DNA from: Streptomyces sp. NK15101 | GTDB taxonomy: Bacteria; Actinomycetota; Actinomycetes; Streptomycetales; Streptomycetaceae | Assembly: GCF_020400725.1 (NCBI RefSeq) | Contig: NZ_JAINVG010000013.1 | Span: 1 to 64,000, forward strand | DNA length: 64,000 bases | Direction: 5' to 3' | Part shown: piece after piece, positions 1 through 64,000 of the stretch | Layout: each line of letters starts with the position of its first letter | How positions within the stretch are numbered: the first letter of the stretch is position 1 | Translations under genes and position numbers: made by a program | The notes under the pieces: model-generated | Database searches by the model: none | The model's input: the letters and a program-made list of their open reading frames with translations, nothing else | Told to the model about the DNA's origin: nothing

Positions 1-27
1 GGGGCGGGCCTCGAAAAGGCCCGCCCC
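1..27. terminator. GC-rich hairpin at the window edge
   Basis: An 11-bp perfect inverted repeat (arms 1-11 and 17-27, loop of five bases) stands just upstream of the acyl-CoA dehydrogenase gene. It is placed like a factor-independent terminator of whatever gene lies to the left of the window. No T-run follows, which is common in Streptomyces. Confidence 0.55.
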
Positions 28-66
28 GCCCCTGCGCAGGAGAGTCAAGGAGGGAGACGACAATCG

Positions 67-1899
67 ATGGGCCACTACCGATCACACCTCAGGGACGTGG
101 AGTTCAACCTCTTCGAGGTCCTCGGCCGCGGGGAGGCGTACGGCCGCGGTGCCTTCGCGGGCACCACGTCGGAGACCGCCCGCGACGTCCTCGGGGAGGT
201 CGAGCGGCTGGCCGTCGGCGAGCTGGCGGACTCCGCCGTCGAGGCGGACCGCACCCCGCCGGCGTACGACCCCGGGAACCGCACGGTGACGCTGCCGGAG
301 TCCTTCAAGAAGGCGTACGCCCGCTGGACGGAGTCGGGCTGGCACCTGCTCGACCTGCCCGAGTCGCTCGGCGGAGCGAACGTACCGCCCTCGCTGCGCT
401 GGGCCGTCGCCGAGCTGGTCCTCGGGGCCAATCCGGCCCTGTACATGTACCAGTCGACGGCCGGCTTCGCGAAGATGCTGGACCGCCTGGGCACGGAGGA
501 GCAGCGCGGGCTCGCGCGGCTGCTGGTGGAGCGCGGGTGGGGCGCGACGATGGTCCTCACCGAGCCGGAGGCCGGCAGCGACGTGGGCGCGTGCCGGACC
601 AGGGCCGTCCAACAGGCGGACGGCAGCTGGCACATCGAGGGCGTGAAGCGGTTCATCACCTCGGGCGAGCACGATCTGGGCGAGAACATCGTGCACTTCG
701 TCCTGGCGCGCCCCGAGGGGCACGGCCCCGGCACCAAGGGGCTCTCCCTCTTCCTGGTCCCGAAGTTCCGGATCGCCGACTGGAGGACCGGTGAACTCGG
801 GGACCGAAACGGCGTGTTCGCCACCTCGCTGGAGAACAAGATGGGCCTGAAGGCCTCCGCCACCTGCGAGTTGACCTTCGGCGCGGAGACCCCGGCGGTC
901 GGCATGCTGCTCGGCGAGCGGCACGACGGCATCCGCCAGATGTTCCACATCATCGAGCAGGCCCGGATGATCATCGGCACCAAGTCGATGGCCACGCTCT
1001 CCACCGGCCACCTCAACGCCCTGGAGTACGCCAGGGTCCGCACCCAGGGCGCCGACCTGACCGCCCTCGCGGACAAGTCGGCCCCGCGGGTGCCCATCCT
1101 GCGCCACCCCGACGTACGCCGCTCGCTGCTGCTGCAGAAGGCGTACGCGGAGGGGCTGCGCGCCCTCGTCCTGCACACGGCCACCGTGCAGGACCGGATC
1201 GCCGAGGCGGAGGCGGCGGGCCTCCGCGACGACGCGGCGCACGCCCTCAACGACCTGCTCCTCCCGGTCGTCAAGGGCTTCGGCTCCGAGAAGGCCTGCG
1301 AGCACCTGGGACACGCCCTGCAGACCCTCGGTGGCGCGGGATACACCCAGGACTTCCCACTGGAGCAGTACATCCGCGACACCAGGATCGACACCCTCTA
1401 CGAGGGCACCACCGCGATCCAGGGCATGGACCTCTTCTTCCGCAAGATCGCCAGGGACCAGGGCCGGACGTTCGCCGCCCTCCTGGCCGAGGTGAGGAGA
1501 ACAGCGGCGGACACCCCGGCGAACGGCGAACTGGCCGAGGCCCACGCCCTCCTGGCCCGCGCGGCGGCCCACCTGGAGGCGATGGCGACCACCCTCGGCG
1601 GGCACCTCCTCGCGTCCCTGGAGAACCCACCCGCCATCTACCAGGTGGGCCGCAGCACCACCCGCCTCCTCATGGCGACAGGCGACGTCCTGGTGGCCTG
1701 GCTCCTGCTCCGCCAGGCGGAAGTGGCGACCCGCAACCTGGCCGACCCCCCGCGCCGCACCCCACGCGCCTTCTACCGGGGCAAGGTGGCGACGGCGATC
1801 TTCTTCGCCCGGGAGGTGCTCCCCCTGGTAGCCGCCCACCACGACATCGCCACCCACGAGGACCACACCCTCATGTCCCTGCCGGACGACGCCTGGTAA
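67..1899 (+). CDS. acyl-CoA dehydrogenase, long (about 600 aa) type
   Basis: A 610-aa FAD-dependent acyl-CoA dehydrogenase, expected to oxidise an acyl-CoA to the trans-2-enoyl-CoA in the cytoplasm. The FAD/substrate motif VLTEPEAGSD lies near residue 162. The C-terminal helical domain carries LGGAGY near 421 and YEGTTAIQ near 445, where the Glu aligns with the catalytic base of the medium-chain family. The extra 140 C-terminal residues are typical of the long FadE-like bacterial subfamily. The ATG follows a strong ribosome site, GGAGGGAG at 49-56. The gene points towards the methyltransferase gene at 48.3 kb, from which it appears to have been separated by the inserted island. The substrate cannot be told from sequence. 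Confidence 0.93.
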   Translation: MGHYRSHLRDVEFNLFEVLGRGEAYGRGAFAGTTSETARDVLGEVERLAVGELADSAVEADRTPPAYDPGNRTVTLPESFKKAYARWTESGWHLLDLPESLGGANVPPSLRWAVAELVLGANPALYMYQSTAGFAKMLDRLGTEEQRGLARLLVERGWGATMVLTEPEAGSDVGACRTRAVQQADGSWHIEGVKRFITSGEHDLGENIVHFVLARPEGHGPGTKGLSLFLVPKFRIADWRTGELGDRNGVFATSLENKMGLKASATCELTFGAETPAVGMLLGERHDGIRQMFHIIEQARMIIGTKSMATLSTGHLNALEYARVRTQGADLTALADKSAPRVPILRHPDVRRSLLLQKAYAEGLRALVLHTATVQDRIAEAEAAGLRDDAAHALNDLLLPVVKGFGSEKACEHLGHALQTLGGAGYTQDFPLEQYIRDTRIDTLYEGTTAIQGMDLFFRKIARDQGRTFAALLAEVRRTAADTPANGELAEAHALLARAAAHLEAMATTLGGHLLASLENPPAIYQVGRSTTRLLMATGDVLVAWLLLRQAEVATRNLADPPRRTPRAFYRGKVATAIFFAREVLPLVAAHHDIATHEDHTLMSLPDDAW

Positions 1900-1987
1900 C
1901 CCGAAACGACCACGACACCGGGCCGCTCTCCGGCGCGCCAGGATCGAGGAGCGCGATGACGGCCACCGCACCCATCAGGGCGATCAG

Positions 1988-2045
1988 AACCCTTGCTTCA
2001 CCGGCTCAAGGATCGCCACGCACTCCACGTGGTGCGTCGTCGGAA
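1988..2045 (-). repeat. displaced 3' end of the TrmA/RumA-type gene (copy B, putative att site)
   Basis: Read on the minus strand this segment encodes THHVECVAILEPVK followed by QGF and a stop. It matches the last 20 or so codons of the intact methyltransferase gene at 48,260, with about five mismatches over 57 bases. There is no upstream part of the gene here. It is best explained as the far attachment site left when an integrative element entered the 3' end of the methyltransferase gene. It marks the left edge of the accessory region, directly after the acyl-CoA dehydrogenase. Confidence 0.75.
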
Positions 2046-2137
2046 AAGGATCCGACAGAAACATGTGAAAGGAAACCGCAGGTCAGTGGCCCGCAGGCCG
2101 CAAAGCGGAAGGCGGGGGGCTCCATCGCGTGGGCAGG

Positions 2138-3388
2138 TCAGAGGCGGACGGTGATCAGGGCGATGTCGTCCCGGCCTCCGCTTGCGACGCCGAGGCGCGC
2201 CAGGACGGTGTCGGCGACCTGTTCGGTGCCCAGGTGGCCGCAGTCGCCGAGTGCGTCGGTCAGGCGGCGCAGGCCGACGTCGATGTCCTCGTCGCGTCGT
2301 TCGATCAGTCCATCGGTGTACAGCACGAGGGTGTCGTCGGGCTTGTAGGGCAGGCTGGCCTGCGGGCGGGGGACGTGCAGGGGGCGGGCGCCGAGGGGCG
2401 GGTCGGTGGCCTGGTCGAGGAATTCGCAGCTGCCGTCGGGGTGGGAGAGCACGGGTGGCGGGTGGCCTGCGCTGCTGTAGGTGATCAGGCGGCTGCGGGT
2501 GTCGACGACCGCTTTGAAGGCGGTGGTCCCCAGAGCGCCGTCCACGGACCGGGCGTACAGGCCGAGGACCTCCAGGGCCTGGGCGGGGCGCGGTACGGCG
2601 CGGATGGTGGCGGACAGGGCGCTGCGGAGCATGCCCATGACGGCGGCGGCCTGAAGACCGTGGCCGATGACGTCGCCGACGGCGAAGGCGAGCAGGTCGG
2701 GCGGGATGTCGACCACGTCGTACCAGTCGCCGCACACGTTGAGGGAGCCGACCGCGGGCAGGTAGCGGACCGCGACATCACGGTGATGGTCCAGGTCGGG
2801 TGCGTGGAGCATGGCTTCCTGCAAGGCGACGGCGACCTCGCGTTCACGGGTGTGGGCCTGGCGCAGTTCCTCGTTCAGGCGTTGCAGTTCCCGGGCCCGG
2901 GCGTACAGCTCGGCTTCCAGGCTCTGGGCGCTCTCCAGGCGCTCCCCCACCCGGATGCTCGTGGGGTGGGCGTCCTGGTGGGCCTTGACGTACGCGGTGA
3001 CGTCCTCGACCCGGTGGATGATGTAGGCCACCTGTCCGTCCGGGCCCGGGACGGGGGTGTTCACCGGGGACCACCAGCGTTCCTCGAACACTCCTGGCCG
3101 GCCCATGACGGGGATGTCGTACCTCTGCAGAGCCATCGAGTCCGGCTTGCCGCCGGCCAGCACCCGGTGCAGGGAGGCATCCAGGTTGCGGACCCCGTCC
3201 GCGTCCAGGTCGGCCGGGTTGTCGGGGAACGCGGCGAAGACGTGCCGGCCGACCAGGTCCTCACGGGTGCGCCCGGTGGCCGCCAGGTACGCCCGGTTCA
3301 CATCGACGATCACCAGGTCCGGGCCCAGTACCAGGTAGGGGCTCGGAGTGGCGGCGAACAGCGCCGCGTGATCAACCTCCGATACCAC
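2138..3388 (-). CDS. PAS domain plus SpoIIE-type PP2C serine phosphatase
   Basis: About 416 aa from the chosen start. An N-terminal PAS domain (roughly residues 5-125) is followed by a short coiled coil and a SpoIIE-type PP2C domain (about 190-416) with the metal-binding signatures CGDWYDV and AVGDVIGHG and the late Asp in GGRDDIA. Such proteins dephosphorylate anti-sigma-factor antagonists in partner-switching pathways, with the PAS domain sensing a signal. The open frame reaches 3541, but the GTG at 3386-3388 has a GGAGGG site about 11 bases upstream and starts just before the PAS domain, so I prefer it. No partner anti-sigma or STAS gene lies nearby. The gene sits in the 2.9 kb segment between two copies of the methyltransferase 3' end. 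Confidence 0.88.
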   Translation of the reverse strand: MVSEVDHAALFAATPSPYLVLGPDLVIVDVNRAYLAATGRTREDLVGRHVFAAFPDNPADLDADGVRNLDASLHRVLAGGKPDSMALQRYDIPVMGRPGVFEERWWSPVNTPVPGPDGQVAYIIHRVEDVTAYVKAHQDAHPTSIRVGERLESAQSLEAELYARARELQRLNEELRQAHTREREVAVALQEAMLHAPDLDHHRDVAVRYLPAVGSLNVCGDWYDVVDIPPDLLAFAVGDVIGHGLQAAAVMGMLRSALSATIRAVPRPAQALEVLGLYARSVDGALGTTAFKAVVDTRSRLITYSSAGHPPPVLSHPDGSCEFLDQATDPPLGARPLHVPRPQASLPYKPDDTLVLYTDGLIERRDEDIDVGLRRLTDALGDCGHLGTEQVADTVLARLGVASGGRDDIALITVRL

Positions 3389-3601
3389 CGGTGACCACTT
3401 CCCTCCGCCCCCAGCGGCTCCGCCTTTCAGCCTATGGCCCATCCCCCGGCTGTGCCCGCCGGGCGGAGGACCCTTGACCGAGGCGGCCGGGCCGCAGCTC
3501 CGCAGCCTCGACGAACCGACCGGCAAACCGGCCAAGCCCACGATCGATCACCTGGGACAGCCGACTGACGACGATGTCGTCCGGGATGAGATCGTTCCCG
3601 C

Positions 3602-3943
3602 ATGGCCGACACGGACGAAACAGAAACCGACGTCGAGCACGCCGTCATCGCCCGCTACCGACTGGCCGATGACGGCCTCGGCGAAGCCGGCCGACGGGAG
3701 GTCGTCCGCCAGGCCCGGTCCCGGCTGGCCGAGGCTGTCGAGCAAGCCGACGTCGGCGAGCTCGACGGAAACGAATACGGAGGCGGCGAGGTTGCCCTCT
3801 ACGCCTACGGGCCGGACGCCGACGCGCTCTTCGCCGTGATGGCACCCGTCCTGCACGACCTCCCGTTCCGCCCGGCCCACGTCATCTTGCGCTACGGCTC
3901 GGTCGATGACCCGTCGGCCGCCGAGCACCGCGTCGACCTCTGA
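3602..3943 (+). CDS. small acidic protein of unknown function
   Basis: A 113-aa acidic protein starting MADTDETETDVEHAV. Codon third positions are strongly GC, which supports real coding. No membrane segment, signal peptide or recognised motif is visible. The C-terminal half (ALYAYGPDADALFAVM, then HVILRYGSVDD) has the alternating pattern of a small alpha/beta fold, of the kind seen in Streptomyces hypothetical proteins of about 110 aa. It diverges from the SpoIIE phosphatase gene but starts 213 bases away. I do not recognise the family. Confidence 0.65.
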   Translation: MADTDETETDVEHAVIARYRLADDGLGEAGRREVVRQARSRLAEAVEQADVGELDGNEYGGGEVALYAYGPDADALFAVMAPVLHDLPFRPAHVILRYGSVDDPSAAEHRVDL

Positions 3944-4037
3944 CAGGACGAGTCGCCAGCCCCGGAGGACGGGCGCCTGAGGAACTTCGCGAACGTCCAC
4001 AATCCCGGGGCGTGCGGCAAGCGCGTCCCTCTTCCCG

Positions 4038-4690
4038 GGTCAGCCGCCGGTCAGCAGCAGCTCTGCGAAGGGCGTTCGCGCGTGGGGCACCGAACGGCCT
4101 GTGCGCGTGGTTGTGAGGAGACCAGCGGCGCGTAGGGCCGCGGCGCGAGCCGAGGCCGTGGCGTCGCTGACGCCGATGCGGCGGGCCGGTCCTTGGCCGC
4201 ACCTCCTTCGTCCAAGGAGCGCAGCAGCGCGAGCCGGGTGCGCCCGAGCACTCCCGCGAGGGGCTCCCCCGCCCGGCCGCCCCTTCCGGGACGAGCGGCA
4301 GCCTCCGGCCCGCCGGGTAGGTGAGCACCGTCGGACGGTCTGGCAGGTGCTGAACGAGCGGGTCGCGACGCCGGTGGAATGTCGGGCGCATGATCATTCC
4401 GCGTCCGTCCGAGGTGTATCTCTCGCATGCCCCCCGGCACCCGGCCCGGGCCCTTCCCGGACTCCGTCCAGTGCAGGCATCGGACAAGGGCCAGACCGGC
4501 GCGACTACCGTCTCGCGGGCCGCCCGCCGGGCCCGACCGAGCGTCCGCCAGGCGTCGGCGGTCCCGCCGTGCAGGGCGCGGATCCACGACGGGACCGGCC
4601 GTCGCGCGTACACCTGCTCGATCCCGGCCCGCACGGACTCCGGCGGGCGGCCCTGATCAGCGCGACGCGCTGCCCGGCTGCCGGCCACGA
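4038..4690 (-). pseudogene. decayed ArsR-like (DUF5937-type) winged-helix regulator
   Basis: Pieces of one regulator are spread over the three minus-strand frames, in the right order. They are PVPSWIRALHGG...AWRTLGRARRAARE, then MREIHLGRTRND, then FHRRRDPL...PTVLTYPAG, then LAGVLGRTRLALLRSLDE, and finally LRAAGLLTTTRTGR with the stop at 4038-4040. The last two blocks are the recognisable winged helix of ArsR-type regulators carrying an N-terminal DUF5937-like region. At least three frameshifts are needed to join them, so the gene is dead. The 5' boundary is approximate. It supports the view that 2.0-4.9 kb is an old, decaying insertion. Confidence 0.7.
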
Positions 4691-4846
4691 TGCCGCACCA
4701 GGCAACGCGCCCGCCGCAACCGGCGCCGCCGGAACGGACCGATTTCTTCACGTCTCTGCAGAGCCGGACCACCCGGGCCGAGCTCAGCACCCAGGTGACC
4801 TGCGTGATCACAGATCTGACGCCCCGTCAGAACGAGTGTCGTCCCA

Positions 4847-4970
4847 GCGTCGAGATATCGCCCGTAACGCCCGCACGGCACATACCGCGCACCCACGAAA
4901 CCGCAGGTCAGGCGTCCTTCTTCACCGGCTCCAGGATCGCGACGCACTCCACGTGGTGCGTCATCGGAAA
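4847..4970 (-). repeat. duplicated 3' end of the TrmA/RumA-type gene plus its downstream flank (copy A, putative att site)
   Basis: These bases align without gaps to 48,199-48,319 with about 10 mismatches in 121. The match covers the last 20 or so codons of the methyltransferase (HHVECVAILEPVKKDA, stop) and some 55 bases beyond its stop codon. A 31-base block around 4905-4934 is identical in both copies. This copy, not copy B, preserves the KKDA ending of the intact gene. It is the probable left attachment site of the 43 kb island, the right one being at the intact gene. Confidence 0.8.
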
Positions 4971-5172
4971 GACGTCAGCCGAACCCGAGACCCTCATAGT
5001 CGCAGGTCACCGCGCTTCTGTGCCCGCTCCGAGCACCCTTTCTGCGGCCCGGAGCGTCAAATGAGCGTCATGGCCATCAGGGGACACGCCTCTCCGGACC
5101 TCAACGTCTTCCACAAGCAGACCGCCCACTCTCCTTGGTCACCATGTCATCTGCCGCCGTGCCTGCCGTTCC
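4971..5172. other. non-coding stretch inside the left island boundary
   Basis: About 200 bases between the attachment-like repeat and the first island gene. I see no credible ORF, tRNA or strong hairpin. It contains one CGCAGGTCAC at 5001, a relative of the short motif that recurs in other intergenic gaps of this window. Confidence 0.4.
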
Positions 5173-6405
5173 TTACTCTCCCTGCCGTGACCCCCCTTCG
5201 CGGCCGGCACATCGAGCGCAGGACGCCGCCGCGGGAGAAGCCGGCGCTCCTACCTCCAGCTCAGGGGAACCGACGCTGGTGGGCGAGCCGCCGACAATAA
5301 GTTCCCTGGCTCGATGCAAGGCCTCGCGGAGGGGTGCACACACCAAGGCAATGCTGGCGAGCCCAGCAGCACCCAAGAGATCGGGGACGATGCCCCCTTC
5401 CGGGAAGAGGAATGCCCCGACAACGAGGCCCACAGCCACCGCCATCCTTCTCAAACCCGCGAGTAGGCGGGCCCTAAGCGGCTCAGCCGTTGCCCCCACC
5501 ACCTCCACCTCTGGCGCTTCCGCCAGGAGTACGCCCTCAATGATCACCAGGCTGTCGTGCTGGTGACGTGGGCGGCAGCTCTGACGTAGAGCGCCCGCAG
5601 CGAGCAAGGCCATGCCTCGAACCGCTCTGTCGCGGTCTGCTCCCTGAGAGAAGAGGTAGCGCTGGCTTGCACTGGAAAGTGCCGCAGTCAGGCGTTCTGC
5701 GGTGACCCTCGCCCCTTCACGGGCCTCCGGCGGCATCGTGCGGGTTGTGTGGCGTGCCTGCGCACTCAGAGAGTTACAGAGCCGACTGAGGCCCCTGCCG
5801 TATACCTCAAGTGCCGAATCCTGCGTACGGCGGGTGGCCGGGAAGAGGACCAACTCCAAGAAGCGGACTGAATCCACCGTAGCGACCCCAGCCGCGTCCG
5901 AAACAACGGCAGCCCTGTAGTCAGCCGCCATGAGCGTAAGCGAGATGGCAGTGAAGCCAGCAACGACCCCGGGCATCCAAGGCGCGACCGCGCCCCCGGA
6001 CCACGCTGCCCACCAGAACGGAACCACCGTAACCACGACGGGAACCACCTGCAGAAGAGCTGAGACGCACCGCCCGGCGACGATACGGTGCCACCGGTCA
6101 ACGAGGTCGCACCTGTCCGGCCAGGCTTCCGCCGGTACATCGAGGCGCTCCAGTTCAGCGAGCAGCGCATCGACGCGCCTTTCGGCAGCGTTGCGACGAA
6201 CACGCCTCACCCCAGGTAGGCGATACACTCCACCGCCCAGTACACGGGTGCGGCTCCGCCACAGCGTGGCGATCCACACGGCCTCGAAGAAAGTCCACCA
6301 GCCCCAGAGAAACGAGATGTTCCCGAATTCCGTGTGCGTCATGACCAGCAGGGTGACAGCTGCACTGACAGTGATGCCGCTTGACCTTCGATGGGCGCGA
6401 CTCAA
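5173..6405 (-). CDS. unknown membrane protein beside the Mokosh-like genes
   Basis: Up to 410 aa. Four hydrophobic segments can be seen: a weak pair around residues 12-48, a pair around 115-160 (VVPVVVTVVPFWWAAW), and a pair around 325-365 (VAVGLVVGAFLFPEGG, LASIALVCAPL). The long central part is soluble and probably cytoplasmic. The TTG at 6405 has no clear ribosome site, and ATG at 6340-6342 is an alternative. The gene follows the PLD gene on the same strand with a gap of 116 bases, so it could be the last gene of that defence operon or a separate cargo gene. GC content is lower than in the core genes. No family recognised. Confidence 0.65.
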   Translation of the reverse strand: MSRAHRRSSGITVSAAVTLLVMTHTEFGNISFLWGWWTFFEAVWIATLWRSRTRVLGGGVYRLPGVRRVRRNAAERRVDALLAELERLDVPAEAWPDRCDLVDRWHRIVAGRCVSALLQVVPVVVTVVPFWWAAWSGGAVAPWMPGVVAGFTAISLTLMAADYRAAVVSDAAGVATVDSVRFLELVLFPATRRTQDSALEVYGRGLSRLCNSLSAQARHTTRTMPPEAREGARVTAERLTAALSSASQRYLFSQGADRDRAVRGMALLAAGALRQSCRPRHQHDSLVIIEGVLLAEAPEVEVVGATAEPLRARLLAGLRRMAVAVGLVVGAFLFPEGGIVPDLLGAAGLASIALVCAPLREALHRARELIVGGSPTSVGSPELEVGAPASPAAASCARCAGREGGSRQGE

Positions 6406-6521
6406 CGACCACGCATTGCGCTAATCAGTCTGCCCACGGCGGTCGAGCGCGCCACAGTGCCACGACGAAGCCGCTGTTCCCCGATGCGGAACTGCGAAAC
6501 CGAAACTCTGTTTGGATACAG

Positions 6522-7922
6522 CTACCGACGCTGTTCGTCAATCAGTTCGAGGTAGCGGGTGTATTGGACATCGGTGATCTGCCGGTTGCGGACGAGGCTT
6601 CCTTCTTCCATCCGGTAGGTGCGGTCGGGATCGCCCTTGAAGGAGAGCCAGTTGAAGGACGTGGTGACCCAGACGTCGTCGTAAACGAGGACCTTTGCGT
6701 GCGTGCTCTTCAGGCGGGTGAAGGTGAACTTGTCCTGGTATCGGGCGGCGAGGTTATTGAGCTTGCGGACGGCCGCCGGGTCGGTCTTGGTGTCGTTCTC
6801 CTCGTAACCGTAGGCGATGTCGATCTTCACGCCACGGTTCAGGCGGGCCTCCAGCTTGCCAAGGAACGAGGTGGTGATGATCGCGTTCTTAATCCACGGG
6901 GAGATGAGCAACAGACGGCGACGGGCGTGGGTGAGGGCTTGCTCGAGGATCTCCGGGTGCTCGAAGACACCAATGGCACGGATCTCGTCCGCCTGAGGCT
7001 CCAATGCCGCCGGCGGTGCTGGGGTAGGGTTCTGGGCGCCAAGCTGGAAGGCAGCTTGCTCCGCACGGTGCTGGGTGACTTCCTGAAGCGGCACCCGAGC
7101 TGCTTCCAGGTCGGCTTCGAGAACGGGGCGTTCGGGCGGCGGGGCAACGGTGATGCCGAGCGCCTTGGCGCCACCGTGGCCAATCAGGACAAGCTCGTGG
7201 GCGTGACTGAGCTCGCCGTCGACGACGACGCCGAGCTGGATGTCGGCGCGTTCTTCGTCGGCGTACACGAGGATCTTGACGGGCAGCACACGACGTGACG
7301 GGGCCTGGGAGATGCTCTTGACTTGGAGTACCTCGCGGTTGGTCGTGCCATTCTCACGGAGCAGGGCGGTGATGTCGGCCGCGGTGATGTCGCCGTCCTC
7401 AACGGGCCCGGACCGGGCGGCGGGCAGCATGATCAGACCGTCATCCTCAGCCTGGCCACGTCGCATGGTGGCGTTCCGGTTGTAGGGAGCCACCTTCCAC
7501 AACATCTGGTCGTACACCACGGCCTGGTTGACGCGCACAGGCTCCACGGCAGCCGCCGTCTCGGCGGTGACGCGGCCCTTGTCCGTCAGTCGGAGCCGCA
7601 GGTTGGCGGGCTCGGTTCCTGGTGCCGGCGGAGCCCACCTGAGGTCGTCGGAACGGAACAACTCGGCGAGGGTCTGGTCGACCATGCGCTCAGGCAGGCC
7701 GAGCATTCCGGAGATGCCGCGTTGGCTGGTCACCCCCTGCTGGACCAGCCGCAGCACGAACTCGTCCAACAACGGCAGGTTCTTGCTGTCCTGGGCGAGT
7801 ACGTCGGCCGTGACCAGGGCGACGGGCAACGCGGCATCGATGACGGTGATCAGCTCGAGGCCAGGGCGGGCGTTGTGAAAGCGGACAGCCAGCAGGCTGT
7901 CCGGGCTGAAACTATGCGTCAC
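6522..7922 (-). CDS. mkoB: PLD-like nuclease, Mokosh type I component B
   Basis: About 466 aa. The C-terminal domain has one phospholipase-D superfamily half: LLLISPWIKNA near residue 340 and the HKD-type motif THAKVLV near 407, followed by WVTTSFNWLSF. PLD nucleases normally need two HxK motifs, so this one would act as a dimer. The N-terminal part resembles winged-helix bundles (RMVDQTLAELF) and is otherwise unknown. The open frame begins at 8012, but GTG at 7920-7922 overlaps the end of the kinase-helicase gene by 11 bases and gives tight translational coupling, so I use it. With its partner it forms the kinase-helicase/PLD pair known as Mokosh type I, an anti-phage system. Confidence 0.85.
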   Translation of the reverse strand: MTHSFSPDSLLAVRFHNARPGLELITVIDAALPVALVTADVLAQDSKNLPLLDEFVLRLVQQGVTSQRGISGMLGLPERMVDQTLAELFRSDDLRWAPPAPGTEPANLRLRLTDKGRVTAETAAAVEPVRVNQAVVYDQMLWKVAPYNRNATMRRGQAEDDGLIMLPAARSGPVEDGDITAADITALLRENGTTNREVLQVKSISQAPSRRVLPVKILVYADEERADIQLGVVVDGELSHAHELVLIGHGGAKALGITVAPPPERPVLEADLEAARVPLQEVTQHRAEQAAFQLGAQNPTPAPPAALEPQADEIRAIGVFEHPEILEQALTHARRRLLLISPWIKNAIITTSFLGKLEARLNRGVKIDIAYGYEENDTKTDPAAVRKLNNLAARYQDKFTFTRLKSTHAKVLVYDDVWVTTSFNWLSFKGDPDRTYRMEEGSLVRNRQITDVQYTRYLELIDEQRR

Positions 7923-10900
7923 GGATCTCGCACTCCTGCGGGTGAGCGCCGATGTAGTCGAGGACGTCGCGCAGGGCCCCGGGCTTGCTGCGGCAGAAGC
8001 CGGCGTCACCAACGATAATCAGACCGAAGCGGGCACGGCTGAGGGCGACATTGATGCGGCGCCAGTAGGGCTGGCCGAGGAACCCGAAACGTCCCTGGGC
8101 GTTGCTGCGGGTCACGGAAAACACGGCGAGGTCGCATTCACGGCCCTGCACGGCGTCCACCGACAGAACCTCTGGGGTGATGTGCTTGAGCTTCAGAGAA
8201 GCCAGTCGTCGTGTGAGCTCTGTGACCTGGCGCCCGTACGGGGCAATGACCAGCACGTCCAGCTTCCTGCTGCCGGGAACCTGGATGACCTTCTTGTCGA
8301 TGGCCTGGTCGATGACCTCCAAACGGCTCATCGCCAGCCTGCTCTCCAGGGGATTGGAGATGCTGGTTTCGGCAGAGCTCCGGTCGGACTCACGTCGGCC
8401 GGGCAGCGCGCTGGTGTCCAGCCAAAGCACCGGCTTGTTGATCGTGGCATATCCGGTTAGCTCATGGTTGCTGGGCGAGATCAGCTGTCCCTTGTAGAAA
8501 CAGGTACTGATCATGTTGCCGATCGCCGGCGTCATCCGATACTGCTCGCGCAGCAGGTGTTTGACCGGCTCATTCGTGTGGTTGGCGAGGTACTGGAACA
8601 GCGTGGTCTGCACGAGCTCAGGAATGAGCTGATGGTCAGCCATGACCTTCTCGTCGCGCAGCAGATCCTCATCGATGGGCGGCAGCTGGTTGGTGTCGCC
8701 GACCAGGACCCATCGCTTGGCACGGGCCAGCGGTACTAGTGCCTCGGTCGCGGTCGCCTTCGACGCCTCGTCGAAGATGCACAGATCGAACTCCAGATCC
8801 CTGACTGCGCGGTGGCCGAGGAACCCCAGGGCCGTACCGCCGATGACTTGCCGGGTGCGGAGAAACGCGCCGATGAGGTTCTGGTCGGTGCCGATGCGCT
8901 GCAGCCACTCACCCTGCAGGCGCAGCAGATCCATCAGCTCCCGTCCGGGCCCGGACGGGCCGAGGAGGACCTCAACAGCATCACGGGCGTCGGCAGCACT
9001 GAGGTCTTCGCGCAGGGTGAGCTCGCCGGTGAGCATGGACTGGACCTGAGCGAACAGCTCGGAGCGCTGCTGGAGGAGCTGCTCCTGGCGGGCGCGGGTG
9101 GTGACGAGCTCCTCGGCGAGATCCCTGGCGGAGGTGGTTCGATCGGGAGCCGGCCGGTTCGACAACTCCGCGAGCTTGGCCGTCACGTGCGCGAGGCTGG
9201 CCGCCACGGAGGCGAGTTCCTCCAGCACGACGGCTGCCTTGAGGTGACGAGCCTCCAGTTGGCGTCTTGTAGCCACCGCGTCCAGGTACTTCTCCGCCCG
9301 CGCCCGCACGCCCTGGGTCCACTTCTTGATCTGCCGGTCCAGCAGCAGCGGCTGAACACTCTCGGCCACCCTCGGATCGCCAACGTTGCCCAAGCGGACG
9401 AGGCCTTGGATGCCGGCGTCTTCGATGCGCTTGAGCGCATTATCGATGGCGATGTGGGTCTGGGACACGATAAGGATCCGGGCATGCGAATCGCGCTTGA
9501 GGGTCTGCTCGACGATCTCGGCAATCACGGTGGTCTTGCCAGTGCCGGGCGGCCCTTCGACAAGCAGGAGCTCCTGACTGCTCAGGGCGTGGGTGACGAC
9601 GTCCCGCTTGCTCCTGTCGAGGTCGGCACGGAACCAGCTGGTGACCTCTGCCGGCGGCCTCGAAGCAATGGTCGCAGGATCATCAATGATTTGCCGGAGG
9701 CGAGGGTTGGCTGTCTGGCCAGCAGCAACAGCGCCCAGAGCATCGCGCTGACGGTTGATGGCGACCTGACTCGGCCCGAGAAACGGTAGGAGAACACCCC
9801 GGGAGGGAAGCACCGATGCAGGCCGCGTCATCCGCAGCACGGCGGTATCGCCGGTGTAGCTGGTCACCTCGCCGCGGTCGATGGTCCGGCTGTAGGGGTA
9901 CTCAGCAACCGACCACTCCTGGCCGATCTCCATGACCGTATCGGGCGAGGAGAGGTGGAACACGCGGGTCTGGCCACCCCCTTCCATCCGCTCGTACCCG
10001 ATCTGCTGCCGCCCCTCGGCCGCGACGTCCTCGCGGGCGTCCAGCACCCGGCGCCAGCCGTCGAACAAGTCACCAAGCTGGTTACTCGCGCGGGCATTGT
10101 CCCGCTGCTCGCGCGCCTCCAGGTGCGCGTCAAGACTGTCCAGCAGGAGGTTGAGCCCAAGGTGTGCCGGATCCTCGCCTGGATCGTCGAAGGTCCAGGT
10201 CAGAACAGGGCCGAGCTTGAGGGCTGAGGCACGGCGTTTGGCCATCCATTCCTCCGGCCGCTCCTCTGCAGAGAGGATCACGCACCGGTCTGGATAGTTC
10301 TCGTCGTTGACCAAACGCAGGAACAGCGCCCGGCCGAACACCCGTACCGTGCTGGTGTCGACCTCCTGGGTCTGCGTGTTGTAGCCGTAGTCGACGTGCA
10401 CGGTGCCAGAAATGTCCTGGAGTACATCTGCCTTCATGCGTACCCAGTCGATCTCCTCGCCAGTCGGGGCATTGCTGAGGCTCTCGGCTGCACGTCGGGT
10501 CATCTTCAGCCAGAGCCCGTTGCGGCGGCGTGCGTCTCGGTTGCCGCAGACCCGCTCGGCCTCGAGGAGCTGGTGCTCCAGAACACTGGCGTTGGCCGGC
10601 CGTTTCTGCGGGTCGAAGTCGATGCAGGACTTCAGGATCGCTCGGATCTCCGCATCCAGTTCCAACCCGTCCAGAACGGTGGACAGTTCGGGATAGTCCT
10701 TGGCCTTGCTCCGGGAAAGCACCTGGATCGCAAGAACCGCGTATGCGTAGACATCCCGTACGTACGGGATGGCCTCGCTCTGCTCCGGCGGCGCGTACAG
10801 ACTGGAACGGAAGTCGGCCACTGTCTCGTCCGTGACGAGTGTTGCCGCAGAAAGGATCTTGGCGATTCCGAAGTCGGCGAGCTTGACCGTGCCGTCACCA

Positions 10901-11631
10901 CTCAACAGCACGTTGCCTGGCTTGATGTCGCGGTGTTGGATCTGGTGCTCATGCGCATACGCGAGCGCGGAGGCCAGTGGCCTGCCGATACGGGCGAAGA
11001 ACGCCTGCCAGTCCAGAGGCCGGCCGTCCGCCATCTCATCCTTGAGACTGCGTTCGATCCACTCCAGTGCGATGAAGTACCGCTCACTTTCGGGATCCCA
11101 GCCGGAGTCGAGCATGCGCACGATGTTGGGATGCTTGAGAGTCTTAAGCGCTCCCGTCTCCCGCTCCAGGAAGATCTTCGTAGCAGCGTCATCGCGCTGC
11201 TTGAGCAGCTTGACGGCGACGTAGTCACCACCCTCGGTGGTGACATCGACCGCCTTACGGACCTCTGACAGACCCCCGCGCCGGGGCTCCTGAGCAAGCA
11301 ACAGAAACCGGCCGTTGATCGTCGTCCCCACCCATTGCTCCTCGCTCAACCTTGCTGCGATCGCAGCTCGCCCCGGACGCCCATCATGCCAGCGAGCTGC
11401 GCTGCCAAGCAGCCGTTCTGCGAGATATGCAGCGAGGGGAGCCGTACCGTTCGGGCCTTTGCCCAGACGCTCCCTAGCTACCTCGGAATGGGGCTCCAGA
11501 GTGGGAACGTACTCGGTTCCCGAGCTAGGCAGGGAGGAGCTGATCGCAGTCTGGAGAGGAACCCAAGGCCACCTGAGCACGCAGACGTCTCCGGTCCTAA
11601 CCATGCAGGCTAGGGCGGACACACCTCTCAT
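7912..11631 (-). CDS. mkoA: serine/threonine kinase fused to SF1 helicase, Mokosh type I component A
   Basis: About 1239 aa. The N-terminal third is a Hanks-type kinase: VAVKLLK lysine, catalytic loop HRDIKPGNVLL near residue 230, DFGIAK near 253, APEQ after it. All catalytic residues are present. The C-terminal 600 residues are a superfamily 1 helicase of the COG1112/DNA2-like kind: Walker A GPPGTGKTT near 690, FDEASKA near 950, VGDTNQLPP, QYRMTPA, SVDAVQGRECD and VALSRAR near 1195. A coiled insert separates motifs I and II. This fusion with a downstream PLD gene is the defining layout of Mokosh type I. The start is uncertain: ATG at 11,631 lies six bases after the integrase stop, with no good ribosome site, and M10 is an alternative. 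Confidence 0.9.
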   Translation of the reverse strand: MRGVSALACMVRTGDVCVLRWPWVPLQTAISSSLPSSGTEYVPTLEPHSEVARERLGKGPNGTAPLAAYLAERLLGSAARWHDGRPGRAAIAARLSEEQWVGTTINGRFLLLAQEPRRGGLSEVRKAVDVTTEGGDYVAVKLLKQRDDAATKIFLERETGALKTLKHPNIVRMLDSGWDPESERYFIALEWIERSLKDEMADGRPLDWQAFFARIGRPLASALAYAHEHQIQHRDIKPGNVLLSGDGTVKLADFGIAKILSAATLVTDETVADFRSSLYAPPEQSEAIPYVRDVYAYAVLAIQVLSRSKAKDYPELSTVLDGLELDAEIRAILKSCIDFDPQKRPANASVLEHQLLEAERVCGNRDARRRNGLWLKMTRRAAESLSNAPTGEEIDWVRMKADVLQDISGTVHVDYGYNTQTQEVDTSTVRVFGRALFLRLVNDENYPDRCVILSAEERPEEWMAKRRASALKLGPVLTWTFDDPGEDPAHLGLNLLLDSLDAHLEAREQRDNARASNQLGDLFDGWRRVLDAREDVAAEGRQQIGYERMEGGGQTRVFHLSSPDTVMEIGQEWSVAEYPYSRTIDRGEVTSYTGDTAVLRMTRPASVLPSRGVLLPFLGPSQVAINRQRDALGAVAAGQTANPRLRQIIDDPATIASRPPAEVTSWFRADLDRSKRDVVTHALSSQELLLVEGPPGTGKTTVIAEIVEQTLKRDSHARILIVSQTHIAIDNALKRIEDAGIQGLVRLGNVGDPRVAESVQPLLLDRQIKKWTQGVRARAEKYLDAVATRRQLEARHLKAAVVLEELASVAASLAHVTAKLAELSNRPAPDRTTSARDLAEELVTTRARQEQLLQQRSELFAQVQSMLTGELTLREDLSAADARDAVEVLLGPSGPGRELMDLLRLQGEWLQRIGTDQNLIGAFLRTRQVIGGTALGFLGHRAVRDLEFDLCIFDEASKATATEALVPLARAKRWVLVGDTNQLPPIDEDLLRDEKVMADHQLIPELVQTTLFQYLANHTNEPVKHLLREQYRMTPAIGNMISTCFYKGQLISPSNHELTGYATINKPVLWLDTSALPGRRESDRSSAETSISNPLESRLAMSRLEVIDQAIDKKVIQVPGSRKLDVLVIAPYGRQVTELTRRLASLKLKHITPEVLSVDAVQGRECDLAVFSVTRSNAQGRFGFLGQPYWRRINVALSRARFGLIIVGDAGFCRSKPGALRDVLDYIGAHPQECEIRDA

Positions 11632-11637
11632 GCGGGC

Positions 11638-12624
11638 TCATGCTGCGATGGTGAGCGGAACGTCCAGGCGCTCCCACGCCCCGAGCACTGCCTTGTGGGC
11701 ATCAGGCTGGAGGTGGGCGTAGCGCTGGGTGGTCTGGAAGCTCTCGTGGCCGAGGAGGTGCTGGACCTCGTAGAGCGAGACTCCCTTCTGGACGAGCCAC
11801 GAGGCGCAGGTGTGACGCATGGAATGCGGCGGATAGTGCGGGACGGGAAGCTGCTCACCGTCGGCATCGAAGTAGTGGGCATTCTCGATGGCCGGCCACC
11901 AGGTCTGGCGGCGCCAGTTGCCGTCGTCGAGCCGACGGCCGGCGCGGCCCTTGGTGACGGTGGTGAAGACCAGGGCATCGCGGCCGAGTGGGTGAATGTG
12001 CCGTTCGAGGACGTCCAGGACGTGTGGCGGGAGCGGGACCTCCCGACGGCTCCTCGAACTCTTGGGGTACTCCTTGATGCCGCTCTTGGTGTTGACCTCC
12101 ACCACGAACAAGCGGGAACGGCGCCGGTCGATCCGATGGCGATGCAGGCCGGCGAGCTCGCCCCAGCGCAGACCCGTGTAGAAGCCGAGCAGGCACATGG
12201 TGCGCCATGGGGCCGGGAGCTCGTCGACGATGCTCTGCGCCTGGTCGAGGGTGAACCATTGCGGGGGCTTGATCGCAATCTGCGGCAGGTCGACGCTCCG
12301 GCAGGGGCTGACCGCGATGACGTCGTCGTCGACGGCCGCACGCATGATGGACGACAGCAGGTTGTACGCCCTCTTGATCGCCGAGGCACCAACCCCCTTC
12401 TCGACCAGTCCGCGGATCCAGCTCTGGACGTCCATGCGGGTGACGGCCCGCATCTCCCAGTCGGCCCAGTGGGGCAGCACGTGGTTCTTGATGCTGGAGG
12501 CGTCACCGCGCAGCGTGTGGGGCTCGACGACGCGGGCCTGCCACCAGCGGGCGTGCCACTCGCGAAACGCCATCTCGCCCGCTCGCGGGTCCCGCATGCT
12601 GCCACGCGCGAACTGGGTCTCCAT
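11638..12624 (-). CDS. tyrosine recombinase (integrase), start codon problem
   Basis: 328 aa from the only ATG. The catalytic set is complete: Arg in GLRWGEL near 172, HSMRHT near 268, LGHES and the nucleophile Tyr in TTQRYAHL near 307. The core-binding domain is around residues 20-130. The reading frame stays open upstream to 12,786 and encodes YLRKLKSGKWQATVRNRAG and further residues typical of the integrase N-terminal arm-binding region, but no ATG, GTG or TTG occurs there. The first stop upstream is the TGA of the excisionase, in the same frame. So either a rare start is used, the protein begins truncated at 12,624, or the gene lost its start. It is expected to act at the island attachment sites. 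Confidence 0.88.
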   Translation of the reverse strand: METQFARGSMRDPRAGEMAFREWHARWWQARVVEPHTLRGDASSIKNHVLPHWADWEMRAVTRMDVQSWIRGLVEKGVGASAIKRAYNLLSSIMRAAVDDDVIAVSPCRSVDLPQIAIKPPQWFTLDQAQSIVDELPAPWRTMCLLGFYTGLRWGELAGLHRHRIDRRRSRLFVVEVNTKSGIKEYPKSSRSRREVPLPPHVLDVLERHIHPLGRDALVFTTVTKGRAGRRLDDGNWRRQTWWPAIENAHYFDADGEQLPVPHYPPHSMRHTCASWLVQKGVSLYEVQHLLGHESFQTTQRYAHLQPDAHKAVLGAWERLDVPLTIAA

Positions 12625-12786
12625 CTCGGTACCCCAGGCGCGGGCCTGTGTCTTGAGGGGAAACGACTCGCTGAACCGGTCTCCAGCCCGGTTGCGGACG
12701 GTCGCCTGCCATTTGCCGGACTTCAGCTTCCGGAGGTACGTGGTTCCGGTCCTTCCTGTTTCGCGTACGGACGGGTTTGGGCCTGG

Positions 12787-12993
12787 TCAGCGGCGCCACG
12801 CCGGCGGTGCGACCGCCCTGCTGCTGATGAAGTCGTCCAGGCTCGCGGCGGGGACGCGGACGCGAGAGCGAGCCGGTCCTGTGCGCAGGTCGACGACGGG
12901 CAGCTCGCCAGCGGCGATGAAGCGGTAGACCGTTCGACGGTCGACGTCCAGGGCTGCGGCGACGGCGGGTATGGACAGCAGGCGCGGGGCCAT
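12787..12993 (-). CDS. excisionase-type helix-turn-helix protein
   Basis: 68 aa starting MAPRLLSIPAVAAALDV, with the helix-turn-helix pattern VAAALDVDRRTVYRFIAAG of small MerR/excisionase-type DNA-binding proteins carried next to actinobacterial integrases. It would bend DNA at the attachment site and help excision. ATG at 12,993 has AAAGGAA seven bases upstream, so the longer frame to 13,065 is not needed. Its TGA is in the same frame as the integrase ORF that follows, see the finding on that junction. Confidence 0.83.
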   Translation of the reverse strand: MAPRLLSIPAVAAALDVDRRTVYRFIAAGELPVVDLRTGPARSRVRVPAASLDDFISSRAVAPPAWRR

Positions 12994-13272
12994 AAACGGT
13001 TCCTTTGCGTGAAAAAGAGCGGCGAGAATTGAGGGGTCTAGCCAGGAAGCGGACAACGAGCACAATCGATGCGACGGGGTCGCCGAATAGGACTCTTACG
13101 TACGTCCAGAGCCTCTAAGTGGAACAGATGGGGAAGCGAGCGGGATCACGTGTGCGAGGCAGGGAATCTGAAATCGGCGCGTAGGCGAATCGAGCAAGGC
13201 GTCCTCTGGGCAAGTGGGCAGAGTTCTGGCAGGGGCCGGATCGAGGGGCGTCCCGGGACCCTCAATGATCCG
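12994..13272. other. intergenic region upstream of xis-int
   Basis: About 280 bases with no supported gene. It must hold the promoter for the excisionase-integrase transcript. An ACGTACGT palindrome near 13,098 is the only small symmetrical element I notice. Base composition is less GC-rich than the neighbouring mobilisation genes. Confidence 0.4.
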
Positions 13273-13301
13273 GAGAATCCCCGGTTAGGGAAACCGGGGA
13301 T
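13273..13301 (-). terminator. hairpin after the XRE regulator, sharing a 16-mer with 18,964
   Basis: Arms of 10 bp (13,277-13,286 and 13,292-13,301) with a five-base loop lie seven bases past the stop of the minus-strand regulator, as a terminator would. The sequence GAGAATCCCCGGTTAG at 13,273-13,288 is repeated exactly at 18,964-18,979 after the relaxase gene. Confidence 0.6.
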
Positions 13302-13307
13302 CGTCGG

Positions 13308-13592
13308 CTATGTTTCGCCCAGCCCGGCCGCCCCTGAGCACGCGAGGGCGTCGACGAGAAGCATCTGTGGGGCGATTCCGAGAGCTGTGGCGATGGCGAC
13401 GAGGTCGTCGATGTCGCAGCGGCGGACGGTGCGTTCGATGCGGGAGAGCGCGGTGAAGGTCATGGGGCGACCGAGTGCGGTGACGCGGGCGGCGAGCTGG
13501 CGCTGGGAGTAGCCGCGGGTGGTGCGAGTGCGTTCGATGGCGTGGGCGGCGCCGTGTCCGGCGGGTCCGATGGCGAGGGGGCGTGGCGGCAT
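13308..13592 (-). CDS. XRE-type helix-turn-helix repressor of the mobile element
   Basis: 94 aa from the ATG at 13,592. A Cro/C1-type helix-turn-helix occupies residues 15-75: RTTRGYSQRQLAARV, then TALSRIERTVRR, then DDLVAIATALGI. Its position, divergent from the replication and mobilisation genes and close to xis-int, fits a master repressor that controls excision and transfer. The open frame to 13,808 would add a low-quality leader and overlap the replication gene promoter region, so the internal start is preferred, though no clear ribosome site precedes it. Confidence 0.8.
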   Translation of the reverse strand: MPPRPLAIGPAGHGAAHAIERTRTTRGYSQRQLAARVTALGRPMTFTALSRIERTVRRCDIDDLVAIATALGIAPQMLLVDALACSGAAGLGET

Positions 13593-13735
13593 GGGTGGTG
13601 TTGTAGCTTGCGCGCCTACCGGTCCGGAAGGGCATTCCTGTCTGCTGTGAGCGATGCGGGCCGCATAGCGGTTTCCGGCGGAGATTTCGCCAACCGGGAA
13701 TTCGCCCTTACAGTGACCGGACCCGTCGTCGCGGC

Positions 13736-14788
13736 ATGCCGACGGGTTGTGCAGAATTCCTGTGGAAAGTCTGGACTTCTGCGCACTGGGTGTGGCTGTG
13801 TTGGCCATGCACCCCGACGACGCCGGATTTCCCAGCCCTCTCCCCTGGAAGGTGGTCGATCGCCATCGCCCGTATCCGCACCATCAAGCCCGAAGCGTTC
13901 TCGTCCGAGTCGCTCGCGGCGGTGTCCCTGTCCGCCGAGCGGACCTTCTTCGGGCTGCTCACCCAGGCCGATGACAAGGGCCGGTTTCGCGACCAGGCCG
14001 CCGTCATCGCCGGACAGCTGTGGTCGCTGCGCCGCGAGCACGGGCCGGAGGCGGTCGAGGACGACCTCATCCAGCTCGACAACGCCGGGCTGATCTGCCG
14101 TTACGAGGGCGAGGACGGCAGGCGGTACCTGCACATCGTCACCTTCGCCCAGCACCAGAAGATCAACCGGCCCAGCGGCGTCCGCACTCCCCCGTGCCCG
14201 CACCATGATCTCGGGGTGCCGCGTGAGCCCTCACCGCAGATGCGGGGAGCCCTCGCGGAGAGTTCCGGGAGTCGCCCGGGAGGGCTCACTGAGCCTTCCG
14301 TGACACGCCCGGGAGGATTGACCGAGTCCTCCGTGAACGGCGAATCCGCAGTTCAGAGCCGTTTCCGTGAGCACTCGCCGCAGCCTCATGGAGGGCTCAC
14401 CGAGCCCCCCGTGAGCCCTCACCGTCCGGATCTAGGACCTAGGAACAGGGATCTAGGATCCACCCCGTTGGGGGGCGCAAGCGCCCCCGCACCCGACTCG
14501 GTCTCCGCGAAGGACCTGATCGGCGAGTACGCCGCCGCGTGCCCCCACCGCCCGCCGCAGGACGTGCTCGGCCATCTCGGCCGCGAGGTGAAGAAGCTCC
14601 TGGCCGAGGGCATCTCCCCGGATCACATCCGCGCCGGCCTCGACCGCCACCGCGCCAAGGGCCTGCACCCCAGCACCCTGCCCAGCCTCGTGCACGAGGC
14701 CATGAACGCAACCCTCACCACCACCACGCCCCACCAGGCGTGGACCAACCCCACCGACACCACCGCTGCCTACGGAGGCGACCTCTGA
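13736..14788 (+). CDS. replication-initiator-like protein of the mobile element
   Basis: Up to 350 aa. The conserved part begins at ARIRTIKPEAF and contains a winged-helix-like N-terminal domain (TFFGLLTQADDKGRFRD, then DDLIQLDNAGLICRY), as in actinobacterial phage and plasmid replication proteins that work with a DnaC-type loader. The C-terminal part (DLIGEYAAACPHRPP onward) resembles the DnaD-like tail of such proteins. The annotated ATG at 13,736 gives a non-conserved leader. An SD-like GGAAGGTGG at 13,847-13,855 just before the conserved domain suggests that translation may really begin there, on a non-standard codon. A repetitive middle segment (GGLTEPSV-like) is encoded by iteron-like DNA. 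It overlaps the next gene by four bases. Confidence 0.72.
   Translation: MPTGCAEFLWKVWTSAHWVWLCWPCTPTTPDFPALSPGRWSIAIARIRTIKPEAFSSESLAAVSLSAERTFFGLLTQADDKGRFRDQAAVIAGQLWSLRREHGPEAVEDDLIQLDNAGLICRYEGEDGRRYLHIVTFAQHQKINRPSGVRTPPCPHHDLGVPREPSPQMRGALAESSGSRPGGLTEPSVTRPGGLTESSVNGESAVQSRFREHSPQPHGGLTEPPVSPHRPDLGPRNRDLGSTPLGGASAPAPDSVSAKDLIGEYAAACPHRPPQDVLGHLGREVKKLLAEGISPDHIRAGLDRHRAKGLHPSTLPSLVHEAMNATLTTTTPHQAWTNPTDTTAAYGGDL
14275..14418 (+). repeat. iteron-like degenerate repeats inside the replication gene
   Basis: Three related blocks start near 14,275, 14,306 and 14,387. Each has a GGAGG core, then CTCACTGAGCC, TTGACCGAGTCC or CTCACCGAGCC, and ends in TCCGTGA or CCCGTGA. The spacing is about 31 and 80 bases. 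They are translated as PGGLTEPSV-type repeats. Repeats within a rep gene often form the replication origin of the element, so this is a candidate ori. Confidence 0.5.
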
Positions 14789-15486
14789 CCGCCACCGCTC
14801 TCACCCGCGCTCCCCAGCCGCCCGCCCGGATCTCCAGCCGACTCGGCGACATCCTGACCCAGCGCGGCATCGCCCCCGACACCGCTGCCCAGGAGCCGGT
14901 GCCCGAGCCGGTCACCGCGCTGCAACTGGCCGAGGCCCGTATCCCCGCCCGCTACCGCCATGCCCTCGCCGACCACCCCCAGGTCACCGCCTGGGTGGAC
15001 GAGATCGCTCGCACCGGGCGGCCTGGTCCCGCCGGCGCTCCGGGCATCGCGGAGGGTCCCTCACTGCGGCTTGTCGGCCCGACGGGCACCGGCAAGACCC
15101 ATCAGGCGTACGGGGCGATCCGTGCCCTGCTGGCTGCCGGGGTCCGCTTGCGCTGGGAAGCCGTGACCGCCGCCGACCTGTACGCCCGCCTGCGCCCGCG
15201 CCCCGGCTTTGACAGCGAGCGCGACCTGCAAGGCCTGATGCGCTGCCCGCTACTGGTCCTGGACGACCTCGGCGCGGCGAAGACCAGCGAGTGGACCGAG
15301 GAGCTCACCTACCGGCTGATCAACCACCGGTACGAGCACCTGCGCCCCACCCTGATCACCAGCAACCTCGCCACCGACGTGCTGCGTGCGGCCCTCGGCG
15401 ACCGCGTCGCCTCGCGCCTGGCCCAGATGACCGAGCGCGTCACCCTCGACGGCCCCGACCGCCGCCGCACCAGACCCACCGCCTGA
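14785..15486 (+). CDS. DnaC-like AAA+ ATPase (helicase loader)
   Basis: 233 aa. Walker A is GPTGTGKTH near residue 98 and Walker B PLLVLDDLGA near 153, with sensor TLITSNL near 190, the layout of DnaC/IstB-type helicase loaders. It would load the host helicase at the element's origin together with the preceding replication protein. The best start is the CTG at 14,785, which overlaps the TGA of that gene and lies behind GGAGG at 14,775. No ATG or GTG is available nearby, and longer frames reach back into the shadow of the previous gene. Confidence 0.82.
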   Translation: MTATALTRAPQPPARISSRLGDILTQRGIAPDTAAQEPVPEPVTALQLAEARIPARYRHALADHPQVTAWVDEIARTGRPGPAGAPGIAEGPSLRLVGPTGTGKTHQAYGAIRALLAAGVRLRWEAVTAADLYARLRPRPGFDSERDLQGLMRCPLLVLDDLGAAKTSEWTEELTYRLINHRYEHLRPTLITSNLATDVLRAALGDRVASRLAQMTERVTLDGPDRRRTRPTA

Positions 15487-15563
15487 CACCCGCCGCTCTA
15501 TCGCGGCCCCTCTCCCGGCCGTCCGGCCCCATCACCACGGACGCCGCACCTCCCCCTGCCTTG

Positions 15564-15613
15564 CCCTGCCCTGCCCTGCCCTGCCCTGCCCTGCCCTGCC
15601 CTGCCCTGCCCTG
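15564..15613 (+). repeat. pentanucleotide microsatellite, ten CCCTG units
   Basis: Ten exact tandem copies of CCCTG fill 50 bases in the leader of the DUF2637 gene. They end 13 bases before its TTG start, and degenerate units precede the array. Such arrays change length by strand slippage. Confidence 0.9.
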
Positions 15614-15626
15614 GGAGCATCTCCGC

Positions 15627-16427
15627 TTGACCACGCCTTCCCCTGCCCCGCACCGCGCCGACCGGTACGTCCTCCTCGCCGCCGGTGCCGTGATCATCGC
15701 CCTCACCGCCGTCTCTTTCTGGCTCTCCTACGCCCACCTCGCCGAGGTCGCCGGAGAATACGGCCTCGGCAACTCCCCCGCCCGCATGTGGGCCTGGCCC
15801 GCCACCCTCGACGCCTTCGTCGTCGCCGGTGAACTCCTCATGCTCCGGGCCGGCCTGCACCACAAGCCCGACTGGTGGGCCATCGCCCTCACCGCCACCG
15901 GCTCCCTCGGCTCCATCGCCCTCAACGTCGCCGGCGTCACCGGCACCCGCAATCCCGCCGACGTCCCCGTCCTCGACTACGTCGTCGCCGCCGTACCCCC
16001 GACCGCAGCCCTCCTCGCCTTCGGCGTCCTCATGCGCCAGATCCACCAGCACCTCGCACACCCGAACTCCGAGGCCGGCCCGACCGAACTCCCGGCAGCC
16101 GGACCTGCGGGGACCGCGCATCCTCGAGAAGGGGACCGCCCCCGCCCGCATCCCGTCCCCGCGCCGTCCGCCGCCAAGGAGACGTCCGACAGCGAGCCCC
16201 CGGTACGTCCCCGCAAGGTCGGCCGCCCTCCGACCGGAGAACTCGACGAGTTCGTCCGGATCGTCGAGCAGATGGAGGGCAAGCAGACCCGAAAGACCAT
16301 CCGGGCAACCCTCCGCGCCATCGGCCACACCATCAGCAACGAGCGGCTCACGGAACTCCAGGAGCTCCTCGGCGGGACGGCCCCAAAGGGCCGTCCGAAA
16401 CCCCCGCGGACCACTGACCGGAAATAA
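15627..16427 (+). CDS. DUF2637 membrane protein (plasmid spread type)
   Basis: 266 aa from the TTG at 15,627, with GGGAG just upstream. Four membrane segments lie in residues 15-145: LLAAGAVIIALTAVSFWL, then WPATLDAFVVAGELLML, WAIALTATGSLGSIAL and VVAAVPPTAALLAFGV. This pattern is DUF2637, found in Spd-like proteins of Streptomyces plasmids and integrative elements and thought to help intramycelial spread. The C-terminal 110 residues are basic and soluble, with a predicted helix-turn-helix-like part around VGRPPTGELDEF. The CCCTG array lies in its leader. Confidence 0.83.
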   Translation: MTTPSPAPHRADRYVLLAAGAVIIALTAVSFWLSYAHLAEVAGEYGLGNSPARMWAWPATLDAFVVAGELLMLRAGLHHKPDWWAIALTATGSLGSIALNVAGVTGTRNPADVPVLDYVVAAVPPTAALLAFGVLMRQIHQHLAHPNSEAGPTELPAAGPAGTAHPREGDRPRPHPVPAPSAAKETSDSEPPVRPRKVGRPPTGELDEFVRIVEQMEGKQTRKTIRATLRAIGHTISNERLTELQELLGGTAPKGRPKPPRTTDRK

Positions 16428-16454
16428 CCGCAGGTCAACCCGCTTCCGGTCAGT
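16413..16454 (+). terminator. hairpin spanning the DUF2637 stop codon
   Basis: An 11-bp inverted repeat (ACTGACCGGAA at 16,413 and its complement at 16,444-16,454) encloses a 20-base loop that contains the TAA stop and a CCGCAGGTCA motif. It may end or attenuate transcription before mobC. Confidence 0.45.
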
Positions 16455-16578
16455 CCGGACCACGCGGGTCCGGACCGGCCGGCCCGTCCCCTCCGCATTT
16501 CCGGACAGCCTCCAGCCCCGTTGAGACGTCCACGCAGCGCGGACTTCCCCTCCCGCCGTCCCACCGAAGGATCCCCGC

Positions 16579-17223
16579 ATGACACCCACCCCGCAGCACC
16601 CCGCCCCTGCCTCGACGATCCCGCCCCAGCCGAACAACCGACCCTCACTGCCGCAGAAACCCACCCACGCTGCCCCAGCCGGAGCAAGTTGGAGGTTCGG
16701 ACACTCCCCCGTCGGGGGCGCGTCCGAACCAGTGCCCGCCCCGGGGGTGGCGGACTCCCTCCCGCTCCAGGGGGCGCGGGAGGGAGGGACTGCGGCCGAG
16801 GGCGGACCGCAGCCGGTGCGGCGTCGCCGGGGCAAGTCCCGCGTACGCGCCCGTACGCAGCGCCGCGCGCACAGCGTCCGTCTCAGCGACGCCGAGCACG
16901 CGACCATCGCCGCCGGCGCCGAAGCGGTCGGCATCAGCATCGCCGGATTCCTCGCCCACAGCGGACTCGCCGCCGCCCGCGATCTCGACCGCACGGCAGC
17001 GGCCATCGCCACCCGCCAGGACACCCTGACCGCCCTCTTCGCACTCCGGCGCCAGCTCGGGCACGCGAACAACAACCTCAACCAGGCCGCCCACGCACTC
17101 AACAGCGGCACTTATCCCGACGGCCTGAAGGACACCATCGCCGCCATCCGCCGTGCAGCCGACGATGTCCGCCATGTCACCGCCCGCCTCACCGACCCGA
17201 ACTCCGAAGGCACCACCGCTTGA
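16579..17223 (+). CDS. MobC-like relaxosome accessory protein
   Basis: 214 aa. The first 85 residues are low-complexity. The conserved part starts with RAHSVRLSDAEHATIAAGAE, a ribbon-helix-helix-like DNA-binding region, and continues to ALRRQLGHANNNLNQAAHAL, the signature of the bacterial mobilisation family MobC. It would bind oriT and recruit the relaxase. The ATG has AAGGATC as a weak ribosome site. The TGA overlaps the TTG of the relaxase gene, as usual for mobC-mobA pairs. Two GC-rich hairpins sit inside its 5' part. Confidence 0.82.
   Translation: MTPTPQHPAPASTIPPQPNNRPSLPQKPTHAAPAGASWRFGHSPVGGASEPVPAPGVADSLPLQGAREGGTAAEGGPQPVRRRRGKSRVRARTQRRAHSVRLSDAEHATIAAGAEAVGISIAGFLAHSGLAAARDLDRTAAAIATRQDTLTALFALRRQLGHANNNLNQAAHALNSGTYPDGLKDTIAAIRRAADDVRHVTARLTDPNSEGTTA
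16694..16786 (+). other. two adjacent hairpins inside mobC, candidate oriT or attenuator
   Basis: Hairpin one has 9-bp arms at 16,694-16,702 and 16,722-16,730 with an inner CCCCC/GGGGG pairing. Hairpin two has 11-bp arms at 16,755-16,765 and 16,776-16,786. They lie in the non-conserved 5' part of the mobC-like gene, where coding constraint is weak. Inverted repeats beside mob genes are typical of transfer origins, but no nic consensus is recognised. Confidence 0.4.
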
Positions 17224-18935
17224 TCCCCCGCATCCACAAGCAGGGCCGCAACACCGTCCGCCTGCTCGCCTACCTCTACGGCCCCGGCCGCCGCGAGGAA
17301 CACACCGACCCCCACCTCGTCGCCTCCTTCGACGGCCTCGCCCCCGACCCCGGCCGCAACCCCAGCACCACCCTCGCCGACCTCGCCCAGCTCCTGGACG
17401 AGCCCCTGCACCTCCTCGACAAAGATGCCCGCCCCACCACCCACGTGTGGCACACCTCCGTCCGCTCCGCCCCCGGCGACCGCACTCTCACCGACGCCGA
17501 ATGGGCGGACATCGCCCGCCGCGTCATCGCCGCCACCGGCATCGACCCCGGCGACGGCGCGGGCTGCCGCTGGGCAGCCGTCCGCCACGCCGACGACCAC
17601 ATCCACCTCATCGCCACCCTCGTCCGCGAAGACGGCCGCCGCCCGAGCCACCACCGCTCCGCCAAGCGCGCCCAGACCGAATGCCGGCAGATCGAAGCCG
17701 ACTACGACCTCCACCGCGTGGCAGCCGGCGACGGCACCGCCGCCAAGCGGCCCACCAGCGCCGAGCGCCACAAAGCCGAACGCCTCGGCCGGCAGCGCAC
17801 CCCACGCGAGGAGCTGCGCGAGGCGGTCCGCCGATCGGCGGCCGGCACAGCCAGTGAGAAGGAATTCTTCGACCGCCTCGCCTCGGCCGGCCTGATCGTC
17901 CGACGCCGCATCGCACCCTCGGGCGACACCCTCGGCTACACCGTCGCCCTCCCCGAGGACCGCAACGGCAAGGGCGAACCGGTCTTCTACTCCGGCTCCA
18001 AGCTCGCCCCGGACCTCTCGCTGCCCCGGATTCGCGAACGTTGGGCCCGGCCCCCTGGCGACACCGCCCAGGAACCGGCCCAGCCGGCGGTGACCGGGCC
18101 TGCTTCCGCACGCCGACGCGCCGCTGGCGCCGCCTGGCAGGCCCTGCGTTTCATCGACGACGGCGACGACGGCGTCATCGCCGCGCAGATCGCCGCCGCA
18201 GGGGAAGTCCTCGATGCCCTCGCCAAGACCTCCGCCGCCCACACCCGCCACGAACTCCAGTCGGCTGCCACCGCTTTCGAACGTGCTTCCCGCTCCCACA
18301 TACGCGCTACACGTGGCCACAACCACGCCCTGCGCCGAGCCGCGCGCGACCTCGTCCGCAGTGGCCCGGCTCTCGGTCGCGGCGAGGACGGCGCCACGAC
18401 AGCCATGGTCATCGACATGCTGTTCTTCCTGATCGCCGCCGTCGCGCACTGGCATGCCAGGAAGGGCCACGCCCAACAGGCCGAAGCGGCCCACCGGGCC
18501 GCCGAGCACCTACGAGGCGCCTACCGGGTCGCCGCCGAGCAGCCGCTCGCCGTCCTCCACCAGCGCGGTCGGAACCTCGCCCGCCCACTGCTGGAAAGAC
18601 AGGCCGACGCCGTGCGGGCGGCGATGCCGGAGCTGGCTGAGCAGGTACTGGCTGAGCCCGGCTGGCCGTCCCTCGCCGCCACACTCGCTGACGCCGAGGC
18701 CGTCGGCCACATCTCCACCGACCTTCTTGCCCGCGTGGCAGGACGCCGCGAGCTGGGCACCGCAGAGTCGGTCAGCGACGTACTGGTGTGGCGCGTACGG
18801 AGGATGGCCGATCTGCCCGCCGACTCGTATCCCGAGTACGTGACCGCTGCCAGCCTCCAGCGTGATTCTGCCGTGCCAGGGACAGCCGATGCGCTGGGAG
18901 CCGGCACCACAAACGGCCCCGTCCGACGACGCTAA
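17220..18935 (+). CDS. relaxase / mobilisation nuclease
   Basis: 571 aa from the TTG that overlaps the mobC stop. The N-terminal 170 residues form the relaxase domain: IPRIHKQGRN at the start, THVWHTSVR, and the metal-binding histidine motif AVRHADDHIHLIATLV near residue 125. This is the HxDxHxH-like motif III of the MobA/VirD2 superfamily in actinobacterial elements. The catalytic Tyr is not obvious. The long C-terminal half is helical and unassigned. It nicks oriT and leads the transferred strand. There is no FtsK/TraB-like translocase gene in the window, so the element would need a helper conjugation system. Confidence 0.87.
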   Translation: MIPRIHKQGRNTVRLLAYLYGPGRREEHTDPHLVASFDGLAPDPGRNPSTTLADLAQLLDEPLHLLDKDARPTTHVWHTSVRSAPGDRTLTDAEWADIARRVIAATGIDPGDGAGCRWAAVRHADDHIHLIATLVREDGRRPSHHRSAKRAQTECRQIEADYDLHRVAAGDGTAAKRPTSAERHKAERLGRQRTPREELREAVRRSAAGTASEKEFFDRLASAGLIVRRRIAPSGDTLGYTVALPEDRNGKGEPVFYSGSKLAPDLSLPRIRERWARPPGDTAQEPAQPAVTGPASARRRAAGAAWQALRFIDDGDDGVIAAQIAAAGEVLDALAKTSAAHTRHELQSAATAFERASRSHIRATRGHNHALRRAARDLVRSGPALGRGEDGATTAMVIDMLFFLIAAVAHWHARKGHAQQAEAAHRAAEHLRGAYRVAAEQPLAVLHQRGRNLARPLLERQADAVRAAMPELAEQVLAEPGWPSLAATLADAEAVGHISTDLLARVAGRRELGTAESVSDVLVWRVRRMADLPADSYPEYVTAASLQRDSAVPGTADALGAGTTNGPVRRR

Positions 18936-18963
18936 GCCGCAGGTCGAGCGGCGCAACATAGCC

Positions 18964-18996
18964 GAGAATCCCCGGTTAGCCTAACCGGGGATTCTC
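18964..18996 (+). terminator. perfect hairpin after the relaxase gene
   Basis: 16-bp arms (18,964-18,979 and 18,981-18,996) separated by one base, 28 bases past the relaxase stop. The left arm GAGAATCCCCGGTTAG is the same 16-mer found at 13,273. A terminator role is likely, but the near-perfect palindrome could also be a protein binding site. Confidence 0.65.
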
Positions 18997-19045
18997 CGCA
19001 CCATGGACCTATCAGCACCCACCCCACCATGTGAGGAGTACACCC

Positions 19046-19420
19046 TTGCCCGAAACCGATTCCTACCTCCGCGCCGACGTCTTCACCCTGCTCGTCGACA
19101 CCGACTTCCGGCTCCGTCCCGACACCGGCACCTTCTCCCACTACGACGGCCGCCCCTTCACCGACGAGGAACAGGCCACCGTCCTCCTGGCCAACCGGGA
19201 CGAGCTCGAAGCAACCCTCGAGGTCCGTCTCCTCATCGACACCGAGATCCAGAAGAAGGTGGGAACCGCCGGACTGAACATCGTCCTGGCCCCGTACGAC
19301 GACCAGCCCAACGAGGTCTTCACGCTCGGAGACGTGATCACCCACCGGCCACAGGACGGCCCCTCCGACATCGAGCGCCTCGCCTACGTGATGAACGGGT
19401 TCGTCCCCGACGGGCAGTAA
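19046..19420 (+). CDS. small acidic protein of unknown function next to the mob module
   Basis: 124 aa from the TTG at 19,046, which follows TGAGGAG by eight bases. The GTG at 19,031 is embedded in that ribosome site and is less likely. The sequence (LPETDSYLRADVFTLLVDTDF, then DDQPNEVFTLGDVITHRPQ) is soluble and acidic. I recognise no domain. It is a single-gene transcript between two hairpins, so it may be the last gene of the mobilisation module. Confidence 0.65.
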   Translation: MPETDSYLRADVFTLLVDTDFRLRPDTGTFSHYDGRPFTDEEQATVLLANRDELEATLEVRLLIDTEIQKKVGTAGLNIVLAPYDDQPNEVFTLGDVITHRPQDGPSDIERLAYVMNGFVPDGQ

Positions 19421-19491
19421 CACCAGCCCCAGGCACCTGAGCCCGTAGCACCGGTCGACCCGACAGCAGGCTGGCCTGGGAACCTCGCACA

Positions 19492-19533
19492 ACACGAACG
19501 GCAGCCGGGATCATCCGCGGCTGCCGTTCGTGT
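19492..19533. terminator. strong bidirectional hairpin
   Basis: 16-bp arms (19,492-19,507 and 19,518-19,533) with a ten-base loop lie between the convergent small gene ending at 19,420 and the DAAO-like gene ending at 19,627. It probably ends transcription from both sides and separates the mob module from the metabolic cluster. Confidence 0.75.
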
Positions 19534-19626
19534 CAGAGGCACCCGCCCAGGGCACCGATCAACTGGTGGGTGTCGCCCGTAATGCCAGTGAGGCGGACGT
19601 GCGGGAAGGCATCTCCGGCTGGTCCT

Positions 19627-20613
19627 TCAGGGCCTGTCTGCCCTGTCGGCGGCCAGGAGGCTCGCAGCCTCTTCGGCGCAGCCCCACGAGAGCGTGACGC
19701 CGGCGCCTCCGTGCCCGTAGTTGTGCACCACCACGGTGCCGTCCTCCGCCCGCTCCGCCTCCACGCGCACCATGGCCCGGGTCGGCCGGGCGCCGAGCCG
19801 GTGCTCCAGGACACGGGCCTTGGCGAGACGGGGTTCAACCTCGACACAGCGAGCGAGGATTCCGGCTGCAGCCTTCTCGTCGAGGGCAAGGCTGCCTTCG
19901 CCATCGATAGCGGTGCCGCCCAGGACAACGGTGTCGCCGTGGGGGTAGAAGCACAGCAGGTCTGGTAAGAGGCCGGTGTCCTCGGAGAAGAACTCGGTCA
20001 GCCCCGGGTTGGTGACGACGACGTGCTGGCCGCGGATGGGCCGCAGGTCATGGTCCGGGACCAGTTCCTGGGCACCCAGGCCCGTGCAGTTGACGATCAA
20101 GGCAGCGGGGCCAGCGTCCGCGAGCGAGACCAGGCGCCGCCGCTCGACCGTTCCTCCAGCGGCGTCGAGCCGGCGCAGGAGGTAGGCGAGGTAGGTGGGC
20201 ATGTCGATCAGCGGCACCGTGAACCGGTAGCCGGCCGAGAACCCGGCCGGCAGTTCGGCCGGCTCGCACGGCCGGAAGCCGGGCAGGGTGGTGGCCCAGT
20301 CCGGTGGTGCCTCGGCCGTGCGGGACGTCTCTATGCCGCTGGTGAGCCGGACGCCCGTGGACGGGTCCTCCGCCAATCTGCGGAAGATCTCCAGGGACCG
20401 CTGCCCCCACTGGTCGACCTTGTTCTTCGGCTCGACTAGGTATGGTCCCCACATCGCCCCGGCCGCCAGCGAGGTGACGCCCGGCACCTGCTCGGCGATC
20501 ACGTGCACCGAGGCTCCGGCCTCGGCCAGGACGACAGCGGTGGTGAGCCCTGCCACTCCAGCCCCGACAACGACAACGCGCACCTCGCGCTTCAAGGACG
20601 CGCCGGAGTTCAC
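19627..20613 (-). CDS. FAD-dependent D-amino-acid-oxidase-like enzyme
   Basis: 328 aa. The N-terminal Rossmann motif VVVVGAGVAGLTTAVVLAEAG binds FAD. SLAAGAMWGPY and the C-terminal HNYGHGGAGVTLSWG block match the D-amino-acid oxidase family, as does the PIRGQHVVV segment. The expected reaction is oxidative deamination of a D-amino acid or related imino substrate with O2, releasing H2O2. The gene overlaps the upstream NUDIX gene by four bases and is the last gene of a six- or seven-gene minus-strand operon. There is no peroxisomal or secretion signal, so it is cytoplasmic. The true substrate may be a pathway intermediate rather than a free amino acid. Confidence 0.85.
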   Translation of the reverse strand: MNSGASLKREVRVVVVGAGVAGLTTAVVLAEAGASVHVIAEQVPGVTSLAAGAMWGPYLVEPKNKVDQWGQRSLEIFRRLAEDPSTGVRLTSGIETSRTAEAPPDWATTLPGFRPCEPAELPAGFSAGYRFTVPLIDMPTYLAYLLRRLDAAGGTVERRRLVSLADAGPAALIVNCTGLGAQELVPDHDLRPIRGQHVVVTNPGLTEFFSEDTGLLPDLLCFYPHGDTVVLGGTAIDGEGSLALDEKAAAGILARCVEVEPRLAKARVLEHRLGARPTRAMVRVEAERAEDGTVVVHNYGHGGAGVTLSWGCAEEAASLLAADRADRP

Positions 20614-21014
20614 GAGAGCAGAGCCTTATCGAGGTAGTTCTGCACCGGCCCGAACAACCCGTACGGCACGTACTGCGGGATCTCACCATGCGTGGCCCAG
20701 GCCAGGCCGGCCACCTCATCAGCACTCGCCACGAGCGCCTGGCCGCCGACAGGGCGGCATGCAATGTAGTGGATCTCCCGGCCTGTCATGGGGTGCACCC
20801 GTTGTCCCAGCACACTCTGGGGCACCACCAGGAGCCCGGTCTCTTCCTCGGTCTCACGTGCTGCGGCTTCCCCGGGAGTCTCCTCGGATTCGATCTTCCC
20901 TGCCGGGAACTGCCACGAGAGCACCCCTTCCGCCACACGTCGCCGCACGAGCAGGACTCGCCCACCCCGCACGACGACGGCAGCGGCGACCGCTCTCTGG
21001 GCCTCGACCGTCAC
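20610..21014 (-). CDS. NUDIX hydrolase
   Basis: 134 aa with an intact NUDIX box from GKIESEETPGEAAARE through TEEETGL, around residues 39-61. The Arg/Glu metal ligands are in place. It should cleave a nucleoside diphosphate linked to another group. It is small, like MutT-type members. The stop overlaps the start of the DAAO-like gene, and the DUF89 gene ends nine bases upstream, so all three are co-transcribed. A second, different NUDIX protein opens the divergent operon at 25.4 kb. Confidence 0.88.
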   Translation of the reverse strand: MTVEAQRAVAAAVVVRGGRVLLVRRRVAEGVLSWQFPAGKIESEETPGEAAARETEEETGLLVVPQSVLGQRVHPMTGREIHYIACRPVGGQALVASADEVAGLAWATHGEIPQYVPYGLFGPVQNYLDKALLS

Positions 21015-21023
21015 GAAGATCCC

Positions 21024-22223
21024 CTACCGTCGCACCTGGACCAGCGCGTGCGTTCCACTCGTACGCCAGGCAGCCCCGGACCGTTCGAGCCCGTCCAGCA
21101 CTTCCTGCTCCAAGCCGACGATGACGTCGGACTTCAGGGTCCGGAGCGCTGCGACGGCCCCCGGGAAGTACGCGGTGAGATCGGCGAAGGACGCCTTGGC
21201 GTCCCACAGCCGGTCGCCCACCAGGCGCCGGTAGTTGAGGTCGCCCTTCAGGAGGGTGAGCGTGGCGCTCTCGAACTCGCCGCGGAGGTCCTCGGGCATG
21301 TCCTCGTACGGCAGCGGAGCGCAGAAGAACGGGTGGGTGCGGACCTCCAGGCTCCCTGCTGCCATGGCCTTCCACAGCCGGTCGCCGATCACACTGGCTT
21401 CGCCGGGTGCCTCGGTGAGGCGGCGGAGGCAGTCGACGACATCGGCCGTCATCGCGTCGGAGACGTAGTAGGGGTACGGCTTGAGGTGAAGCACGACCTG
21501 TTCGGCATGCCGCTGTTCGAGGAGGTGGTCGATGAGGATCAGGTCCGGGATCAGCTCGCGCCCCGCATTGTCCGCCACCACGGCGACGGTCGAGGAGCCC
21601 CCGACGGGCAACAGCTGCCACAACAAGGCGCTGTCGTCAGCCACCAGCCCGGAGGCAGCGGCGTCACCGGCTGCCGGCTCCCCCGCCGAGACGCGGAAGC
21701 CGAGGTCCGCACGGTTGCCCCAGAGCGACGCGTGGAGCAGGGCAGCAGCCCGCTCGTCCGCCGGAACGCTCGCGAGCGCGTCCAGGGCCCGCAGTTCCTC
21801 CTCCACGGCCTCACCGCGCAGCTCGGCCCGCTTGAACGGCGCGAACGGATCGACTCCCTGCCACGGCCCGGTGCCGAAGTACCCGACCGCGCCGAGGAGC
21901 CTGCGGTAGAAGTAGCTCTCCGCCCACAGGAACGGGGCGTCGTACCAGGAGCGCCCGAAGTGCTCCTGCCCCCAGTCCGCCCAGCGCTCACGGTCGTGTT
22001 CCCCGGGGGCGAGCGGCTCGATGACGCCGTTGGTGATCTCGTCCAGCAGGGCGTCGAGGGCCTCGTGCTGCTCACGGCCGTACGGGAAGGCGTCTCGTAC
22101 CTGCTGGATGAGGGCGGGGTGGCGCTTGGCCAGCACGCCCCAGGCGAACGAGCCGGGCTCGTTGCTCAGGATGACCGGTGCTCCATTCGCATCGCCCGAG
22201 CTGCGGGAGGTCTTCTCTGTCAT
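21024..22223 (-). CDS. DUF89 / ARMT1-like damage-control phosphatase family protein
   Basis: About 399 aa from the ATG at 22,223. The motif VADNAGRELIPDLILIDHLL (near residue 215) and LKGDLNYRRLVGDR near the C-terminus are the metal-binding signatures of DUF89 proteins, a family of metal-dependent phosphatases that remove phosphate from damaged or side-product sugar phosphates. The human relative ARMT1 was also described as a carboxyl methyltransferase. The ATG overlaps the stop of the small gene upstream in an ATGA arrangement, which fixes this start. A role in clearing a phosphorylated intermediate of the surrounding pathway is inferred. Confidence 0.83.
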   Translation of the reverse strand: MTEKTSRSSGDANGAPVILSNEPGSFAWGVLAKRHPALIQQVRDAFPYGREQHEALDALLDEITNGVIEPLAPGEHDRERWADWGQEHFGRSWYDAPFLWAESYFYRRLLGAVGYFGTGPWQGVDPFAPFKRAELRGEAVEEELRALDALASVPADERAAALLHASLWGNRADLGFRVSAGEPAAGDAAASGLVADDSALLWQLLPVGGSSTVAVVADNAGRELIPDLILIDHLLEQRHAEQVVLHLKPYPYYVSDAMTADVVDCLRRLTEAPGEASVIGDRLWKAMAAGSLEVRTHPFFCAPLPYEDMPEDLRGEFESATLTLLKGDLNYRRLVGDRLWDAKASFADLTAYFPGAVAALRTLKSDVIVGLEQEVLDGLERSGAAWRTSGTHALVQVRR

Positions 22224-22429
22224 GGCGTCCAAGCCCTTCGGTTCTCGCTCACATGTCCATGGTCCCCACGGGTCACAACGCCAGCAGCGCTACCTACCAG
22301 CACCTCACCCGTCGCCGGAGTGAGACGTCCATACACCCGGACCTTCGATCTGCCGCTGAGGTGGGAAGTGAACCGCTCCGTCCCCAGACGCCGTACCTCG
22401 ATGCCTCCGGTTCCCGGCCCGATCGCCAC
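22220..22429 (-). CDS. 69-aa basic protein, unknown
   Basis: A short ORF starting with GTG (VAIGPGTGGIEVRRLG) whose TGA overlaps the ATG of the DUF89 gene by four bases, a hallmark of translational coupling and the main reason to believe it. It is basic and has no cysteine or membrane segment. The middle part (SKVRVYGRLTPATGEVLVG) looks like a small beta-rich fold. I do not recognise a family. Confidence 0.5.
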   Translation of the reverse strand: MAIGPGTGGIEVRRLGTERFTSHLSGRSKVRVYGRLTPATGEVLVGSAAGVVTRGDHGHVSENRRAWTP

Positions 22430-22496
22430 CCCAGCCTCACTGATCGCGGAGCTTCTTCTCTGAATGCCATCGTCGTCGCATCCCGCCGGCGTGGTC

Positions 22497-23411
22497 TCAG
22501 CCCTTGGCGAGAAGTTCCCTGGCCGCGTAGTAAGCGTGCAGTGCGGCCTCGCTTCCGGAGCCCATGGCAGTCATGATCCGCTGGAAGCGGGCGGAGCGGA
22601 GGTCGCCTGCCACGATGACGCGGGGGTGCTGATCGGTCGGCGGGCAGTACCCGTCCAGACCGCGAGTCAAGTCGCCGGACGGGGCGGTCGGGGCATTGCC
22701 GATGCTGAGGTGGACTGCATCCGCCGTGATCGCCTGCCGTTCGCCGTTCCGGCCCACCGCTTCCACCGACACCGCGATGCCTTTTCCGGTCCGGAGCGTC
22801 AGGTGCTCCACGGGAAGGAGCGTGACCCGAGGGTCCTCGCGGATCTCCTCGATCTTGTACGCGTCGGCCGCCGGGTACGCCACGAGCAGGCGGGTGTCGG
22901 TGGTCGGGTGAGCGCGCAGGAAGGTGCCGATCGGGCGGTCGCCGCCGAGGACAAGGAGGGTGCGGCCCTCGGCGTCATCCGCCTCGGCCTGCCAGAGCGG
23001 GGGCAGGGTCAAGCCGTCGGGGGCGGTGATCCAGGCGACGTCGCGGGGCTGGAGGGGGCCGACGCCGGTGGCGACGATTGCGTACGGGGCGGTGAGACGG
23101 GTGTCAGTGTCGAGCGTGATGGTCACCCGGTCGTCGTCGGCGCGGAGCTCGGTGACGTGTCTGCCGAGTTCGAGGCGGCACAGCTCCGTGCTCTTCAGCT
23201 CCGCGACGACGGCGTCGGCGAGCTCGGGGCCGCTGGTGTAGCCGCCGAGGACGTTGTTCAGGGCCGGGATCCGGTAGAGGTTGCGGCACAGCCGGTCCGG
23301 CTCGATCAGGATCGAGCGCATGCCGACGCCGGCGGCCATGCGGGCAGCGGCGCAGCCGGCCGGGCCGCCGCCGATGATGATCAGGTCGGTGTCGTACAGC
23401 GTGTCGGCCAT
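22497..23411 (-). CDS. thioredoxin-reductase-like flavoprotein without the redox CxxC
   Basis: 304 aa. DLIIIGGGPAGCAAARMAAG is the FAD-binding Rossmann fold, TLLVLGGDRPIG near 150 stands where the NAD(P)H-binding domain begins, and VIVAGDLRSARFQRIMTAMG is the C-terminal FAD contact of the thioredoxin reductase family. The usual catalytic CxxC pair is absent, so it cannot reduce thioredoxin in the normal way and probably acts as a flavin-dependent oxidoreductase on a small molecule. The next gene starts after a gap of four bases, which indicates an operon. Confidence 0.85.
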   Translation of the reverse strand: MADTLYDTDLIIIGGGPAGCAAARMAAGVGMRSILIEPDRLCRNLYRIPALNNVLGGYTSGPELADAVVAELKSTELCRLELGRHVTELRADDDRVTITLDTDTRLTAPYAIVATGVGPLQPRDVAWITAPDGLTLPPLWQAEADDAEGRTLLVLGGDRPIGTFLRAHPTTDTRLLVAYPAADAYKIEEIREDPRVTLLPVEHLTLRTGKGIAVSVEAVGRNGERQAITADAVHLSIGNAPTAPSGDLTRGLDGYCPPTDQHPRVIVAGDLRSARFQRIMTAMGSGSEAALHAYYAARELLAKG

Positions 23412-23415
23412 GGGG

Positions 23416-23985
23416 CTATTCCAGCACCGGGGTCCCGGCGTACGCAGCGAGTTGGCCGATCACGTGGTCGGTGGTGACGAGTTGACCGGTTCCGATCAGG
23501 CGGCGGGCGACGACGAGGCCGGCGTCGTGGACGTCGGGGCCGGCGTCGCTGGCGCAGGCGTCGGTGACGATCCAGGGCGCGTAGCCGTGCTCGAAGGCGT
23601 CGGCGGCGGACTTCAGGACACAGCTCTCGGTGGCTATCCCGCAGAAGACGAGGTCGGTCCAGCCCGCCCGGCGGATCAGTTCGGCTGCCTCCGGAGTGAG
23701 GAGCGTGTACCCGGTTTTGTCGACGACCGCGTGCGCGTCGGCGGCAGCGTTGGCGAGCTCGGGGACGATGTCGGTCTCGGGTGGTTCCTGGAGCCGACGC
23801 CACTGGAAGAAGCGCTCGTAGGGGCTGTCCGGATAGTTGAAGTACCGGGTGAAGACCACAGGCCGTCCGGCGGCGGACCACTGGGCGACCAGGTCGGAGA
23901 CCGCGGGAACGGCGTGGCGGCTGTGGTGGTTCACGAAGCCGTTCTGCATGTCGATCACGACCAGCGCGGCGCTGCCGATGTCCAT
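23416..23985 (-). CDS. isochorismatase-family cysteine hydrolase
   Basis: 189 aa from the ATG at 23,985, with GGAG in the upstream ribosome site. The catalytic triad is visible: Asp in VVIDMQNGFV near residue 11, Lys in VDKTGYT near 92, and Cys in CGIATESCVL near 123. Members hydrolyse amide or vinyl-ether bonds, for example nicotinamide, isochorismate or N-carbamoyl compounds. The substrate here cannot be deduced. It lies between the XRE regulator and the flavoprotein on the same strand with short gaps. Confidence 0.88.
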   Translation of the reverse strand: MDIGSAALVVIDMQNGFVNHHSRHAVPAVSDLVAQWSAAGRPVVFTRYFNYPDSPYERFFQWRRLQEPPETDIVPELANAAADAHAVVDKTGYTLLTPEAAELIRRAGWTDLVFCGIATESCVLKSAADAFEHGYAPWIVTDACASDAGPDVHDAGLVVARRLIGTGQLVTTDHVIGQLAAYAGTPVLE

Positions 23986-24008
23986 CCGCTGTCTCCTGCC
24001 CCGTGTTC

Positions 24009-25142
24009 TCACCCGACGCTCTCGCGTAGAGCGTCCTGTGCGGCGCGCAGCCGTTCGGCCAGTCCGCTGGTCTTCATGATGGCCTCCCGCATCAGGACGT
24101 GCTGTGCGGTCTCCTGGGCTCGGGCGGTGGTGAGCCGGGAGTAGGCGGCGCGCAGGAAGCGCCAGCCGTACTGCTCGGGCGTGGAGGGGTCCTGGCCGTC
24201 CTCGATCATCTGCTGGATCTGGCGGGTGAAGCACCAGAGGGCCTGGACGGTCAGCTCACAGGTGACCAGCTCTTCGATGGAGAGGCTGCGCTCGCGGGAG
24301 TGGGAGGAGTAGGCGACGCCGGACCAGCCGGCATAGCCGGTGGAGACTCCCCTTACGCCGAAAGACACGATGTCCGGGTGGTCGAAGCCGGAGGCGAGGA
24401 GCGATGCCTCGACCGTGCCATCCAGGGGTGCGGGCCCGCCCGGGGCGCCGCGGTCGACCAGGACCGAGGGTGTGGACAGCAGGCGCAGTGCGGTGTCGTA
24501 GGCGTCGCCGGACCAGGGACCGGAGGTGAGCCAGTACAGGGAGAGGACGTACTCGGGGTTGGGGATGCGGTCATGGTCCTCGTCGAGGAGGTCGCGGAGC
24601 TTGTTCCTAGCCCAAGGCAAGTCGGAAGCGTACGAGCGGTAGCGCCAGACAGCGAGGTCGGTGAGCGCGGGAGGCTCGTGGGGTTGGACGAGGTGGAAGA
24701 CGGCGGCCCCGCAAGCGAAGACGTGCAGGACGCACTCCTGTGCTTCGGGGTGGTCGATGCGGACCGAGGAGGATTCCAGCCACTGGTCGCCCGCGCCCGG
24801 CGTCATGTGTGCGCGGAGTAGGCCAGCGCGCTCGGCGCCGATGAAGACCGGCAGGAATTTGTGGGAGTCAACGCCGATCCGGCCTGTGGCGGGTGGAGCA
24901 GCGCCGTTCGTTCCCAGGGCTGCTGCGAACCGGGCTTTCACGTCGTCCGACGCGCGGCCGAGCGCGGTGTCGAGGACAGCCTGGGATTCACCACGGGGCT
25001 GGTAACCCGCTCCGCCGCCTTCCCAGTTCGACACAGTCCGGTCGCTCACGCCCAGGTAGGCGGCGAAGTCCCGCAGGCTCATGCGCAGGGCGTCGCGTAA
25101 CAGCCGGGCTTCCCGGCCGGACCATCGCTGCACCGTGACCAC
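24009..25142 (-). CDS. XRE-family regulator with large C-terminal domain
   Basis: 377 aa. The helix-turn-helix is at residues 10-40: RDALRMSLRDFAAYLGVSDR and TVSNWEGGG. The rest is a large domain without a recognised catalytic motif (DSHKFLPVFIGAE, then a helical C-terminus), as in Streptomyces XRE regulators of about 380 aa. It is the first gene of the minus-strand operon and diverges from the NUDIX-led plus-strand operon, so it is the likely controller of both. Start GTG at 25,142. Confidence 0.82.
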   Translation of the reverse strand: MVTVQRWSGREARLLRDALRMSLRDFAAYLGVSDRTVSNWEGGGAGYQPRGESQAVLDTALGRASDDVKARFAAALGTNGAAPPATGRIGVDSHKFLPVFIGAERAGLLRAHMTPGAGDQWLESSSVRIDHPEAQECVLHVFACGAAVFHLVQPHEPPALTDLAVWRYRSYASDLPWARNKLRDLLDEDHDRIPNPEYVLSLYWLTSGPWSGDAYDTALRLLSTPSVLVDRGAPGGPAPLDGTVEASLLASGFDHPDIVSFGVRGVSTGYAGWSGVAYSSHSRERSLSIEELVTCELTVQALWCFTRQIQQMIEDGQDPSTPEQYGWRFLRAAYSRLTTARAQETAQHVLMREAIMKTSGLAERLRAAQDALRESVG

Positions 25143-25357
25143 CGTCGTACCCCCTGTCCGTCACCCGGTGGAACGCCGAAACGGCCAGCGTAGCCAGCCT
25201 TGTTCAGCAGTGGTGCGGCATTGCTGCAGCACCCGTACGTCACACCCCGCCATCGGCCTCCACCATGCTGGGTCCACCGAGCCGGGGAGCTGCCGGCCGC
25301 GACCAGGCGGCCCTCCGCCCGTTCTCTCCTGTACCACCACCAGAAGGAGCAATCGGC
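25143..25357. promoter_or_regulatory. divergent promoter region between the two metabolic operons
   Basis: 215 bases separate the regulator start from the NUDIX start, so promoters for both operons must lie here. An imperfect symmetrical patch around GTGCGGCATTGCTGCAGCAC (25,215 or so) is a possible operator. I cannot assign clear -10 and -35 boxes. AAGGAG at 25,344 is the ribosome site of the NUDIX gene. Confidence 0.4.
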
Positions 25358-25825
25358 ATGACCGACATCGTCAAACGCAACGCCCGCGCCATCCTCCTCG
25401 ACGGCGACGAGCTCGTCCTCATCAAGCGCACCAAGCCGGACAGGGAGCCGTACTGGGTGTCCGTCGGCGGAGGGGTGGAGGCGGACGACGCGACCATCGA
25501 GGCGGCCCTGCACCGGGAGGTGTTCGAGGAGCTGGGTGGCAAGCTGGAGCGCGCCGAGCTCGTCCACCTGGTCACCGACGAGCTGGAAGGCGGCGTCGGC
25601 GTGCAGCACATCTTCGCCGCGCGCCTGGAGTCGATGGACCTGGCCGCGCGTACGGGGACGGAGTTCGCCAAGCCGGAGCGGGGCGGGTACGAGGTGGTCC
25701 GGGTGCCCTTCACCGCCGAGGCCGTCCGCGAGCTGAACCTGATGCCGCCGGAGCTCGCCGAGTTCATCGCCGCGAACACGGACGCGATCGTCTCCGTCCT
25801 CGACACCCCGATCCGCGAGGCGTGA
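25358..25825 (+). CDS. NUDIX hydrolase
   Basis: 155 aa. The NUDIX box is present as GGVEADDATIEAALHR followed by EVFEELGG, around residues 40-62. The insert before REV-like HREV is normal length. It differs clearly from the minus-strand NUDIX protein. Starts at the ATG behind AAGGAG; the longer frame to 25,265 runs into the promoter region. First gene of the eight-gene plus-strand operon, three bases before the kinase gene. Likely acts on a nucleotide or nucleotide-sugar of the pathway. Confidence 0.9.
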   Translation: MTDIVKRNARAILLDGDELVLIKRTKPDREPYWVSVGGGVEADDATIEAALHREVFEELGGKLERAELVHLVTDELEGGVGVQHIFAARLESMDLAARTGTEFAKPERGGYEVVRVPFTAEAVRELNLMPPELAEFIAANTDAIVSVLDTPIREA

Positions 25826-25828
25826 GCG

Positions 25829-26476
25829 ATGGCGCAGGTCCCGGACTTCGTCAGCCTCAACGGCCCTGACAACGTGGGCAAGACGACCCACCTGGTACGG
25901 CTGGCCGAGCGGTGGGACGGCTTCCAGCCGCTGGGCGCGGTCCACGAGCACGACCCCGAGCCGTGGGCGCGGGCGGCGGCCGGCGACTACGCCCGGTGGT
26001 GGTTCGAGACGTCCACGACGGTCGAGCTGACCGAGATGCTGCTCGCCGGCCACGCCAAGCGCGCCGCCGCCCGCGAAGCCGGGCGTACAGGGCTGCTCGA
26101 CCGGGGCCTGCCCATGCTCCTCGCCGTGGCCACCGCGACCTGCGTGGTCAAGGACGGGCTGACGGTCGGCGAGGCGTTCAAAACCGTGACGGGCATCGCC
26201 GGTTCGCGAGCCACAGCACCGGAGGTCTCGATCCTCCTGCTCCCGTCCCTCGATGTTGAGCGCAGCTACGCCATCACCAGCGCCCGCGAGGGCCGCCCGT
26301 GGACCGGGATCTACCCGGCCTACCAGAAGACGCTGCACGCGGTCCTGCTCCACCAGGCAGAGCACGGCGCGTACACCGCGGTCGTGGACTGCGAGGACCG
26401 CTCCCTGGACGACGTACACAGCGACGTAGTCGATCGCCTTGGCCTCAGCCCCCTCGCTGATGGGAGTCCCCGATGA
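25829..26476 (+). CDS. thymidylate-kinase-like P-loop kinase
   Basis: 215 aa. P-loop NGPDNVGKTTHLVRLAE is at residues 12-28, with the GLLDRGLPM block near 90, in the place of the DR-Y substrate motif of TMP kinases. It is not the housekeeping tmk, which is usually fused or linked elsewhere in Streptomyces. It probably phosphorylates a nucleotide or related metabolite. The stop overlaps the next gene's ATG by four bases. Confidence 0.8.
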   Translation: MAQVPDFVSLNGPDNVGKTTHLVRLAERWDGFQPLGAVHEHDPEPWARAAAGDYARWWFETSTTVELTEMLLAGHAKRAAAREAGRTGLLDRGLPMLLAVATATCVVKDGLTVGEAFKTVTGIAGSRATAPEVSILLLPSLDVERSYAITSAREGRPWTGIYPAYQKTLHAVLLHQAEHGAYTAVVDCEDRSLDDVHSDVVDRLGLSPLADGSPR

Positions 26477-28272
26477 CCCAGAACTCCCCGCCCCTGGTCC
26501 TGCCGCCCGGCCTAGCCCGCGCCATAGTCACGCTCCAGGACAAGGACCTGCACCGCCTTGACGACACCGTCACCCGGCTCCACACCGTCAACGGACGCCT
26601 GTGGGACACCGAGGACCGGGTGCGCGGCGCCCTGCTCTCCGCCACCCAGGTCGCGGACTGCAAGCGGGAGATCGACCAGCTCAACGCCGAACGCAACACG
26701 CTGGCCGAGCGGGCCGACGAGGTCCTCGGCTCGCTGGCGGACGCGGGCCGCGCCGACGCGCCGCTGCACACCGAGACGCTCGCCTCCGTCGTCGACCGTC
26801 TGTCGGTGCTGACGCTGCGGATCTGGCACAGCGAGCGCGCGGCGGCCCGGGACGAGCTGGCCCGCCGGCGAGTCCCTGCCCTCCATGGCCAGCGGGAGGA
26901 GCTGTGCGCCGCCCTCGACGCGCTGGTCTCCGACGTCGTCGCCGGCCGCCGCCGGCTTCCCGTACCGGCCCGGTTCAAGCTGTACGGCCGGGACGACGCC
27001 GCCCCCGCGGAGATCAAGCCGAGCCGGCACCTGCGCCGGGTCCTCGCCTTCGGTGGGCTGAGCGAGTGCGGCAAGAGCACCAGCGCCGAGTTCGTCCAGC
27101 GTACGTGCGGTGCCCAGCGCCTCAAGATCGGCTTCCTGTTGCGGCAGGCGGCTCACCGGGAGGGCCTCGCGGACCCGTACGCGCTCTCGGCCCGTCGGCA
27201 GGCAGAACTGCTGCTCGGCGAGCTGAACCGCTTCGCGGACGCCCACGTCGACACGCGGCTGTTCACCATCGAGTCCGTCCACGACGACGCCTCGATCGCC
27301 GAGCTCAAGCAGCTCATGGGCGACATCCTCCAAATCGTCTACCTGGACGCCTCCTTCGCCGTACGCGTCGAGCGGTCCGGGACGCCGGCCCAGGCCGTCG
27401 CCGCGAAGGACGAGATCAAGATGAGCCGTGGCGCCCACCAGGTCGCCGCACTCGCCGACCACGTCATCGACAACACCAGCAGCATCGCCGCCCTCCGCGC
27501 CCGCCTCCGGCACATCGCCGCCCCGCCCGCCGCCACGGCGCTGCGCGTGGCCACCCCGTACGGGCTGGGGCTGCCGGCCGCCATCGCCTCGGCGACGGCC
27601 GACTTCACCGACGCGGTACGGGCCTACGGCCCCGGCGTAAGGCTCGCCGCCCTGACCGGCAGCCCCGGGGAGGGCAGTTGGATCGCCGGCTGGTCCGATC
27701 TGGACCTCCTCGTGATCGCCGAGCACGAGACCATCGGCCAGGTACACGAGGCCCTGGAGCAGTACGGGACCGCCCTGGGCGGTGCGGCCTCCCTCGGCCC
27801 CACCCTCGTCACCCCCGGCGAACTGACCGCCCGACGCCTCACCCCGCGCCTCGCGTTCGTCCTCCACCAGCTCCAGCAGGGCAGCCCCGTCCTCCACGCC
27901 GCACCCGACCTCGAACTTCCGACGATCAGCCGGGACGATCTGGCGTTCGCCGCCGTCCGGGAACTCCCCCAGGTCATCCTGACCATGCGCCGACTGCGCG
28001 CCCATGCAGGACCGACGGCTCTGCGGCAGCTCTACAAGCACCTCGTGCTCGCCTGCCGCCTCCTCCTGCGCGAACACAACCAGTGGGAGTCCGGCCCCGA
28101 CCGGATCCTCGCCTCGGCCTCCCGCATGCCGGGCCTTCCCGCCCTCTCGGTGCCCTCCCTGGCCGAGATCGCCAGCGCCTGGCGCGACGGCGAGGCCGAG
28201 CTCGTGCTCAAGCCCGTCTGCGCGGCTGTCGACCAGTTCCTTGCCTGGTACGCCGCCCAGCTCGCAGCCTGA
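26473..28272 (+). CDS. DUF4254-like, P-loop kinase and nucleotidyltransferase fusion
   Basis: 599 aa with three parts. Residues 15-170 match the DUF4254 pattern: LHTVNGRLWDTEDRVR, then CKREIDQLNAERN. Residues 190-350 form a P-loop kinase-like domain (FGGLSECGKSTSAEF, later VIDNTSS as in dephospho-CoA-kinase-like folds). Residues 375-599 look like a minimal nucleotidyltransferase: GSPGEGSWIAGWSDLDLLVI gives the GS...DxD pattern, followed by a helical bundle. DUF4254 proteins are often found beside GT9 glycosyltransferases, and one follows two genes downstream. The reaction is unknown. Starts at the ATG overlapping the kinase stop. Confidence 0.78.
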   Translation: MTQNSPPLVLPPGLARAIVTLQDKDLHRLDDTVTRLHTVNGRLWDTEDRVRGALLSATQVADCKREIDQLNAERNTLAERADEVLGSLADAGRADAPLHTETLASVVDRLSVLTLRIWHSERAAARDELARRRVPALHGQREELCAALDALVSDVVAGRRRLPVPARFKLYGRDDAAPAEIKPSRHLRRVLAFGGLSECGKSTSAEFVQRTCGAQRLKIGFLLRQAAHREGLADPYALSARRQAELLLGELNRFADAHVDTRLFTIESVHDDASIAELKQLMGDILQIVYLDASFAVRVERSGTPAQAVAAKDEIKMSRGAHQVAALADHVIDNTSSIAALRARLRHIAAPPAATALRVATPYGLGLPAAIASATADFTDAVRAYGPGVRLAALTGSPGEGSWIAGWSDLDLLVIAEHETIGQVHEALEQYGTALGGAASLGPTLVTPGELTARRLTPRLAFVLHQLQQGSPVLHAAPDLELPTISRDDLAFAAVRELPQVILTMRRLRAHAGPTALRQLYKHLVLACRLLLREHNQWESGPDRILASASRMPGLPALSVPSLAEIASAWRDGEAELVLKPVCAAVDQFLAWYAAQLAA

Positions 28273-28313
28273 ACAGTCCTTTTCCTCCTTCTCCACCCGA
28301 CAGGAGCTTCGCC

Positions 28314-28889
28314 ATGCCCGAAATCACCGCCGTGTCGTCCTTCTCCGCCCGGATCGTCGAGCGCCTCAGCGTCGGAGCCACGAGCCGCCGCGAGCGTGTC
28401 ATCCACTCCCTCGACGGCCTGGAGACCCCGGTCCACCCCGACACCCTCGCCCACACCGGAGCCGACCTCTGGCATCTGCTCCAGAAGCAGGTGCCGGACG
28501 GACTCGATTCCGTGGACTTCCTCCTCGGCCTGGACGCCGGCGGCATCCTGCCGACCGTCTCCCTCGCCGGTGCCGCCCACCTCCCGTACAAGATCGCCTG
28601 GAAGCTGCACCTCCCGCTCGACGGCGCGGTCCGCTTCAGCGAGCCCCACGCGATGCGCACCGACGTCTTCGCCTACGGCATCGCCCCCGGCCAGCGGATC
28701 GTCATCGTGGACGACGAGATCACCACCGGCCGGACCCTGGCCGACCTCACCCGCCGCCTCCACGAGGCCGGCGCCGTTCCGCTGGCGGCGGTCTGCCTGG
28801 TGGAGGACACCACTCGCGGAGCCCGCGACCTGCTCACCGACCTCGGTCTGCCGCTCGTCTCCCTCACCACGATCGAGGGCGCGGCGTGA
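28314..28889 (+). CDS. phosphoribosyltransferase
   Basis: 191 aa from the ATG at 28,314 after CAGGAG. The PRPP-binding motif VIVDDEITTGRTL lies near residue 123 and LLGLDAGGILPTVSLA forms the earlier PP-loop-like region, both typical of type I phosphoribosyltransferases such as orotate or purine enzymes. It would join ribose-5-phosphate from PRPP to a base, or release it. The stop overlaps the GTG of the glycosyltransferase by four bases. Which base is used cannot be said. Confidence 0.87.
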   Translation: MPEITAVSSFSARIVERLSVGATSRRERVIHSLDGLETPVHPDTLAHTGADLWHLLQKQVPDGLDSVDFLLGLDAGGILPTVSLAGAAHLPYKIAWKLHLPLDGAVRFSEPHAMRTDVFAYGIAPGQRIVIVDDEITTGRTLADLTRRLHEAGAVPLAAVCLVEDTTRGARDLLTDLGLPLVSLTTIEGAA

Positions 28890-30043
28890 CAGCGGTCGCC
28901 CCGGCGGGGGTCCGGTTCCACCACGGCTCCCTGGTCATCCCCGCCGGGGCCGTGCACACCACCCCGCTCGGGTACGACCGCGACAGCGTTCCCATCGGCG
29001 CACCGCTCCCGCTGGCCGCCTCCGCCGAGCTCGTCCACCGCCTGAGCGGGTGCGGCGAGGTCGTGGTGGCCTTCGAGGGGAAGCTCGGCGACACCCTCCT
29101 CGCGCTTTCGGGAGTCCGCGCGGTCCTCGACTGGCTGCGGCTGCGGTCGGTTCGCGTGGCCGTCCGGGCGGTGGGTCCGTACGCGGGGCTGATCGCCCGC
29201 ACCGGGCTGATCACCAAGCCCCAGCCCACCCCGCCCAGCGGCTGGCGGGCCGTGATCGGCGACCGCGCGGGGATCGAGGCGCACGGCTCGGAGGCGGTGG
29301 TGAGCCTGGTGCTCGACCCGGCGGCCCCGCCGTGCTGGTCGAGCGACGGCCGCGCCCACCCGGACCTGCCCACCCGCCACTACCTGGCCCTGGAGCGCCG
29401 CCTCGGCATCCGCCTGCCCGACACGGCCCCCTTCGCTCCCACCCTCGCGACCGGTCCGAACAACCTCGTGGAGGAACTGCGCTCGGTGGGCTGGCTGGGC
29501 GGCCTGACCGTCGCCGCCATCACCGCCACCAGCTGGCCGGAGCGCAAGGACTACACCGCCCAGCGCTACATCGAACTCGTCGAGCACATCGCGGAGGCCC
29601 AGCAGGCCCAGGCCCGGCTGCTTCTCATCGGCGGCAACCCGGGCGACGGCCTCCGCATCGCCGCAAAAGCTCCCCGGCGCCACGTACAGGCCCTCCGCAT
29701 CGACGGCATGCCGGCCGACGGCCTCGCCGACCTCTTCCCGCACTGCCACCTCATCGTCGGCAACGACACCGGCCTCACCCACCTCGCCGCGATGGCCCGC
29801 CGCCGGGACGGAAGCTCCCCGCCCGTCATCGGCCTGTACTCCCGCCACAGCCACAGCAAATGGCGCACCGGCCTGCCGCACCACCACGCCGTCGCCACCG
29901 CCCTGTCCGACCGCATGCACCAGGGCGACCTCTGTCCCGTCCGCGACGCCATCGCCCCGGACACGAACATCCACATGGACGCCTTCCCGCCCGCCGCGCT
30001 GGCCCAGGTCGGCCTCGAACTACTCAACGGGGTGAGACCATGA
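28886..30043 (+). CDS. glycosyltransferase family 9 (heptosyltransferase-like)
   Basis: 385 aa from the GTG overlapping the previous stop. FEGKLGDTLLALSGVRAV near residue 63 is the N-terminal GT9 motif and LIVGNDTGLTHLAAMA near 290 the C-terminal donor-binding motif. GT9 enzymes in Gram-negatives add heptose to LPS using ADP-heptose. In a Streptomyces without LPS the donor and acceptor must differ, so a sugar transfer to a small molecule or surface polymer is inferred. It contains about 60 residues before the first motif that are unusual for the family. Overlaps the next gene as ATGA. Confidence 0.85.
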   Translation: MTAVAPAGVRFHHGSLVIPAGAVHTTPLGYDRDSVPIGAPLPLAASAELVHRLSGCGEVVVAFEGKLGDTLLALSGVRAVLDWLRLRSVRVAVRAVGPYAGLIARTGLITKPQPTPPSGWRAVIGDRAGIEAHGSEAVVSLVLDPAAPPCWSSDGRAHPDLPTRHYLALERRLGIRLPDTAPFAPTLATGPNNLVEELRSVGWLGGLTVAAITATSWPERKDYTAQRYIELVEHIAEAQQAQARLLLIGGNPGDGLRIAAKAPRRHVQALRIDGMPADGLADLFPHCHLIVGNDTGLTHLAAMARRRDGSSPPVIGLYSRHSHSKWRTGLPHHHAVATALSDRMHQGDLCPVRDAIAPDTNIHMDAFPPAALAQVGLELLNGVRP

Positions 30044-31176
30044 CTTTCCAGCCTCTCCTCCGGCTGGGTCCGGTACGGCGCTTCACCCGCAACCTGCTCC
30101 GCCCCGTCGACCTCCTCGGCCGCGCGCTGCTCCTGAAGTACACCCGCGACCCGGCCGAGGCCCGCGAGGAGATCCGCGGCCACGCCCGCCTGTCCCGGCA
30201 CTACCGCGTCCCTGCCCTCCACGCCCACCTGCGCGTGCCGGGCGGGCACCTGCTCACGTACGAACGTCTCCCCGGCGGCACCGACCAGGGACTCCTGCTC
30301 GACCTCCTCAACGCGGACGAACCGAGCAGTGATCTCCGCAGCTACATGGACCAGCTCACGGCGGCGTACCGCGAGGTCATTCTCACGACAGCATGGCCGG
30401 CCGAGCCGACGCACGTCGTCCGCAAGCTGTACTGGGACCGCGCGGCGCCCGGCGGCCGCCTTGACACGTACTACGCCGGTAGGGACTTCCTGTTCGCTGG
30501 CGGCCTCATCGACGTCCCGGTCTCCCGCCTCGACACCTACGCCCTGAACATCAACGGCCGCCGGCACCACCTGGACTGGGCCGCGACCCTCCGCTGGCTC
30601 CGCACCCACTTCGCCTCCGCGGAGCCGGTCTGGGCGGCCCTCACCCAGGGCGACCCCACCGACGTCAACCTCGCCCACCCGCTCGCGTGGTTCGACTACG
30701 ACACCGCCGGGATGAACAGCATCCCCGGGGAGTTCGCCAACTTCCTCTGGTACGCCTCCGCCCTCGGCGGCTGGCTCGTGCCCACGTACAACCCGACCGC
30801 CTTCGCCGACCACCCCGCCACCTTCGCCCGCGTCCCGGCCAACACCCCCGAGCTCCGACGAGCGGACATCGACCACACCACCAGCACCATCCACATCGAC
30901 TACACCCCGCACCTCTCGGCTCCCCGGCAAGCCGCGGTGACCGCGTACTGGACCCAGCTCGTACGGCCGGTCGCGGACCGCCTCTGGCCAGGGTCGGACC
31001 TGGCTAACCTGCTCCGCCCCTACCTGGCCATGCGCATCCTCGGCGTCTACAACCTGGCCGACCTGGCCCCCGAGGACCGGCTCGTCCTGCTCGCCCGGCT
31101 CGCCGAGGCGATGAGCCCCACGTTCGACCCCACCACCTACTTCTGCCCGCTGGAGTCGCCATGCCCGGCCCCCTGA
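30040..31176 (+). CDS. aminoglycoside-phosphotransferase-like (APH fold) protein
   Basis: 378 aa. LTQGDPTDVNLAHPLAWFDYDTAGM near residues 205-225 reads like the catalytic loop HGDxxxxN and the metal-binding Asp of APH/choline-kinase folds, with the first His replaced by Gln. The N-lobe (LLTYERLPGG) is consistent. It probably phosphorylates a small molecule or sugar, though the changed loop residue leaves some doubt about activity. Overlaps the SDR gene by 16 bases. Confidence 0.68.
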   Translation: MTFQPLLRLGPVRRFTRNLLRPVDLLGRALLLKYTRDPAEAREEIRGHARLSRHYRVPALHAHLRVPGGHLLTYERLPGGTDQGLLLDLLNADEPSSDLRSYMDQLTAAYREVILTTAWPAEPTHVVRKLYWDRAAPGGRLDTYYAGRDFLFAGGLIDVPVSRLDTYALNINGRRHHLDWAATLRWLRTHFASAEPVWAALTQGDPTDVNLAHPLAWFDYDTAGMNSIPGEFANFLWYASALGGWLVPTYNPTAFADHPATFARVPANTPELRRADIDHTTSTIHIDYTPHLSAPRQAAVTAYWTQLVRPVADRLWPGSDLANLLRPYLAMRILGVYNLADLAPEDRLVLLARLAEAMSPTFDPTTYFCPLESPCPAP

Positions 31177-31922
31177 ACGGCCGCACCGCCCTCATCACCG
31201 GAGCCACCGGCGGCCTCGGCTCGGCCATCGCCCGCCGCCTCGCCGCCGACGGCGCCACCGTCGCCCTCGCCCACTTCAGCGACGACCAGGCCGCGACCCA
31301 GCTCGCCACCCACATCACCGACAGCGGCGGCACCGCAATCTCCCTGGCAGCCGACCTCCGCGACACCGAGGCCGTACAGACGCTCTGCCACCAGGCCGGC
31401 GACGCACTCGGCCCGATCGACATCCTGGTCAGCAACGCCGGCGCCTATCCCCGCCGACCGTGGCCGGAGACCACGCCGGCCCACTGGAACGAGGCCCTGG
31501 CCACCAACCTGACCAGCCACTACCTCCTCGCACATGAGCTGACCCCCGCCATGACGGCCGCCGGCTGGGGCCGGATCATCACCATCGGATCCGTCCTGGC
31601 CACGGCGGGCCGCCACGACCTCTCCGGCTACATCAGCGCCAAGGCGGGCCTCGAAGGACTCACCCGTGCCCTCGCCCGCGAACTCGGCCCCGCCGGCATC
31701 ACCGCGAACTGCGTCGCCCCCGGTTCCATCCGCGTACCCGCCGAGGACACCGTCGTCGACGACCCGGAGGCCATGACCGTCCGCCAGATCGCCCGCCAGT
31801 GCGTCCAGCGCCGAGGCCGCCCGAACGACGTCGCCGCCGCCGTCGCTTTCCTCACCACCGACGACGCCGGCTTCATCACCGGCCAGACCCTGCGCGTCGA
31901 CGGAGGCTGGATCCTTGCCTGA
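31161..31922 (+). CDS. short-chain dehydrogenase/reductase
   Basis: 253 aa classical SDR: NAD(P)-binding TGATGGLGSAIARRLA at residues 13-28, LVSNAGAY near 90, catalytic Ser in ITIGSVLA near 140 and YISAKAG with the YxxxK pair near 156, and the C-terminal ITGQTLRVDGGW. All catalytic residues are present, so it should be an active reductase or dehydrogenase. It resembles FabG-type enzymes but is embedded in the metabolic operon, not in a fatty-acid cluster. It overlaps its neighbours at both ends. Confidence 0.92.
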   Translation: MPGPLNGRTALITGATGGLGSAIARRLAADGATVALAHFSDDQAATQLATHITDSGGTAISLAADLRDTEAVQTLCHQAGDALGPIDILVSNAGAYPRRPWPETTPAHWNEALATNLTSHYLLAHELTPAMTAAGWGRIITIGSVLATAGRHDLSGYISAKAGLEGLTRALARELGPAGITANCVAPGSIRVPAEDTVVDDPEAMTVRQIARQCVQRRGRPNDVAAAVAFLTTDDAGFITGQTLRVDGGWILA

Positions 31923-32574
31923 GATCTGGCTCATGCGCCACGGCGCCTACGAAGGCCACCGCCCCGGCTACCACGCCCCGCACGAGGCCACCCTCACTCA
32001 GGAGGGCCGCGACCAGGTACGCCGCTCCCTACCCCTTCCCGAGGGCATCACCGCGATCGTCACCAGCCCCATCCCCCGCGCCCGCCAGACCGCCACACTC
32101 GTCTCGCACCTCACGGGCCTGCCCATCGTGGCCACCTCCGGCCTCCTGGCCGAATGGCGAGCCCCGAGCATCGTCCTCGGCCGCACCGCCGAGACCTACC
32201 CGCCGGCCTACCGCGCCTGGCGAGCCCGACGCCTCGCCAACCCCTCCCTACGCTGCGAAGACGGCGAAAGCCTCACCGACCTCCACACCCGCGCCCGCCA
32301 CTGCGCCGCCTTCCTCCACCACACCGCCGGGCGCCACGGCCCCCTCCTGGCTGTCTCCCACACCCTCCTCCTCGGCGTCCTCACCCACCTCCCAGAAGGC
32401 CCCGCTGCCTTCATCACCGCTGCGAGGACGCCTTGGCAGTTCGTCGAGCGCCGCTTGTTCACCCTGGCGCTGCACCAACACCCCAGCCCCTACCGCGGTA
32501 CGTTGCCGTCCATCGAGGGTCGGGCGTCGACCGCTCTACCGGGCGATCCAGCATTGCCGCAGACCGGAGCGTGA
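31915..32574 (+). CDS. histidine phosphatase (phosphoglycerate-mutase-like)
   Basis: 219 aa starting with TTG inside the SDR gene's end. LMRHGAYEGH at residues 6-15 holds the phospho-accepting RHG motif, SPIPRARQTA the second Arg, and AVSHTLLLGVL near 142 the C-terminal catalytic His. It should dephosphorylate a small phosphorylated metabolite, a plausible last step of the operon. The last 30 residues are probably unstructured. Confidence 0.87.
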   Translation: MPEIWLMRHGAYEGHRPGYHAPHEATLTQEGRDQVRRSLPLPEGITAIVTSPIPRARQTATLVSHLTGLPIVATSGLLAEWRAPSIVLGRTAETYPPAYRAWRARRLANPSLRCEDGESLTDLHTRARHCAAFLHHTAGRHGPLLAVSHTLLLGVLTHLPEGPAAFITAARTPWQFVERRLFTLALHQHPSPYRGTLPSIEGRASTALPGDPALPQTGA

Positions 32575-32754
32575 CAGCTGCTCTGGGTTGCAGACGCCCG
32601 CCCGTTCCTCCCGGTCCGGAGAAATGAGCGTGTACATGCGGACCGCGTGGCTGGCTTCCCCTCGCTCGCCACTGCAGAGAAGGGGAAAGCCATCCTGGAA
32701 AGCCTGCGGTCAAGCTTCTCGGCACACCTCGATGCTCTCGCCGGAGTTGACTGA
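32575..32754 (+). pseudogene. C-terminal gene fragment, possibly creatininase family
   Basis: Directly after the phosphatase stop, 59 codons stay open in a frame with strong GC3 and end HADRVAGFPSLATAEKGKAI...LDALAGVD and a stop. There is no start codon or N-terminal domain. The ATAEKGKAILE pattern is reminiscent of creatininase-type amidohydrolase C-termini, but the match is by eye. It is probably the tail of a gene deleted when the restriction-modification gene moved in. Confidence 0.45.
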
Positions 32755-32924
32755 TCCGGCGGAGTCGGCCTTCCCAGTTGGCGCCATCGAACCTGCCTGT
32801 ACGTACGGAATCAGCCACGCTCGGTTCCAAAACCGCAGAGGGCAGTAGGGTTCCTGGTTGACTCTGGGGAAATTGTTCCGGCTCGCGGCCAAGCGGGCCG
32901 CTTGCTGTGAGGGAACGAGGCGCA

Positions 32925-35900
32925 GTGGCCACGACCACGACGGTGCACGACGTCATCAGGGAGATCCGTAACGGCGTCGACGGGAATCGCGACCGCGGTA
33001 CGCGCTTCGAGGAGCTCATGCTCCAATACCTCAGCACCGACCCCCAGTGGACCGAGCAGTTCACCCGGGTGTGGATGTGGGGGGACTGGCCGGGCACCGA
33101 GCACGACAAGCGGGACACCGGCATCGACCTGGTTGCGCAGGACCGGGAAACCGGCGGCTTCTGCGCGATCCAGTGCAAGTTCTACGACCCCAGCCATACG
33201 CTCCAGAAGGAGGACATCGACTCCTTCTTCACTGCCTCCGGCAAGGGCGGCTTCACCCGTCGCATGATCATCTCCACGACGGAGAAGTGGAGCGTGCACG
33301 CCGAGGCCGCGCTGGCTGATCAGCAGATCCCTGTTACCCGGCTCGGCATGTCCGACATCGCGAACAGCCCGGTCGAGTGGTACATGCCTGCGGCCAACGA
33401 GCCCTTCGAGCTGAGCCTCCAGACGAAGAAGAGCCCGCGCAAGCACCAGCGCGAGGCCATCGACGCCGTCTTCGCCGGGTTTGCGGAGAACAATCGCGGC
33501 AAACTGATCATGGCGTGCGGCACGGGCAAGACGTTCACGGGCCTGAAGATCGTCGAGCGGCTCCAGAAGGAGCGAGCGGCGGCTGGGGAAGGCGACCACA
33601 CCACTGTCCTTTTCTTGGTCCCGTCCATCGCCCTGCTGTCCCAGACGCTGCGCGAGTGGTCCTTCGAGACCGAGCTGACGCTGCGCCCCTTCGCAGTGTG
33701 CTCCGACGTCAAGGTCGGCAGGGGGCAGCCCCAAAGCGACGACCAGGACATGGCCACCCACGACCTGGCCCTGCCCGCCACCACCGACCCTGACCGCCTG
33801 ATCAAGCAGATGGCCAGCGTGGAGGCCGCCCCCGGCCTGACGGTCGTGTTCTCCACCTACCAGTCGATCGCCACGATCGCCGAGGCGCAGAAAAAGGGCC
33901 TGGGCAACTTCGACCTCATCCTGTGCGATGAAGCCCACCGGACCACCGGTGTCACACTCGCCGGCCATGACGAGTCCGCTTTCGTCCGCGTCCACGACAA
34001 CGACTACCTCGCTGGTGACCGCCGCCTCTACATGACGGCCACCCCTCGCATCTACAACGAGGACACCAAGGCCGACGCGAAGAACGCCGACGCGGTCCTG
34101 GCCTCGATGGACGACGAGTCGACGTTCGGTCCGGAGTTCCACCGCCTCGGGTTCGGCCAGGCTGTGGAGCAGGGCCTGCTCACTGACTACAAGGTCCTCA
34201 TCCTCACTATCGACGAGGGCGTCGTCGCCAAGACCCTGCAGCAGGGCATAGCTGGCGGATCGTCCGAGCTTGGCCTCGATGACGCCGCAAAGATCATCGG
34301 CTGCTGGAACGCCCTCGCAAAGCGAACCGGCACCTTCGCCGACGGCTCCGGCTTCGCCGAGGACGAAGCCCCCATGAAGCGGGCCGTCGCCTTCGCCCGG
34401 TCGATCGCGGACTCCAAGTCCATCGCAGAACGCTTCAACGAGGTCGTCGATGCGTACGACGACGCCGACGACGACGTCCTGCACTGCGAGGTTGACCACG
34501 TCGACGGGACCTTCAACACCCTGAAGCGGAACCGCCTGCTCGACTGGCTCAAGCAGGATCCCGGCCAGAACCAGGCCCGCATCCTGTCCAACGCGCGCTG
34601 CCTCTCCGAGGGCGTCGACGTCCCCAGCCTGGACGCCGTCCTCTTCCTCCACCCCCGTAACTCCGTCGTCGACGTCGTCCAGTCCGTCGGCCGCGTGATG
34701 CGCCTGGCCCCCGGCAAGAACTACGGCTACATCATCCTGCCCGTCGCCGTGCCGGCCGGCATGCTGCCGGAGAAGGCCCTCGCCGACAACCAGCGCTTCA
34801 AGACCGTCTGGCAGGTCCTCCAGGCCCTGCGCGCCCACGACGACCGCTTCAACGCCACCGTCAACCAGATCGAGCTCAACAAGCACAAGCCCGACAACAA
34901 GATCGGCATCGGGGCCATCGGGCCCAATGACGAGACCGTCGGTGACCAGGACGGTTCCAGCACCGCGGACAGCGCCCAGGAGGCCAAGGCCAAGGAGGCT
35001 CAGACCGCCCAGCACGTCCAGGACGTCCTGTTCTCCATCAGCGACTGGCGTGACGCCATCTACGCCCGCATCGTCGACAAGGTCGGCGAGCGCCACTACT
35101 GGGAGGACTGGGCCAAGGACATCGCCCAGATTGCCGAACGCCATGTCACCCGCATCAAGGCGGCCCTGGAATTCCCGGACAAGCAGGCAGCCTTCCAGGA
35201 GTTCGTCAGCGAACTGCGGGCCACCATAAACCCCGGTGTCACCGACGACAGCGCGATCGACATGCTGGCCCAGCACATCGTCACGAAGCCAGTCTTCGAC
35301 GCCCTGTTCAAGGACTACGCCTTCGCGGAGCACAACCCGGTCTCTATGGCCATGCAGCGGATGCTTGACATCCTCGACGACCAGGGCCTGGACGCTGAGG
35401 CCAAGACCCTGAAGGGCTTCTACGAGTCGGTTCGCGTCCGGGCAGAGGGCATCGACAACCACGAGGGACGCCAGCGCGTCATCGTCGAGCTGTACGACAA
35501 GTTCTTCAAGACCGCCCTGCCCAAGACCGCCGACGCTCTCGGCATCGTCTACACCCCGATCGAGGTCGTCGACTTCATCCTCCGTGCCACCGAGCAGGCC
35601 CTGAACAAGCACCTGGGGCGCTCTCTTTCCGACGCAGGCGTCCAGATCATCGACCCCTTCGTCGGCACTGGCACTTTTCCTGTCCGTCTCCTCCAGTCCG
35701 GCCTGATCAAGCCCGCCGACCTGCTACGCAAGTACACGAGCGAACTCCACGCCAACGAGATCGTGCTCCTCGCGTACTACATCGCGGCCGTCAACATCGA
35801 AGCCGCCTTCCACGATCTTGCCGGGGGCGAGTACCAGCCCTTTGAAGGCATCGTCCTCACCGACACCTTCCAGCTCGCTGAAGGTACGGCGAAACTCGAC

Positions 35901-37790
35901 GGAATGGAGGTCCTGGAAGGCAACAGCGAGCGCGCTAAGAAGCAACAGGTCCAGGACATCACCGTGGTGGTTGGCAATCCGCCATATTCCGTAGGCCAGG
36001 ACAGCGCGAACGACGACAACCAGAATCTTAAGTACGACGTCCTGGACGAGCGTATCAAGGAAACCTACGCCTCGCTCTCCACTGCCAGCTCTGTACGCAC
36101 CTTGTACGACTCCTACATCCGAGCCATCCGGTGGGCCTCGGACCGAATCACCAACGAGGGTATCGTCGCCTATGTTTCAAATGGCGGCTACATCGATGGG
36201 AATACGTACGACGGCCTCCGCAAGTCACTTGCCAGAGAATTCGACGCGATCTATTGCTACAACCTTCGGGGTAACCAGCGCACTGCCGGAGAGCAGTCCC
36301 GAAGGGAAGGCGGCAAGATTTTTGGCTCCGGCAGCCGGAACACGGTGGCCATTCTAATCCTCGTCAAGGGGGGTCAGAAGACGAGCGAGGATTACACCTT
36401 GCATTACCGGGATATCGGAGAATACCTTAGCCGCGAACGGAAGCTCAGCATCCTGGCTGGCCAATCCCTGGATTCGGTGGAGTGGCAGGAAATCACACCC
36501 AACGAGTCCGGCGACTGGGTCCACCAGCGAAACGAGCACTTCTCTAAGCTCCAGGCCCTCGTAGATGCGGAGAAGACGCTCCAGCCCGCCGCAATTTTCG
36601 AAACTCACTCCCTGGGCCTCGGCACGAATCGCGATGCATGGGTGTACAACTACTCGGAGCAGATCGTAAAGGAGAATGTCGAGTCCACCATCGACTTCTA
36701 TAACGAACAGGTCGATGAGTTCATTAAGCACTGCAAGACTAAAGGGCTGACCCACCCCAAGGCTCCCGATGCAGAAAAGTTCATCGACCGCAACCCCCTG
36801 AAGATCAGCTGGTCATCCAGCCTTATTCCCAAGGTAGCTCGCGGGAAAAAGATCACCTTCGACGGGGCTAAAGTGACCACCAGCACGTACCGGCCTTTCA
36901 GTCGGCAGGCCATCTACTTCGATCGCGATCTCAACCACCGCCCCGGCAAGCTGCCGCAGATGTTCCCGACGCCAGACCATCCGAACATCGGCTTCTATGT
37001 TAATGGTTTTCACGCGACAGCTGATTTCGCGGTCCTGGCTACCAACCTAATCCCCTGCCTGGACGTGTTCGGCAAGGGCGGCTACTTCTTCCCCCTCCAC
37101 ACCTACCGCGAGCTGGCCACCGAAGGTGGGTTTGACTTCGGTGACGACGAGAACGCCTACGAGCGGGTCAATAACATCACTGATGCGGCACTCCGGGCAT
37201 ACCGTGAGACCTACGGCGATAGCGCCATCACCAAGGATGACATCTTCTACTACGCCTACGGCCTGCTCCACTCCCAGGAGTACCGAGACCGTTTCGCCGC
37301 TGACCTGAAGAAGACTCTTCCCCGCATCCCCAAGGTGCGCGACTTCCACAGCTTCGTCGAGGCCGGACGCAAGCTCACCGACCTGCACGTCAACTACGAG
37401 CAGGCAGAGCCGCACGCAGGCATCGTTGAGAAGGTCTCTGGCGACGCGTCTGCCACGCCCGCGAGTGAGCTGTACCGAGTCACCAAGATGAAGATCCCGA
37501 AGACGAAGGGACAGCCAGACCGCTCGACGATCGTCTACAACCATCGGGTGACCCTTACCAACGTCCCGGCCGAGGTGTACCGCTACCAACTCGGCCCTCG
37601 TTCCGCGATCGAGTGGATCATCGACCGTTACCAGGTCAAGGTCGACAAGGCGTCGGAGATCACCAACGACCCCAATGACTGGTCCGACGACCCGAGGTAC
37701 ATCATCGACCTCCTCAAGCGGATCGTGACCGTCAGCCTGGAGACAATGAAGATCGTGGACGCGCTGCCGGCCCTCGACATCCTCGACTAG
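32925..37790 (+). CDS. single-chain type ISP-like restriction-modification enzyme
   Basis: About 1621 aa. Residues 15-150 are an Mrr/PD-(D/E)xK-type nuclease (DTGIDLVAQ, then CAIQCKFY). Residues 165-700 are a superfamily 2 helicase: RKHQREAID, Walker A CGTGKTF near 198, DEAH near 334, and VGRVMR. Residues 860-1060 are an N6-adenine methyltransferase: DPFVGTGTF near 909 and VVGNPPYS near 1017. The rest would recognise the DNA target, with visibly lower GC around 35.9-37.0 kb. This nuclease-translocase-methylase-TRD order and length match the LlaGI/LlaBIII type. GTG at 32,925 with GAGG upstream is preferred over GTG at 32,907. Confidence 0.88.
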   Translation: MATTTTVHDVIREIRNGVDGNRDRGTRFEELMLQYLSTDPQWTEQFTRVWMWGDWPGTEHDKRDTGIDLVAQDRETGGFCAIQCKFYDPSHTLQKEDIDSFFTASGKGGFTRRMIISTTEKWSVHAEAALADQQIPVTRLGMSDIANSPVEWYMPAANEPFELSLQTKKSPRKHQREAIDAVFAGFAENNRGKLIMACGTGKTFTGLKIVERLQKERAAAGEGDHTTVLFLVPSIALLSQTLREWSFETELTLRPFAVCSDVKVGRGQPQSDDQDMATHDLALPATTDPDRLIKQMASVEAAPGLTVVFSTYQSIATIAEAQKKGLGNFDLILCDEAHRTTGVTLAGHDESAFVRVHDNDYLAGDRRLYMTATPRIYNEDTKADAKNADAVLASMDDESTFGPEFHRLGFGQAVEQGLLTDYKVLILTIDEGVVAKTLQQGIAGGSSELGLDDAAKIIGCWNALAKRTGTFADGSGFAEDEAPMKRAVAFARSIADSKSIAERFNEVVDAYDDADDDVLHCEVDHVDGTFNTLKRNRLLDWLKQDPGQNQARILSNARCLSEGVDVPSLDAVLFLHPRNSVVDVVQSVGRVMRLAPGKNYGYIILPVAVPAGMLPEKALADNQRFKTVWQVLQALRAHDDRFNATVNQIELNKHKPDNKIGIGAIGPNDETVGDQDGSSTADSAQEAKAKEAQTAQHVQDVLFSISDWRDAIYARIVDKVGERHYWEDWAKDIAQIAERHVTRIKAALEFPDKQAAFQEFVSELRATINPGVTDDSAIDMLAQHIVTKPVFDALFKDYAFAEHNPVSMAMQRMLDILDDQGLDAEAKTLKGFYESVRVRAEGIDNHEGRQRVIVELYDKFFKTALPKTADALGIVYTPIEVVDFILRATEQALNKHLGRSLSDAGVQIIDPFVGTGTFPVRLLQSGLIKPADLLRKYTSELHANEIVLLAYYIAAVNIEAAFHDLAGGEYQPFEGIVLTDTFQLAEGTAKLDGMEVLEGNSERAKKQQVQDITVVVGNPPYSVGQDSANDDNQNLKYDVLDERIKETYASLSTASSVRTLYDSYIRAIRWASDRITNEGIVAYVSNGGYIDGNTYDGLRKSLAREFDAIYCYNLRGNQRTAGEQSRREGGKIFGSGSRNTVAILILVKGGQKTSEDYTLHYRDIGEYLSRERKLSILAGQSLDSVEWQEITPNESGDWVHQRNEHFSKLQALVDAEKTLQPAAIFETHSLGLGTNRDAWVYNYSEQIVKENVESTIDFYNEQVDEFIKHCKTKGLTHPKAPDAEKFIDRNPLKISWSSSLIPKVARGKKITFDGAKVTTSTYRPFSRQAIYFDRDLNHRPGKLPQMFPTPDHPNIGFYVNGFHATADFAVLATNLIPCLDVFGKGGYFFPLHTYRELATEGGFDFGDDENAYERVNNITDAALRAYRETYGDSAITKDDIFYYAYGLLHSQEYRDRFAADLKKTLPRIPKVRDFHSFVEAGRKLTDLHVNYEQAEPHAGIVEKVSGDASATPASELYRVTKMKIPKTKGQPDRSTIVYNHRVTLTNVPAEVYRYQLGPRSAIEWIIDRYQVKVDKASEITNDPNDWSDDPRYIIDLLKRIVTVSLETMKIVDALPALDILD

Positions 37791-37939
37791 GAGCTCACCC
37801 GAGAGCCCGCCCGAGCGGCGGCATGGTTGCAGTTCTGGTTGCATTCACCCCCGTCCGGGCCCGTCCGGACGGGGTCACCCCGAACGCTCCGCCGCAGGTC
37901 AGGACACCTACGGCTCCCGCCGGCCCCCCGTACGAACAT

Positions 37940-37995
37940 TTGGAAAGCGTGTTGGGGGCAGCCCCTCACGAGTTCGAATCTCGTTTCCTCCGCCA
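37940..37995 (+). tRNA. 3' half of a tRNA-Ser (anticodon GGA), att-site remnant
   Basis: The segment holds the anticodon loop TTGGAAA (anticodon GGA at 37,942-37,944), the 3' anticodon stem, a long serine-type variable arm, a perfect T arm (ACGAG / TTCGAAT / CTCGT), the acceptor 3' strand, discriminator G and an encoded CCA at 37,993-37,995. Upstream bases cannot form the other half: no D arm and no 5' acceptor strand. So this is a non-functional 3' fragment of the kind left when an element integrates into a tRNA gene with its crossover in the anticodon loop. Confidence 0.85.
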
Positions 37996-38011
37996 GCGCC
38001 CAGCAGGGCGC
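37996..38011 (+). terminator. hairpin after the tRNA-Ser fragment
   Basis: A 6-bp GC hairpin (GCGCCC / GGGCGC, four-base loop) follows the CCA end directly. It was probably the terminator of the parent tRNA gene and was copied together with the fragment. Confidence 0.5.
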
Positions 38012-38236
38012 ACGAAGGTCCCGACCGTACAAAGGACCCGTTCTCGCTCACTGGCCTCCTGATCACCGTGGCCCTGAGCGTCGTCGAATTCGTCCGGCTC
38101 GGAGGACGCGGCCAGGGCCTCACGCGGGACGCGGAACCTGGCGGGGGCCGGACCCGACCCTCATCAGCGGGACGGAGCCCGGAGCACCGGCCCCGCGATA
38201 GTCTCTCGACGTGGGCGTGTCCGACGGAGGGGAACC

Positions 38237-38698
38237 GTGTCAGTGAGCATCAGCAGCGACGAAGCGGACGTCAGCACCGCTGCCATCAGCGGCACTTCAC
38301 TGAGCGCCGACCGGATCAAGCACCTGGAGTTCATCCAGGCCATCGTCACCCGACTGGGCAACAACTCGTTCCTGCTCAAGGGTTGGGTGATGACCCTCAC
38401 CGCCGCCGTCCTAGCCCTCTCGGCGGGGCGGCTCAGCTGGCAGATCGCGCTGAGCGGAATCTTCCCTCTGCTGGGCTTCTGGTTCCTCGACTCGTACTTC
38501 CTGCGCCAGGAACGGCTCTTCCGAATCCTGTACGAAGAAGCGCGGACGCCCCAAAGCACCGTGGAGATGCTGTCGTTGAACGTCGGGCCGTACCTGGCGA
38601 GGGTGACCCTAGCAAAGGTCGCCTTCTCCCAGACACTGGTGCTGTTCTACGGCGCCCTGCTGATCGCCCATCTCGTGGTCGCCCTCGTGGCCCGCTGA
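38237..38698 (+). CDS. small membrane protein, possible 2TM immune effector
   Basis: 153 aa. DRIKHLEFIQAIVTRLGNNS is followed by two hydrophobic helices at about 52-66 and 70-88 (GWVMTLTAAVLALSA, SGIFPLLGFWFLDSYF) and a third near the C-terminus (TLVLFYGALLIAHLVVALV). The LEFIQ...F.LKGW pattern is one I associate with small membrane proteins near TIR genes in other bacteria, but I cannot name the family with certainty. SLATT-like effectors have a similar size. Starts at GTG 38,237. The TIR gene lies 540 bases downstream on the same strand, with a HIT gene on the other strand between them. Confidence 0.7.
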   Translation: MSVSISSDEADVSTAAISGTSLSADRIKHLEFIQAIVTRLGNNSFLLKGWVMTLTAAVLALSAGRLSWQIALSGIFPLLGFWFLDSYFLRQERLFRILYEEARTPQSTVEMLSLNVGPYLARVTLAKVAFSQTLVLFYGALLIAHLVVALVAR

Positions 38699-38699
38699 A

Positions 38700-39143
38700 T
38701 CACGCCCTCGGGGGCGCGGGCGGGCGCAGCAGGGCGGCCATCTCATCGGCCAGTACGTCGAGCGCGGCCGCGTCCCGGACCCCCGCCCCGCCCCCCGGCC
38801 ACAGCGGGCCCATGGCATCACCCCGCCACCGTGGAACGAGATGGACATGGGCGTGGAACACCGTCTGGGAGGCCGCGGAACCGGCGGAATGGATGACGTT
38901 CATGCCCTCGGGGGCAAGGTGGTCACGCAAAGCGGCTCCGACGCGGAGCGCGGTCGCGAGCAGCCGTTCCGCCCTCGTCGGCGTCATGGCCCAGAGGTCC
39001 GGCGCATGGACCCGGGGCACCACGAGTGTGTGGCCGAGGGTCGCCGGAACCAACGGGAAGAACACCACGGCGTGGTCGTCCTCGAAAATCATCCGCGCCG
39101 GGCCGCGGCCGGACGCGATGGAACAGAACGGGCACGGATCCAT
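38700..39143 (-). CDS. HIT-family nucleotide hydrolase
   Basis: 147 aa from the internal ATG at 39,143 (MDPCPFCSI), the usual start of HIT proteins. The zinc-type CPFC lies at residues 3-6 and the histidine triad QTVFHAHVHLVPRW near 95. HIT enzymes hydrolyse nucleoside phosphoramidates or dinucleoside polyphosphates. Here it is convergent with the 2TM gene and divergent from the TIR gene, so a link with nucleotide signals of the TIR protein is possible but not shown. The frame extends to 39,197 without conserved sequence. Confidence 0.87.
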   Translation of the reverse strand: MDPCPFCSIASGRGPARMIFEDDHAVVFFPLVPATLGHTLVVPRVHAPDLWAMTPTRAERLLATALRVGAALRDHLAPEGMNVIHSAGSAASQTVFHAHVHLVPRWRGDAMGPLWPGGGAGVRDAAALDVLADEMAALLRPPAPPRA

Positions 39144-39235
39144 GGACGTCCTCGCCTTCGACGTGCGGATTTCTTCGAAACGGCCCCCGGCCACCACCCT
39201 GACAGAAGGAACGGACGAGAAGGGGCGACACCGCC

Positions 39236-40816
39236 ATGGGAGGCGTCTTCATCAACTACCGCAGGAGCCCGCGCGCCACACCTGCGGTGCACCGGCTGCG
39301 TGAACGGCTCGGCCGCCACTTCGGCGACGCTCAGGTCTTCCTCGACACGTCGTCGATGCTGCCGGGCAACCGCTACCCGGACGACCTCAGACGCCGCGTG
39401 CACGAATGCGAGGTTCTGCTCGTCACCATCCCGGAGGGCTGGCTGGAAGCGCGGGACCCCTCGGGCAAGCGATGCCTCGACCGCGCGGGCGACTGGGTGC
39501 GGCACGAGATCGAGCTGGCGCTCGCCGCCGGTAAGACCGTGATCCCCCTGCTCCTCGATGCCGCGGAGCCGCCGCCGCCCGAGCTGCTTCCCGCGTCGAT
39601 CCGCGACCTATCCCTGCGGCAGGCGCATCGCGTCACTGCGGACGGCTGGGACGAGGCCGTAGAGGAGTTGGTCGCCACGCTGGAGACCCTGGTGGCACCG
39701 GAGTGGGTGCCGATCCCCTGCGAAGAGCGGCCGCCACGACGGCCCGGCCGGCTGCTCGGATGGGCCACCGGCCTCCTCGCCGCCGCGCTCTGCGTCCTCG
39801 TGCCGTGGGCCGCGACGGCCGGAGGGCCGGCCCCGGAACCGGGCGACGATCCGGCCGCCCTGCTGCTGGCCCTCGCGTCCCTCGGGCTGATGGGCCTCGT
39901 CCTGGGCGCCGTGCTGCTGTCCTGCGGCCCCGTGCGCCGCCCCGTCCAGGCGTGGGAACGTGACCTGCAGGACGCCACGCAGGAGAACTACCTCCGGGCG
40001 ACCTATCCGGTGCCGGTCTTCCTCCTGTTGTTCGCGGCGGTCGTCGTGATCCAGGCGTGGGGGCGGAGTCCCGGCTTCGCCGTCGTACTGATGCTGGGCA
40101 TGTGCATCGCCGTCGGCCCGATGGCAGCCCGCTTCGTGCGCTCCCTCAAGAGGGACCGCGAACGGTGGGTGCGGTGGCCGGAGGCGATGCCTGCGGCGGC
40201 TCCGGTGGCGGTGGTACGGCGGGAGATCGCCCGGCTCGATGTGCGTACGCAAGGGTGGAACGCGCCGATCCGGCGAGAGCAGCGGGACCGGGCACGGTTC
40301 GCGCTCGCAGAGTTGGCGGAAGCGGTGGCGGCTCAGGGACGGGCGGCGGAACGCGGACGGTTGCTGTGGCTGCGTGAGGCGCAGCCCTGGGTCTTCAGGG
40401 TACGTCCTGTGGCTGGCGCTCACCGTCGCCCTCACGCTCGCCTGGATCCTCCCCCTCGGAGGCGGACTCGAAGGCTGGGACTGGGCGCGGTTGCATGCAG
40501 CCCCCGTGGCCGCCGGAGCCGTGGGCTTCGGGCTGTCCTGGACCACCATGGAGTGCGCGTACCGCTACCAGCGGCGACAGCGCCGGATGTTCCACACGGA
40601 GGCGACATACCGGCTCGCGGTGGTGGAGGCACGGGTCAACGCGCTGAGTTCCCCGCCCCGTACGCGGCTGGCGACAGGGACGGAACGCTAGTGCTGCTCT
40701 GCGGAAGTTCGTGGGGGCCCGCCCTCACAGCTCTTCAGAAACGAAATCGGCAGGCACCCGGACACCCTGCCGACCAAGATCGTCGAACGCGAGACCCGCA
40801 ACTCGACTCATTCTGA
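39236..40816 (+). CDS. TIR-domain membrane protein, frameshifted near 40,400
   Basis: The N-terminal 150 residues are a TIR domain: GVFINYRRSPRA, QVFLDTSSM, CEVLLVTIPEGW and WVRHEIELALAAGKTVIPLL. Two membrane-helix pairs follow around residues 175-225 and 255-300. The open frame runs to 40,816, but after about 40,400 it loses GC3 bias, while the neighbouring frame encodes two clear membrane helices (YVLWLALTVALTLAW, PVAAGAVGFGLSW) and ends at 40,691. One extra G in the AGGG run at 40,396-40,400 would explain this. So the native product probably ended at 40,691. TIR domains of this kind cleave NAD or bind signals in immunity. Confidence 0.75.
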   Translation: MGGVFINYRRSPRATPAVHRLRERLGRHFGDAQVFLDTSSMLPGNRYPDDLRRRVHECEVLLVTIPEGWLEARDPSGKRCLDRAGDWVRHEIELALAAGKTVIPLLLDAAEPPPPELLPASIRDLSLRQAHRVTADGWDEAVEELVATLETLVAPEWVPIPCEERPPRRPGRLLGWATGLLAAALCVLVPWAATAGGPAPEPGDDPAALLLALASLGLMGLVLGAVLLSCGPVRRPVQAWERDLQDATQENYLRATYPVPVFLLLFAAVVVIQAWGRSPGFAVVLMLGMCIAVGPMAARFVRSLKRDRERWVRWPEAMPAAAPVAVVRREIARLDVRTQGWNAPIRREQRDRARFALAELAEAVAAQGRAAERGRLLWLREAQPWVFRVRPVAGAHRRPHARLDPPPRRRTRRLGLGAVACSPRGRRSRGLRAVLDHHGVRVPLPAATAPDVPHGGDIPARGGGGTGQRAEFPAPYAAGDRDGTLVLLCGSSWGPALTALQKRNRQAPGHPADQDRRTRDPQLDSF

Positions 40817-40825
40817 AATGATCAG

Positions 40826-41557
40826 TTAGGTCGCCGACAGCTGGTCGTCCTCAACGGCCACCAGCTCTGCGATCTTGATGGCAACTACCGCCATCGAATC
40901 CTCAGCTGTGTCCAACCCGTTTCGGGATGCAAGTAGGGGGCTGACGTCCCGGAGTTCGCCGTAGGTCGTCTCGTGTATGACAGGGAGCAGTAGGTCACGC
41001 GCAAGGAGCTCCGAGAGCTCCTTGTCAGAGACACCACCGCGCTTCAGGCGTGTCAGTAGCGCAGGGGTCACAAGAACAAGACCCGTACGCGACCTCGCCA
41101 GCCCTCTGTCGATTTCCCGCATGAACGGTAGGCCAAGCGCGATGTCCTTCTCGCTGAACCAGACCGACACACCCTCTGCTTCCAGCAGGCCGCACAACTC
41201 CGCGGCAGCACCGCGCCGATCATCCCACGCGTGGCAGAGAAAGACGTCGCGAAGGTCAGGCTGCTGATGCGCGCGCAGCACGGCGGCGTCGCGAACAGGG
41301 GTCAGGCTCTTCACCTCGCCAGGCGTGTAGATCACGGAGGAGGTGCTCAGTGACCAAGGCGCCCGCATTTTACTGCTACTGGAGCTGCCGCTGCTGGTCG
41401 TACCGCCCCGGCCACTGCTCTGCGGCGTGTAGACCGGCGGCGGGTAGTAGGGCCGCGACGATGAGTACCCGTAGCCGCTGCTGCACGCGGGGCACGACGC
41501 GCGTGCGCTAGCGGTCCGATGACCCTGAACTGGGGCTGTACAGCGACTCATAAGCAC
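40826..41557 (-). CDS. TIR-domain protein with low-complexity N-terminus
   Basis: 243 aa. Residues 100-235 are a TIR domain of the TIR_2 kind: DVFLCHAWDDRRGAAAEL, VSVWFSEKDIALG, where the Glu stands at the position of the catalytic residue of NAD-cleaving TIRs, then RTGLVLVTPALL. The N-terminal 70 residues are rich in Ser, Pro, Tyr and Gly (SRPYYPPPVYTPQSSG), with a CPAC pair, and look unstructured. It is the second TIR gene in 2 kb, convergent with the first. No partner such as a ThsA-like effector is visible next to it. Confidence 0.82.
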   Translation of the reverse strand: MLMSRCTAPVQGHRTASARASCPACSSGYGYSSSRPYYPPPVYTPQSSGRGGTTSSGSSSSSKMRAPWSLSTSSVIYTPGEVKSLTPVRDAAVLRAHQQPDLRDVFLCHAWDDRRGAAAELCGLLEAEGVSVWFSEKDIALGLPFMREIDRGLARSRTGLVLVTPALLTRLKRGGVSDKELSELLARDLLLPVIHETTYGELRDVSPLLASRNGLDTAEDSMAVVAIKIAELVAVEDDQLSAT

Positions 41558-41695
41558 ATGGTACTCGTGTGACTACCGCTAACGGGCTCGCGCATGGTAA
41601 GCGGTGGGACGTCGAGGGGTTCGCTCCGGCTCCTGTTTCACATGCGCGATGCCGATGTCAGGTCTGAGCTCTGCTGGTGGCTCAGCAGAATTGTG

Positions 41696-42493
41696 TCACC
41701 AGCCACCGATCGGGACAGGGCCACTTGTTGAGTGATGGGGCTCGTTGTCGGCTGCGTACCGATCGGCAACGACGAATGCGCTGGCGCAGTCCGGGCACTC
41801 GGCTTGGCCGAAGAGGTAGGTGAGGCCCTCGGCTATCCGGAGGAGGCCGAGTGCGCGGGCGGTGCCATGCATTCGCCTGCCCAGACTGCCAAGTCGCTCG
41901 ACAGAGCACGGCTTGAGGGGGCGGCGGCGGACATCCCCCTCACACCAGTCCCGATAGGCGGAGTACCGGCCGTGGTCGCCGATCGCAACGGTGACAGGCA
42001 GGTCGCAGTGGGGGCAGCTCACGCTATAGAAGCCGTCATCGAAGTCGTACTCGGCCATGCTCCATCCGGTCGCGCCGGCGAACGCGAGGTCCGCCCGGAA
42101 GAACGCCACCGCGAGCGTCGGTGGAAGACCACCGTCACCGATACGGCGGGCAAGTACGTCCCTGAGCTCAGCGATGACGGGAGCCATTTCCCGTATGAGC
42201 TCGTCGGCGCCATGGTCCTGAACGACTCCCGCGACGATCGCCCCGGCCAGTTCCAGTGCCCGGTCCACCGCAACCGTTTCGCCGGAGCGGGCGAGGTCTC
42301 TCAGATACGGGAGCGCGGCAAAGCTGGCGGCCGAGACGGTGAGCCCCTCGGTGGCCAGGAGGTGCCAGAGTTCCCGCCAAGCTTCCTCGTCGAGGGACGG
42401 CGATCGCAGAACCCGCTCGAGAACAGGCGGAACCTCGTCGTACGGTCCGCGCCCGTACCTCGGCAACTGCCACTCGATCATTCGCCGATTCAA
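41696..42493 (-). CDS. unknown protein with two CPxC pairs
   Basis: 265 aa. The first 130 residues are helical and HEAT-like (SAASFAALPYLRDLARSG, DRALELAGAIVAGVV). Two cysteine pairs, SCPHC near 165 and ECPDC near 235, could bind one zinc ion. Such proteins occur as immunity-like or helper genes in accessory loci, but I do not recognise this family. Divergent from the DUF4265 gene that follows. Confidence 0.65.
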   Translation of the reverse strand: MNRRMIEWQLPRYGRGPYDEVPPVLERVLRSPSLDEEAWRELWHLLATEGLTVSAASFAALPYLRDLARSGETVAVDRALELAGAIVAGVVQDHGADELIREMAPVIAELRDVLARRIGDGGLPPTLAVAFFRADLAFAGATGWSMAEYDFDDGFYSVSCPHCDLPVTVAIGDHGRYSAYRDWCEGDVRRRPLKPCSVERLGSLGRRMHGTARALGLLRIAEGLTYLFGQAECPDCASAFVVADRYAADNEPHHSTSGPVPIGGW

Positions 42494-42567
42494 GCACGGG
42501 GCCCCACGGGGCCCGAATCGGAGAGGTCGTGCATCCTGACCGGATGACGTAGACCGGAGCCGAACAT

Positions 42568-43068
42568 GTGAAGGTGCATTTCCACCTCGAGGCGGACGGC
42601 GATTGGCCTCCCGCCTCGATAGAGAGTCTTTGGGCTCTCGACCGAGGCGACGGCACCGTGCAACTCGACAACACTCCTTGGTTCGTACGCGGCGTGGCCT
42701 GTGGAGACGTCCTCGCCTCCCACCCCGACGAGGAGGGCGTTCTCTGGGCGGGCCATGTGGTCGAGCCGTCTCAGAACTGCACGATCCGACTCATCGTGTT
42801 GCGGAACAAAGGATCTGGCGCGGCACGGCAGAGCGTTCTGAACGCCTTCGCGGAACTGGGAGTGGGTGGAGCGGGGATCGAGCGATTCGGCATGGTCGCC
42901 CTCGACGTGCCACCGGAGGCGGACCTCGCGAGGGTCCAGCGGATCCTCGATCACGGCGTGGCTCAAGAATGGTGGGACATGGAAGAGGGCTGTATCACCG
43001 ACGCCTGGCGGGCATCACGGTCGGGGCGAGCGGCGTGCACGCCAGTGAACCTCTTTCATCCTGAATAG
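42568..43068 (+). CDS. DUF4265-like protein, C-terminus altered by the IS element
   Basis: 166 aa. KVHFHLEADGDWPP, LDNTPWFVRGVACGDV and the helical C-terminal part match DUF4265, a domain of unknown function common in actinobacterial accessory loci. The IS5-type element begins at 43,046, so the last seven or eight residues (VNLFHPE) and the stop codon are IS sequence. The original end is lost or displaced. Starts with GTG at 42,568. Confidence 0.75.
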   Translation: MKVHFHLEADGDWPPASIESLWALDRGDGTVQLDNTPWFVRGVACGDVLASHPDEEGVLWAGHVVEPSQNCTIRLIVLRNKGSGAARQSVLNAFAELGVGGAGIERFGMVALDVPPEADLARVQRILDHGVAQEWWDMEEGCITDAWRASRSGRAACTPVNLFHPE

Positions 43069-43944
43069 CTGCAGATCAGCAGCGTGTGGATGGCTTGGAC
43101 GGTGCGGCTGATGCGGCGGGTCGAGCAGCGCGCTCTGCGCATGACCTGCCAGGTCTTGAGTTGAGCGAAGGCGCGTTCGCCCGGAGCCCTCAACCGGGCG
43201 TGGTCCCGGTTGAACTGCTGGTAGTGCTCGGGCTGTTCGCGGTGACGGTAGTACGGGGTGCGGACGGTGGCGCCGGCGCCCTGGTAGGCGCGGTCCGCGA
43301 GAATGAGGACCTGCCGGGTCAGGCAGGCCTGGACGATGCCATGGGCCCGGGCCGCGGTCAGGTCGTGAGTGCGGCCTGGTGTCGCGCGGGAGAACCACAG
43401 CGGTGTGCCGTCGGGCCGGGCGATGACCTGCACGTTCATGCCATGCCGGCGGTGCTTCATCGAATAGTACGGCTCGTCCGCGCGGATCCGGTCGATGAGG
43501 ATCAGAGTGCCGTCAACGATGACGTGGTCGCCTTCACCGAGGCCGGTGAGGGCTTCGTGGAGACCGGGTGCCCAGCCGGCCAGGACCTCCAAGGTCTCGT
43601 CGACGTACCGCCAGGCGGTGGCCTGGGATATCCCGAAACCCGCTCCGAGCTGCGAGAACGTCTCGTTCTTCCGCAGGTGGACAAGGGCGAGCAACGCCTG
43701 CTTGAAGCAGCCGAGCTTGCGCCAACGGATGTTGCGGGCCAGCCGATGCTCATACAGCAGCCAGGCCACATGCTCGACCAGCTCATGTGAGACGTCGAGC
43801 GTGGCAGGATACGGAACCAACAGGGCCCCTTCGGTCGCCGGCGTGTTGAGTGGAATCACCACGCCAACGACGAGGGGCCCTGCCTCGTCACCGCACCCGC
43901 TGACCAGCTCATTTCACCCTCCAGCACAGGATGAAAGAGGTTCA
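43046..43944 (-). mobile_element. IS5-family-like insertion sequence, complete
   Basis: 899 bases bounded by perfect 18-bp inverted repeats (43,046-43,063 and 43,927-43,944; outer end TGAACCTCTTTCATCCTG). It carries one transposase gene. I cannot see a clear target-site duplication. It sits between the ends of two convergent genes, using the DUF4265 tail on the left and stopping two bases from the DUF6928-like stop on the right. Intact ends and an open transposase frame suggest a recent insertion. Confidence 0.87.
43056..43862 (-). CDS. IS5-type DDE transposase
   Basis: 268 aa, full length for the family. An N-terminal helix-turn-helix of the type SQLGAGFGISQATAWRYVDE (near 75-94) precedes the DDE nuclease: first Asp in HVIVDGTLI near 117, second in LILADRAYQG near 190, and Glu in APGERAFAQLKTW near 235. 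All three catalytic residues are present, so it may be active. Confidence 0.9.
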   Translation of the reverse strand: MVIPLNTPATEGALLVPYPATLDVSHELVEHVAWLLYEHRLARNIRWRKLGCFKQALLALVHLRKNETFSQLGAGFGISQATAWRYVDETLEVLAGWAPGLHEALTGLGEGDHVIVDGTLILIDRIRADEPYYSMKHRRHGMNVQVIARPDGTPLWFSRATPGRTHDLTAARAHGIVQACLTRQVLILADRAYQGAGATVRTPYYRHREQPEHYQQFNRDHARLRAPGERAFAQLKTWQVMRRARCSTRRISRTVQAIHTLLICSYSG

Positions 43945-43945
43945 G

Positions 43946-44695
43946 TTACGCACCGACGACTTCGCTCCAGCTCCCATCCGGGCCGCGGTGGAGACTCCTG
44001 CGTTGCATCCGCCGGGCCGCCTCTTCGAGTGCTGCCCGTTCCTGGGCTCGCCGGGACGTATCCGGGTCCGTGAGCTCGAAGCCGAGCAGCGGGACCTCGT
44101 CCGGGTCAACGTCCTCGGGCAACGGCCGGCCTTCTAGGAGGAAGCCGAATAGGGCTCGAAGGGCATCGTTGCCCAGTTCCAGAGGGTGAAACGGCAGCGC
44201 GTACGGCTCCTCGTCCCACGCCGGGTCAGACTCCACGGGCCGGTCACCTGCCCAGTAGGGCATCTCGAAGGTGAACGGGTCACCGATGTTCTCCACGATG
44301 CCGCCGTCCGGCGAGAGGCTCAGCGAGCGGCGGAGGCGGCCCTCCTCCCAGACCGCGAAGGCAAGCCAATCCGAGACGCTGTGCATCGCGTGCAGGATCA
44401 CACGACGGCCCGCGGCGGCCTCCAGGAGGTGCGCCGGGAGTTCCGACGGGCGGTCGAACATCAGACGCCGATCGCAGACCAGGTCCACGCCCGGGAAGCT
44501 CGCCGCATACGTGAGGCGCTCTGGCGGGTACGTCGATTCCCCCAGTACATCGCCCTTCGTCGACTCCATCCCCCAGCCCGGGAAGACCTGGGCGATCAAC
44601 GCCGCCGTTGCCTCAGCCGCCGGCTCGCCGGCCTCCCGCAGTGCCGAGGCCACGTCTCCGTCCGCGTACGCTAGTAGCGCCGTCTTCGCTCCCAT
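43946..44695 (-). CDS. DUF6928-family-like protein
   Basis: 249 aa from ATG at 44,695 (MGAKTALLAYADGD), the characteristic start of this actinobacterial family. The remainder (FPGVDLVCDRRLMFD, HAMHSVSDWLAFAVW) is a cytoplasmic alpha/beta protein without catalytic motif. These are common next to other small unknown genes in Streptomyces. The C-terminus is complete: TAA lies two bases outside the IS end. The frame to 44,800 adds non-conserved sequence. Confidence 0.78.
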   Translation of the reverse strand: MGAKTALLAYADGDVASALREAGEPAAEATAALIAQVFPGWGMESTKGDVLGESTYPPERLTYAASFPGVDLVCDRRLMFDRPSELPAHLLEAAAGRRVILHAMHSVSDWLAFAVWEEGRLRRSLSLSPDGGIVENIGDPFTFEMPYWAGDRPVESDPAWDEEPYALPFHPLELGNDALRALFGFLLEGRPLPEDVDPDEVPLLGFELTDPDTSRRAQERAALEEAARRMQRRSLHRGPDGSWSEVVGA

Positions 44696-44819
44696 GCGAC
44701 GCACGCTAGCCCCCACCACTGACAGCCCCGCCGTCCCGAAAACGCCCGAAGTTTTCGGGAGCGGCCAGCGATTGGGTACGTTCGCGCAGGTCAGTACCAC
44801 CCCACTCCCCCATCCACCC

Positions 44820-44866
44820 AGTGCCTTCTAAGCACTTGGCCGAAGGTTCGAGTCCTGCGGAGGCCA
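44820..44866 (+). tRNA. 3' half of a tRNA-Arg (anticodon TCT), att-site remnant
   Basis: A 5-bp anticodon stem (AGTGC / GCACT) holds loop CTTCTAA with anticodon TCT at 44,827-44,829. The variable loop, a T arm with one mismatch (GAAGG / TTCGAGT / CCTGC), acceptor strand GGAGGCC and discriminator A follow. There is no D arm or 5' acceptor strand upstream. The mismatch and missing half show a dead fragment, as left by a tRNA-targeting integrase. Confidence 0.72.
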
Positions 44867-45095
44867 CGCCGGAAGGCATTCTCCGGCTACGCACAGCTCT
44901 TCAATGGCGATCGAACGATCGGCGCCCCCGAGGTCGATGTGTCCGCCCCCAAGCTCCGGATGAGGCCCCGTCCCTCGGAATGAACACACGTCGCGTCCTT
45001 CGCGTAGACAGCGAGGGTGGACCGTCGGCCGCTCCCAAGCACTCAATTCGGCCCGAACCGAAAATCTTGAGCACCTAAACAGCCCCTCCGCGAGG
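44867..45095. other. non-coding stretch after the tRNA-Arg fragment
   Basis: About 230 bases with mixed composition and no ORF I trust. The minus-strand reading frame across the tRNA fragment gives the 'PPQDSNLRPSA' type peptide that is a well-known false product of tRNA flanks. It leads to the 601-aa membrane protein gene. Confidence 0.45.
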
Positions 45096-46901
45096 ATGCG
45101 GCTTTCGGTCATTGTCCGACCGGAACACCTCCCCGACCGCCTTGTGCGGGTTTGCGGTATGGCGCCCCCTCCTCCACCCGAGGACGATGCCCCTCTGTGT
45201 CCGCCCCTGATCTTCAGCGCGGTCGACACGAGGAGACACGGGGGTGGGACCTTGTCGTACGCGGAGCACCAGTCGGTGTTCTCAGCTCCTGCGGTACCTC
45301 TGGGCACCGCAGCCAAAGTTGGAGAGACGATCGGCCACGGCACCTACACCGAAGGCGTCACCCGTCGGTTGAGCGCTGCCGCCTTCGTCCGTGCCGACTG
45401 GTGGGCCGTCCTCCGGACCGTCCTGGCGCAGCGTTGGAAAGCGCTGAAGGCCGCGGTGCGGAAGCGTCTGCGATGGATCTTCCCAGAGAAGGCCCAACAG
45501 GTCGCCGGACAAGAAGAGCTGGCGCCCCCTGCGGTCGTACTGGGCGAGGACTACGCCGTTTGGGTCCGTCGTCGGATCAAGAAGCCGGCACGACCGGTGC
45601 CGGTCTACGGCTTCCACCAGGAGCCGGTGGTGCACGCGTGCGACCGGGCCGTCCGGCACATGCGTGGACGCCGGACGGCGATCGTGATCCTTGTCGCTGC
45701 CGTCGCGTGGCAGACGGTCGTCGGCGCCCTCGGCGCGGGGTGGGCGGCCCTCGTCCTACTGGCCGGGTCATGGGGCGTGCACCTGGTGGATCGCTACTTG
45801 GCGCAGTTGCGGCTCAATGCCCTGCTGGCCGGGGAACTGCAAGCGCCTGTGGCAGCGGAGCAGGCCCACGCCCTGCCCTACCAATACGAACGCCGCCCGA
45901 CCGGCGACCGGCACCGATTCATCGGGGCGGGTCTCCAAGCGTGGCATGAGGCCGTCATCGGCATCGACGTCGAGCCAGCCCCTGAGAACCAGGACGCCGA
46001 GCACGATGCCGCGGCGGAACCGTTCCCGAGCCCTGGCTCACCGACGGTGCGCTCTGGAAGCCCTGACATGGCGGCGGTGGCCAAGGCGGTGCTTGACGCG
46101 TTGACGAAGCACAACGAGCCGGTGGCCAAGAAACCGCTGAAGCACTTCACCGCCGCTCAGCTGCATGCTTACATCGCACGCCGTCTCGACGACCCGGCAC
46201 CTTCCCATCACCAGAGCCATCCGAAACTCCGGGTGGAGGTCGTGGGAATCGCCGGCATCCACCAGAAGCGGTGGAGCCAGATCGATGACGACACCTGGCG
46301 CAGCCTCCATGCCCTCGCCGCGGACGAGGCCGGTGACAAGCCCGCCGAGGAGATCGCCCGTCGGTACATCTGGGCCCGCGTCACCGCCTGGAACGGGGAG
46401 CTCGTGGCGACAGTACTCGTCCACTTCGCGTACCAGGGCGGCTTCCTGCGCGTCACCGTTCGCCCCCACATCATGGGGCCCCTCAATCCGAAGGTGGCCG
46501 GGATTGTCCCGGCCGTCCCGCTCACTCCCACGTGGCTGGCCCGGTCCGCCTTCAACGCGTTCGTGGACGTCTACGTCGGCCTTGACCGTCTCCTACGCCG
46601 CAAGGCCCGCCCGCGCCCCGAGCTCGACCCCGGCAGCGGCCCCTTGAGCCTCCGCGAGGTCTACAGCACACGTCGCTTGGACGACATGCACGCCTACGAC
46701 GACGCCCGCTACTACGTGCAGATGATGCAACGCAGGGTCTTCGACTCCACGGAGATCTTCTTGCGCGACCACAACGTCGACATCGCCGCCTACCGCCAGC
46801 AGTCCACCGCGATCTACAACTTCGGCGTCATGAACGGCGGCACCATGACCGGCCCCGTCCAGGCAGCGCCCCTCTCGGCCAATCCGTCCATGAGCAACTG
46901 A
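45096..46901 (+). CDS. unknown two-helix membrane protein with C-terminal NFG-GP-QAAP motif
   Basis: 601 aa from ATG 45,096; TTG at 45,252 is a better-placed alternative. Two adjacent membrane helices lie near 200-232 (TAIVILVAAVAWQTVVGAL, WAALVLLAGSWGVHLV). The region 300-560 is soluble and unassigned. The end reads YNFGVMNGGTMTGPVQAAP, nearly the same as the N-terminus of the next protein. Such GG..GPVQ segments are found near the ends of actinobacterial signalling and effector proteins. No enzymatic motif is visible. Confidence 0.75.
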   Translation: MRLSVIVRPEHLPDRLVRVCGMAPPPPPEDDAPLCPPLIFSAVDTRRHGGGTLSYAEHQSVFSAPAVPLGTAAKVGETIGHGTYTEGVTRRLSAAAFVRADWWAVLRTVLAQRWKALKAAVRKRLRWIFPEKAQQVAGQEELAPPAVVLGEDYAVWVRRRIKKPARPVPVYGFHQEPVVHACDRAVRHMRGRRTAIVILVAAVAWQTVVGALGAGWAALVLLAGSWGVHLVDRYLAQLRLNALLAGELQAPVAAEQAHALPYQYERRPTGDRHRFIGAGLQAWHEAVIGIDVEPAPENQDAEHDAAAEPFPSPGSPTVRSGSPDMAAVAKAVLDALTKHNEPVAKKPLKHFTAAQLHAYIARRLDDPAPSHHQSHPKLRVEVVGIAGIHQKRWSQIDDDTWRSLHALAADEAGDKPAEEIARRYIWARVTAWNGELVATVLVHFAYQGGFLRVTVRPHIMGPLNPKVAGIVPAVPLTPTWLARSAFNAFVDVYVGLDRLLRRKARPRPELDPGSGPLSLREVYSTRRLDDMHAYDDARYYVQMMQRRVFDSTEIFLRDHNVDIAAYRQQSTAIYNFGVMNGGTMTGPVQAAPLSANPSMSN

Positions 46902-46927
46902 CCCTTCGAACAATGCAGGAGCCCAGC

Positions 46928-47323
46928 ATGCCCCTCCGAAGCCAGCCCGACCCCGTCCCGAACGGCGTGAACTTCGGCATCATCAACACCGGCCGCATGA
47001 CCGGACCCGCCCAAGCCGCTCCCTTCTCCCAGAACGCCGCTCAGACCAACAACCTCACCAACGAGGCCGTGGACAGGGCCCGCGAGAGCATCGACGAACT
47101 GCGCCAACGCCTGGAAGAGCTGCGCGACCAGCACCCCGGAGTGGACGGCGCCCTGCGCGACCTCGACATGATTGCCCCACGGTTGGACGAGCCCGACCGA
47201 GACCCCGGAGCCCTCCGCTACATGATCGAGAGCCTGGTCGAACGGTGCGGAGGCATCCCCGGCGTCCTGGCGGCGGCCCAACTCGTTCAATCCACGGTCA
47301 CGGCGCTGCTGCCCGGCTCCTGA
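46928..47323 (+). CDS. small soluble partner with N-terminal NFG-GP-QAAP motif
   Basis: 131 aa from ATG 46,928 with AGGAG upstream. Residues 13-32 read VNFGIINTGRMTGPAQAAPF, the counterpart of the motif at the C-terminus of the preceding membrane protein. A coiled coil follows (AVDRARESIDELRQRLEELR, about 47-66), then a helical domain. The gene begins 26 bases after the membrane protein gene, so the two form an operon. The shared motif suggests that both proteins bind each other or a common third partner. Confidence 0.75.
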   Translation: MPLRSQPDPVPNGVNFGIINTGRMTGPAQAAPFSQNAAQTNNLTNEAVDRARESIDELRQRLEELRDQHPGVDGALRDLDMIAPRLDEPDRDPGALRYMIESLVERCGGIPGVLAAAQLVQSTVTALLPGS

Positions 47324-47494
47324 TGTCTCCCCGTCGCACAGCCACGCCCGACCGCCGCTACGAAACCCCTCGCTGAGACCGGGAAAGAACGCGATGCCGG
47401 GTTCGGTCGCAGCATGAGCGGCGGTCGTGAACGGCTCGGGCAGATCACCGGTACGACGCCCGTAACGGTGAGGCAACCCGATGGTTGATCAGGC

Positions 47495-47995
47495 GTGGGA
47501 ATCCAGGAACGCCGCAGAGAAACGCCGGCGCCGCGCGATGCCAACGCGCGGAGGGTCATGGTCGCCCAGCGAAGCCGGGACACGGCTCCGGAGCTTGCGC
47601 TCCGCCGGGCTCTGCACTCATTGGGCTTCCGCTACCGCGTGGACCTGCCGATCGTCGGCATGCCACGTCGCCGTGCTGACGTCACGTTCACGAAGTGGCG
47701 CACCGCCGTGTTCGTACAGGGCTGCTTCTGGCACGCGTGCCCGAGCCATCTACACGAGCCACGGCACAACGCGGAGTGGTGGCGGCAGAAGCTTCGGGGC
47801 AACGCCCGCCGCGACGAGGAGACCGATGCCCACCTCGCGCTGATCGGTTGGCTGCCCCTCCGCGTCTGGGAGCACGAGACCGTCGACGGCGCTGTCAAGC
47901 GGGTGACAGCGGCGCTCGCCACCCGGGGGCATCCCCGCGCCTTGGCCATCAGCACCTGGACGCCCATGTCGGAACGGGCGACCGAGGGCTCGTAG
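47495..47995 (+). CDS. very-short-patch-repair (Vsr) endonuclease
   Basis: 166 aa. RSRDTAPELALRRALHSLGF, the catalytic Asp in RRADVTFTKW near residue 69, VFVQGCFWHACPSH and WWRQKLRGNARRDEET are the conserved Vsr blocks. Vsr nicks DNA 5' of T:G mismatches made by deamination of 5-methylcytosine and is nearly always next to a cytosine methyltransferase gene, which is missing here. The start is uncertain: GTG at 47,495 is used, and the conserved part begins about 22 residues later. Confidence 0.85.
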   Translation: MGIQERRRETPAPRDANARRVMVAQRSRDTAPELALRRALHSLGFRYRVDLPIVGMPRRRADVTFTKWRTAVFVQGCFWHACPSHLHEPRHNAEWWRQKLRGNARRDEETDAHLALIGWLPLRVWEHETVDGAVKRVTAALATRGHPRALAISTWTPMSERATEGS

Positions 47996-48019
47996 ACGAG
48001 CGCGTGCGGCATCCAAACA

Positions 48020-48154
48020 CACGCGGGACGGGGCTCTCAGCCGTAGGGAAGCCGCCACGACGCCCAGCGCCACCCAGTGGGGGTAGAAGACGCCTTGCGT
48101 GGTCAGCAGGACAGGGAGGGGAACGACCTGAGCGACCCAGCCCTGACCTGACAC
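48020..48154 (-). pseudogene. possible N-terminal membrane-protein fragment beside the right att site
   Basis: From a GTG at 48,154 the minus strand encodes SGQGWVAQVVPLPVLL, TTQGVFYPHWVALGVVAASL, a membrane-helix-like stretch with good GC3, and then runs into sequence without coding bias on the antisense of vsr. It may be the start of a gene cut at the island boundary. Confidence 0.3.
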
Positions 48155-48259
48155 CCCATCAGAACGAGCGTCAAATGAGCGTCACGAGCGTCATTTCAGC
48201 GTCAAGATATCGCCCGTAACGCCCACACCGCACATAAAGCGCACCCACAAAACCCCAGG

Positions 48260-49588
48260 TCAGGCGTCCTTCTTCACCGGCTCCAGAATCGCCACGCACT
48301 CCACGTGGTGCGTCATCGGGAACAGGTCGAACGCCCGCAGGGTCCGGACCTTGTAGCCGCGTTCGGCGAAGTAGGCGAGGTCTCGGGCCAGGGCGGCCGG
48401 GTCGCAGGCGACGTAGGCGATGCGGCGGGCGCCCAGGCCGGCCAGGTGGTGGACCGTCTGCTTGCCGGCGCCCGCGCGGGGCGGGTCCAGGACGATGAGG
48501 TCGACCTCGGTGATGCCGGTGCGCGGGAGGACCGACTCGACCTTGCCCTGTTCGATGCGGACGCGCGGGAAGCCGGCCAGGTTGTGGCGGGCGTCCTCGA
48601 CCGCGCGCTTGCCGGACTCGATGCCGAGGACCGCGCCCTGGTCGCCGACGCGGTCGGCGAGGGCGCCGGCGAAGAGGCCGACGCCGCAGTAGAGGTCGAG
48701 GGCCGTCTCGCCCTTGCGGGGGGTGAGGCCCTGCATGACGGCGAGCATGAGGGTCTGCGCGGCCTTCGGGTGGACCTGCCAGAAGCCGCCGCTGCCGACG
48801 CGGTAGGTGCGGTCGTCGGCGCGCTCGCGGACGAAGGCGCGGCCGTGGACGCGGTGGACGCCGCCGTCCTTCTCGTCGACGCGCATCACGGAGACCGGCT
48901 TGTCCAGTTCCACCAGGGGGAGGCGGGCGCCCGGGCGGGGGGTGAGGATGACCTGGCGGTCGTTCGAACCGGAGGCGGCGATGGCCTCGACGGAGGCCAT
49001 GCCCTGCCAGTCGCGCTTCTCGATGCCCAGCTCCGAGACGCCTTCGGCGGCGATCATGCAGTGGTCGATGATCTCGACCTCGTGGGAGCGGTGCTTGCGC
49101 AGGCCCGCGTGGCCCTCGGCGTCGACGGCGTACTGGACGCGGGTGCGCCACTGCGGGACCTCGCCGGCGGGCAGCTTGTCGCCCTCGGCGGGCATGACCG
49201 TGCCGTCCCAGCCGGCCTCCTCCGGGGTGAGCCCGGCCAGGCGCTGGAGCTGCTCCGCGATGACCTCGCCCTTCAGGCGGCGCTGGGCGCCGGGCTTGGC
49301 GTGCTGCCAGTCGCAGCCGCCGCACTTGCCCGGGCCCGCGAAGGGGCAGGGGGCTTCGACGCGGTCCTTGGAGGCGTCCAGGATCTCGATCGCGTCGGCG
49401 CGCAGGAAGCGGGAGGTCTCCTCGCCCTCGGTGACCCGCACCCGGACGCGCTCGCCGGGCAGGGCGTGGCGGACGAAGAGGACCCGGCCGGCTTCCGTAC
49501 GGGCGATGCAGTGGCCGCCGTGGGCGACCGGGCCGACCTCTACCTCGTACTCCGCCCCGACCAGCGACGTAACAGGGGTGTTCTGCAT
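48260..49588 (-). CDS. TrmA/RumA-type class I SAM-dependent RNA (uracil-5) methyltransferase
   Basis: 442 aa. An N-terminal TRAM domain (residues 8-62) is followed by an iron-sulphur-type cysteine cluster (CPFAGPGKCGGCDWQH), the SAM site ALDLYCGVGLFAG near 300, and the catalytic region VLDPPRAGAGKQ near 370 and AYVACDPAALARD near 395. Such enzymes methylate uridine C5 in tRNA or 23S rRNA. It is the housekeeping copy. Its last codons and downstream flank are duplicated at 4847 and, in part, at 1988, marking its 3' end as an integration target. Confidence 0.9.
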   Translation of the reverse strand: MQNTPVTSLVGAEYEVEVGPVAHGGHCIARTEAGRVLFVRHALPGERVRVRVTEGEETSRFLRADAIEILDASKDRVEAPCPFAGPGKCGGCDWQHAKPGAQRRLKGEVIAEQLQRLAGLTPEEAGWDGTVMPAEGDKLPAGEVPQWRTRVQYAVDAEGHAGLRKHRSHEVEIIDHCMIAAEGVSELGIEKRDWQGMASVEAIAASGSNDRQVILTPRPGARLPLVELDKPVSVMRVDEKDGGVHRVHGRAFVRERADDRTYRVGSGGFWQVHPKAAQTLMLAVMQGLTPRKGETALDLYCGVGLFAGALADRVGDQGAVLGIESGKRAVEDARHNLAGFPRVRIEQGKVESVLPRTGITEVDLIVLDPPRAGAGKQTVHHLAGLGARRIAYVACDPAALARDLAYFAERGYKVRTLRAFDLFPMTHHVECVAILEPVKKDA

Positions 49589-49673
49589 GAGCGGGGACTC
49601 CAGAGAGAGAAGAAAGGTGGGCCGACGCGCGGACCTCGGTCCGACGGCAGCCCACCAGTCTAGTTGCTGTTCT

Positions 49674-51725
49674 TCAGTTGTTCTTCGCGGCGGGTTCCTT
49701 CTGGCGCTTCTCCACCGGGCCGCGGCGGACGGAGCCCGGCGCGTTCCACTCCTGGCGCTTCCCGGCCCGCTTCTTCGCGGCCTCGGAGGACTGGAGCTGG
49801 TACGGGACGGAGGTGACCATCACGCCGGGGGTGAAGAGCAGCCGGCCCTTGAGGCGGAGTGCGGACTGGTTGTGGAGCAGGTGCTCGTACCAGTGGCCGA
49901 CGACGTACTCGGGGATGTAGACGGAGACGGCGTCGCGCGGGCTCTCGCGGCGGATGTTCTTCACGTACTCGATGACCGGCCGGGTGATCTCGCGGTACGG
50001 CGAGTCGAGGATCTTGAGCGGTACGTTGATGCCGCGCCGCTCCCACTCCTCCTTGAGCGCCTTGGTCTCGGCCGGGTCGACGTTCACGGTGAGCGCCTCC
50101 AGCTCGCTGGCGTGCAGCAGCTTGGCGTAGGCCAGGGCGCGCAGGGTCGGCTTGTGGAGCTTGGAGACGAGGACGACCGAGCGGACGCGGGAGGGCCGGA
50201 CGTACTCGTCGGGGCGCTCCTCGGCGGCGGCGATCTCGCTGGCCACGGAGTCGTAGTGCCGGCGGATCGCGGTCATCGTCCCGTAGAAGATCACCATGCC
50301 GAGCAGGGCGACCCAGGCGCCGTGGGTGAACTTGGTGGCGAGGACGACGACGAGGACGAGGCCGGTGAAGAAGGCGCCGAAGGCGTTGATCGCGCGGGAG
50401 CGGATCATGTGGCGGCGCTTGGCCGTGTCGCGCTCCGTCTTCAGGTGCCGGTTCCAGTGCCGGACCATGCCGATCTGGCTGAGCGTGAAGGAGACGAAGA
50501 CGCCGACGATGTAGAGCTGGATCAGCCGGGTGGAGTCGGCTCCGTAGATCCAGACGAGGAGGGCGGCGGCTCCGGCGAGGAGCACGATGCCGTTGGAGAA
50601 GGCGAGGCGGTCGCCGCGGGTGTGCAGCTGGCGCGGCAGGTAGCGGTCCTGGGCGAGGATCGAGCCGAGGAGCGGGAAGCCGTTGTACGCGGTGTTGGCG
50701 GCCAGGAAGAGGACGAGCGCGGTGGCGGCGGCGAGGACGACGAAGAAGAAGGTCCCGTCGCCGAAGACGGCGGCGGCGACCTGGGAGATCACCGGGTCCT
50801 GGACGTAGCCCTCGCCGAGCGGCTTGCCGTTGAGCAGCAGGTCCTCGCTCGGCTTCTCGGCCATCCGGACGTCGGTGGCCATGGCCAGGAAGATGATGCC
50901 GCAGAACATGGTGACGGCCAGGCCGCCCATGAGGGCGAGCGTGGTGGCGGCGTTCTTCGACTTCGGCTTGCGGAAGGCGGGGACGCCGTTGGAGATGGCC
51001 TCGACGCCGGTGAGGGCGGCACAGCCGGAGGAGAACGCCCGCAGCAGCAGGAAGACCAGCGCGAAGCCGGCGAGGCCCTGGTGCTCGGCCTTGATCTCGA
51101 AGTCGGCGGTGGGGGCCTTCATGGTGTCGTCGAGGACGATGCCGCGCCAGGCGCCCCAGGCGATCATGATGAAGACGCCCGCGACGAAGACGTACGTCGG
51201 GATGGCGAAGAGGCTGCCCGACTCCTTCACGCCCCGGAGGTTCATGAGGGTGAGGAGGACGATGACCGCGATCGCCGAGGGCACCTTGTGCTCGACGATG
51301 AACGGAACGGCCGAGCCGAGGTTCTCGATGCCCGAGGAGATCGACACGGCGACGGTCAGGACGTAGTCGACGAGCAGGGCGCTCGCGACGGTGAGCCCGG
51401 CCTTGGGCCCGAGGTTGGTGGTGGCGACCTCGTAGTCACCGCCGCCGCTCGGGTACGCGTGCACGTTCTGCCGGTACGACGCGACCACCGTGAACATCAG
51501 GACGACGACCGCGAGCGCGATCCACGGGCTGAAGTGGTAGGCCGACAGGCCGGCGACGGAGAGGACGAGCAGCACCTCGCCGGGGGCGTACGCCACCGAG
51601 GACAGCGGGTCGGAGGCGAAGACGGGGAGGGCGATCCGCTTCGGGAGAAGGGTCTCTCCCAGCTTGTCGCTGCGCAGGGCCCGCCCGATCAGGATCCGTT
51701 TGGGCACGTCGGTCAGTTTGGACAC
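49674..51725 (-). CDS. APC-superfamily permease with long cytoplasmic C-terminus
   Basis: 683 aa from GTG 51,725. About 12 membrane segments fill residues 30-490, beginning with the PVFASDPLSSVAYAPGE signature of the APC/KUP-like permease family. The 190-residue C-terminus is soluble (VVLVSKLHKPTLRALAYAKL) and resembles a universal-stress-protein fold. It may carry amino acids or K+. The gene is divergent from two trkA genes, which is consistent with a potassium link. The much longer open frame to 52,625 lies over the trkA gene and is a shadow. Confidence 0.88.
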   Translation of the reverse strand: MSKLTDVPKRILIGRALRSDKLGETLLPKRIALPVFASDPLSSVAYAPGEVLLVLSVAGLSAYHFSPWIALAVVVLMFTVVASYRQNVHAYPSGGGDYEVATTNLGPKAGLTVASALLVDYVLTVAVSISSGIENLGSAVPFIVEHKVPSAIAVIVLLTLMNLRGVKESGSLFAIPTYVFVAGVFIMIAWGAWRGIVLDDTMKAPTADFEIKAEHQGLAGFALVFLLLRAFSSGCAALTGVEAISNGVPAFRKPKSKNAATTLALMGGLAVTMFCGIIFLAMATDVRMAEKPSEDLLLNGKPLGEGYVQDPVISQVAAAVFGDGTFFFVVLAAATALVLFLAANTAYNGFPLLGSILAQDRYLPRQLHTRGDRLAFSNGIVLLAGAAALLVWIYGADSTRLIQLYIVGVFVSFTLSQIGMVRHWNRHLKTERDTAKRRHMIRSRAINAFGAFFTGLVLVVVLATKFTHGAWVALLGMVIFYGTMTAIRRHYDSVASEIAAAEERPDEYVRPSRVRSVVLVSKLHKPTLRALAYAKLLHASELEALTVNVDPAETKALKEEWERRGINVPLKILDSPYREITRPVIEYVKNIRRESPRDAVSVYIPEYVVGHWYEHLLHNQSALRLKGRLLFTPGVMVTSVPYQLQSSEAAKKRAGKRQEWNAPGSVRRGPVEKRQKEPAAKNN

Positions 51726-51902
51726 GGAGAGGATCGTAAGCGTTCGAAAAGAGCCACGCGCACCGGCACCCCCGATCCGCACCGAATCTCCCTGGGTACC
51801 ACCTCGAATGCGGTCCCCGCCAGCGTTGCCGCTTAAGCTCGGACCGGGCGACCCGGCAGGGCGTCGCCCGCCACGGCCCGGGCCGATCGGGCGAGGAAAG
51901 TT

Positions 51903-51953
51903 GTGAGCAGGGTGTATTCGCAGGTCAGCAAGGCGATCAGGAGTGCGGGGTAA
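51903..51953 (+). CDS. possible 16-codon leader ORF before trkA
   Basis: GTG at 51,903 follows GAGGAAAG, is open for 16 codons (VSRVYSQVSKAIRSAG) and ends TAA seven bases before the trkA GTG. The ribosome site and tight spacing suggest a translated leader peptide coupled to trkA, but with so few codons chance cannot be excluded. Confidence 0.3.
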   Translation: MSRVYSQVSKAIRSAG

Positions 51954-51959
51954 GGGGAC

Positions 51960-52628
51960 GTGCACATCGTCATCATGGGCTGCGGGCGAGTGGGAGCCGC
52001 CCTCGCGCAGACCCTCGAACAGCAGGGGCACACCGTCGCGGTCGTGGACCAGGATCCGACGGCTTTCCGCCGTCTGGGCTCGGGCTTCGGCGGCCGGCGG
52101 GTCACGGGCGTGGGCTTCGACCAGGACACGCTGCGCGAGGCCGGGATCGAGGAGGCCGGTGCCTTCGCCGCGGTGAGCAGCGGCGACAACTCCAACATCA
52201 TCGCGGCGCGGGTCGCGCGCGAGATGTTCGGCATCGAGAACGTGGCGGCGCGGATCTACGACCCGCGCCGCGCCGAGGTCTACCAGCGCCTCGGGATCCC
52301 GACGGTCGCGACGGTCCGCTGGACCGCCGACCAGATGCTCCGCCGGCTGCTGCCCTCGGGCGCGGAGCCGCTGTGGCGCGACCCGAGCGGTGGCGTGCAG
52401 CTCGCCGAGGTGCACACCTCGCCGGCGTGGATCGGCCACAAGGTGAGCCGGCTCCAGGAGGAGACCGGCGTCCGCGTCGCCTTCCTCACCCGACTGGGCG
52501 AAGCGATTCTGCCGACCTCGCAGACGGTGCTCCAGGAAGGTGACCTGGTGCACGTGATGATGCGTACGGACGAGATCGCGAAGGTCGAGGCGGCCTTCGC
52601 CGAGGGTCCCGAGGAGGGCGGTCACTGA
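51960..52628 (+). CDS. TrkA-type potassium channel/transport regulatory protein
   Basis: 222 aa. RCK N-domain: HIVIMGCGRVGAALAQTLE binds nucleotide and VVDQDPTAF carries the acidic residue at the end of beta-2. RCK C-domain from about residue 140 (LAEVHTSPAWIGHKV). TrkA proteins gate K+ uptake in response to NAD(H) or nucleotides. The TGA overlaps the next gene's ATG, so the two are translated together. Which Trk/Kup pore they serve is not shown in the window, but the divergent permease is a candidate. Confidence 0.9.
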   Translation: MHIVIMGCGRVGAALAQTLEQQGHTVAVVDQDPTAFRRLGSGFGGRRVTGVGFDQDTLREAGIEEAGAFAAVSSGDNSNIIAARVAREMFGIENVAARIYDPRRAEVYQRLGIPTVATVRWTADQMLRRLLPSGAEPLWRDPSGGVQLAEVHTSPAWIGHKVSRLQEETGVRVAFLTRLGEAILPTSQTVLQEGDLVHVMMRTDEIAKVEAAFAEGPEEGGH

Positions 52629-53308
52629 TGCGTGTCGCTATTGCGGGCGCGGGTGCGGTGGGCCGGTCCATCGCGGGCGAGCTCCTGGAGAACGGGCACG
52701 AGGTCCTGCTGGTCGACAAGGCGCCGACCGCCATCTCGGTGGAGCGGGTGCCGCAGGCGGAGTGGCTGCTGGCCGACGCCTGCGAGATCACCTCGCTGGA
52801 CGAGGCGGCGCTGCAGCGCTGCAACGTGGTGATCGCGGCGACCGGTGACGACAAGGTGAACCTGGTCGTCTCGCTGCTCGCCAAGACCGAGTACGGCGTG
52901 CCGCGCGTGGTCGCCCGGGTGAACAACCCGAAGAACGAGTGGCTGTTCAACGAGGCCTGGGGCGTGGACGTGGCCGTCTCGACGCCGCGGCTGATGTCGG
53001 CCCTGGTCGAGGAGGCGGTGAGCGTAGGCGACCTGGTCCGGCTGCTCCGCTTCAGCCACGGCGACGCGAACCTGGTCGAGCTGACGCTCCCGCCGGAGTC
53101 GGCGGTCGCCGGCACCGCCGTCGGGGACGTGGCCTGGCCGCAGGACACCTCGCTGGTGACGATCATCCGCGGTTCGCGGGTGCTGACGCCGAGCGCCGAG
53201 GAGACCCTGGAGGCCGGCGACGAACTGCTGTTCGTGGCCGCGCAGGCCCGCGAGGAGCAGCTGGAGGACCTCCTCCAGGTGCGCCGCGAGACCGGGTCGG
53301 AGTCCTGA
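52628..53308 (+). CDS. second TrkA-type regulatory protein
   Basis: 226 aa. MRVAIAGAGAVGRSIAGEL begins the RCK N-domain, LLVDKAPTAISVE follows, and the C-domain ends with EETLEAGDELLFVAAQ. It is a paralogue of the preceding gene, with about one base overlapping. Two TrkA subunits in a row often form a hetero-octameric gating ring. Confidence 0.9.
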   Translation: MRVAIAGAGAVGRSIAGELLENGHEVLLVDKAPTAISVERVPQAEWLLADACEITSLDEAALQRCNVVIAATGDDKVNLVVSLLAKTEYGVPRVVARVNNPKNEWLFNEAWGVDVAVSTPRLMSALVEEAVSVGDLVRLLRFSHGDANLVELTLPPESAVAGTAVGDVAWPQDTSLVTIIRGSRVLTPSAEETLEAGDELLFVAAQAREEQLEDLLQVRRETGSES

Positions 53309-53321
53309 CCTCCTGAGTGGG

Positions 53322-53370
53322 TACGTGGAAGGGCCCGGACCTGTCCGTCAGGTCCGGGCCCTTCCACGTA
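53322..53370. terminator. very strong hairpin after the trkA pair
   Basis: 22-bp perfect arms (53,322-53,343 and 53,349-53,370) with a five-base loop lie between the convergent trkA and DUF3159 genes. This is a bidirectional terminator. Confidence 0.85.
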
Positions 53371-53377
53371 GCGCGTC

Positions 53378-54124
53378 TCAGGCCTCCGGGTGGCGCTGCG
53401 CGGCGGCCGCCTTGCGCTCCTTCTCGGCGCGCTCCTCGGCCTCCATCTCGGCGAAGACGTCGATCGGCGCCGGGGCCTTCGCGAGGAACACCCAGGTGAG
53501 GTAGACCGCGAGCAGGAACGGCGGGATCTTGAGGGCGACGAGCACCCAGCCGAACTTGGTGGTGTCGGCCCACCAGTACATCGGGAAGAGGATCGCGCAC
53601 TTGCCGAGCAGGATCAGGCCCCAGGCCCAGCTGGCCTTGGTGTAGGCCTTCTTGCGGCCCGGGTTGCGGGTGCGCCAGGAGAGGTTCTCCTTGAAGACCG
53701 GGCCGAGGATCAGGCCGATCAGGGGCACTCCGGCGAGCGCGGTGATGATGTACGCCAGGGCGAGGCCCAGGGTGTAGAGCATGCCCGGCAGGTAGAAGTC
53801 CTTGGCGTTGCCCGTCATCATCGCGAAGACCACGCCGAAGGCGACGCCGAAGACGCCGCTGAAGGCGTGCTTGACGGTGTCCCGGCGGATCAGCCGGACG
53901 GCCACCAGGACCAGCGAGACCGCGAGCGCGGCGATCGCCGAGACGTGCAGGTCCTTGTTGACCGTGAAGATCGTGACGAACAGCAGGCCGGGCAGGACCG
54001 TCTCGATCATGCCCCGCAGACCGCCGAAGGCCTCGAAGAGCGCGGCCTCGGTCACGGCCTTGTCCGCCTGGGCGTCCTGGTCCGGGGTCGACCGGTCCGC
54101 GGTCGGCTTGTCGAGGGACGTCAC
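53378..54124 (-). CDS. DUF3159 membrane protein
   Basis: 248 aa. Six hydrophobic segments between residues 38 and 220, with LFEAFGGLRGMIETVLPGLL at the start of the membrane part, match DUF3159, a conserved actinobacterial integral membrane family. C-terminal 35 residues are charged and cytoplasmic. Function is unknown. Three bases separate it from the OB-fold gene upstream. Confidence 0.85.
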   Translation of the reverse strand: MTSLDKPTADRSTPDQDAQADKAVTEAALFEAFGGLRGMIETVLPGLLFVTIFTVNKDLHVSAIAALAVSLVLVAVRLIRRDTVKHAFSGVFGVAFGVVFAMMTGNAKDFYLPGMLYTLGLALAYIITALAGVPLIGLILGPVFKENLSWRTRNPGRKKAYTKASWAWGLILLGKCAILFPMYWWADTTKFGWVLVALKIPPFLLAVYLTWVFLAKAPAPIDVFAEMEAEERAEKERKAAAAQRHPEA

Positions 54125-54127
54125 CGG

Positions 54128-54526
54128 CTACTCCTGTCCGAGCGGTCGGAGCTCGTATTTGGGGTTGAAGAGGACCCGCCGGCCGTGGCTCATGGAGATC
54201 CGGCCGGAGGCGATCAGCTTGCGGCCCGGTTCGATGCCCACGATGGAGCGCCGGCCGAGCCACACGACGTCGAGCGGTGCCGTGCCGTCGAAGAGCTCGG
54301 CCTCCAGCGCGGGCACACCGGCCCGGGGACGCAGCGTGACCGTGCGCAAGGTACCAGTCACCTTGACTATCTGGCGGTCGGAGCAGTCGGAGATACGCGT
54401 GCACCCCGAGGCCTCGGCGTCCTCCTGGAGCTCCTCCGACTCCAGGTCCTCCGGGGAGGAGGAGAGCCGGTCGAGCATCCGGCGGAACCTTCCGGCCGGC
54501 TTCTCTGTACGCGGTGCAGCACTCAT
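54128..54526 (-). CDS. OB-fold nucleic-acid-binding protein
   Basis: 132 aa. From residue 50 on, VKVTGTLRTVTLRPRAG, LEAELFDGTAPLDVVWLGRR and KLIASGRISM form a five-strand OB fold as in the tRNA-anti/RecG wedge type. It is conserved in Streptomyces next to DUF3159. It may bind RNA or single-stranded DNA. Confidence 0.83.
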   Translation of the reverse strand: MSAAPRTEKPAGRFRRMLDRLSSSPEDLESEELQEDAEASGCTRISDCSDRQIVKVTGTLRTVTLRPRAGVPALEAELFDGTAPLDVVWLGRRSIVGIEPGRKLIASGRISMSHGRRVLFNPKYELRPLGQE

Positions 54527-54595
54527 ACAGAAAGCGTACCGGCCTGCGCTGTCACCGGAAGCGGCCCCGGACCACCCGTCCGTGCGCCTCCCGTT

Positions 54596-55282
54596 TCAGC
54601 GTTCGAAGCGGTATCCCATGCCCGGTTCGGTGACGAAGTGGCGCGGGTGCGAGGGGTCGGTCTCCAGCTTGCGGCGGAGCTGCGCCATGTAGACCCGGAG
54701 GTAGTTGGTCTCCGTGCCGTACGAGGGTCCCCAGACCTCCTGGAGCAGCTGCTTCTGGCTGACGAGCCGGCCGGCGTTGCGGACGAGGACCTCCAGGAGG
54801 TGCCACTCGGTGGGGGTGAGCCGGACGTCGCGTCCGTCGCGGTGCACCTTCTTCGCGGCCAGGTCGACGGTGAAGCCCTCGGTCTCGACCACGACGACCC
54901 CGTCCTCGGCGCCGCCGACCGGCTCGGCGCGGCGCACGGCCGCGCGCAACCGGGCGAGCAGCTCGTCCATGCCGAAGGGCTTGGTGACGTAGTCGTCGGC
55001 GCCCGCGTCGAGCGCCTCGACCTTCTCGTCGGAGGTCTGCCGGGCGGACAGGACCAGGATCGGCACCCTCGTCCAGCCGCGCAGGCCCTTGATCACGTCG
55101 ACGCCGTCCATGTCGGGCAGTCCGAGGTCGAGGACGACGACGTCGGGATGGCGTTCGGCTGCGAGCCGGAGGGCGGTGGCGCCGTCGGGCGCGGCGTCGA
55201 CCTCGTACTTCCGCGCCTTCAGGTTGATCACCAGGGCGCGGACGATCTGGGGCTCGTCGTCGACCACGAGGACCCGGGTCAT
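54596..55282 (-). CDS. kdpE: OmpR-type response regulator, KdpE-like
   Basis: 228 aa from ATG 55,282. Receiver domain with VLVVDDEPQ, phospho-acceptor Asp in VVLDLGLPD near 52 and Lys in YVTKPFG near 102, then a winged helix with LTPTEWHLLEVLVRN and the C-terminal GMGYRFE. It is the partner of the KdpD-like kinase upstream. KdpDE normally activates kdpFABC under low K+ or osmotic stress, but those genes are not in the window, so the targets may differ. Confidence 0.88.
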   Translation of the reverse strand: MTRVLVVDDEPQIVRALVINLKARKYEVDAAPDGATALRLAAERHPDVVVLDLGLPDMDGVDVIKGLRGWTRVPILVLSARQTSDEKVEALDAGADDYVTKPFGMDELLARLRAAVRRAEPVGGAEDGVVVVETEGFTVDLAAKKVHRDGRDVRLTPTEWHLLEVLVRNAGRLVSQKQLLQEVWGPSYGTETNYLRVYMAQLRRKLETDPSHPRHFVTEPGMGYRFER

Positions 55283-55389
55283 GGAGGGGCCTGCCTTCTT
55301 CGTCATGTCGGTGGATACGGGGGGATACGGGGGTGAGTGCGGGTGCGGGGCACGGGACCGGCGGCGGGGCCGGGTCACGGGCCCGCGGG

Positions 55390-57936
55390 TCAGGTCACGG
55401 CGTGGGCCGGGAGGCCCGCGGGCGGGGCCTGGGGGCCGCCCGCCGCGGCGCGCAGGGTGAGCACCATGGTGAGGCCCCCGCCGGGGGTGTCCTCGGCGCC
55501 GAGCGTCCCGCCCATCGCCTCGACGAAGCCGCGGGCGACCGCGAGGCCGAGGCCGACGCCGGAGCCGCGCGGGGCGTCGCCGAGGCGCTGGAAGGGCTCG
55601 AAGATGCCGTCCTTGGCCTCGTCGGGGACGCCGGGACCGCGGTCCACGACCCGCAGCTCGACCCGGTCTCCCAGGGCGCTGGCGGCGACGTGGACGGGCA
55701 CGTCCTCGGGGCTGTACTTCACGGCGTTCTCCACGATGTTGGCGACCGCCCGCTCCAGGAGGCCCTTGTCGACCTCGACCATGGGCAGGGTCTCGGGGAT
55801 GTCGAGTTCGGCGCTGCCGTCCGGCACTCCCCCGAGGGCCATGGGGACGACCTCGTCGAGGTCGACGGCGTGGATCAGGGGGGTGACGGTGCCGGTCCGG
55901 AGGCGGGACATGTCCAGGAGGTTGCCCACGAGGTGGTCGAGGCGGTCGGCGCCGGCCTCGATGCCCTCCAGGAGCTCGGCCCGGTCCCGCTCGGACCACT
56001 CGACGTCGTCGGAGCGGAGGGAGGAGACGGAGGCCTTGATGCTCGCGAGCGGGGTCCGCAGGTCGTGGCTGACGGCGGCGAGCAGGGAGGTGCGGATCTT
56101 GTTGCCCTCGGCCAGCTTCCGGGCCTCCTCCGCCTCGCCGACGAGCCGCTGCCGGTCGAGGACGACCGCGGCCTGGGCGGCGAAGGCACCGAGCACCCGC
56201 CGGTCTTCGGCGGGCAGCACCCGGCCGGTCAGGGCGAGCGCCAGGTGGTCGCCGACGGGCATGTCCACGTCCGCGTCCTCCGGCCGGGCCGCGGGGTGGG
56301 GGCCGACGCTCGCCGCCCGTGTCCACGGCGCGGCCCCGTCCGTGCGCTCCAGGAGGGCCACCGACTCCATGGAGAAGGTCTCGCGGACCCGTTCCAGGAG
56401 GGCGTCCAGACTCGTCTCGCCGCGCAGCACGCTGCCGGCCAGGTAGGAGAGCGCTTCGGACTCGGCGCGCAGCCGGGCGGCCTGGTGGGTGCGCCGGGCG
56501 GCCAGGTCCACCACGGAGGCGACCGACATCGCGACGCCGAAGAAGACGGCGATGGCGACGATGTTCAGGGGGTCGGCGATGGTCAGGCGGTGGACCGGCG
56601 GGGTGAAGAACCAGTTGAGGAGGAGGGAGCCGGCGGCGGCCGAGGCGAGCGCCGGCAGGAACCCGCCGAGCAGCGCGGCGGCCACGGTCAGGGCGAGGAA
56701 GAGCAGCATGTCGTTGGCGAGACCGAGGTCGGCGTCCATGTGCGTGAGGAGCAGGGCCAGGGCGACCGGGCCCGCGACGCCGACGATCCAGCCGCCGAGG
56801 ATCCGGGCGCGGCCGAGGCGGGCTCCGCGCGCGACGGGCAGGCCCCGGCCCTTGGCGACCTCGCCGTGGGTGACGATGTGGACGTCGAGGTCGGGCCCGG
56901 AGTCGCGGGCCACGGTCTGGCCGACGCCGGGGCCGAAGACGTACTGCCAGGTCGGGCGGCGGCTGGAGCCGAGGACGATCTGGGTGGCGTTGACCCCGCG
57001 GGCGAATTCCAGGAGCGCCGAGGGGACGTCGTCGCCGATGACGTGGTGGAACGTTCCGCCGAGGTCCTCGACGAGGGTCCGCTGGACGGCCAGTTCCTTC
57101 GGAGAGGCGGCGGTGAGGCCGTCGCTGCGGGCGATGTAGACGGCGAGGACCTCGCCGCCGGCGCCCTTCTCGGCGAGCCGGGTGGCGCGTCGTATGAGGG
57201 TGCGGCCCTCGGGGCCGCCGGTCAGACCGACGACGATGCGCTCCCGTGCCTGCCAGGTGGAGCGGATGTCGTGCTCGCCCCGGTACTGCCGGAGGTACTC
57301 GTCGACCCGGTCGGCGGTCCAGAGCAGGGCCAGCTCGCGCAGGGCCGTGAGGTTGCCGGGGCGGAAGTAGTTGGAGAGGGCCGCGTCGACCTTGTCCGAG
57401 GTGTAGACGTTGCCGTGGGCCATCCGTCGCCGCAGCGCCTTCGGGTCCATGTCGACCAGCTCGATCTGGTCGGCCCGGCGCACCACCTCGTCGGGGACGG
57501 TCTCCCGCTGCCGCACCCCGGTGATCGCCTCGACGACGTCGCCGAGGGACTCCAGGTGCTGGATGTTGACGGTCGACACGACGTCGATGCCGGCCGCGAG
57601 GAGTTCGGCGACGTCCTGCCACCGCTTGGGGTTGCGGGAGCCCGGCACGTTCGTGTGGGCGAGCTCGTCGACGAGGGCGACGGCGGGACGGCGGGCGAGG
57701 ACGGCGTCGACGTCCATCTCGGTGAAGGTCGCCCCCCGGTGTTCCAGGGTGCGGCGCGGGACCTCCTCCAGGCCGTGCAGCAGGACCTCCGTACGCGGCC
57801 GCCCGTGGTGCTCCACGAACCCCACCACGCAGTCCGTGCCGCGCTCCACCCGGCGGTGGGCCTCGGCGAGCATCGCGTAGGTCTTGCCGACGCCCGGCGC
57901 AGCGCCGAGGTAGATACGAAGCTTGCCGCGTCCCAT
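55390..57936 (-). CDS. kdpD: KdpD-like sensor histidine kinase
   Basis: 848 aa with the full KdpD layout: N-terminal KdpD domain with P-loop YLGAAPGVGKTYAM (9-22), a universal-stress-protein domain about 235-370, four membrane helices at about 385-480, GAF-like region, HisKA with AVSHDLRTPLAS near 612 (His intact) and HATPase with the N, G1 and G2 boxes. Its position near trkA and the permease makes a potassium or turgor regulon attractive. The kdpE gene follows after 107 bases. Confidence 0.9.
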   Translation of the reverse strand: MGRGKLRIYLGAAPGVGKTYAMLAEAHRRVERGTDCVVGFVEHHGRPRTEVLLHGLEEVPRRTLEHRGATFTEMDVDAVLARRPAVALVDELAHTNVPGSRNPKRWQDVAELLAAGIDVVSTVNIQHLESLGDVVEAITGVRQRETVPDEVVRRADQIELVDMDPKALRRRMAHGNVYTSDKVDAALSNYFRPGNLTALRELALLWTADRVDEYLRQYRGEHDIRSTWQARERIVVGLTGGPEGRTLIRRATRLAEKGAGGEVLAVYIARSDGLTAASPKELAVQRTLVEDLGGTFHHVIGDDVPSALLEFARGVNATQIVLGSSRRPTWQYVFGPGVGQTVARDSGPDLDVHIVTHGEVAKGRGLPVARGARLGRARILGGWIVGVAGPVALALLLTHMDADLGLANDMLLFLALTVAAALLGGFLPALASAAAGSLLLNWFFTPPVHRLTIADPLNIVAIAVFFGVAMSVASVVDLAARRTHQAARLRAESEALSYLAGSVLRGETSLDALLERVRETFSMESVALLERTDGAAPWTRAASVGPHPAARPEDADVDMPVGDHLALALTGRVLPAEDRRVLGAFAAQAAVVLDRQRLVGEAEEARKLAEGNKIRTSLLAAVSHDLRTPLASIKASVSSLRSDDVEWSERDRAELLEGIEAGADRLDHLVGNLLDMSRLRTGTVTPLIHAVDLDEVVPMALGGVPDGSAELDIPETLPMVEVDKGLLERAVANIVENAVKYSPEDVPVHVAASALGDRVELRVVDRGPGVPDEAKDGIFEPFQRLGDAPRGSGVGLGLAVARGFVEAMGGTLGAEDTPGGGLTMVLTLRAAAGGPQAPPAGLPAHAVT

Positions 57937-58051
57937 GGCTCGACCATACGTCCAGCCAATCGGACATTCCGTACGCGGGAGAGGCCGGGGGCGGTATTGA
58001 CGTGATCCTGATGTGCCCGCGACCCGCTCCGCCGTCGGCGTGCCCCTGGCG

Positions 58052-58780
58052 TCAGTGCTCGATGACCTCGCCGTCGCGCAGCTCCAGGACCCGGTCCGCG
58101 AGGCCCAGGAGCTGGGGATCGTGGGTGGCGACGAGGGCCGTGCAGCCCTCGCTGCGCACCACCGCGCGCAGCAGCTGCATGACGGCTAGGCCGGTCTCCG
58201 CGTCCAGCTGGCCCGTGGGCTCGTCGGCTATCAGCAGCGCCGGCTTGTTGGCGAGGGCGCGGGCGATGGCGACCCGCTGCTGCTGACCGCCGGAGAGCTC
58301 GCCCGGCCGCTGGTTGGCGTGGTCGGCGAGGCCCACGAGCCCGAGCATCAGGGCGACCCGCTCCTCGCGCTCCTCGGGGTCCGCCTTGCGCAGCCGCAGG
58401 GGCACGCCCACGTTCTCGGCGGCGGAGAGGATCGGGAGCAGCCCGAAGGACTGGAAGACGAAGCCGATCCGGTCGCGGCGCAGCTCCAGGAGCCCGCTCT
58501 CGCCGAGGGTGGAGAGGTCGGTGCCGTCGATGACGATCCGGCCGCCGTCGGCGGTGTCGAGACCGCCCACGAGGTTGAGCAGGGTCGTCTTGCCGGAGCC
58601 CGAGCGGCCCTTGAGCGCGACGAGCTCGCCGCGCGGGATGTCGAAGGAGACGCCGCGCAGGGCGTGGACGGCGGCCTCGCCCGTTCCGTACGAGCGGCGC
58701 AGGTCCTCGACGCGGACCATCGGCGGTCCGGCCGGGTCCTCGACGACGGCCGTAGCGGACCTGGTGCTGCTCTCACTCAC
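58052..58780 (-). CDS. ABC transporter ATP-binding protein, LolD/MacB type
   Basis: 242 aa from GTG 58,780 behind GGAGGGGGAG; an ATG in frame at 58,804 is possible. Walker A GRSGSGKTT, Q-loop FVFQSFGLLP, signature LSGGQQQRVAIARAL, Walker B LLIADEPTG and the switch His ATHDPQ are all present. The 30 residues before RVEDLRRSYG are non-conserved. No permease gene is adjacent; the partner lies elsewhere. Confidence 0.87.
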   Translation of the reverse strand: MSESSTRSATAVVEDPAGPPMVRVEDLRRSYGTGEAAVHALRGVSFDIPRGELVALKGRSGSGKTTLLNLVGGLDTADGGRIVIDGTDLSTLGESGLLELRRDRIGFVFQSFGLLPILSAAENVGVPLRLRKADPEEREERVALMLGLVGLADHANQRPGELSGGQQQRVAIARALANKPALLIADEPTGQLDAETGLAVMQLLRAVVRSEGCTALVATHDPQLLGLADRVLELRDGEVIEH

Positions 58781-59059
58781 CCTGTGCTCCCCCTCCTCGA
58801 ACATCTGCGCCGTCAGTATGGTCCGGGGCCCGGCCGGAGGACCAGAGCCGGGCCCCGGGCCTGTGGAAAACGGCCGGGGCGTGTCCGGGGCTGTGGAGAA
58901 CAGCCGGGGCGCCGGTGTCCGGCCCCGCGGAAACGGCCGGTGGGCCGCTTCCCGTACGAGGGGTACGGGAAGCGGCCCACCGGCCGTGTCTCGATCGCGC
59001 CGGACCACCGGAGCGGACCGACGGGCACGCCGGACCACCGGAGCGGCCCGGCGGAGGGT

Positions 59060-59818
59060 TCAGCGGATCTCGGAGATCTCCGGGCCGCGCTGGAGCTGGC
59101 CCATGCCGCCGGAGAAGCGGGAGCCCTCCTGCTCCTCCTGCTGCACGCCGTCCGGCACCATCTGCGCGTCGTTCGGCAGCTTGAGGACGATCGGGTCGCG
59201 CGGGGCCATCGGGCCGTCGCCGCGGACGACCACGGTGTCCCGGACGATCTGCTCCAGGAGGCCGGCGGCCTCGGGCTGGACCGCGCCCTGCCCGGAGATC
59301 ACTCCGCGCAGGAACCAGCGGGGTCCGTCGACGCCCACGAAGCGCACCAGCTGCACGCCGCGGTTGCCGTCCGGCAGCTGCACCGGGACCTGGGCCCGCA
59401 GCTCCCAGCCGAGCGGGCCCTCGACCTCGTCGATGGCACCGCCCTGCTGGATGATGCCGGTGGCGATCTCGTCGCGGACCTCGCCCCAGATGCCCTCGTT
59501 CTTGGGCGCGGCGAAGGCCTGCAGCTGTACGGCGCTGTCACGCAGGACGACGGTGGCCGCGACGATCGCGTCGCCCGCCACCTCGACCCGCAGCTCCATG
59601 CCCTCGACTCCGGGCACGAAGATCCCGCCGAGGTCCACGCGGCCCTCGTCGGGCTTGGCGACCTCGGAGATGTCCCAGGGCCCGTCGGGCCGGGGCGCCG
59701 GCGGAAGGTTCACGCGGCGCGGCTCGGCCGCGTCCTCGCCCTCCACCGCGTCGACGACCTGCTCGGCCTCGCCCGCCGCGTCCTCGGCGGCACCGCTCTT
59801 CTTGCGACGTCCGAACAC
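59060..59818 (-). CDS. DUF3710 family protein
   Basis: 252 aa from GTG 59,818 (VFGRRKKSG), the usual start of this actinobacterial family. Conserved parts are GIFVPGVEGMELRVEV, LQAFAAPKNEGIWGEVR and VRFVGVDGPRWFLRGVI. Function is unknown. It begins one base after the dut stop, so it is co-transcribed with dut as in other streptomycetes. Confidence 0.88.
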   Translation of the reverse strand: MFGRRKKSGAAEDAAGEAEQVVDAVEGEDAAEPRRVNLPPAPRPDGPWDISEVAKPDEGRVDLGGIFVPGVEGMELRVEVAGDAIVAATVVLRDSAVQLQAFAAPKNEGIWGEVRDEIATGIIQQGGAIDEVEGPLGWELRAQVPVQLPDGNRGVQLVRFVGVDGPRWFLRGVISGQGAVQPEAAGLLEQIVRDTVVVRGDGPMAPRDPIVLKLPNDAQMVPDGVQQEEQEGSRFSGGMGQLQRGPEISEIR

Positions 59819-59819
59819 G

Positions 59820-60332
59820 TCACTGTCCTTCCCGGTCGGATACGACCGAAGCGTATCGATTCCCACCCGTTGTGCCGTCCACGGCGGCGTGACCGCCGGT
59901 GGACCCGAAGCCCCCCTCGGCCCGCGCCGAACCGGGAAGCTCCGCCACCTCGTGGAAGCGGACCTTCTCGACCTGCTGGACGACAAGTTGGGCAATCCGA
60001 TCGAATCGTTCGAACCGCACGTCCTCGCGCGGGTCGAGATTGACCACGATCACCTTGATCTCTCCACGGTACCCGGCATCGACCGTCCCGGGGGCATTCA
60101 CGAGCGCCACTCCGCAGCGTGCGGCGAGACCGGAGCGCGGGTGCACGAAGGCCGCGTACCCGTCCGGCAGGGCGATGGAGACCCCGGTGGGCAGTACGGC
60201 CCGCTCTCCGGGGGCCAGCACGGCGGCCTCGGTGGTCACGAGGTCGGCCCCGGCGTCGCCGGGATGCCCGTAGGCCGGGATCGGCACGTCCGGGTCCACT
60301 CGCCGGATCAGTACGTCGACAGGGTTGCGCAT
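59820..60332 (-). CDS. dut: dUTP diphosphatase (dUTPase)
   Basis: 170 aa trimeric dUTPase. Motifs: AYGHPGDAGADL (I), HPRSGLAARCGV (II), NAPGTVDAGYRGEIKV (III), RIAQLVVQ (IV) and GSARAEGGFGSTG (V). It converts dUTP to dUMP and pyrophosphate, keeping uracil out of DNA. ATG at 60,332 overlaps the TGA of the thioesterase gene. Confidence 0.95.
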   Translation of the reverse strand: MRNPVDVLIRRVDPDVPIPAYGHPGDAGADLVTTEAAVLAPGERAVLPTGVSIALPDGYAAFVHPRSGLAARCGVALVNAPGTVDAGYRGEIKVIVVNLDPREDVRFERFDRIAQLVVQQVEKVRFHEVAELPGSARAEGGFGSTGGHAAVDGTTGGNRYASVVSDREGQ

Positions 60333-60916
60333 CAGGGGTTCACCTCGAAGGCGCGGGCGCGCCGGACCTGGTCGGGGTCGGACATGGCGGCCCGGATCTC
60401 CTCCGGGCGGCCGTTGTCGATGAAGTGGTCGACCTTGACCTCGATGAAGAGGGCGTCGGCGCGGACGGCGACGGGGCCTTCGGGCCCGCCGATCCGTCCG
60501 ACGGCGGTCGAGTAGATCTTGCGGCCGTGCACGGCGGTGACGGCGGCCTCCAGGTGGAGCACGGTGCCGACCGGGACGGGCCGGGCGAAGTCGGTCTCCA
60601 GGCGTCCGGTCACGGCGATGACCCGCAGCAGCCAGTTCAGGGAGCCGAGGGTCTCGTCGAGCGCCGTGGCGAGGACGCCGCCGTGCGCGAGGCCGGGGGC
60701 GCCCTGGTGGTCGGGGGTCACCGTGAACTCGGCGGTGACGGTCACGCCCTCGCCCGCGCGCGCTTCCAGGTGGAGGCCGTGGGGCTGCCCGCCGCCGCAC
60801 CCGAAGCAGTACTCGTAGTGCGCACCGAGCAGCTCGCCGGGGGCCGGCGCGTCCGGGTGGCGTACCGGCGGTATGGCGTCGGGCGGCGGGGTGAGGGCGG
60901 CAGATGTTGCAGTCAC
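60332..60916 (-). CDS. PaaI/hotdog-fold thioesterase
   Basis: 194 aa from GTG 60,916. YCFGCGGGQPHGLHL at 35-49 and AHGGVLATALDETLG near 78 are the marks of the PaaI-type hotdog thioesterases that hydrolyse aryl- or acyl-CoA esters. It precedes dut with a one-base overlap, a conserved arrangement. The frame beyond 60,916 covers the promoter of the divergent DUF3093 gene and is not used. Confidence 0.87.
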   Translation of the reverse strand: MTATSAALTPPPDAIPPVRHPDAPAPGELLGAHYEYCFGCGGGQPHGLHLEARAGEGVTVTAEFTVTPDHQGAPGLAHGGVLATALDETLGSLNWLLRVIAVTGRLETDFARPVPVGTVLHLEAAVTAVHGRKIYSTAVGRIGGPEGPVAVRADALFIEVKVDHFIDNGRPEEIRAAMSDPDQVRRARAFEVNP

Positions 60917-60974
60917 AGCCGCAGACCTTACCCGCGCGGATGGGCGCGGGTCGCGCCGTGCCAAGCTTGGACGC

Positions 60975-61466
60975 ATGCAGCCTTCCGCGCCGTCCCCGAG
61001 CCCCTCCCCCGCCCCCTCCGCCGCGCCGCGCTTCGACGAGCGGCTGACCGCGCCCCGTTCGTGGTGGGCGATCGTGGTGCTGCTCGGTCTCTCCGGCGGC
61101 CTCATCATGTTCCCGCTGGGCACGGTCCCGATGCTGGGCGGTCTGATCGTGGCGGCGGTGCTCGCCGGGATGGCGGTCTCCTCGTACGGCTCCGCCCGGA
61201 TCCGGGTGGTGGCCGGTTCGCTGGTGGCGGGTGACGCCCGGATCCCGGTCTCGGCGCTCGGGACGGCCGAGGCGCTCGACGCGGAGGAGGCGCGCGCCTG
61301 GCGCACCCACAAGGCGGACCCGCGCGCCTTCATGCTGATGCGCAGCTACGTGCCGGGGGCGGTACGGGTCGAGGTGACCGACCCGGCGGACCCGACGCCG
61401 TACGTGTACCTGTCCAGCCGCGAGCCGGAGGCGCTGGTCGCGGCCCTGGAGGCGGAGCGCGCCTGA
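60975..61466 (+). CDS. DUF3093 membrane protein
   Basis: 163 aa from ATG 60,975. Two membrane helices at about 30-48 and 52-70 (WWAIVVLLGLSGGLIMFP, LGGLIVAAVLAGMAVSS) precede a cytoplasmic domain with RSYVPGAVRVEVTDPADPTP. This matches DUF3093 in actinobacteria. Only 58 bases separate it from the divergent thioesterase start. Confidence 0.87.
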   Translation: MQPSAPSPSPSPAPSAAPRFDERLTAPRSWWAIVVLLGLSGGLIMFPLGTVPMLGGLIVAAVLAGMAVSSYGSARIRVVAGSLVAGDARIPVSALGTAEALDAEEARAWRTHKADPRAFMLMRSYVPGAVRVEVTDPADPTPYVYLSSREPEALVAALEAERA

Positions 61467-61485
61467 CCCGGCGCGCCCGCTCTCG

Positions 61486-62538
61486 TCAGAAGCCCGGCTC
61501 CTCGGGGTTCTCCGGCTGCTCCAGCGGGGGCAGTTCCGGGAGGGCGTCCCAGGAGACCTGGCGGGCGCGGAGGTCCTTGCGGATGTGCGCGGCGAGCCTC
61601 TTGGTGTCACGGCGGTTCATGACGGCGCCGACGGCGGCACCCACCATGAAGGGCATGAGGTTCGGCAGGTTGCGCACCAGGCGTTTCATGATCTGCTGGC
61701 GCAGTTCGCGCTTGAGCTGACCGCCGAGCGCGGCGTTGACCGTGGTGGGCCTGGTGGGGTCGATGCCCCGCTCCTCGGACCAGGAGGTCAGATAGGCCGC
61801 CGAGCGCTGCATGAGCCGGCCGGGAGGCCGCAGTCCGTAGACCTCGTGCAGTTCGGCGATGAGTTTGATCTCCACGGCGGCGACGCCGGTGATCTCGGCC
61901 GCCAGCTCGGCCGGCATGGCCGGGGGCACGGGGAGCATGGCGGCGGCGCCGACGCCCGCGCCCACGGTCGAGCTCGCGTTCGCCGCGCCGGCGACGAGTT
62001 TGTCGGCGAGCTCCTCGGGGCCGAGGCCGGGGAACTGTCTGCGCAGGGTCGCCAGGTCGCGGACGGGGATGCGCGGGGCGAGGTCGATCAGCCGGTCGGC
62101 CAGGTAGCCGAGGCCGGCCCTGGCGCTGTCTCCGCCGCGCTTCACGCCCTGCCGGACGCCCTGCGTGACGCCGCGCCGGACGGCGTCGATCCGGTCGGAG
62201 CCGATCCTGACCCGGTCGAGTCGGGCCCGGGCGGGGTTGGCCAGCCGCCTGACGGCGCCGAGGCGTCCGCCCTGCAGGTCTTCGGCCCGTGCGGCCCGTG
62301 CGTCGCCCTGTCCCGCCGGCAGGCGCGCCGGATCCGTCTCGGCGACCTCGATGACCGCCTCGAGCGAGGCCGGGAGGCCTCGCTCGTCGTCACGTGCGCC
62401 GAGGGAGGGCAGGGAGGCGGTGCGCTCGGCTTCAGGGGCCTCCTGGGCGCCCTCCGCCGGGCCTGAGCCGCCCTTGTGCGTCTCCGGTCTCCCGGGGAGC
62501 CGCAGACGCCGCTTCCGGGACGGTGTGTCGCCTGCCAC
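61486..62538 (-). CDS. EcsC-like protein of unknown function
   Basis: 350 aa. About 75 polar, probably unstructured residues precede a helical domain (VGAGVGAAAMLPVPPAMPAE, IKLIAELHEVYGLRPP, and a glycine-rich MVGAAVGAVMNRRDTKRL) that resembles the EcsC family. Membrane association is likely. It is conserved in Streptomyces between dut and cutRS. Confidence 0.8.
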   Translation of the reverse strand: MAGDTPSRKRRLRLPGRPETHKGGSGPAEGAQEAPEAERTASLPSLGARDDERGLPASLEAVIEVAETDPARLPAGQGDARAARAEDLQGGRLGAVRRLANPARARLDRVRIGSDRIDAVRRGVTQGVRQGVKRGGDSARAGLGYLADRLIDLAPRIPVRDLATLRRQFPGLGPEELADKLVAGAANASSTVGAGVGAAAMLPVPPAMPAELAAEITGVAAVEIKLIAELHEVYGLRPPGRLMQRSAAYLTSWSEERGIDPTRPTTVNAALGGQLKRELRQQIMKRLVRNLPNLMPFMVGAAVGAVMNRRDTKRLAAHIRKDLRARQVSWDALPELPPLEQPENPEEPGF

Positions 62539-62550
62539 GGCCGAGCGGTC

Positions 62551-62847
62551 TCAGTCGCAGTCGCGGCAGATGGGCTGGCCGTTCTTCTCCCGGGCCAGCT
62601 GGCTGCGGTGGTGCACGAGGAAGCAGCTCATGCAGGTGAACTCGTCGGCCTGCTTGGGCAGGACCCGGACGGCCAGCTCCTCGTTCGAGAGGTCGGCGCC
62701 GGGAAGCTCCAGGCCTTCGGCGGCCTCGAACTCGTCGACGTCGACGGTCGAGGTCGACTTGTCGTTCCGGCGGGCCTTCAGCTCTTCAAGGCTGTCCGAG
62801 TCGACGTCGTCGTCGGTCTTGCGTGGGGTGTCGTAATCCGTTGCCAT
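62551..62847 (-). CDS. DUF4193 zinc-ribbon-like protein
   Basis: 98 aa from ATG 62,847. An acidic N-terminal half is followed by FTCMSCFLVHHRSQLA and ICRDC, two CxxC pairs for one zinc ion. This is DUF4193, conserved in Actinobacteria. Function is unknown. The gene is separated from the EcsC-like gene by 12 bases, so the two form an operon. Confidence 0.88.
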   Translation of the reverse strand: MATDYDTPRKTDDDVDSDSLEELKARRNDKSTSTVDVDEFEAAEGLELPGADLSNEELAVRVLPKQADEFTCMSCFLVHHRSQLAREKNGQPICRDCD

Positions 62848-63242
62848 GTCGCTCTCCCCCTCTGGGTGGTTGCGGTGTCTCCAGCGCACGTAACGCGTGA
62901 GAGGTCGGACTTGTGCCCGACCTGAGGCGGAGATTTTGCCTCACATCAAGGTCTGTTACTCAATCGACACCCGTCGCGCCCTCTCACGAGTGATCGGCTT
63001 CGGGTGGCGAACCGGACCGTACACGGTCCTCCGGACGGCCCTCACAGGCGCCACCCCGTGTACTTCCCGTCATTCCGGGCCCCGGAAACCCGGACTTTTC
63101 CTGGTTTTCCGAGGGATTTCCCGGTCACGGAGAGTGGAGGGCCGAACACCCTCTCCTGTGATCGATCACACATGAGCGTCTCAGAATCGGGGCTCCGGAA
63201 TTCCGCGCAAAGCGAACGGAACCGGTCGGCTCGTGCAGTGTG
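62848..63242. promoter_or_regulatory. intergenic region with a TGTGATCGATCACA palindrome
   Basis: 395 bases between the histidine kinase stop and the DUF4193 start, with no ORF of merit. It contains a perfect 14-bp palindrome at 63,157-63,170 that fits the GTG-N6-CAC pattern reported for Streptomyces Crp sites. Otherwise the sequence is less GC-rich than the genes, as expected for a promoter. Confidence 0.45.
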
Positions 63243-64000
63243 TCAGATCGGCAGAGTGACGCGCATCACGAGTCCGCCGCCCTCGCGCGGCTCCGCGATG
63301 ATACGGCCGCCGTGGGCGCGGGCCACGGACCGGGCGATCGACAGGCCGAGACCGACCCCCTTGTCGCTGCCGGTCCGCTCCTGCCGGAGCCTCCTGAACG
63401 GCTCGAAGAGGTTGTCGATCTCGTACGCGGGGACCACCGGTCCCGTGTTCGAGACGACCAGGACCGCCTGGCCGTCCTTGGCCTCGGTGGTGACCTCCAC
63501 CCAGCCTCCCTCCGGCACGTTGTACCGCACGGCGTTCTGCAGCAGGTTCAGCGCGATCCGTTCGAGGAGCACGCCGTTGCCCTGGACGACGGCGGACGCG
63601 CGCGCTCCCCGGATCTCCACGCCCTTGGCCTCGGCCTCGGCGTGCACCTGGTCGACGCCGCGCTCGGCGACCTCGGCCAGGTCGACGGGTTTGCGCTCGA
63701 TGATCTGGTTGTCGCTGCGGGCGAGCAGCAGCAGGCCCTCGACCAGCTGTTCGCTGCGCTCGTTGGTGGCGAGCAGGGTCTTGCCGAGCTGCTGGAGCTC
63801 CACCGGCGCCCCGGGGTCCGACAGGTGGACCTCCAGGAGGGTGCGGTTGATCGCGAGCGGGGTCCGCAGCTCGTGCGAGGCGTTCGCGACGAAGCGCTGC
63901 TGGGCCGTGAAGGCCCGCTCCAGGCGGTCCAGCATCTCGTCGAAGGTGTCGGCGAGCTCCTTGAGCTCGTCGTCGGGGCCGTCCAGCTCGATCCGCCGGG
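63243..64000 (-). CDS. cutS: sensor histidine kinase, CutS-like (5' part beyond the window)
   Basis: The C-terminal 250 or so codons of a kinase. HisKA with FVANASHELRTPLAI (phospho-accepting His intact), then the N box NLLQNAVRYNV, and DKGVGLGLSIARSVARAHGG as the G boxes. The frame stays open to the window edge, so HAMP and membrane parts lie outside. The name rests on synteny with the cutRS locus, where DUF4193 follows the kinase in Streptomyces. The kinase call is certain, the name less so. Confidence 0.83.
   Translation of the reverse strand, partial: RRIELDGPDDELKELADTFDEMLDRLERAFTAQQRFVANASHELRTPLAINRTLLEVHLSDPGAPVELQQLGKTLLATNERSEQLVEGLLLLARSDNQIIERKPVDLAEVAERGVDQVHAEAEAKGVEIRGARASAVVQGNGVLLERIALNLLQNAVRYNVPEGGWVEVTTEAKDGQAVLVVSNTGPVVPAYEIDNLFEPFRRLRQERTGSDKGVGLGLSIARSVARAHGGRIIAEPREGGGLVMRVTLPI

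What the first reader, a model, noticed from the sequence alone, without database searches (positions are those of the whole stretch)
19627..32574. Fifteen-gene divergent metabolic cluster of unknown product
One regulator divides two tightly overlapping operons. Plus side: NUDIX, TMP-kinase-like, DUF4254-kinase-NTase fusion, phosphoribosyltransferase, GT9, APH-like kinase, SDR, histidine phosphatase. Minus side: isochorismatase-like, CxxC-less flavoprotein, 69-aa protein, DUF89, NUDIX, DAAO-like. The set can make, phosphorylate, glycosylate, reduce and dephosphorylate a nucleotide- or sugar-linked compound, and carries several clean-up enzymes. No known pathway with this content comes to mind. 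Being island cargo, it could make a nucleoside-like antibiotic, a modified surface sugar, or a defence or self-immunity metabolite.
Basis: partly seen in the sequence, partly recalled or inferred. Interest (0 to 1): 0.65.

Follow-up and report, generated by a model that had tools for sequence, protein, structure and literature searches.

The report
Mobile eleven-gene Streptomyces metabolic cassette
A regulated set of eleven metabolic genes, found on mobile DNA in Streptomyces, probably builds a nucleotide- or sugar-phosphate-like compound by a route that I could match to no described pathway.

Summary
The genes are real and well named, but the conserved unit is eleven genes (22497-32574), not fifteen. 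All eleven are near full length in 21 of 31 related loci; parts of both halves are present in 28 of 31. All eleven show purifying selection, and the halves co-diverge. Of the far-left genes DUF89 occurs in 1 of 31 loci, and the 69-aa ORF is doubtful. In the window the cassette is cargo of a 43.4-kb integrated element bounded by direct repeats of at least 129 bp. Between the halves lies an 11-bp-period repeat array seen nowhere else in the genome.

It is a composite. XRE-hydrolase-flavoprotein is an independent module of actinomycete plasmids; a sister operon (kinases, nucleotidyltransferase, APH, SDR, NUDIX) stands alone, partly near relaxases; DUF4254 and GT9 pair elsewhere.

Best reading: an intracellular nucleotide-sugar or phosphoribosyl assembly line under a dedicated regulator. 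The cassette holds the genome's only GT9 match, and no HldE domain was found. The product is unknown.

The parts
4832..4960 (.). left copy of a direct repeat of at least 129 bp (putative attL) bounding the 43.4-kb element
   Evidence: 90% identical to 48184-48312
48184..48312 (.). right copy of the repeat (putative attR), over the 3' end of ORF 48260-49588, which I read by eye as a TRAM-type methyltransferase
11638..12624 (-). tyrosine integrase of the element
   Evidence: PF00589 E 2.5e-23
17220..18935 (+). MobA/VirD2-like relaxase next to the cassette; a homologue lies in 9 of 31 loci (one a fragment)
   Evidence: PF03432 E 3.5e-9
19627..20613 (-). DAO-type FAD oxidoreductase, variable extra
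   Evidence: PF01266; 4 of 31 loci, one partial
20610..21014 (-). NUDIX hydrolase NUD2, variable extra
   Evidence: PF00293; minus side in 8 of 31 loci
21024..22223 (-). DUF89/ARMT1-like damage-control phosphatase, not core
   Evidence: PF01937 E 1.2e-61; 1 of 31 loci
22220..22429 (-).
   Evidence: no family hit; full length only in L020/L063
22497..23411 (-). core: TrxR-like flavoprotein without CxxC
23416..23985 (-). core: isochorismatase-like cysteine hydrolase; Asp12, Lys90, Cys122 invariant
   Evidence: PF00857
24009..25142 (-). core: XRE-type regulator, 377 aa
   Evidence: PF01381 marginal; hit in 28 of 31 loci, best segment under 70% of its length in L001, L020, L022
25203..25242 (+). 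candidate operator: four TNCRGCA-like direct repeats at 11-bp period (the fourth with a mismatch)
   Evidence: 28 of 31 loci; only site in 8.34 Mb at up to 1 mismatch; 2 matches against 0.01 expected in the window at up to 2 mismatches
25358..25825 (+). core: NUDIX hydrolase NUD1, among the most conserved proteins of the set
   Evidence: PF00293
25829..26476 (+). core: P-loop protein, thymidylate-kinase-like by weak similarity
   Evidence: P-loop invariant; AAA_28 E 0.0053; thymidylate kinases at E 0.37 or worse; fused to the next protein in the sister operon
26473..28272 (+). core: DUF4254 (aa 32-164) + NMP-kinase-like domain (185-352) + AadA-like nucleotidyltransferase with C-terminal helical domain (363-599)
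   Evidence: PF14063 E 3.5e-35; VIA-align Z 13.9 to AAD(9), 11.7 to 3lw7
28314..28889 (+). core: type I phosphoribosyltransferase, motif VDDE(I/V)TTG kept in 15 sequences
   Evidence: PF00156
28886..30043 (+). core: GT9 glycosyltransferase, the only PF01075 match found in the genome
30040..31176 (+). core: kinase of APH/5-methylthioribose-kinase fold
31161..31922 (+). core: short-chain dehydrogenase/reductase
   Evidence: PF13561 E 5.5e-58; 51-54% identical to the sister operon's SDR
31915..32574 (+). core: histidine phosphatase
   Evidence: PF00300 E 3.2e-19

Best explanation
An eleven-gene cargo cassette that makes an intracellular nucleotide-sugar or phosphoribosyl-type compound under its own regulator. 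Shown: the gene set, its conservation, the mobile element around it in the window, the unique repeat array, the modular make-up. Inferred: the XRE protein binds the array and controls both operons. The APH-fold kinase makes a sugar phosphate; the AadA-like domain transfers AMP to it, giving an ADP-sugar; the SDR alters the sugar; GT9, helped by DUF4254, transfers it. The PRT adds 5-phosphoribose from PRPP to the acceptor; the TMPK-like and NMP-kinase-like domains add phosphates; the histidine phosphatase and NUDIX enzymes trim intermediates. The hydrolase and flavoprotein make or destroy the small molecule that the regulator reads. The logic parallels the ADP-heptose pathway (kinase, phosphatase, nucleotidyltransferase, SDR, GT9; recalled) but with other kinase and nucleotidyltransferase families.
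For: Core of eleven near full length in 21 of 31 loci; dN/dS 0.09-0.43; halves co-diverge, r 0.98. The sister operon keeps TMPK, kinase, NTase, APH, SDR (51-54%) and NUDIX together without the rest in 7 of 8 fetched genomes, which suggests one pathway. GT9 is the only PF01075 match in the genome and no HldE adenylyltransferase domain was found, so a donor from a host ADP-heptose route is unlikely. DUF4254 sits beside GT9 in two other contexts (L058; Burkholderia GT9/DUF4254-GT2/GT9). Motifs of GT9, PRT and isochorismatase invariant. Operator array in 28 of 31 loci and unique in the genome. Fold matches to AAD(9)/AadA, AdkA-like kinase, MTR kinase.
Against: No substrate or product is known. AadA-like enzymes adenylylate drug hydroxyls, not sugar phosphates (recalled), and by eye the residue that I take for AadA Glu87 (recalled) reads Gly in the cassette and sister rows, so the domain may not catalyse AMP transfer. 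Models are of middling confidence (mean pLDDT 70 and 72; kinase domain and an active-site stretch lower), and Foldseek alone gives the APH model no match at E 0.001. The SDR is of the classical adh_short_C2 type, not an extended sugar epimerase. The flavoprotein and hydrolase fit no defined step. XRE binding to the array is not shown. Several copies are broken, so the compound is dispensable.
Confidence: 0.36

Rival explanations
1. Mobile-element signalling or conjugal-immunity module: the enzymes make or turn over a small nucleotide-derived signal that the XRE regulator reads to control transfer or exclusion of the element.
For: XRE-hydrolase-flavoprotein is a stand-alone module of actinomycete plasmids, beside GntR or winged-helix and WhiB genes and, in Nocardia, a TraM-type gene; four of the five triad-only genome loci (L071, L073-L075) hold such plasmid-like genes. 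Passages of PMC3218068 report that AICEs often carry NUDIX genes, that some share an HD hydrolase-NUDIX-XRE cluster, and that the NUDIX protein Pif of pSAM2 gives conjugal immunity. Relaxase homologue in 9 of 31 loci.
Against: The operator array occurs only in this cassette, not at transfer genes. Eleven genes is much for a signal. 21 of 31 loci show neither a relaxase nor a clear integrase homologue of the window's in the stretch held, up to 10 kb a side. Similarity of NUD1 to Pif could not be tested: the pSAM2 accession is not held.
Confidence: 0.22
2. Anti-phage system: the cassette makes a nucleotide analogue or modified nucleotide that blocks phage replication inside the cell.
For: The element also carries a type ISP restriction enzyme and a ThsB-like TIR protein. 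Nucleotide-kinase and NTase domains; the NTase domain has a weak PADLOC match, PDC-M05A (E 4.2e-5), and resembles HalB of Hailong in fold (Z 9.9).
Against: No strong PADLOC hit among the ten core proteins scanned (SDR not given). The restriction enzyme is next to the cassette in only 1 of 31 other loci. I recognised no effector gene.
Confidence: 0.14
3. Small-molecule antibiotic cluster whose product is exported, e.g. a nucleoside or aminoglycoside-like compound.
For: Streptomyces host; PRT, GT, SDR, kinases and phosphatase would fit nucleoside or O-ribosylated sugar antibiotics (recalled).
Against: No transporter-like gene and no obvious scaffold-making enzyme among the eleven; no described cluster found.
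Confidence: 0.12
4. Drug- or metabolite-inactivating stack: AadA-like and APH-like enzymes modify a toxic compound, others recycle it.
For: The best fold matches of two parts are aminoglycoside nucleotidyltransferases and MTR kinase/APH.
Against: Fold similarity only, at about 10-17% identity; fusion to NMP-kinase and DUF4254 domains, a PRT and GT9 are not expected.
Confidence: 0.08

Closest known systems
Sister operon in Streptomyces (L047-L050, L052-L054), not described in anything I found
   Same: TMPK, NMP-kinase-like and NTase domains, APH (31-36%), SDR (51-54%), NUDIX (37-43%) side by side; a relaxase homologue near L048-L050 and a fragment near L054
   Different: TMPK fused to kinase-NTase; no DUF4254, PRT, GT9, phosphatase, hydrolase or flavoprotein match; six of seven have a divergent ~439-aa protein that I read by eye as the regulator (only a sub-threshold TPR hit in the one scanned)
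XRE-isochorismatase-flavoprotein module of actinomycete plasmids (e.g. S. libani pSP90; Nocardia plasmids have only the first two)
   Same: same families in the same order, XRE 38-47% identical over 78% or more
   Different: no divergent eight-gene operon; the operator array was not found in the triad-only genome loci (plasmid stretches not scanned)
ADP-heptose pathway with GT9 heptosyltransferases (recalled; family models)
   Same: order of chemistry: kinase, phosphatase, nucleotidyltransferase, SDR, GT9
   Different: kinase and nucleotidyltransferase of other families; HldE domain not found in this genome
HD hydrolase-NUDIX-XRE cargo of AICEs and Pif of pSAM2 (PMC3218068, passages)
   Same: mobile actinomycete setting, XRE regulator next to NUDIX
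   Different: no HD hydrolase in this core; eleven genes rather than three

Membership tests
GT9 glycosyltransferases | PF01075 match over the curated cut-off | tested here: met
   48.3 bits against 22
GT9 glycosyltransferases | N-terminal GD motif and C-terminal DTGxTHLA motif (recalled) | tested here: met
   G68, D69 and N293-A301 invariant in 15 sequences
GT9 glycosyltransferases | use of an ADP-sugar donor | not testable with these tools
   donor unknown
ADP-heptose pathway | HldE-type adenylyltransferase (TIGR02199) in the genome | tested here: not met
   0 matches at E 0.001 in G000 while 11 of 14 control genomes ring, 3 over the cut-off
Isochorismatase-like cysteine hydrolases | PF00857 and Asp-Lys-Cys triad (triad recalled) | tested here: met
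   122.9 bits against 27; D12, K90, C122 invariant in 14 sequences
Thioredoxin reductase | redox-active CxxC | tested here: not met
   no CxxC in 13 aligned sequences; 49.9 bits against the TIGR01292 cut-off of 343.45
AadA/AAD(9) aminoglycoside nucleotidyltransferases | NTase plus C-terminal helical domain of the same fold | tested here: met
   nine AadA/AAD(9)/ANT rows, Z 11.8-13.9 over 207-214 residues, rmsd 3.4-4.4
AadA/AAD(9) aminoglycoside nucleotidyltransferases | catalytic Glu (AadA Glu87, recalled) | tested here: inconclusive
   the position that I take for it by eye is Gly in the cassette and sister rows of A8, other residues in L059/L060; no residue-level structural alignment
Integrative mobilizable element | integrase, relaxase, flanking direct repeats | tested here: met
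   excision and transfer not tested
Known anti-phage systems (PADLOC-DB 2.0.0) | strong hit of core proteins to defence families | tested here: not met
   best are E 2.6e-6 and 4.2e-5, both below 26 bits; SDR not given to that call
Pif-type conjugal immunity (pSAM2) | homology of NUD1 to Pif | not tested
   pSAM2 accession not held

The most novel reading that the evidence does not exclude
A new class of mobile-element metabolic cassette that makes a dedicated nucleotide-sugar signal or antiviral nucleotide inside the cell by a non-homologous ADP-sugar route, with interchangeable regulator and enzyme modules shared among actinomycete plasmids, AICE-like and mobilizable elements.
Probability: 0.2. 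Interest if true: 0.8.

Novelty: new variant of a known kind. Interest (0 to 1): 0.5.

Why it matters
Streptomyces mobile elements are known for transfer genes and scattered cargo. Here a conserved enzyme pathway under its own regulator appears to travel as a unit, with a simpler sister operon and a plasmid-borne regulatory triad that suggest how it was assembled. If the product is a signal or an antiviral nucleotide, it would link mobile-element biology to small-molecule chemistry. It also gives DUF4254, a family of unknown function, a testable role as a GT9 partner.

Tried and rejected
Rejected: (1) fifteen genes as the unit: DUF89 and the 69-aa ORF fail conservation. (2) GT9 fed by host ADP-heptose: HldE domain not found. 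(3) Known defence system: no strong PADLOC hit; no match of the fusion in the phage collection at E 1e-5. (4) Plasmid copy of the whole cassette: the fusion is covered to at most 25% in 7 plasmid records.

Led nowhere: literature searches for the gene set (PMC CC-licensed text only; one search found DUF4254 in one paper, seen in the listing only); searches on butirosin O-ribosylation and ADP-heptose antibiotics (listings only, not used); PDB sequence search for the APH protein (0 hits); PHROGs (weak hits). Folds missing from the structure lists are not excluded.

Limits of the counts: L030 and L031 are fragments, and L005 and L010 end inside the cassette; all are kept in the counts of 31. L028 and L031 are from one strain. 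The genome sets overlap (L020 and L063 appear to be one contig), so they are not independent. Of 14 genomes with the sister kinase-NTase (E 2.8e-71 to 1.5e-60) I fetched 8; 7 show the sister operon, L051 is divergent. In L054 the fused ORF is split, and in L053 APH and SDR were called as one ORF. Of 17 of 295 genomes with the hydrolase at E 1e-30 I fetched context for eight new loci: five hold the triad, three do not (L068 hydrolase and flavoprotein; L069 and L070 hydrolase only); L067 holds hydrolase, flavoprotein and NUD2 without XRE or plus half.
Full report
Observation. Pfam confirms most families. The TMPK-like protein has only a weak P-loop hit (E 0.0053) and thymidylate kinases at E 0.37 or worse in the PDB search. 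The APH-like protein has no Pfam or PDB sequence hit and is placed by structure: 5-methylthioribose kinase Z 9.9, APH(3')-Ia Z 9.3, on a model of mean pLDDT 72 for which Foldseek alone gives nothing at E 0.001. The flavoprotein is TrxR-like without CxxC. The 69-aa ORF has no family and is full length only in L020 and L063, apparently one contig, near-identical to the window.

The real unit. One scan of genome contigs with the DUF4254 fusion gave 31 loci, all Streptomyces or Actinacidiphila. Mapping the window proteins on them shows an eleven-gene core: flavo, isoch, XRE on one strand and NUD1, TMPK, DUF4254 fusion, PRT, GT9, APH, SDR, HP on the other. All eleven are within 20% of the window's length in 21 of 31. 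Parts of both halves are present in 28 of 31; the three without are L025 (no minus half) and the fragments L030 and L031. NUD2 is on the minus side in 8 of 31, DAAO in 4 of 31, DUF89 in 1 of 31. In five pairs all eleven genes have dN/dS of 0.09-0.43 (Nei-Gojobori). Distances of the two halves correlate at r 0.98 in 22 sequences (Mantel, 0 of 2000 permutations). This shows one shared history, but vertical descent would give it too; no host marker was compared.

Frequency. In 295 Streptomyces genomes the fusion is in one piece in 9, own genome included, and broken in 2. In 396 genomes of the phylum it is full length in 2, both Streptomyces.

Mobile setting. The window holds a tyrosine integrase and a MobA-type relaxase. 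Direct repeats of at least 129 bp, 90% identical, at 4832-4960 and 48184-48312 bound 43.4 kb. A third, 46-bp copy lies at 1991-2036, and some relatives hold several copies within tens of kb, so the site is probably a hotspot (inference). Relaxase homologues lie in 9 of 31 loci (one a fragment), an integrase like the window's in L018 and a weakly similar one in L027. Apart from relaxase genes, NUD2 and DAAO, clustering of called genes showed one further flank family shared with the window by three or more loci, which may be an antisense artefact.

Regulation. The 215-bp divergent region holds TTCAGCA, TGCGGCA, TGCAGCA, TACGTCA at an 11-bp period (25203-25242), followed downstream by CATGCTG, invariant in 16 aligned sequences. 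The three-repeat array, a motif taken from that alignment, scores at least 16 of 18 in 28 of 31 loci, in none of L025, L030, L031, and in none of the sister or triad-only loci scanned. One off-site match of 16 occurs in L014. In the own genome, at up to one mismatch, it occurs only here, two overlapping matches in 8.34 Mb. I infer it is the XRE operator; binding is not shown.

A composite of modules. (a) Kinase-NTase homologues without DUF4254 occur in 14 of 295 genomes at E 2.8e-71 to 1.5e-60. Of 8 fetched, 7 have TMPK-kinase-NTase (one ORF in six, split in L054), APH (31-36%), SDR (51-54%) and NUDIX (37-43%) side by side; six have a divergent protein of about 439 aa that I read by eye as a regulator, with only a sub-threshold TPR hit in the one scanned. 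Relaxase homologues are near three of them (L048-L050) and a fragment near L054. (b) The minus half stands alone: XRE-isoch-flavo in five loci L071-L075. L067 has hydrolase, flavoprotein and NUD2 without XRE or plus half. On plasmids, 18 of the 33 records matching XRE cover at least 78% of it; in all 18 the hydrolase match lies within 55 bp, and in 13 the flavoprotein follows. Contexts read: a GntR or winged-helix gene before it, WhiB nearby, a large unknown ORF after it; on pSP90 the neighbours are annotated hypothetical. Hydrolase and flavoprotein also occur without XRE (S. atratus plasmid) and the flavoprotein alone. (c) The plus half without the minus half: L025 (regulator not looked for) and L064, where a homologue of the sister's putative regulator lies about 2.8 kb upstream with other ORFs between. 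(d) DUF4254 with GT9 elsewhere: L058, and GT9/DUF4254-GT2/GT9 in Burkholderia; the Legionella DUF4254 gene has no GT neighbour.

Chemistry. The fusion's middle domain resembles adenylate-kinase-like NMP kinases (3lw7, Z 11.7) and its C-terminal part AAD(9)/AadA (Z 11.8-13.9), with HEPN-type helices (Z 11, a range in which helical matches can be chance) (model pLDDT 70, lower in the kinase domain). PRT and GT9 keep their motifs. GT9 is the only PF01075 match in the genome, and the HldE adenylyltransferase domain was not found. From this I infer that the donor for GT9 is made by the cassette or is another ADP-sugar of the host; which one is open. A parallel with the ADP-heptose order of reactions is my proposal; families differ and membership fails on HldE. 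By eye, the acidic residue I recall as AadA Glu87 is Gly here, which speaks against simple AMP transfer.

Known context. Passages of PMC3218068 report that AICEs often carry NUDIX genes, that some share an HD hydrolase-NUDIX-XRE cluster, and that Pif of pSAM2 is a NUDIX protein of conjugal immunity. Passages of PMC9513070 report aminoglycoside phosphotransferase and flavoprotein cargo and high pseudogenization in AICEs, in line with the broken copies here. No paper with this gene set came up.

Verdict. Real, conserved, mobile in the window and undescribed as far as searched; smaller than claimed and modular. Most likely an intracellular nucleotide-sugar or phosphoribosyl pathway (0.36), with mobile-element signalling the strongest rival (0.22).

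Noticed in passing
32925-37790: Type ISP restriction-modification enzyme (PF18135 E 1.8e-104) directly after the cassette; an 85% homologue follows the cassette in L026 only of 31 loci.
   Followed up: partly
39236-41335: Two TIR-domain proteins; 40826-41335 matches ThsB of Thoeris (E 3.3e-79). No ThsA partner was looked for.
   Followed up: no
6522-11349: Weakly PLD-like protein plus a Ser/Thr kinase-SF1 helicase fusion between the left repeat and the integrase, lower in GC than the surroundings; looks like a further defence candidate.
   Followed up: no
1991-2036: Third copy of the flanking repeat (46 bp, 93%), suggesting tandem insertions at the same site.
   Followed up: partly
L059:7960-9798 and L060:8805-10640: Orphan TMPK-kinase-NTase gene next to genes that I read as fus, tuf and ribosomal proteins; the P-loop of its second kinase domain is degenerate.
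   Followed up: partly
L035:1-13552: Bradyrhizobium plasmid cluster with PEP-mutase-family, aconitase, PRT, prs, ribulose-phosphate epimerase and a homologue of the fusion's kinase domain (31%): a phosphonate-like pathway with phosphoribosyl steps (reading by eye).
   Followed up: no
L034:8744-12704: Burkholderia multivorans GT9, DUF4254-GT2 fusion, GT9 in a row: independent DUF4254-glycosyltransferase link.
   Followed up: partly
47621-47995: Vsr-like endonuclease (PF03852 E 1e-7) near the right repeat.
   Followed up: no
plasmid hits H131, H143, H144: The N-terminal part of the XRE regulator matches proteins annotated SUMF1/EgtB/PvdO family on three actinomycete plasmids.
   Followed up: no
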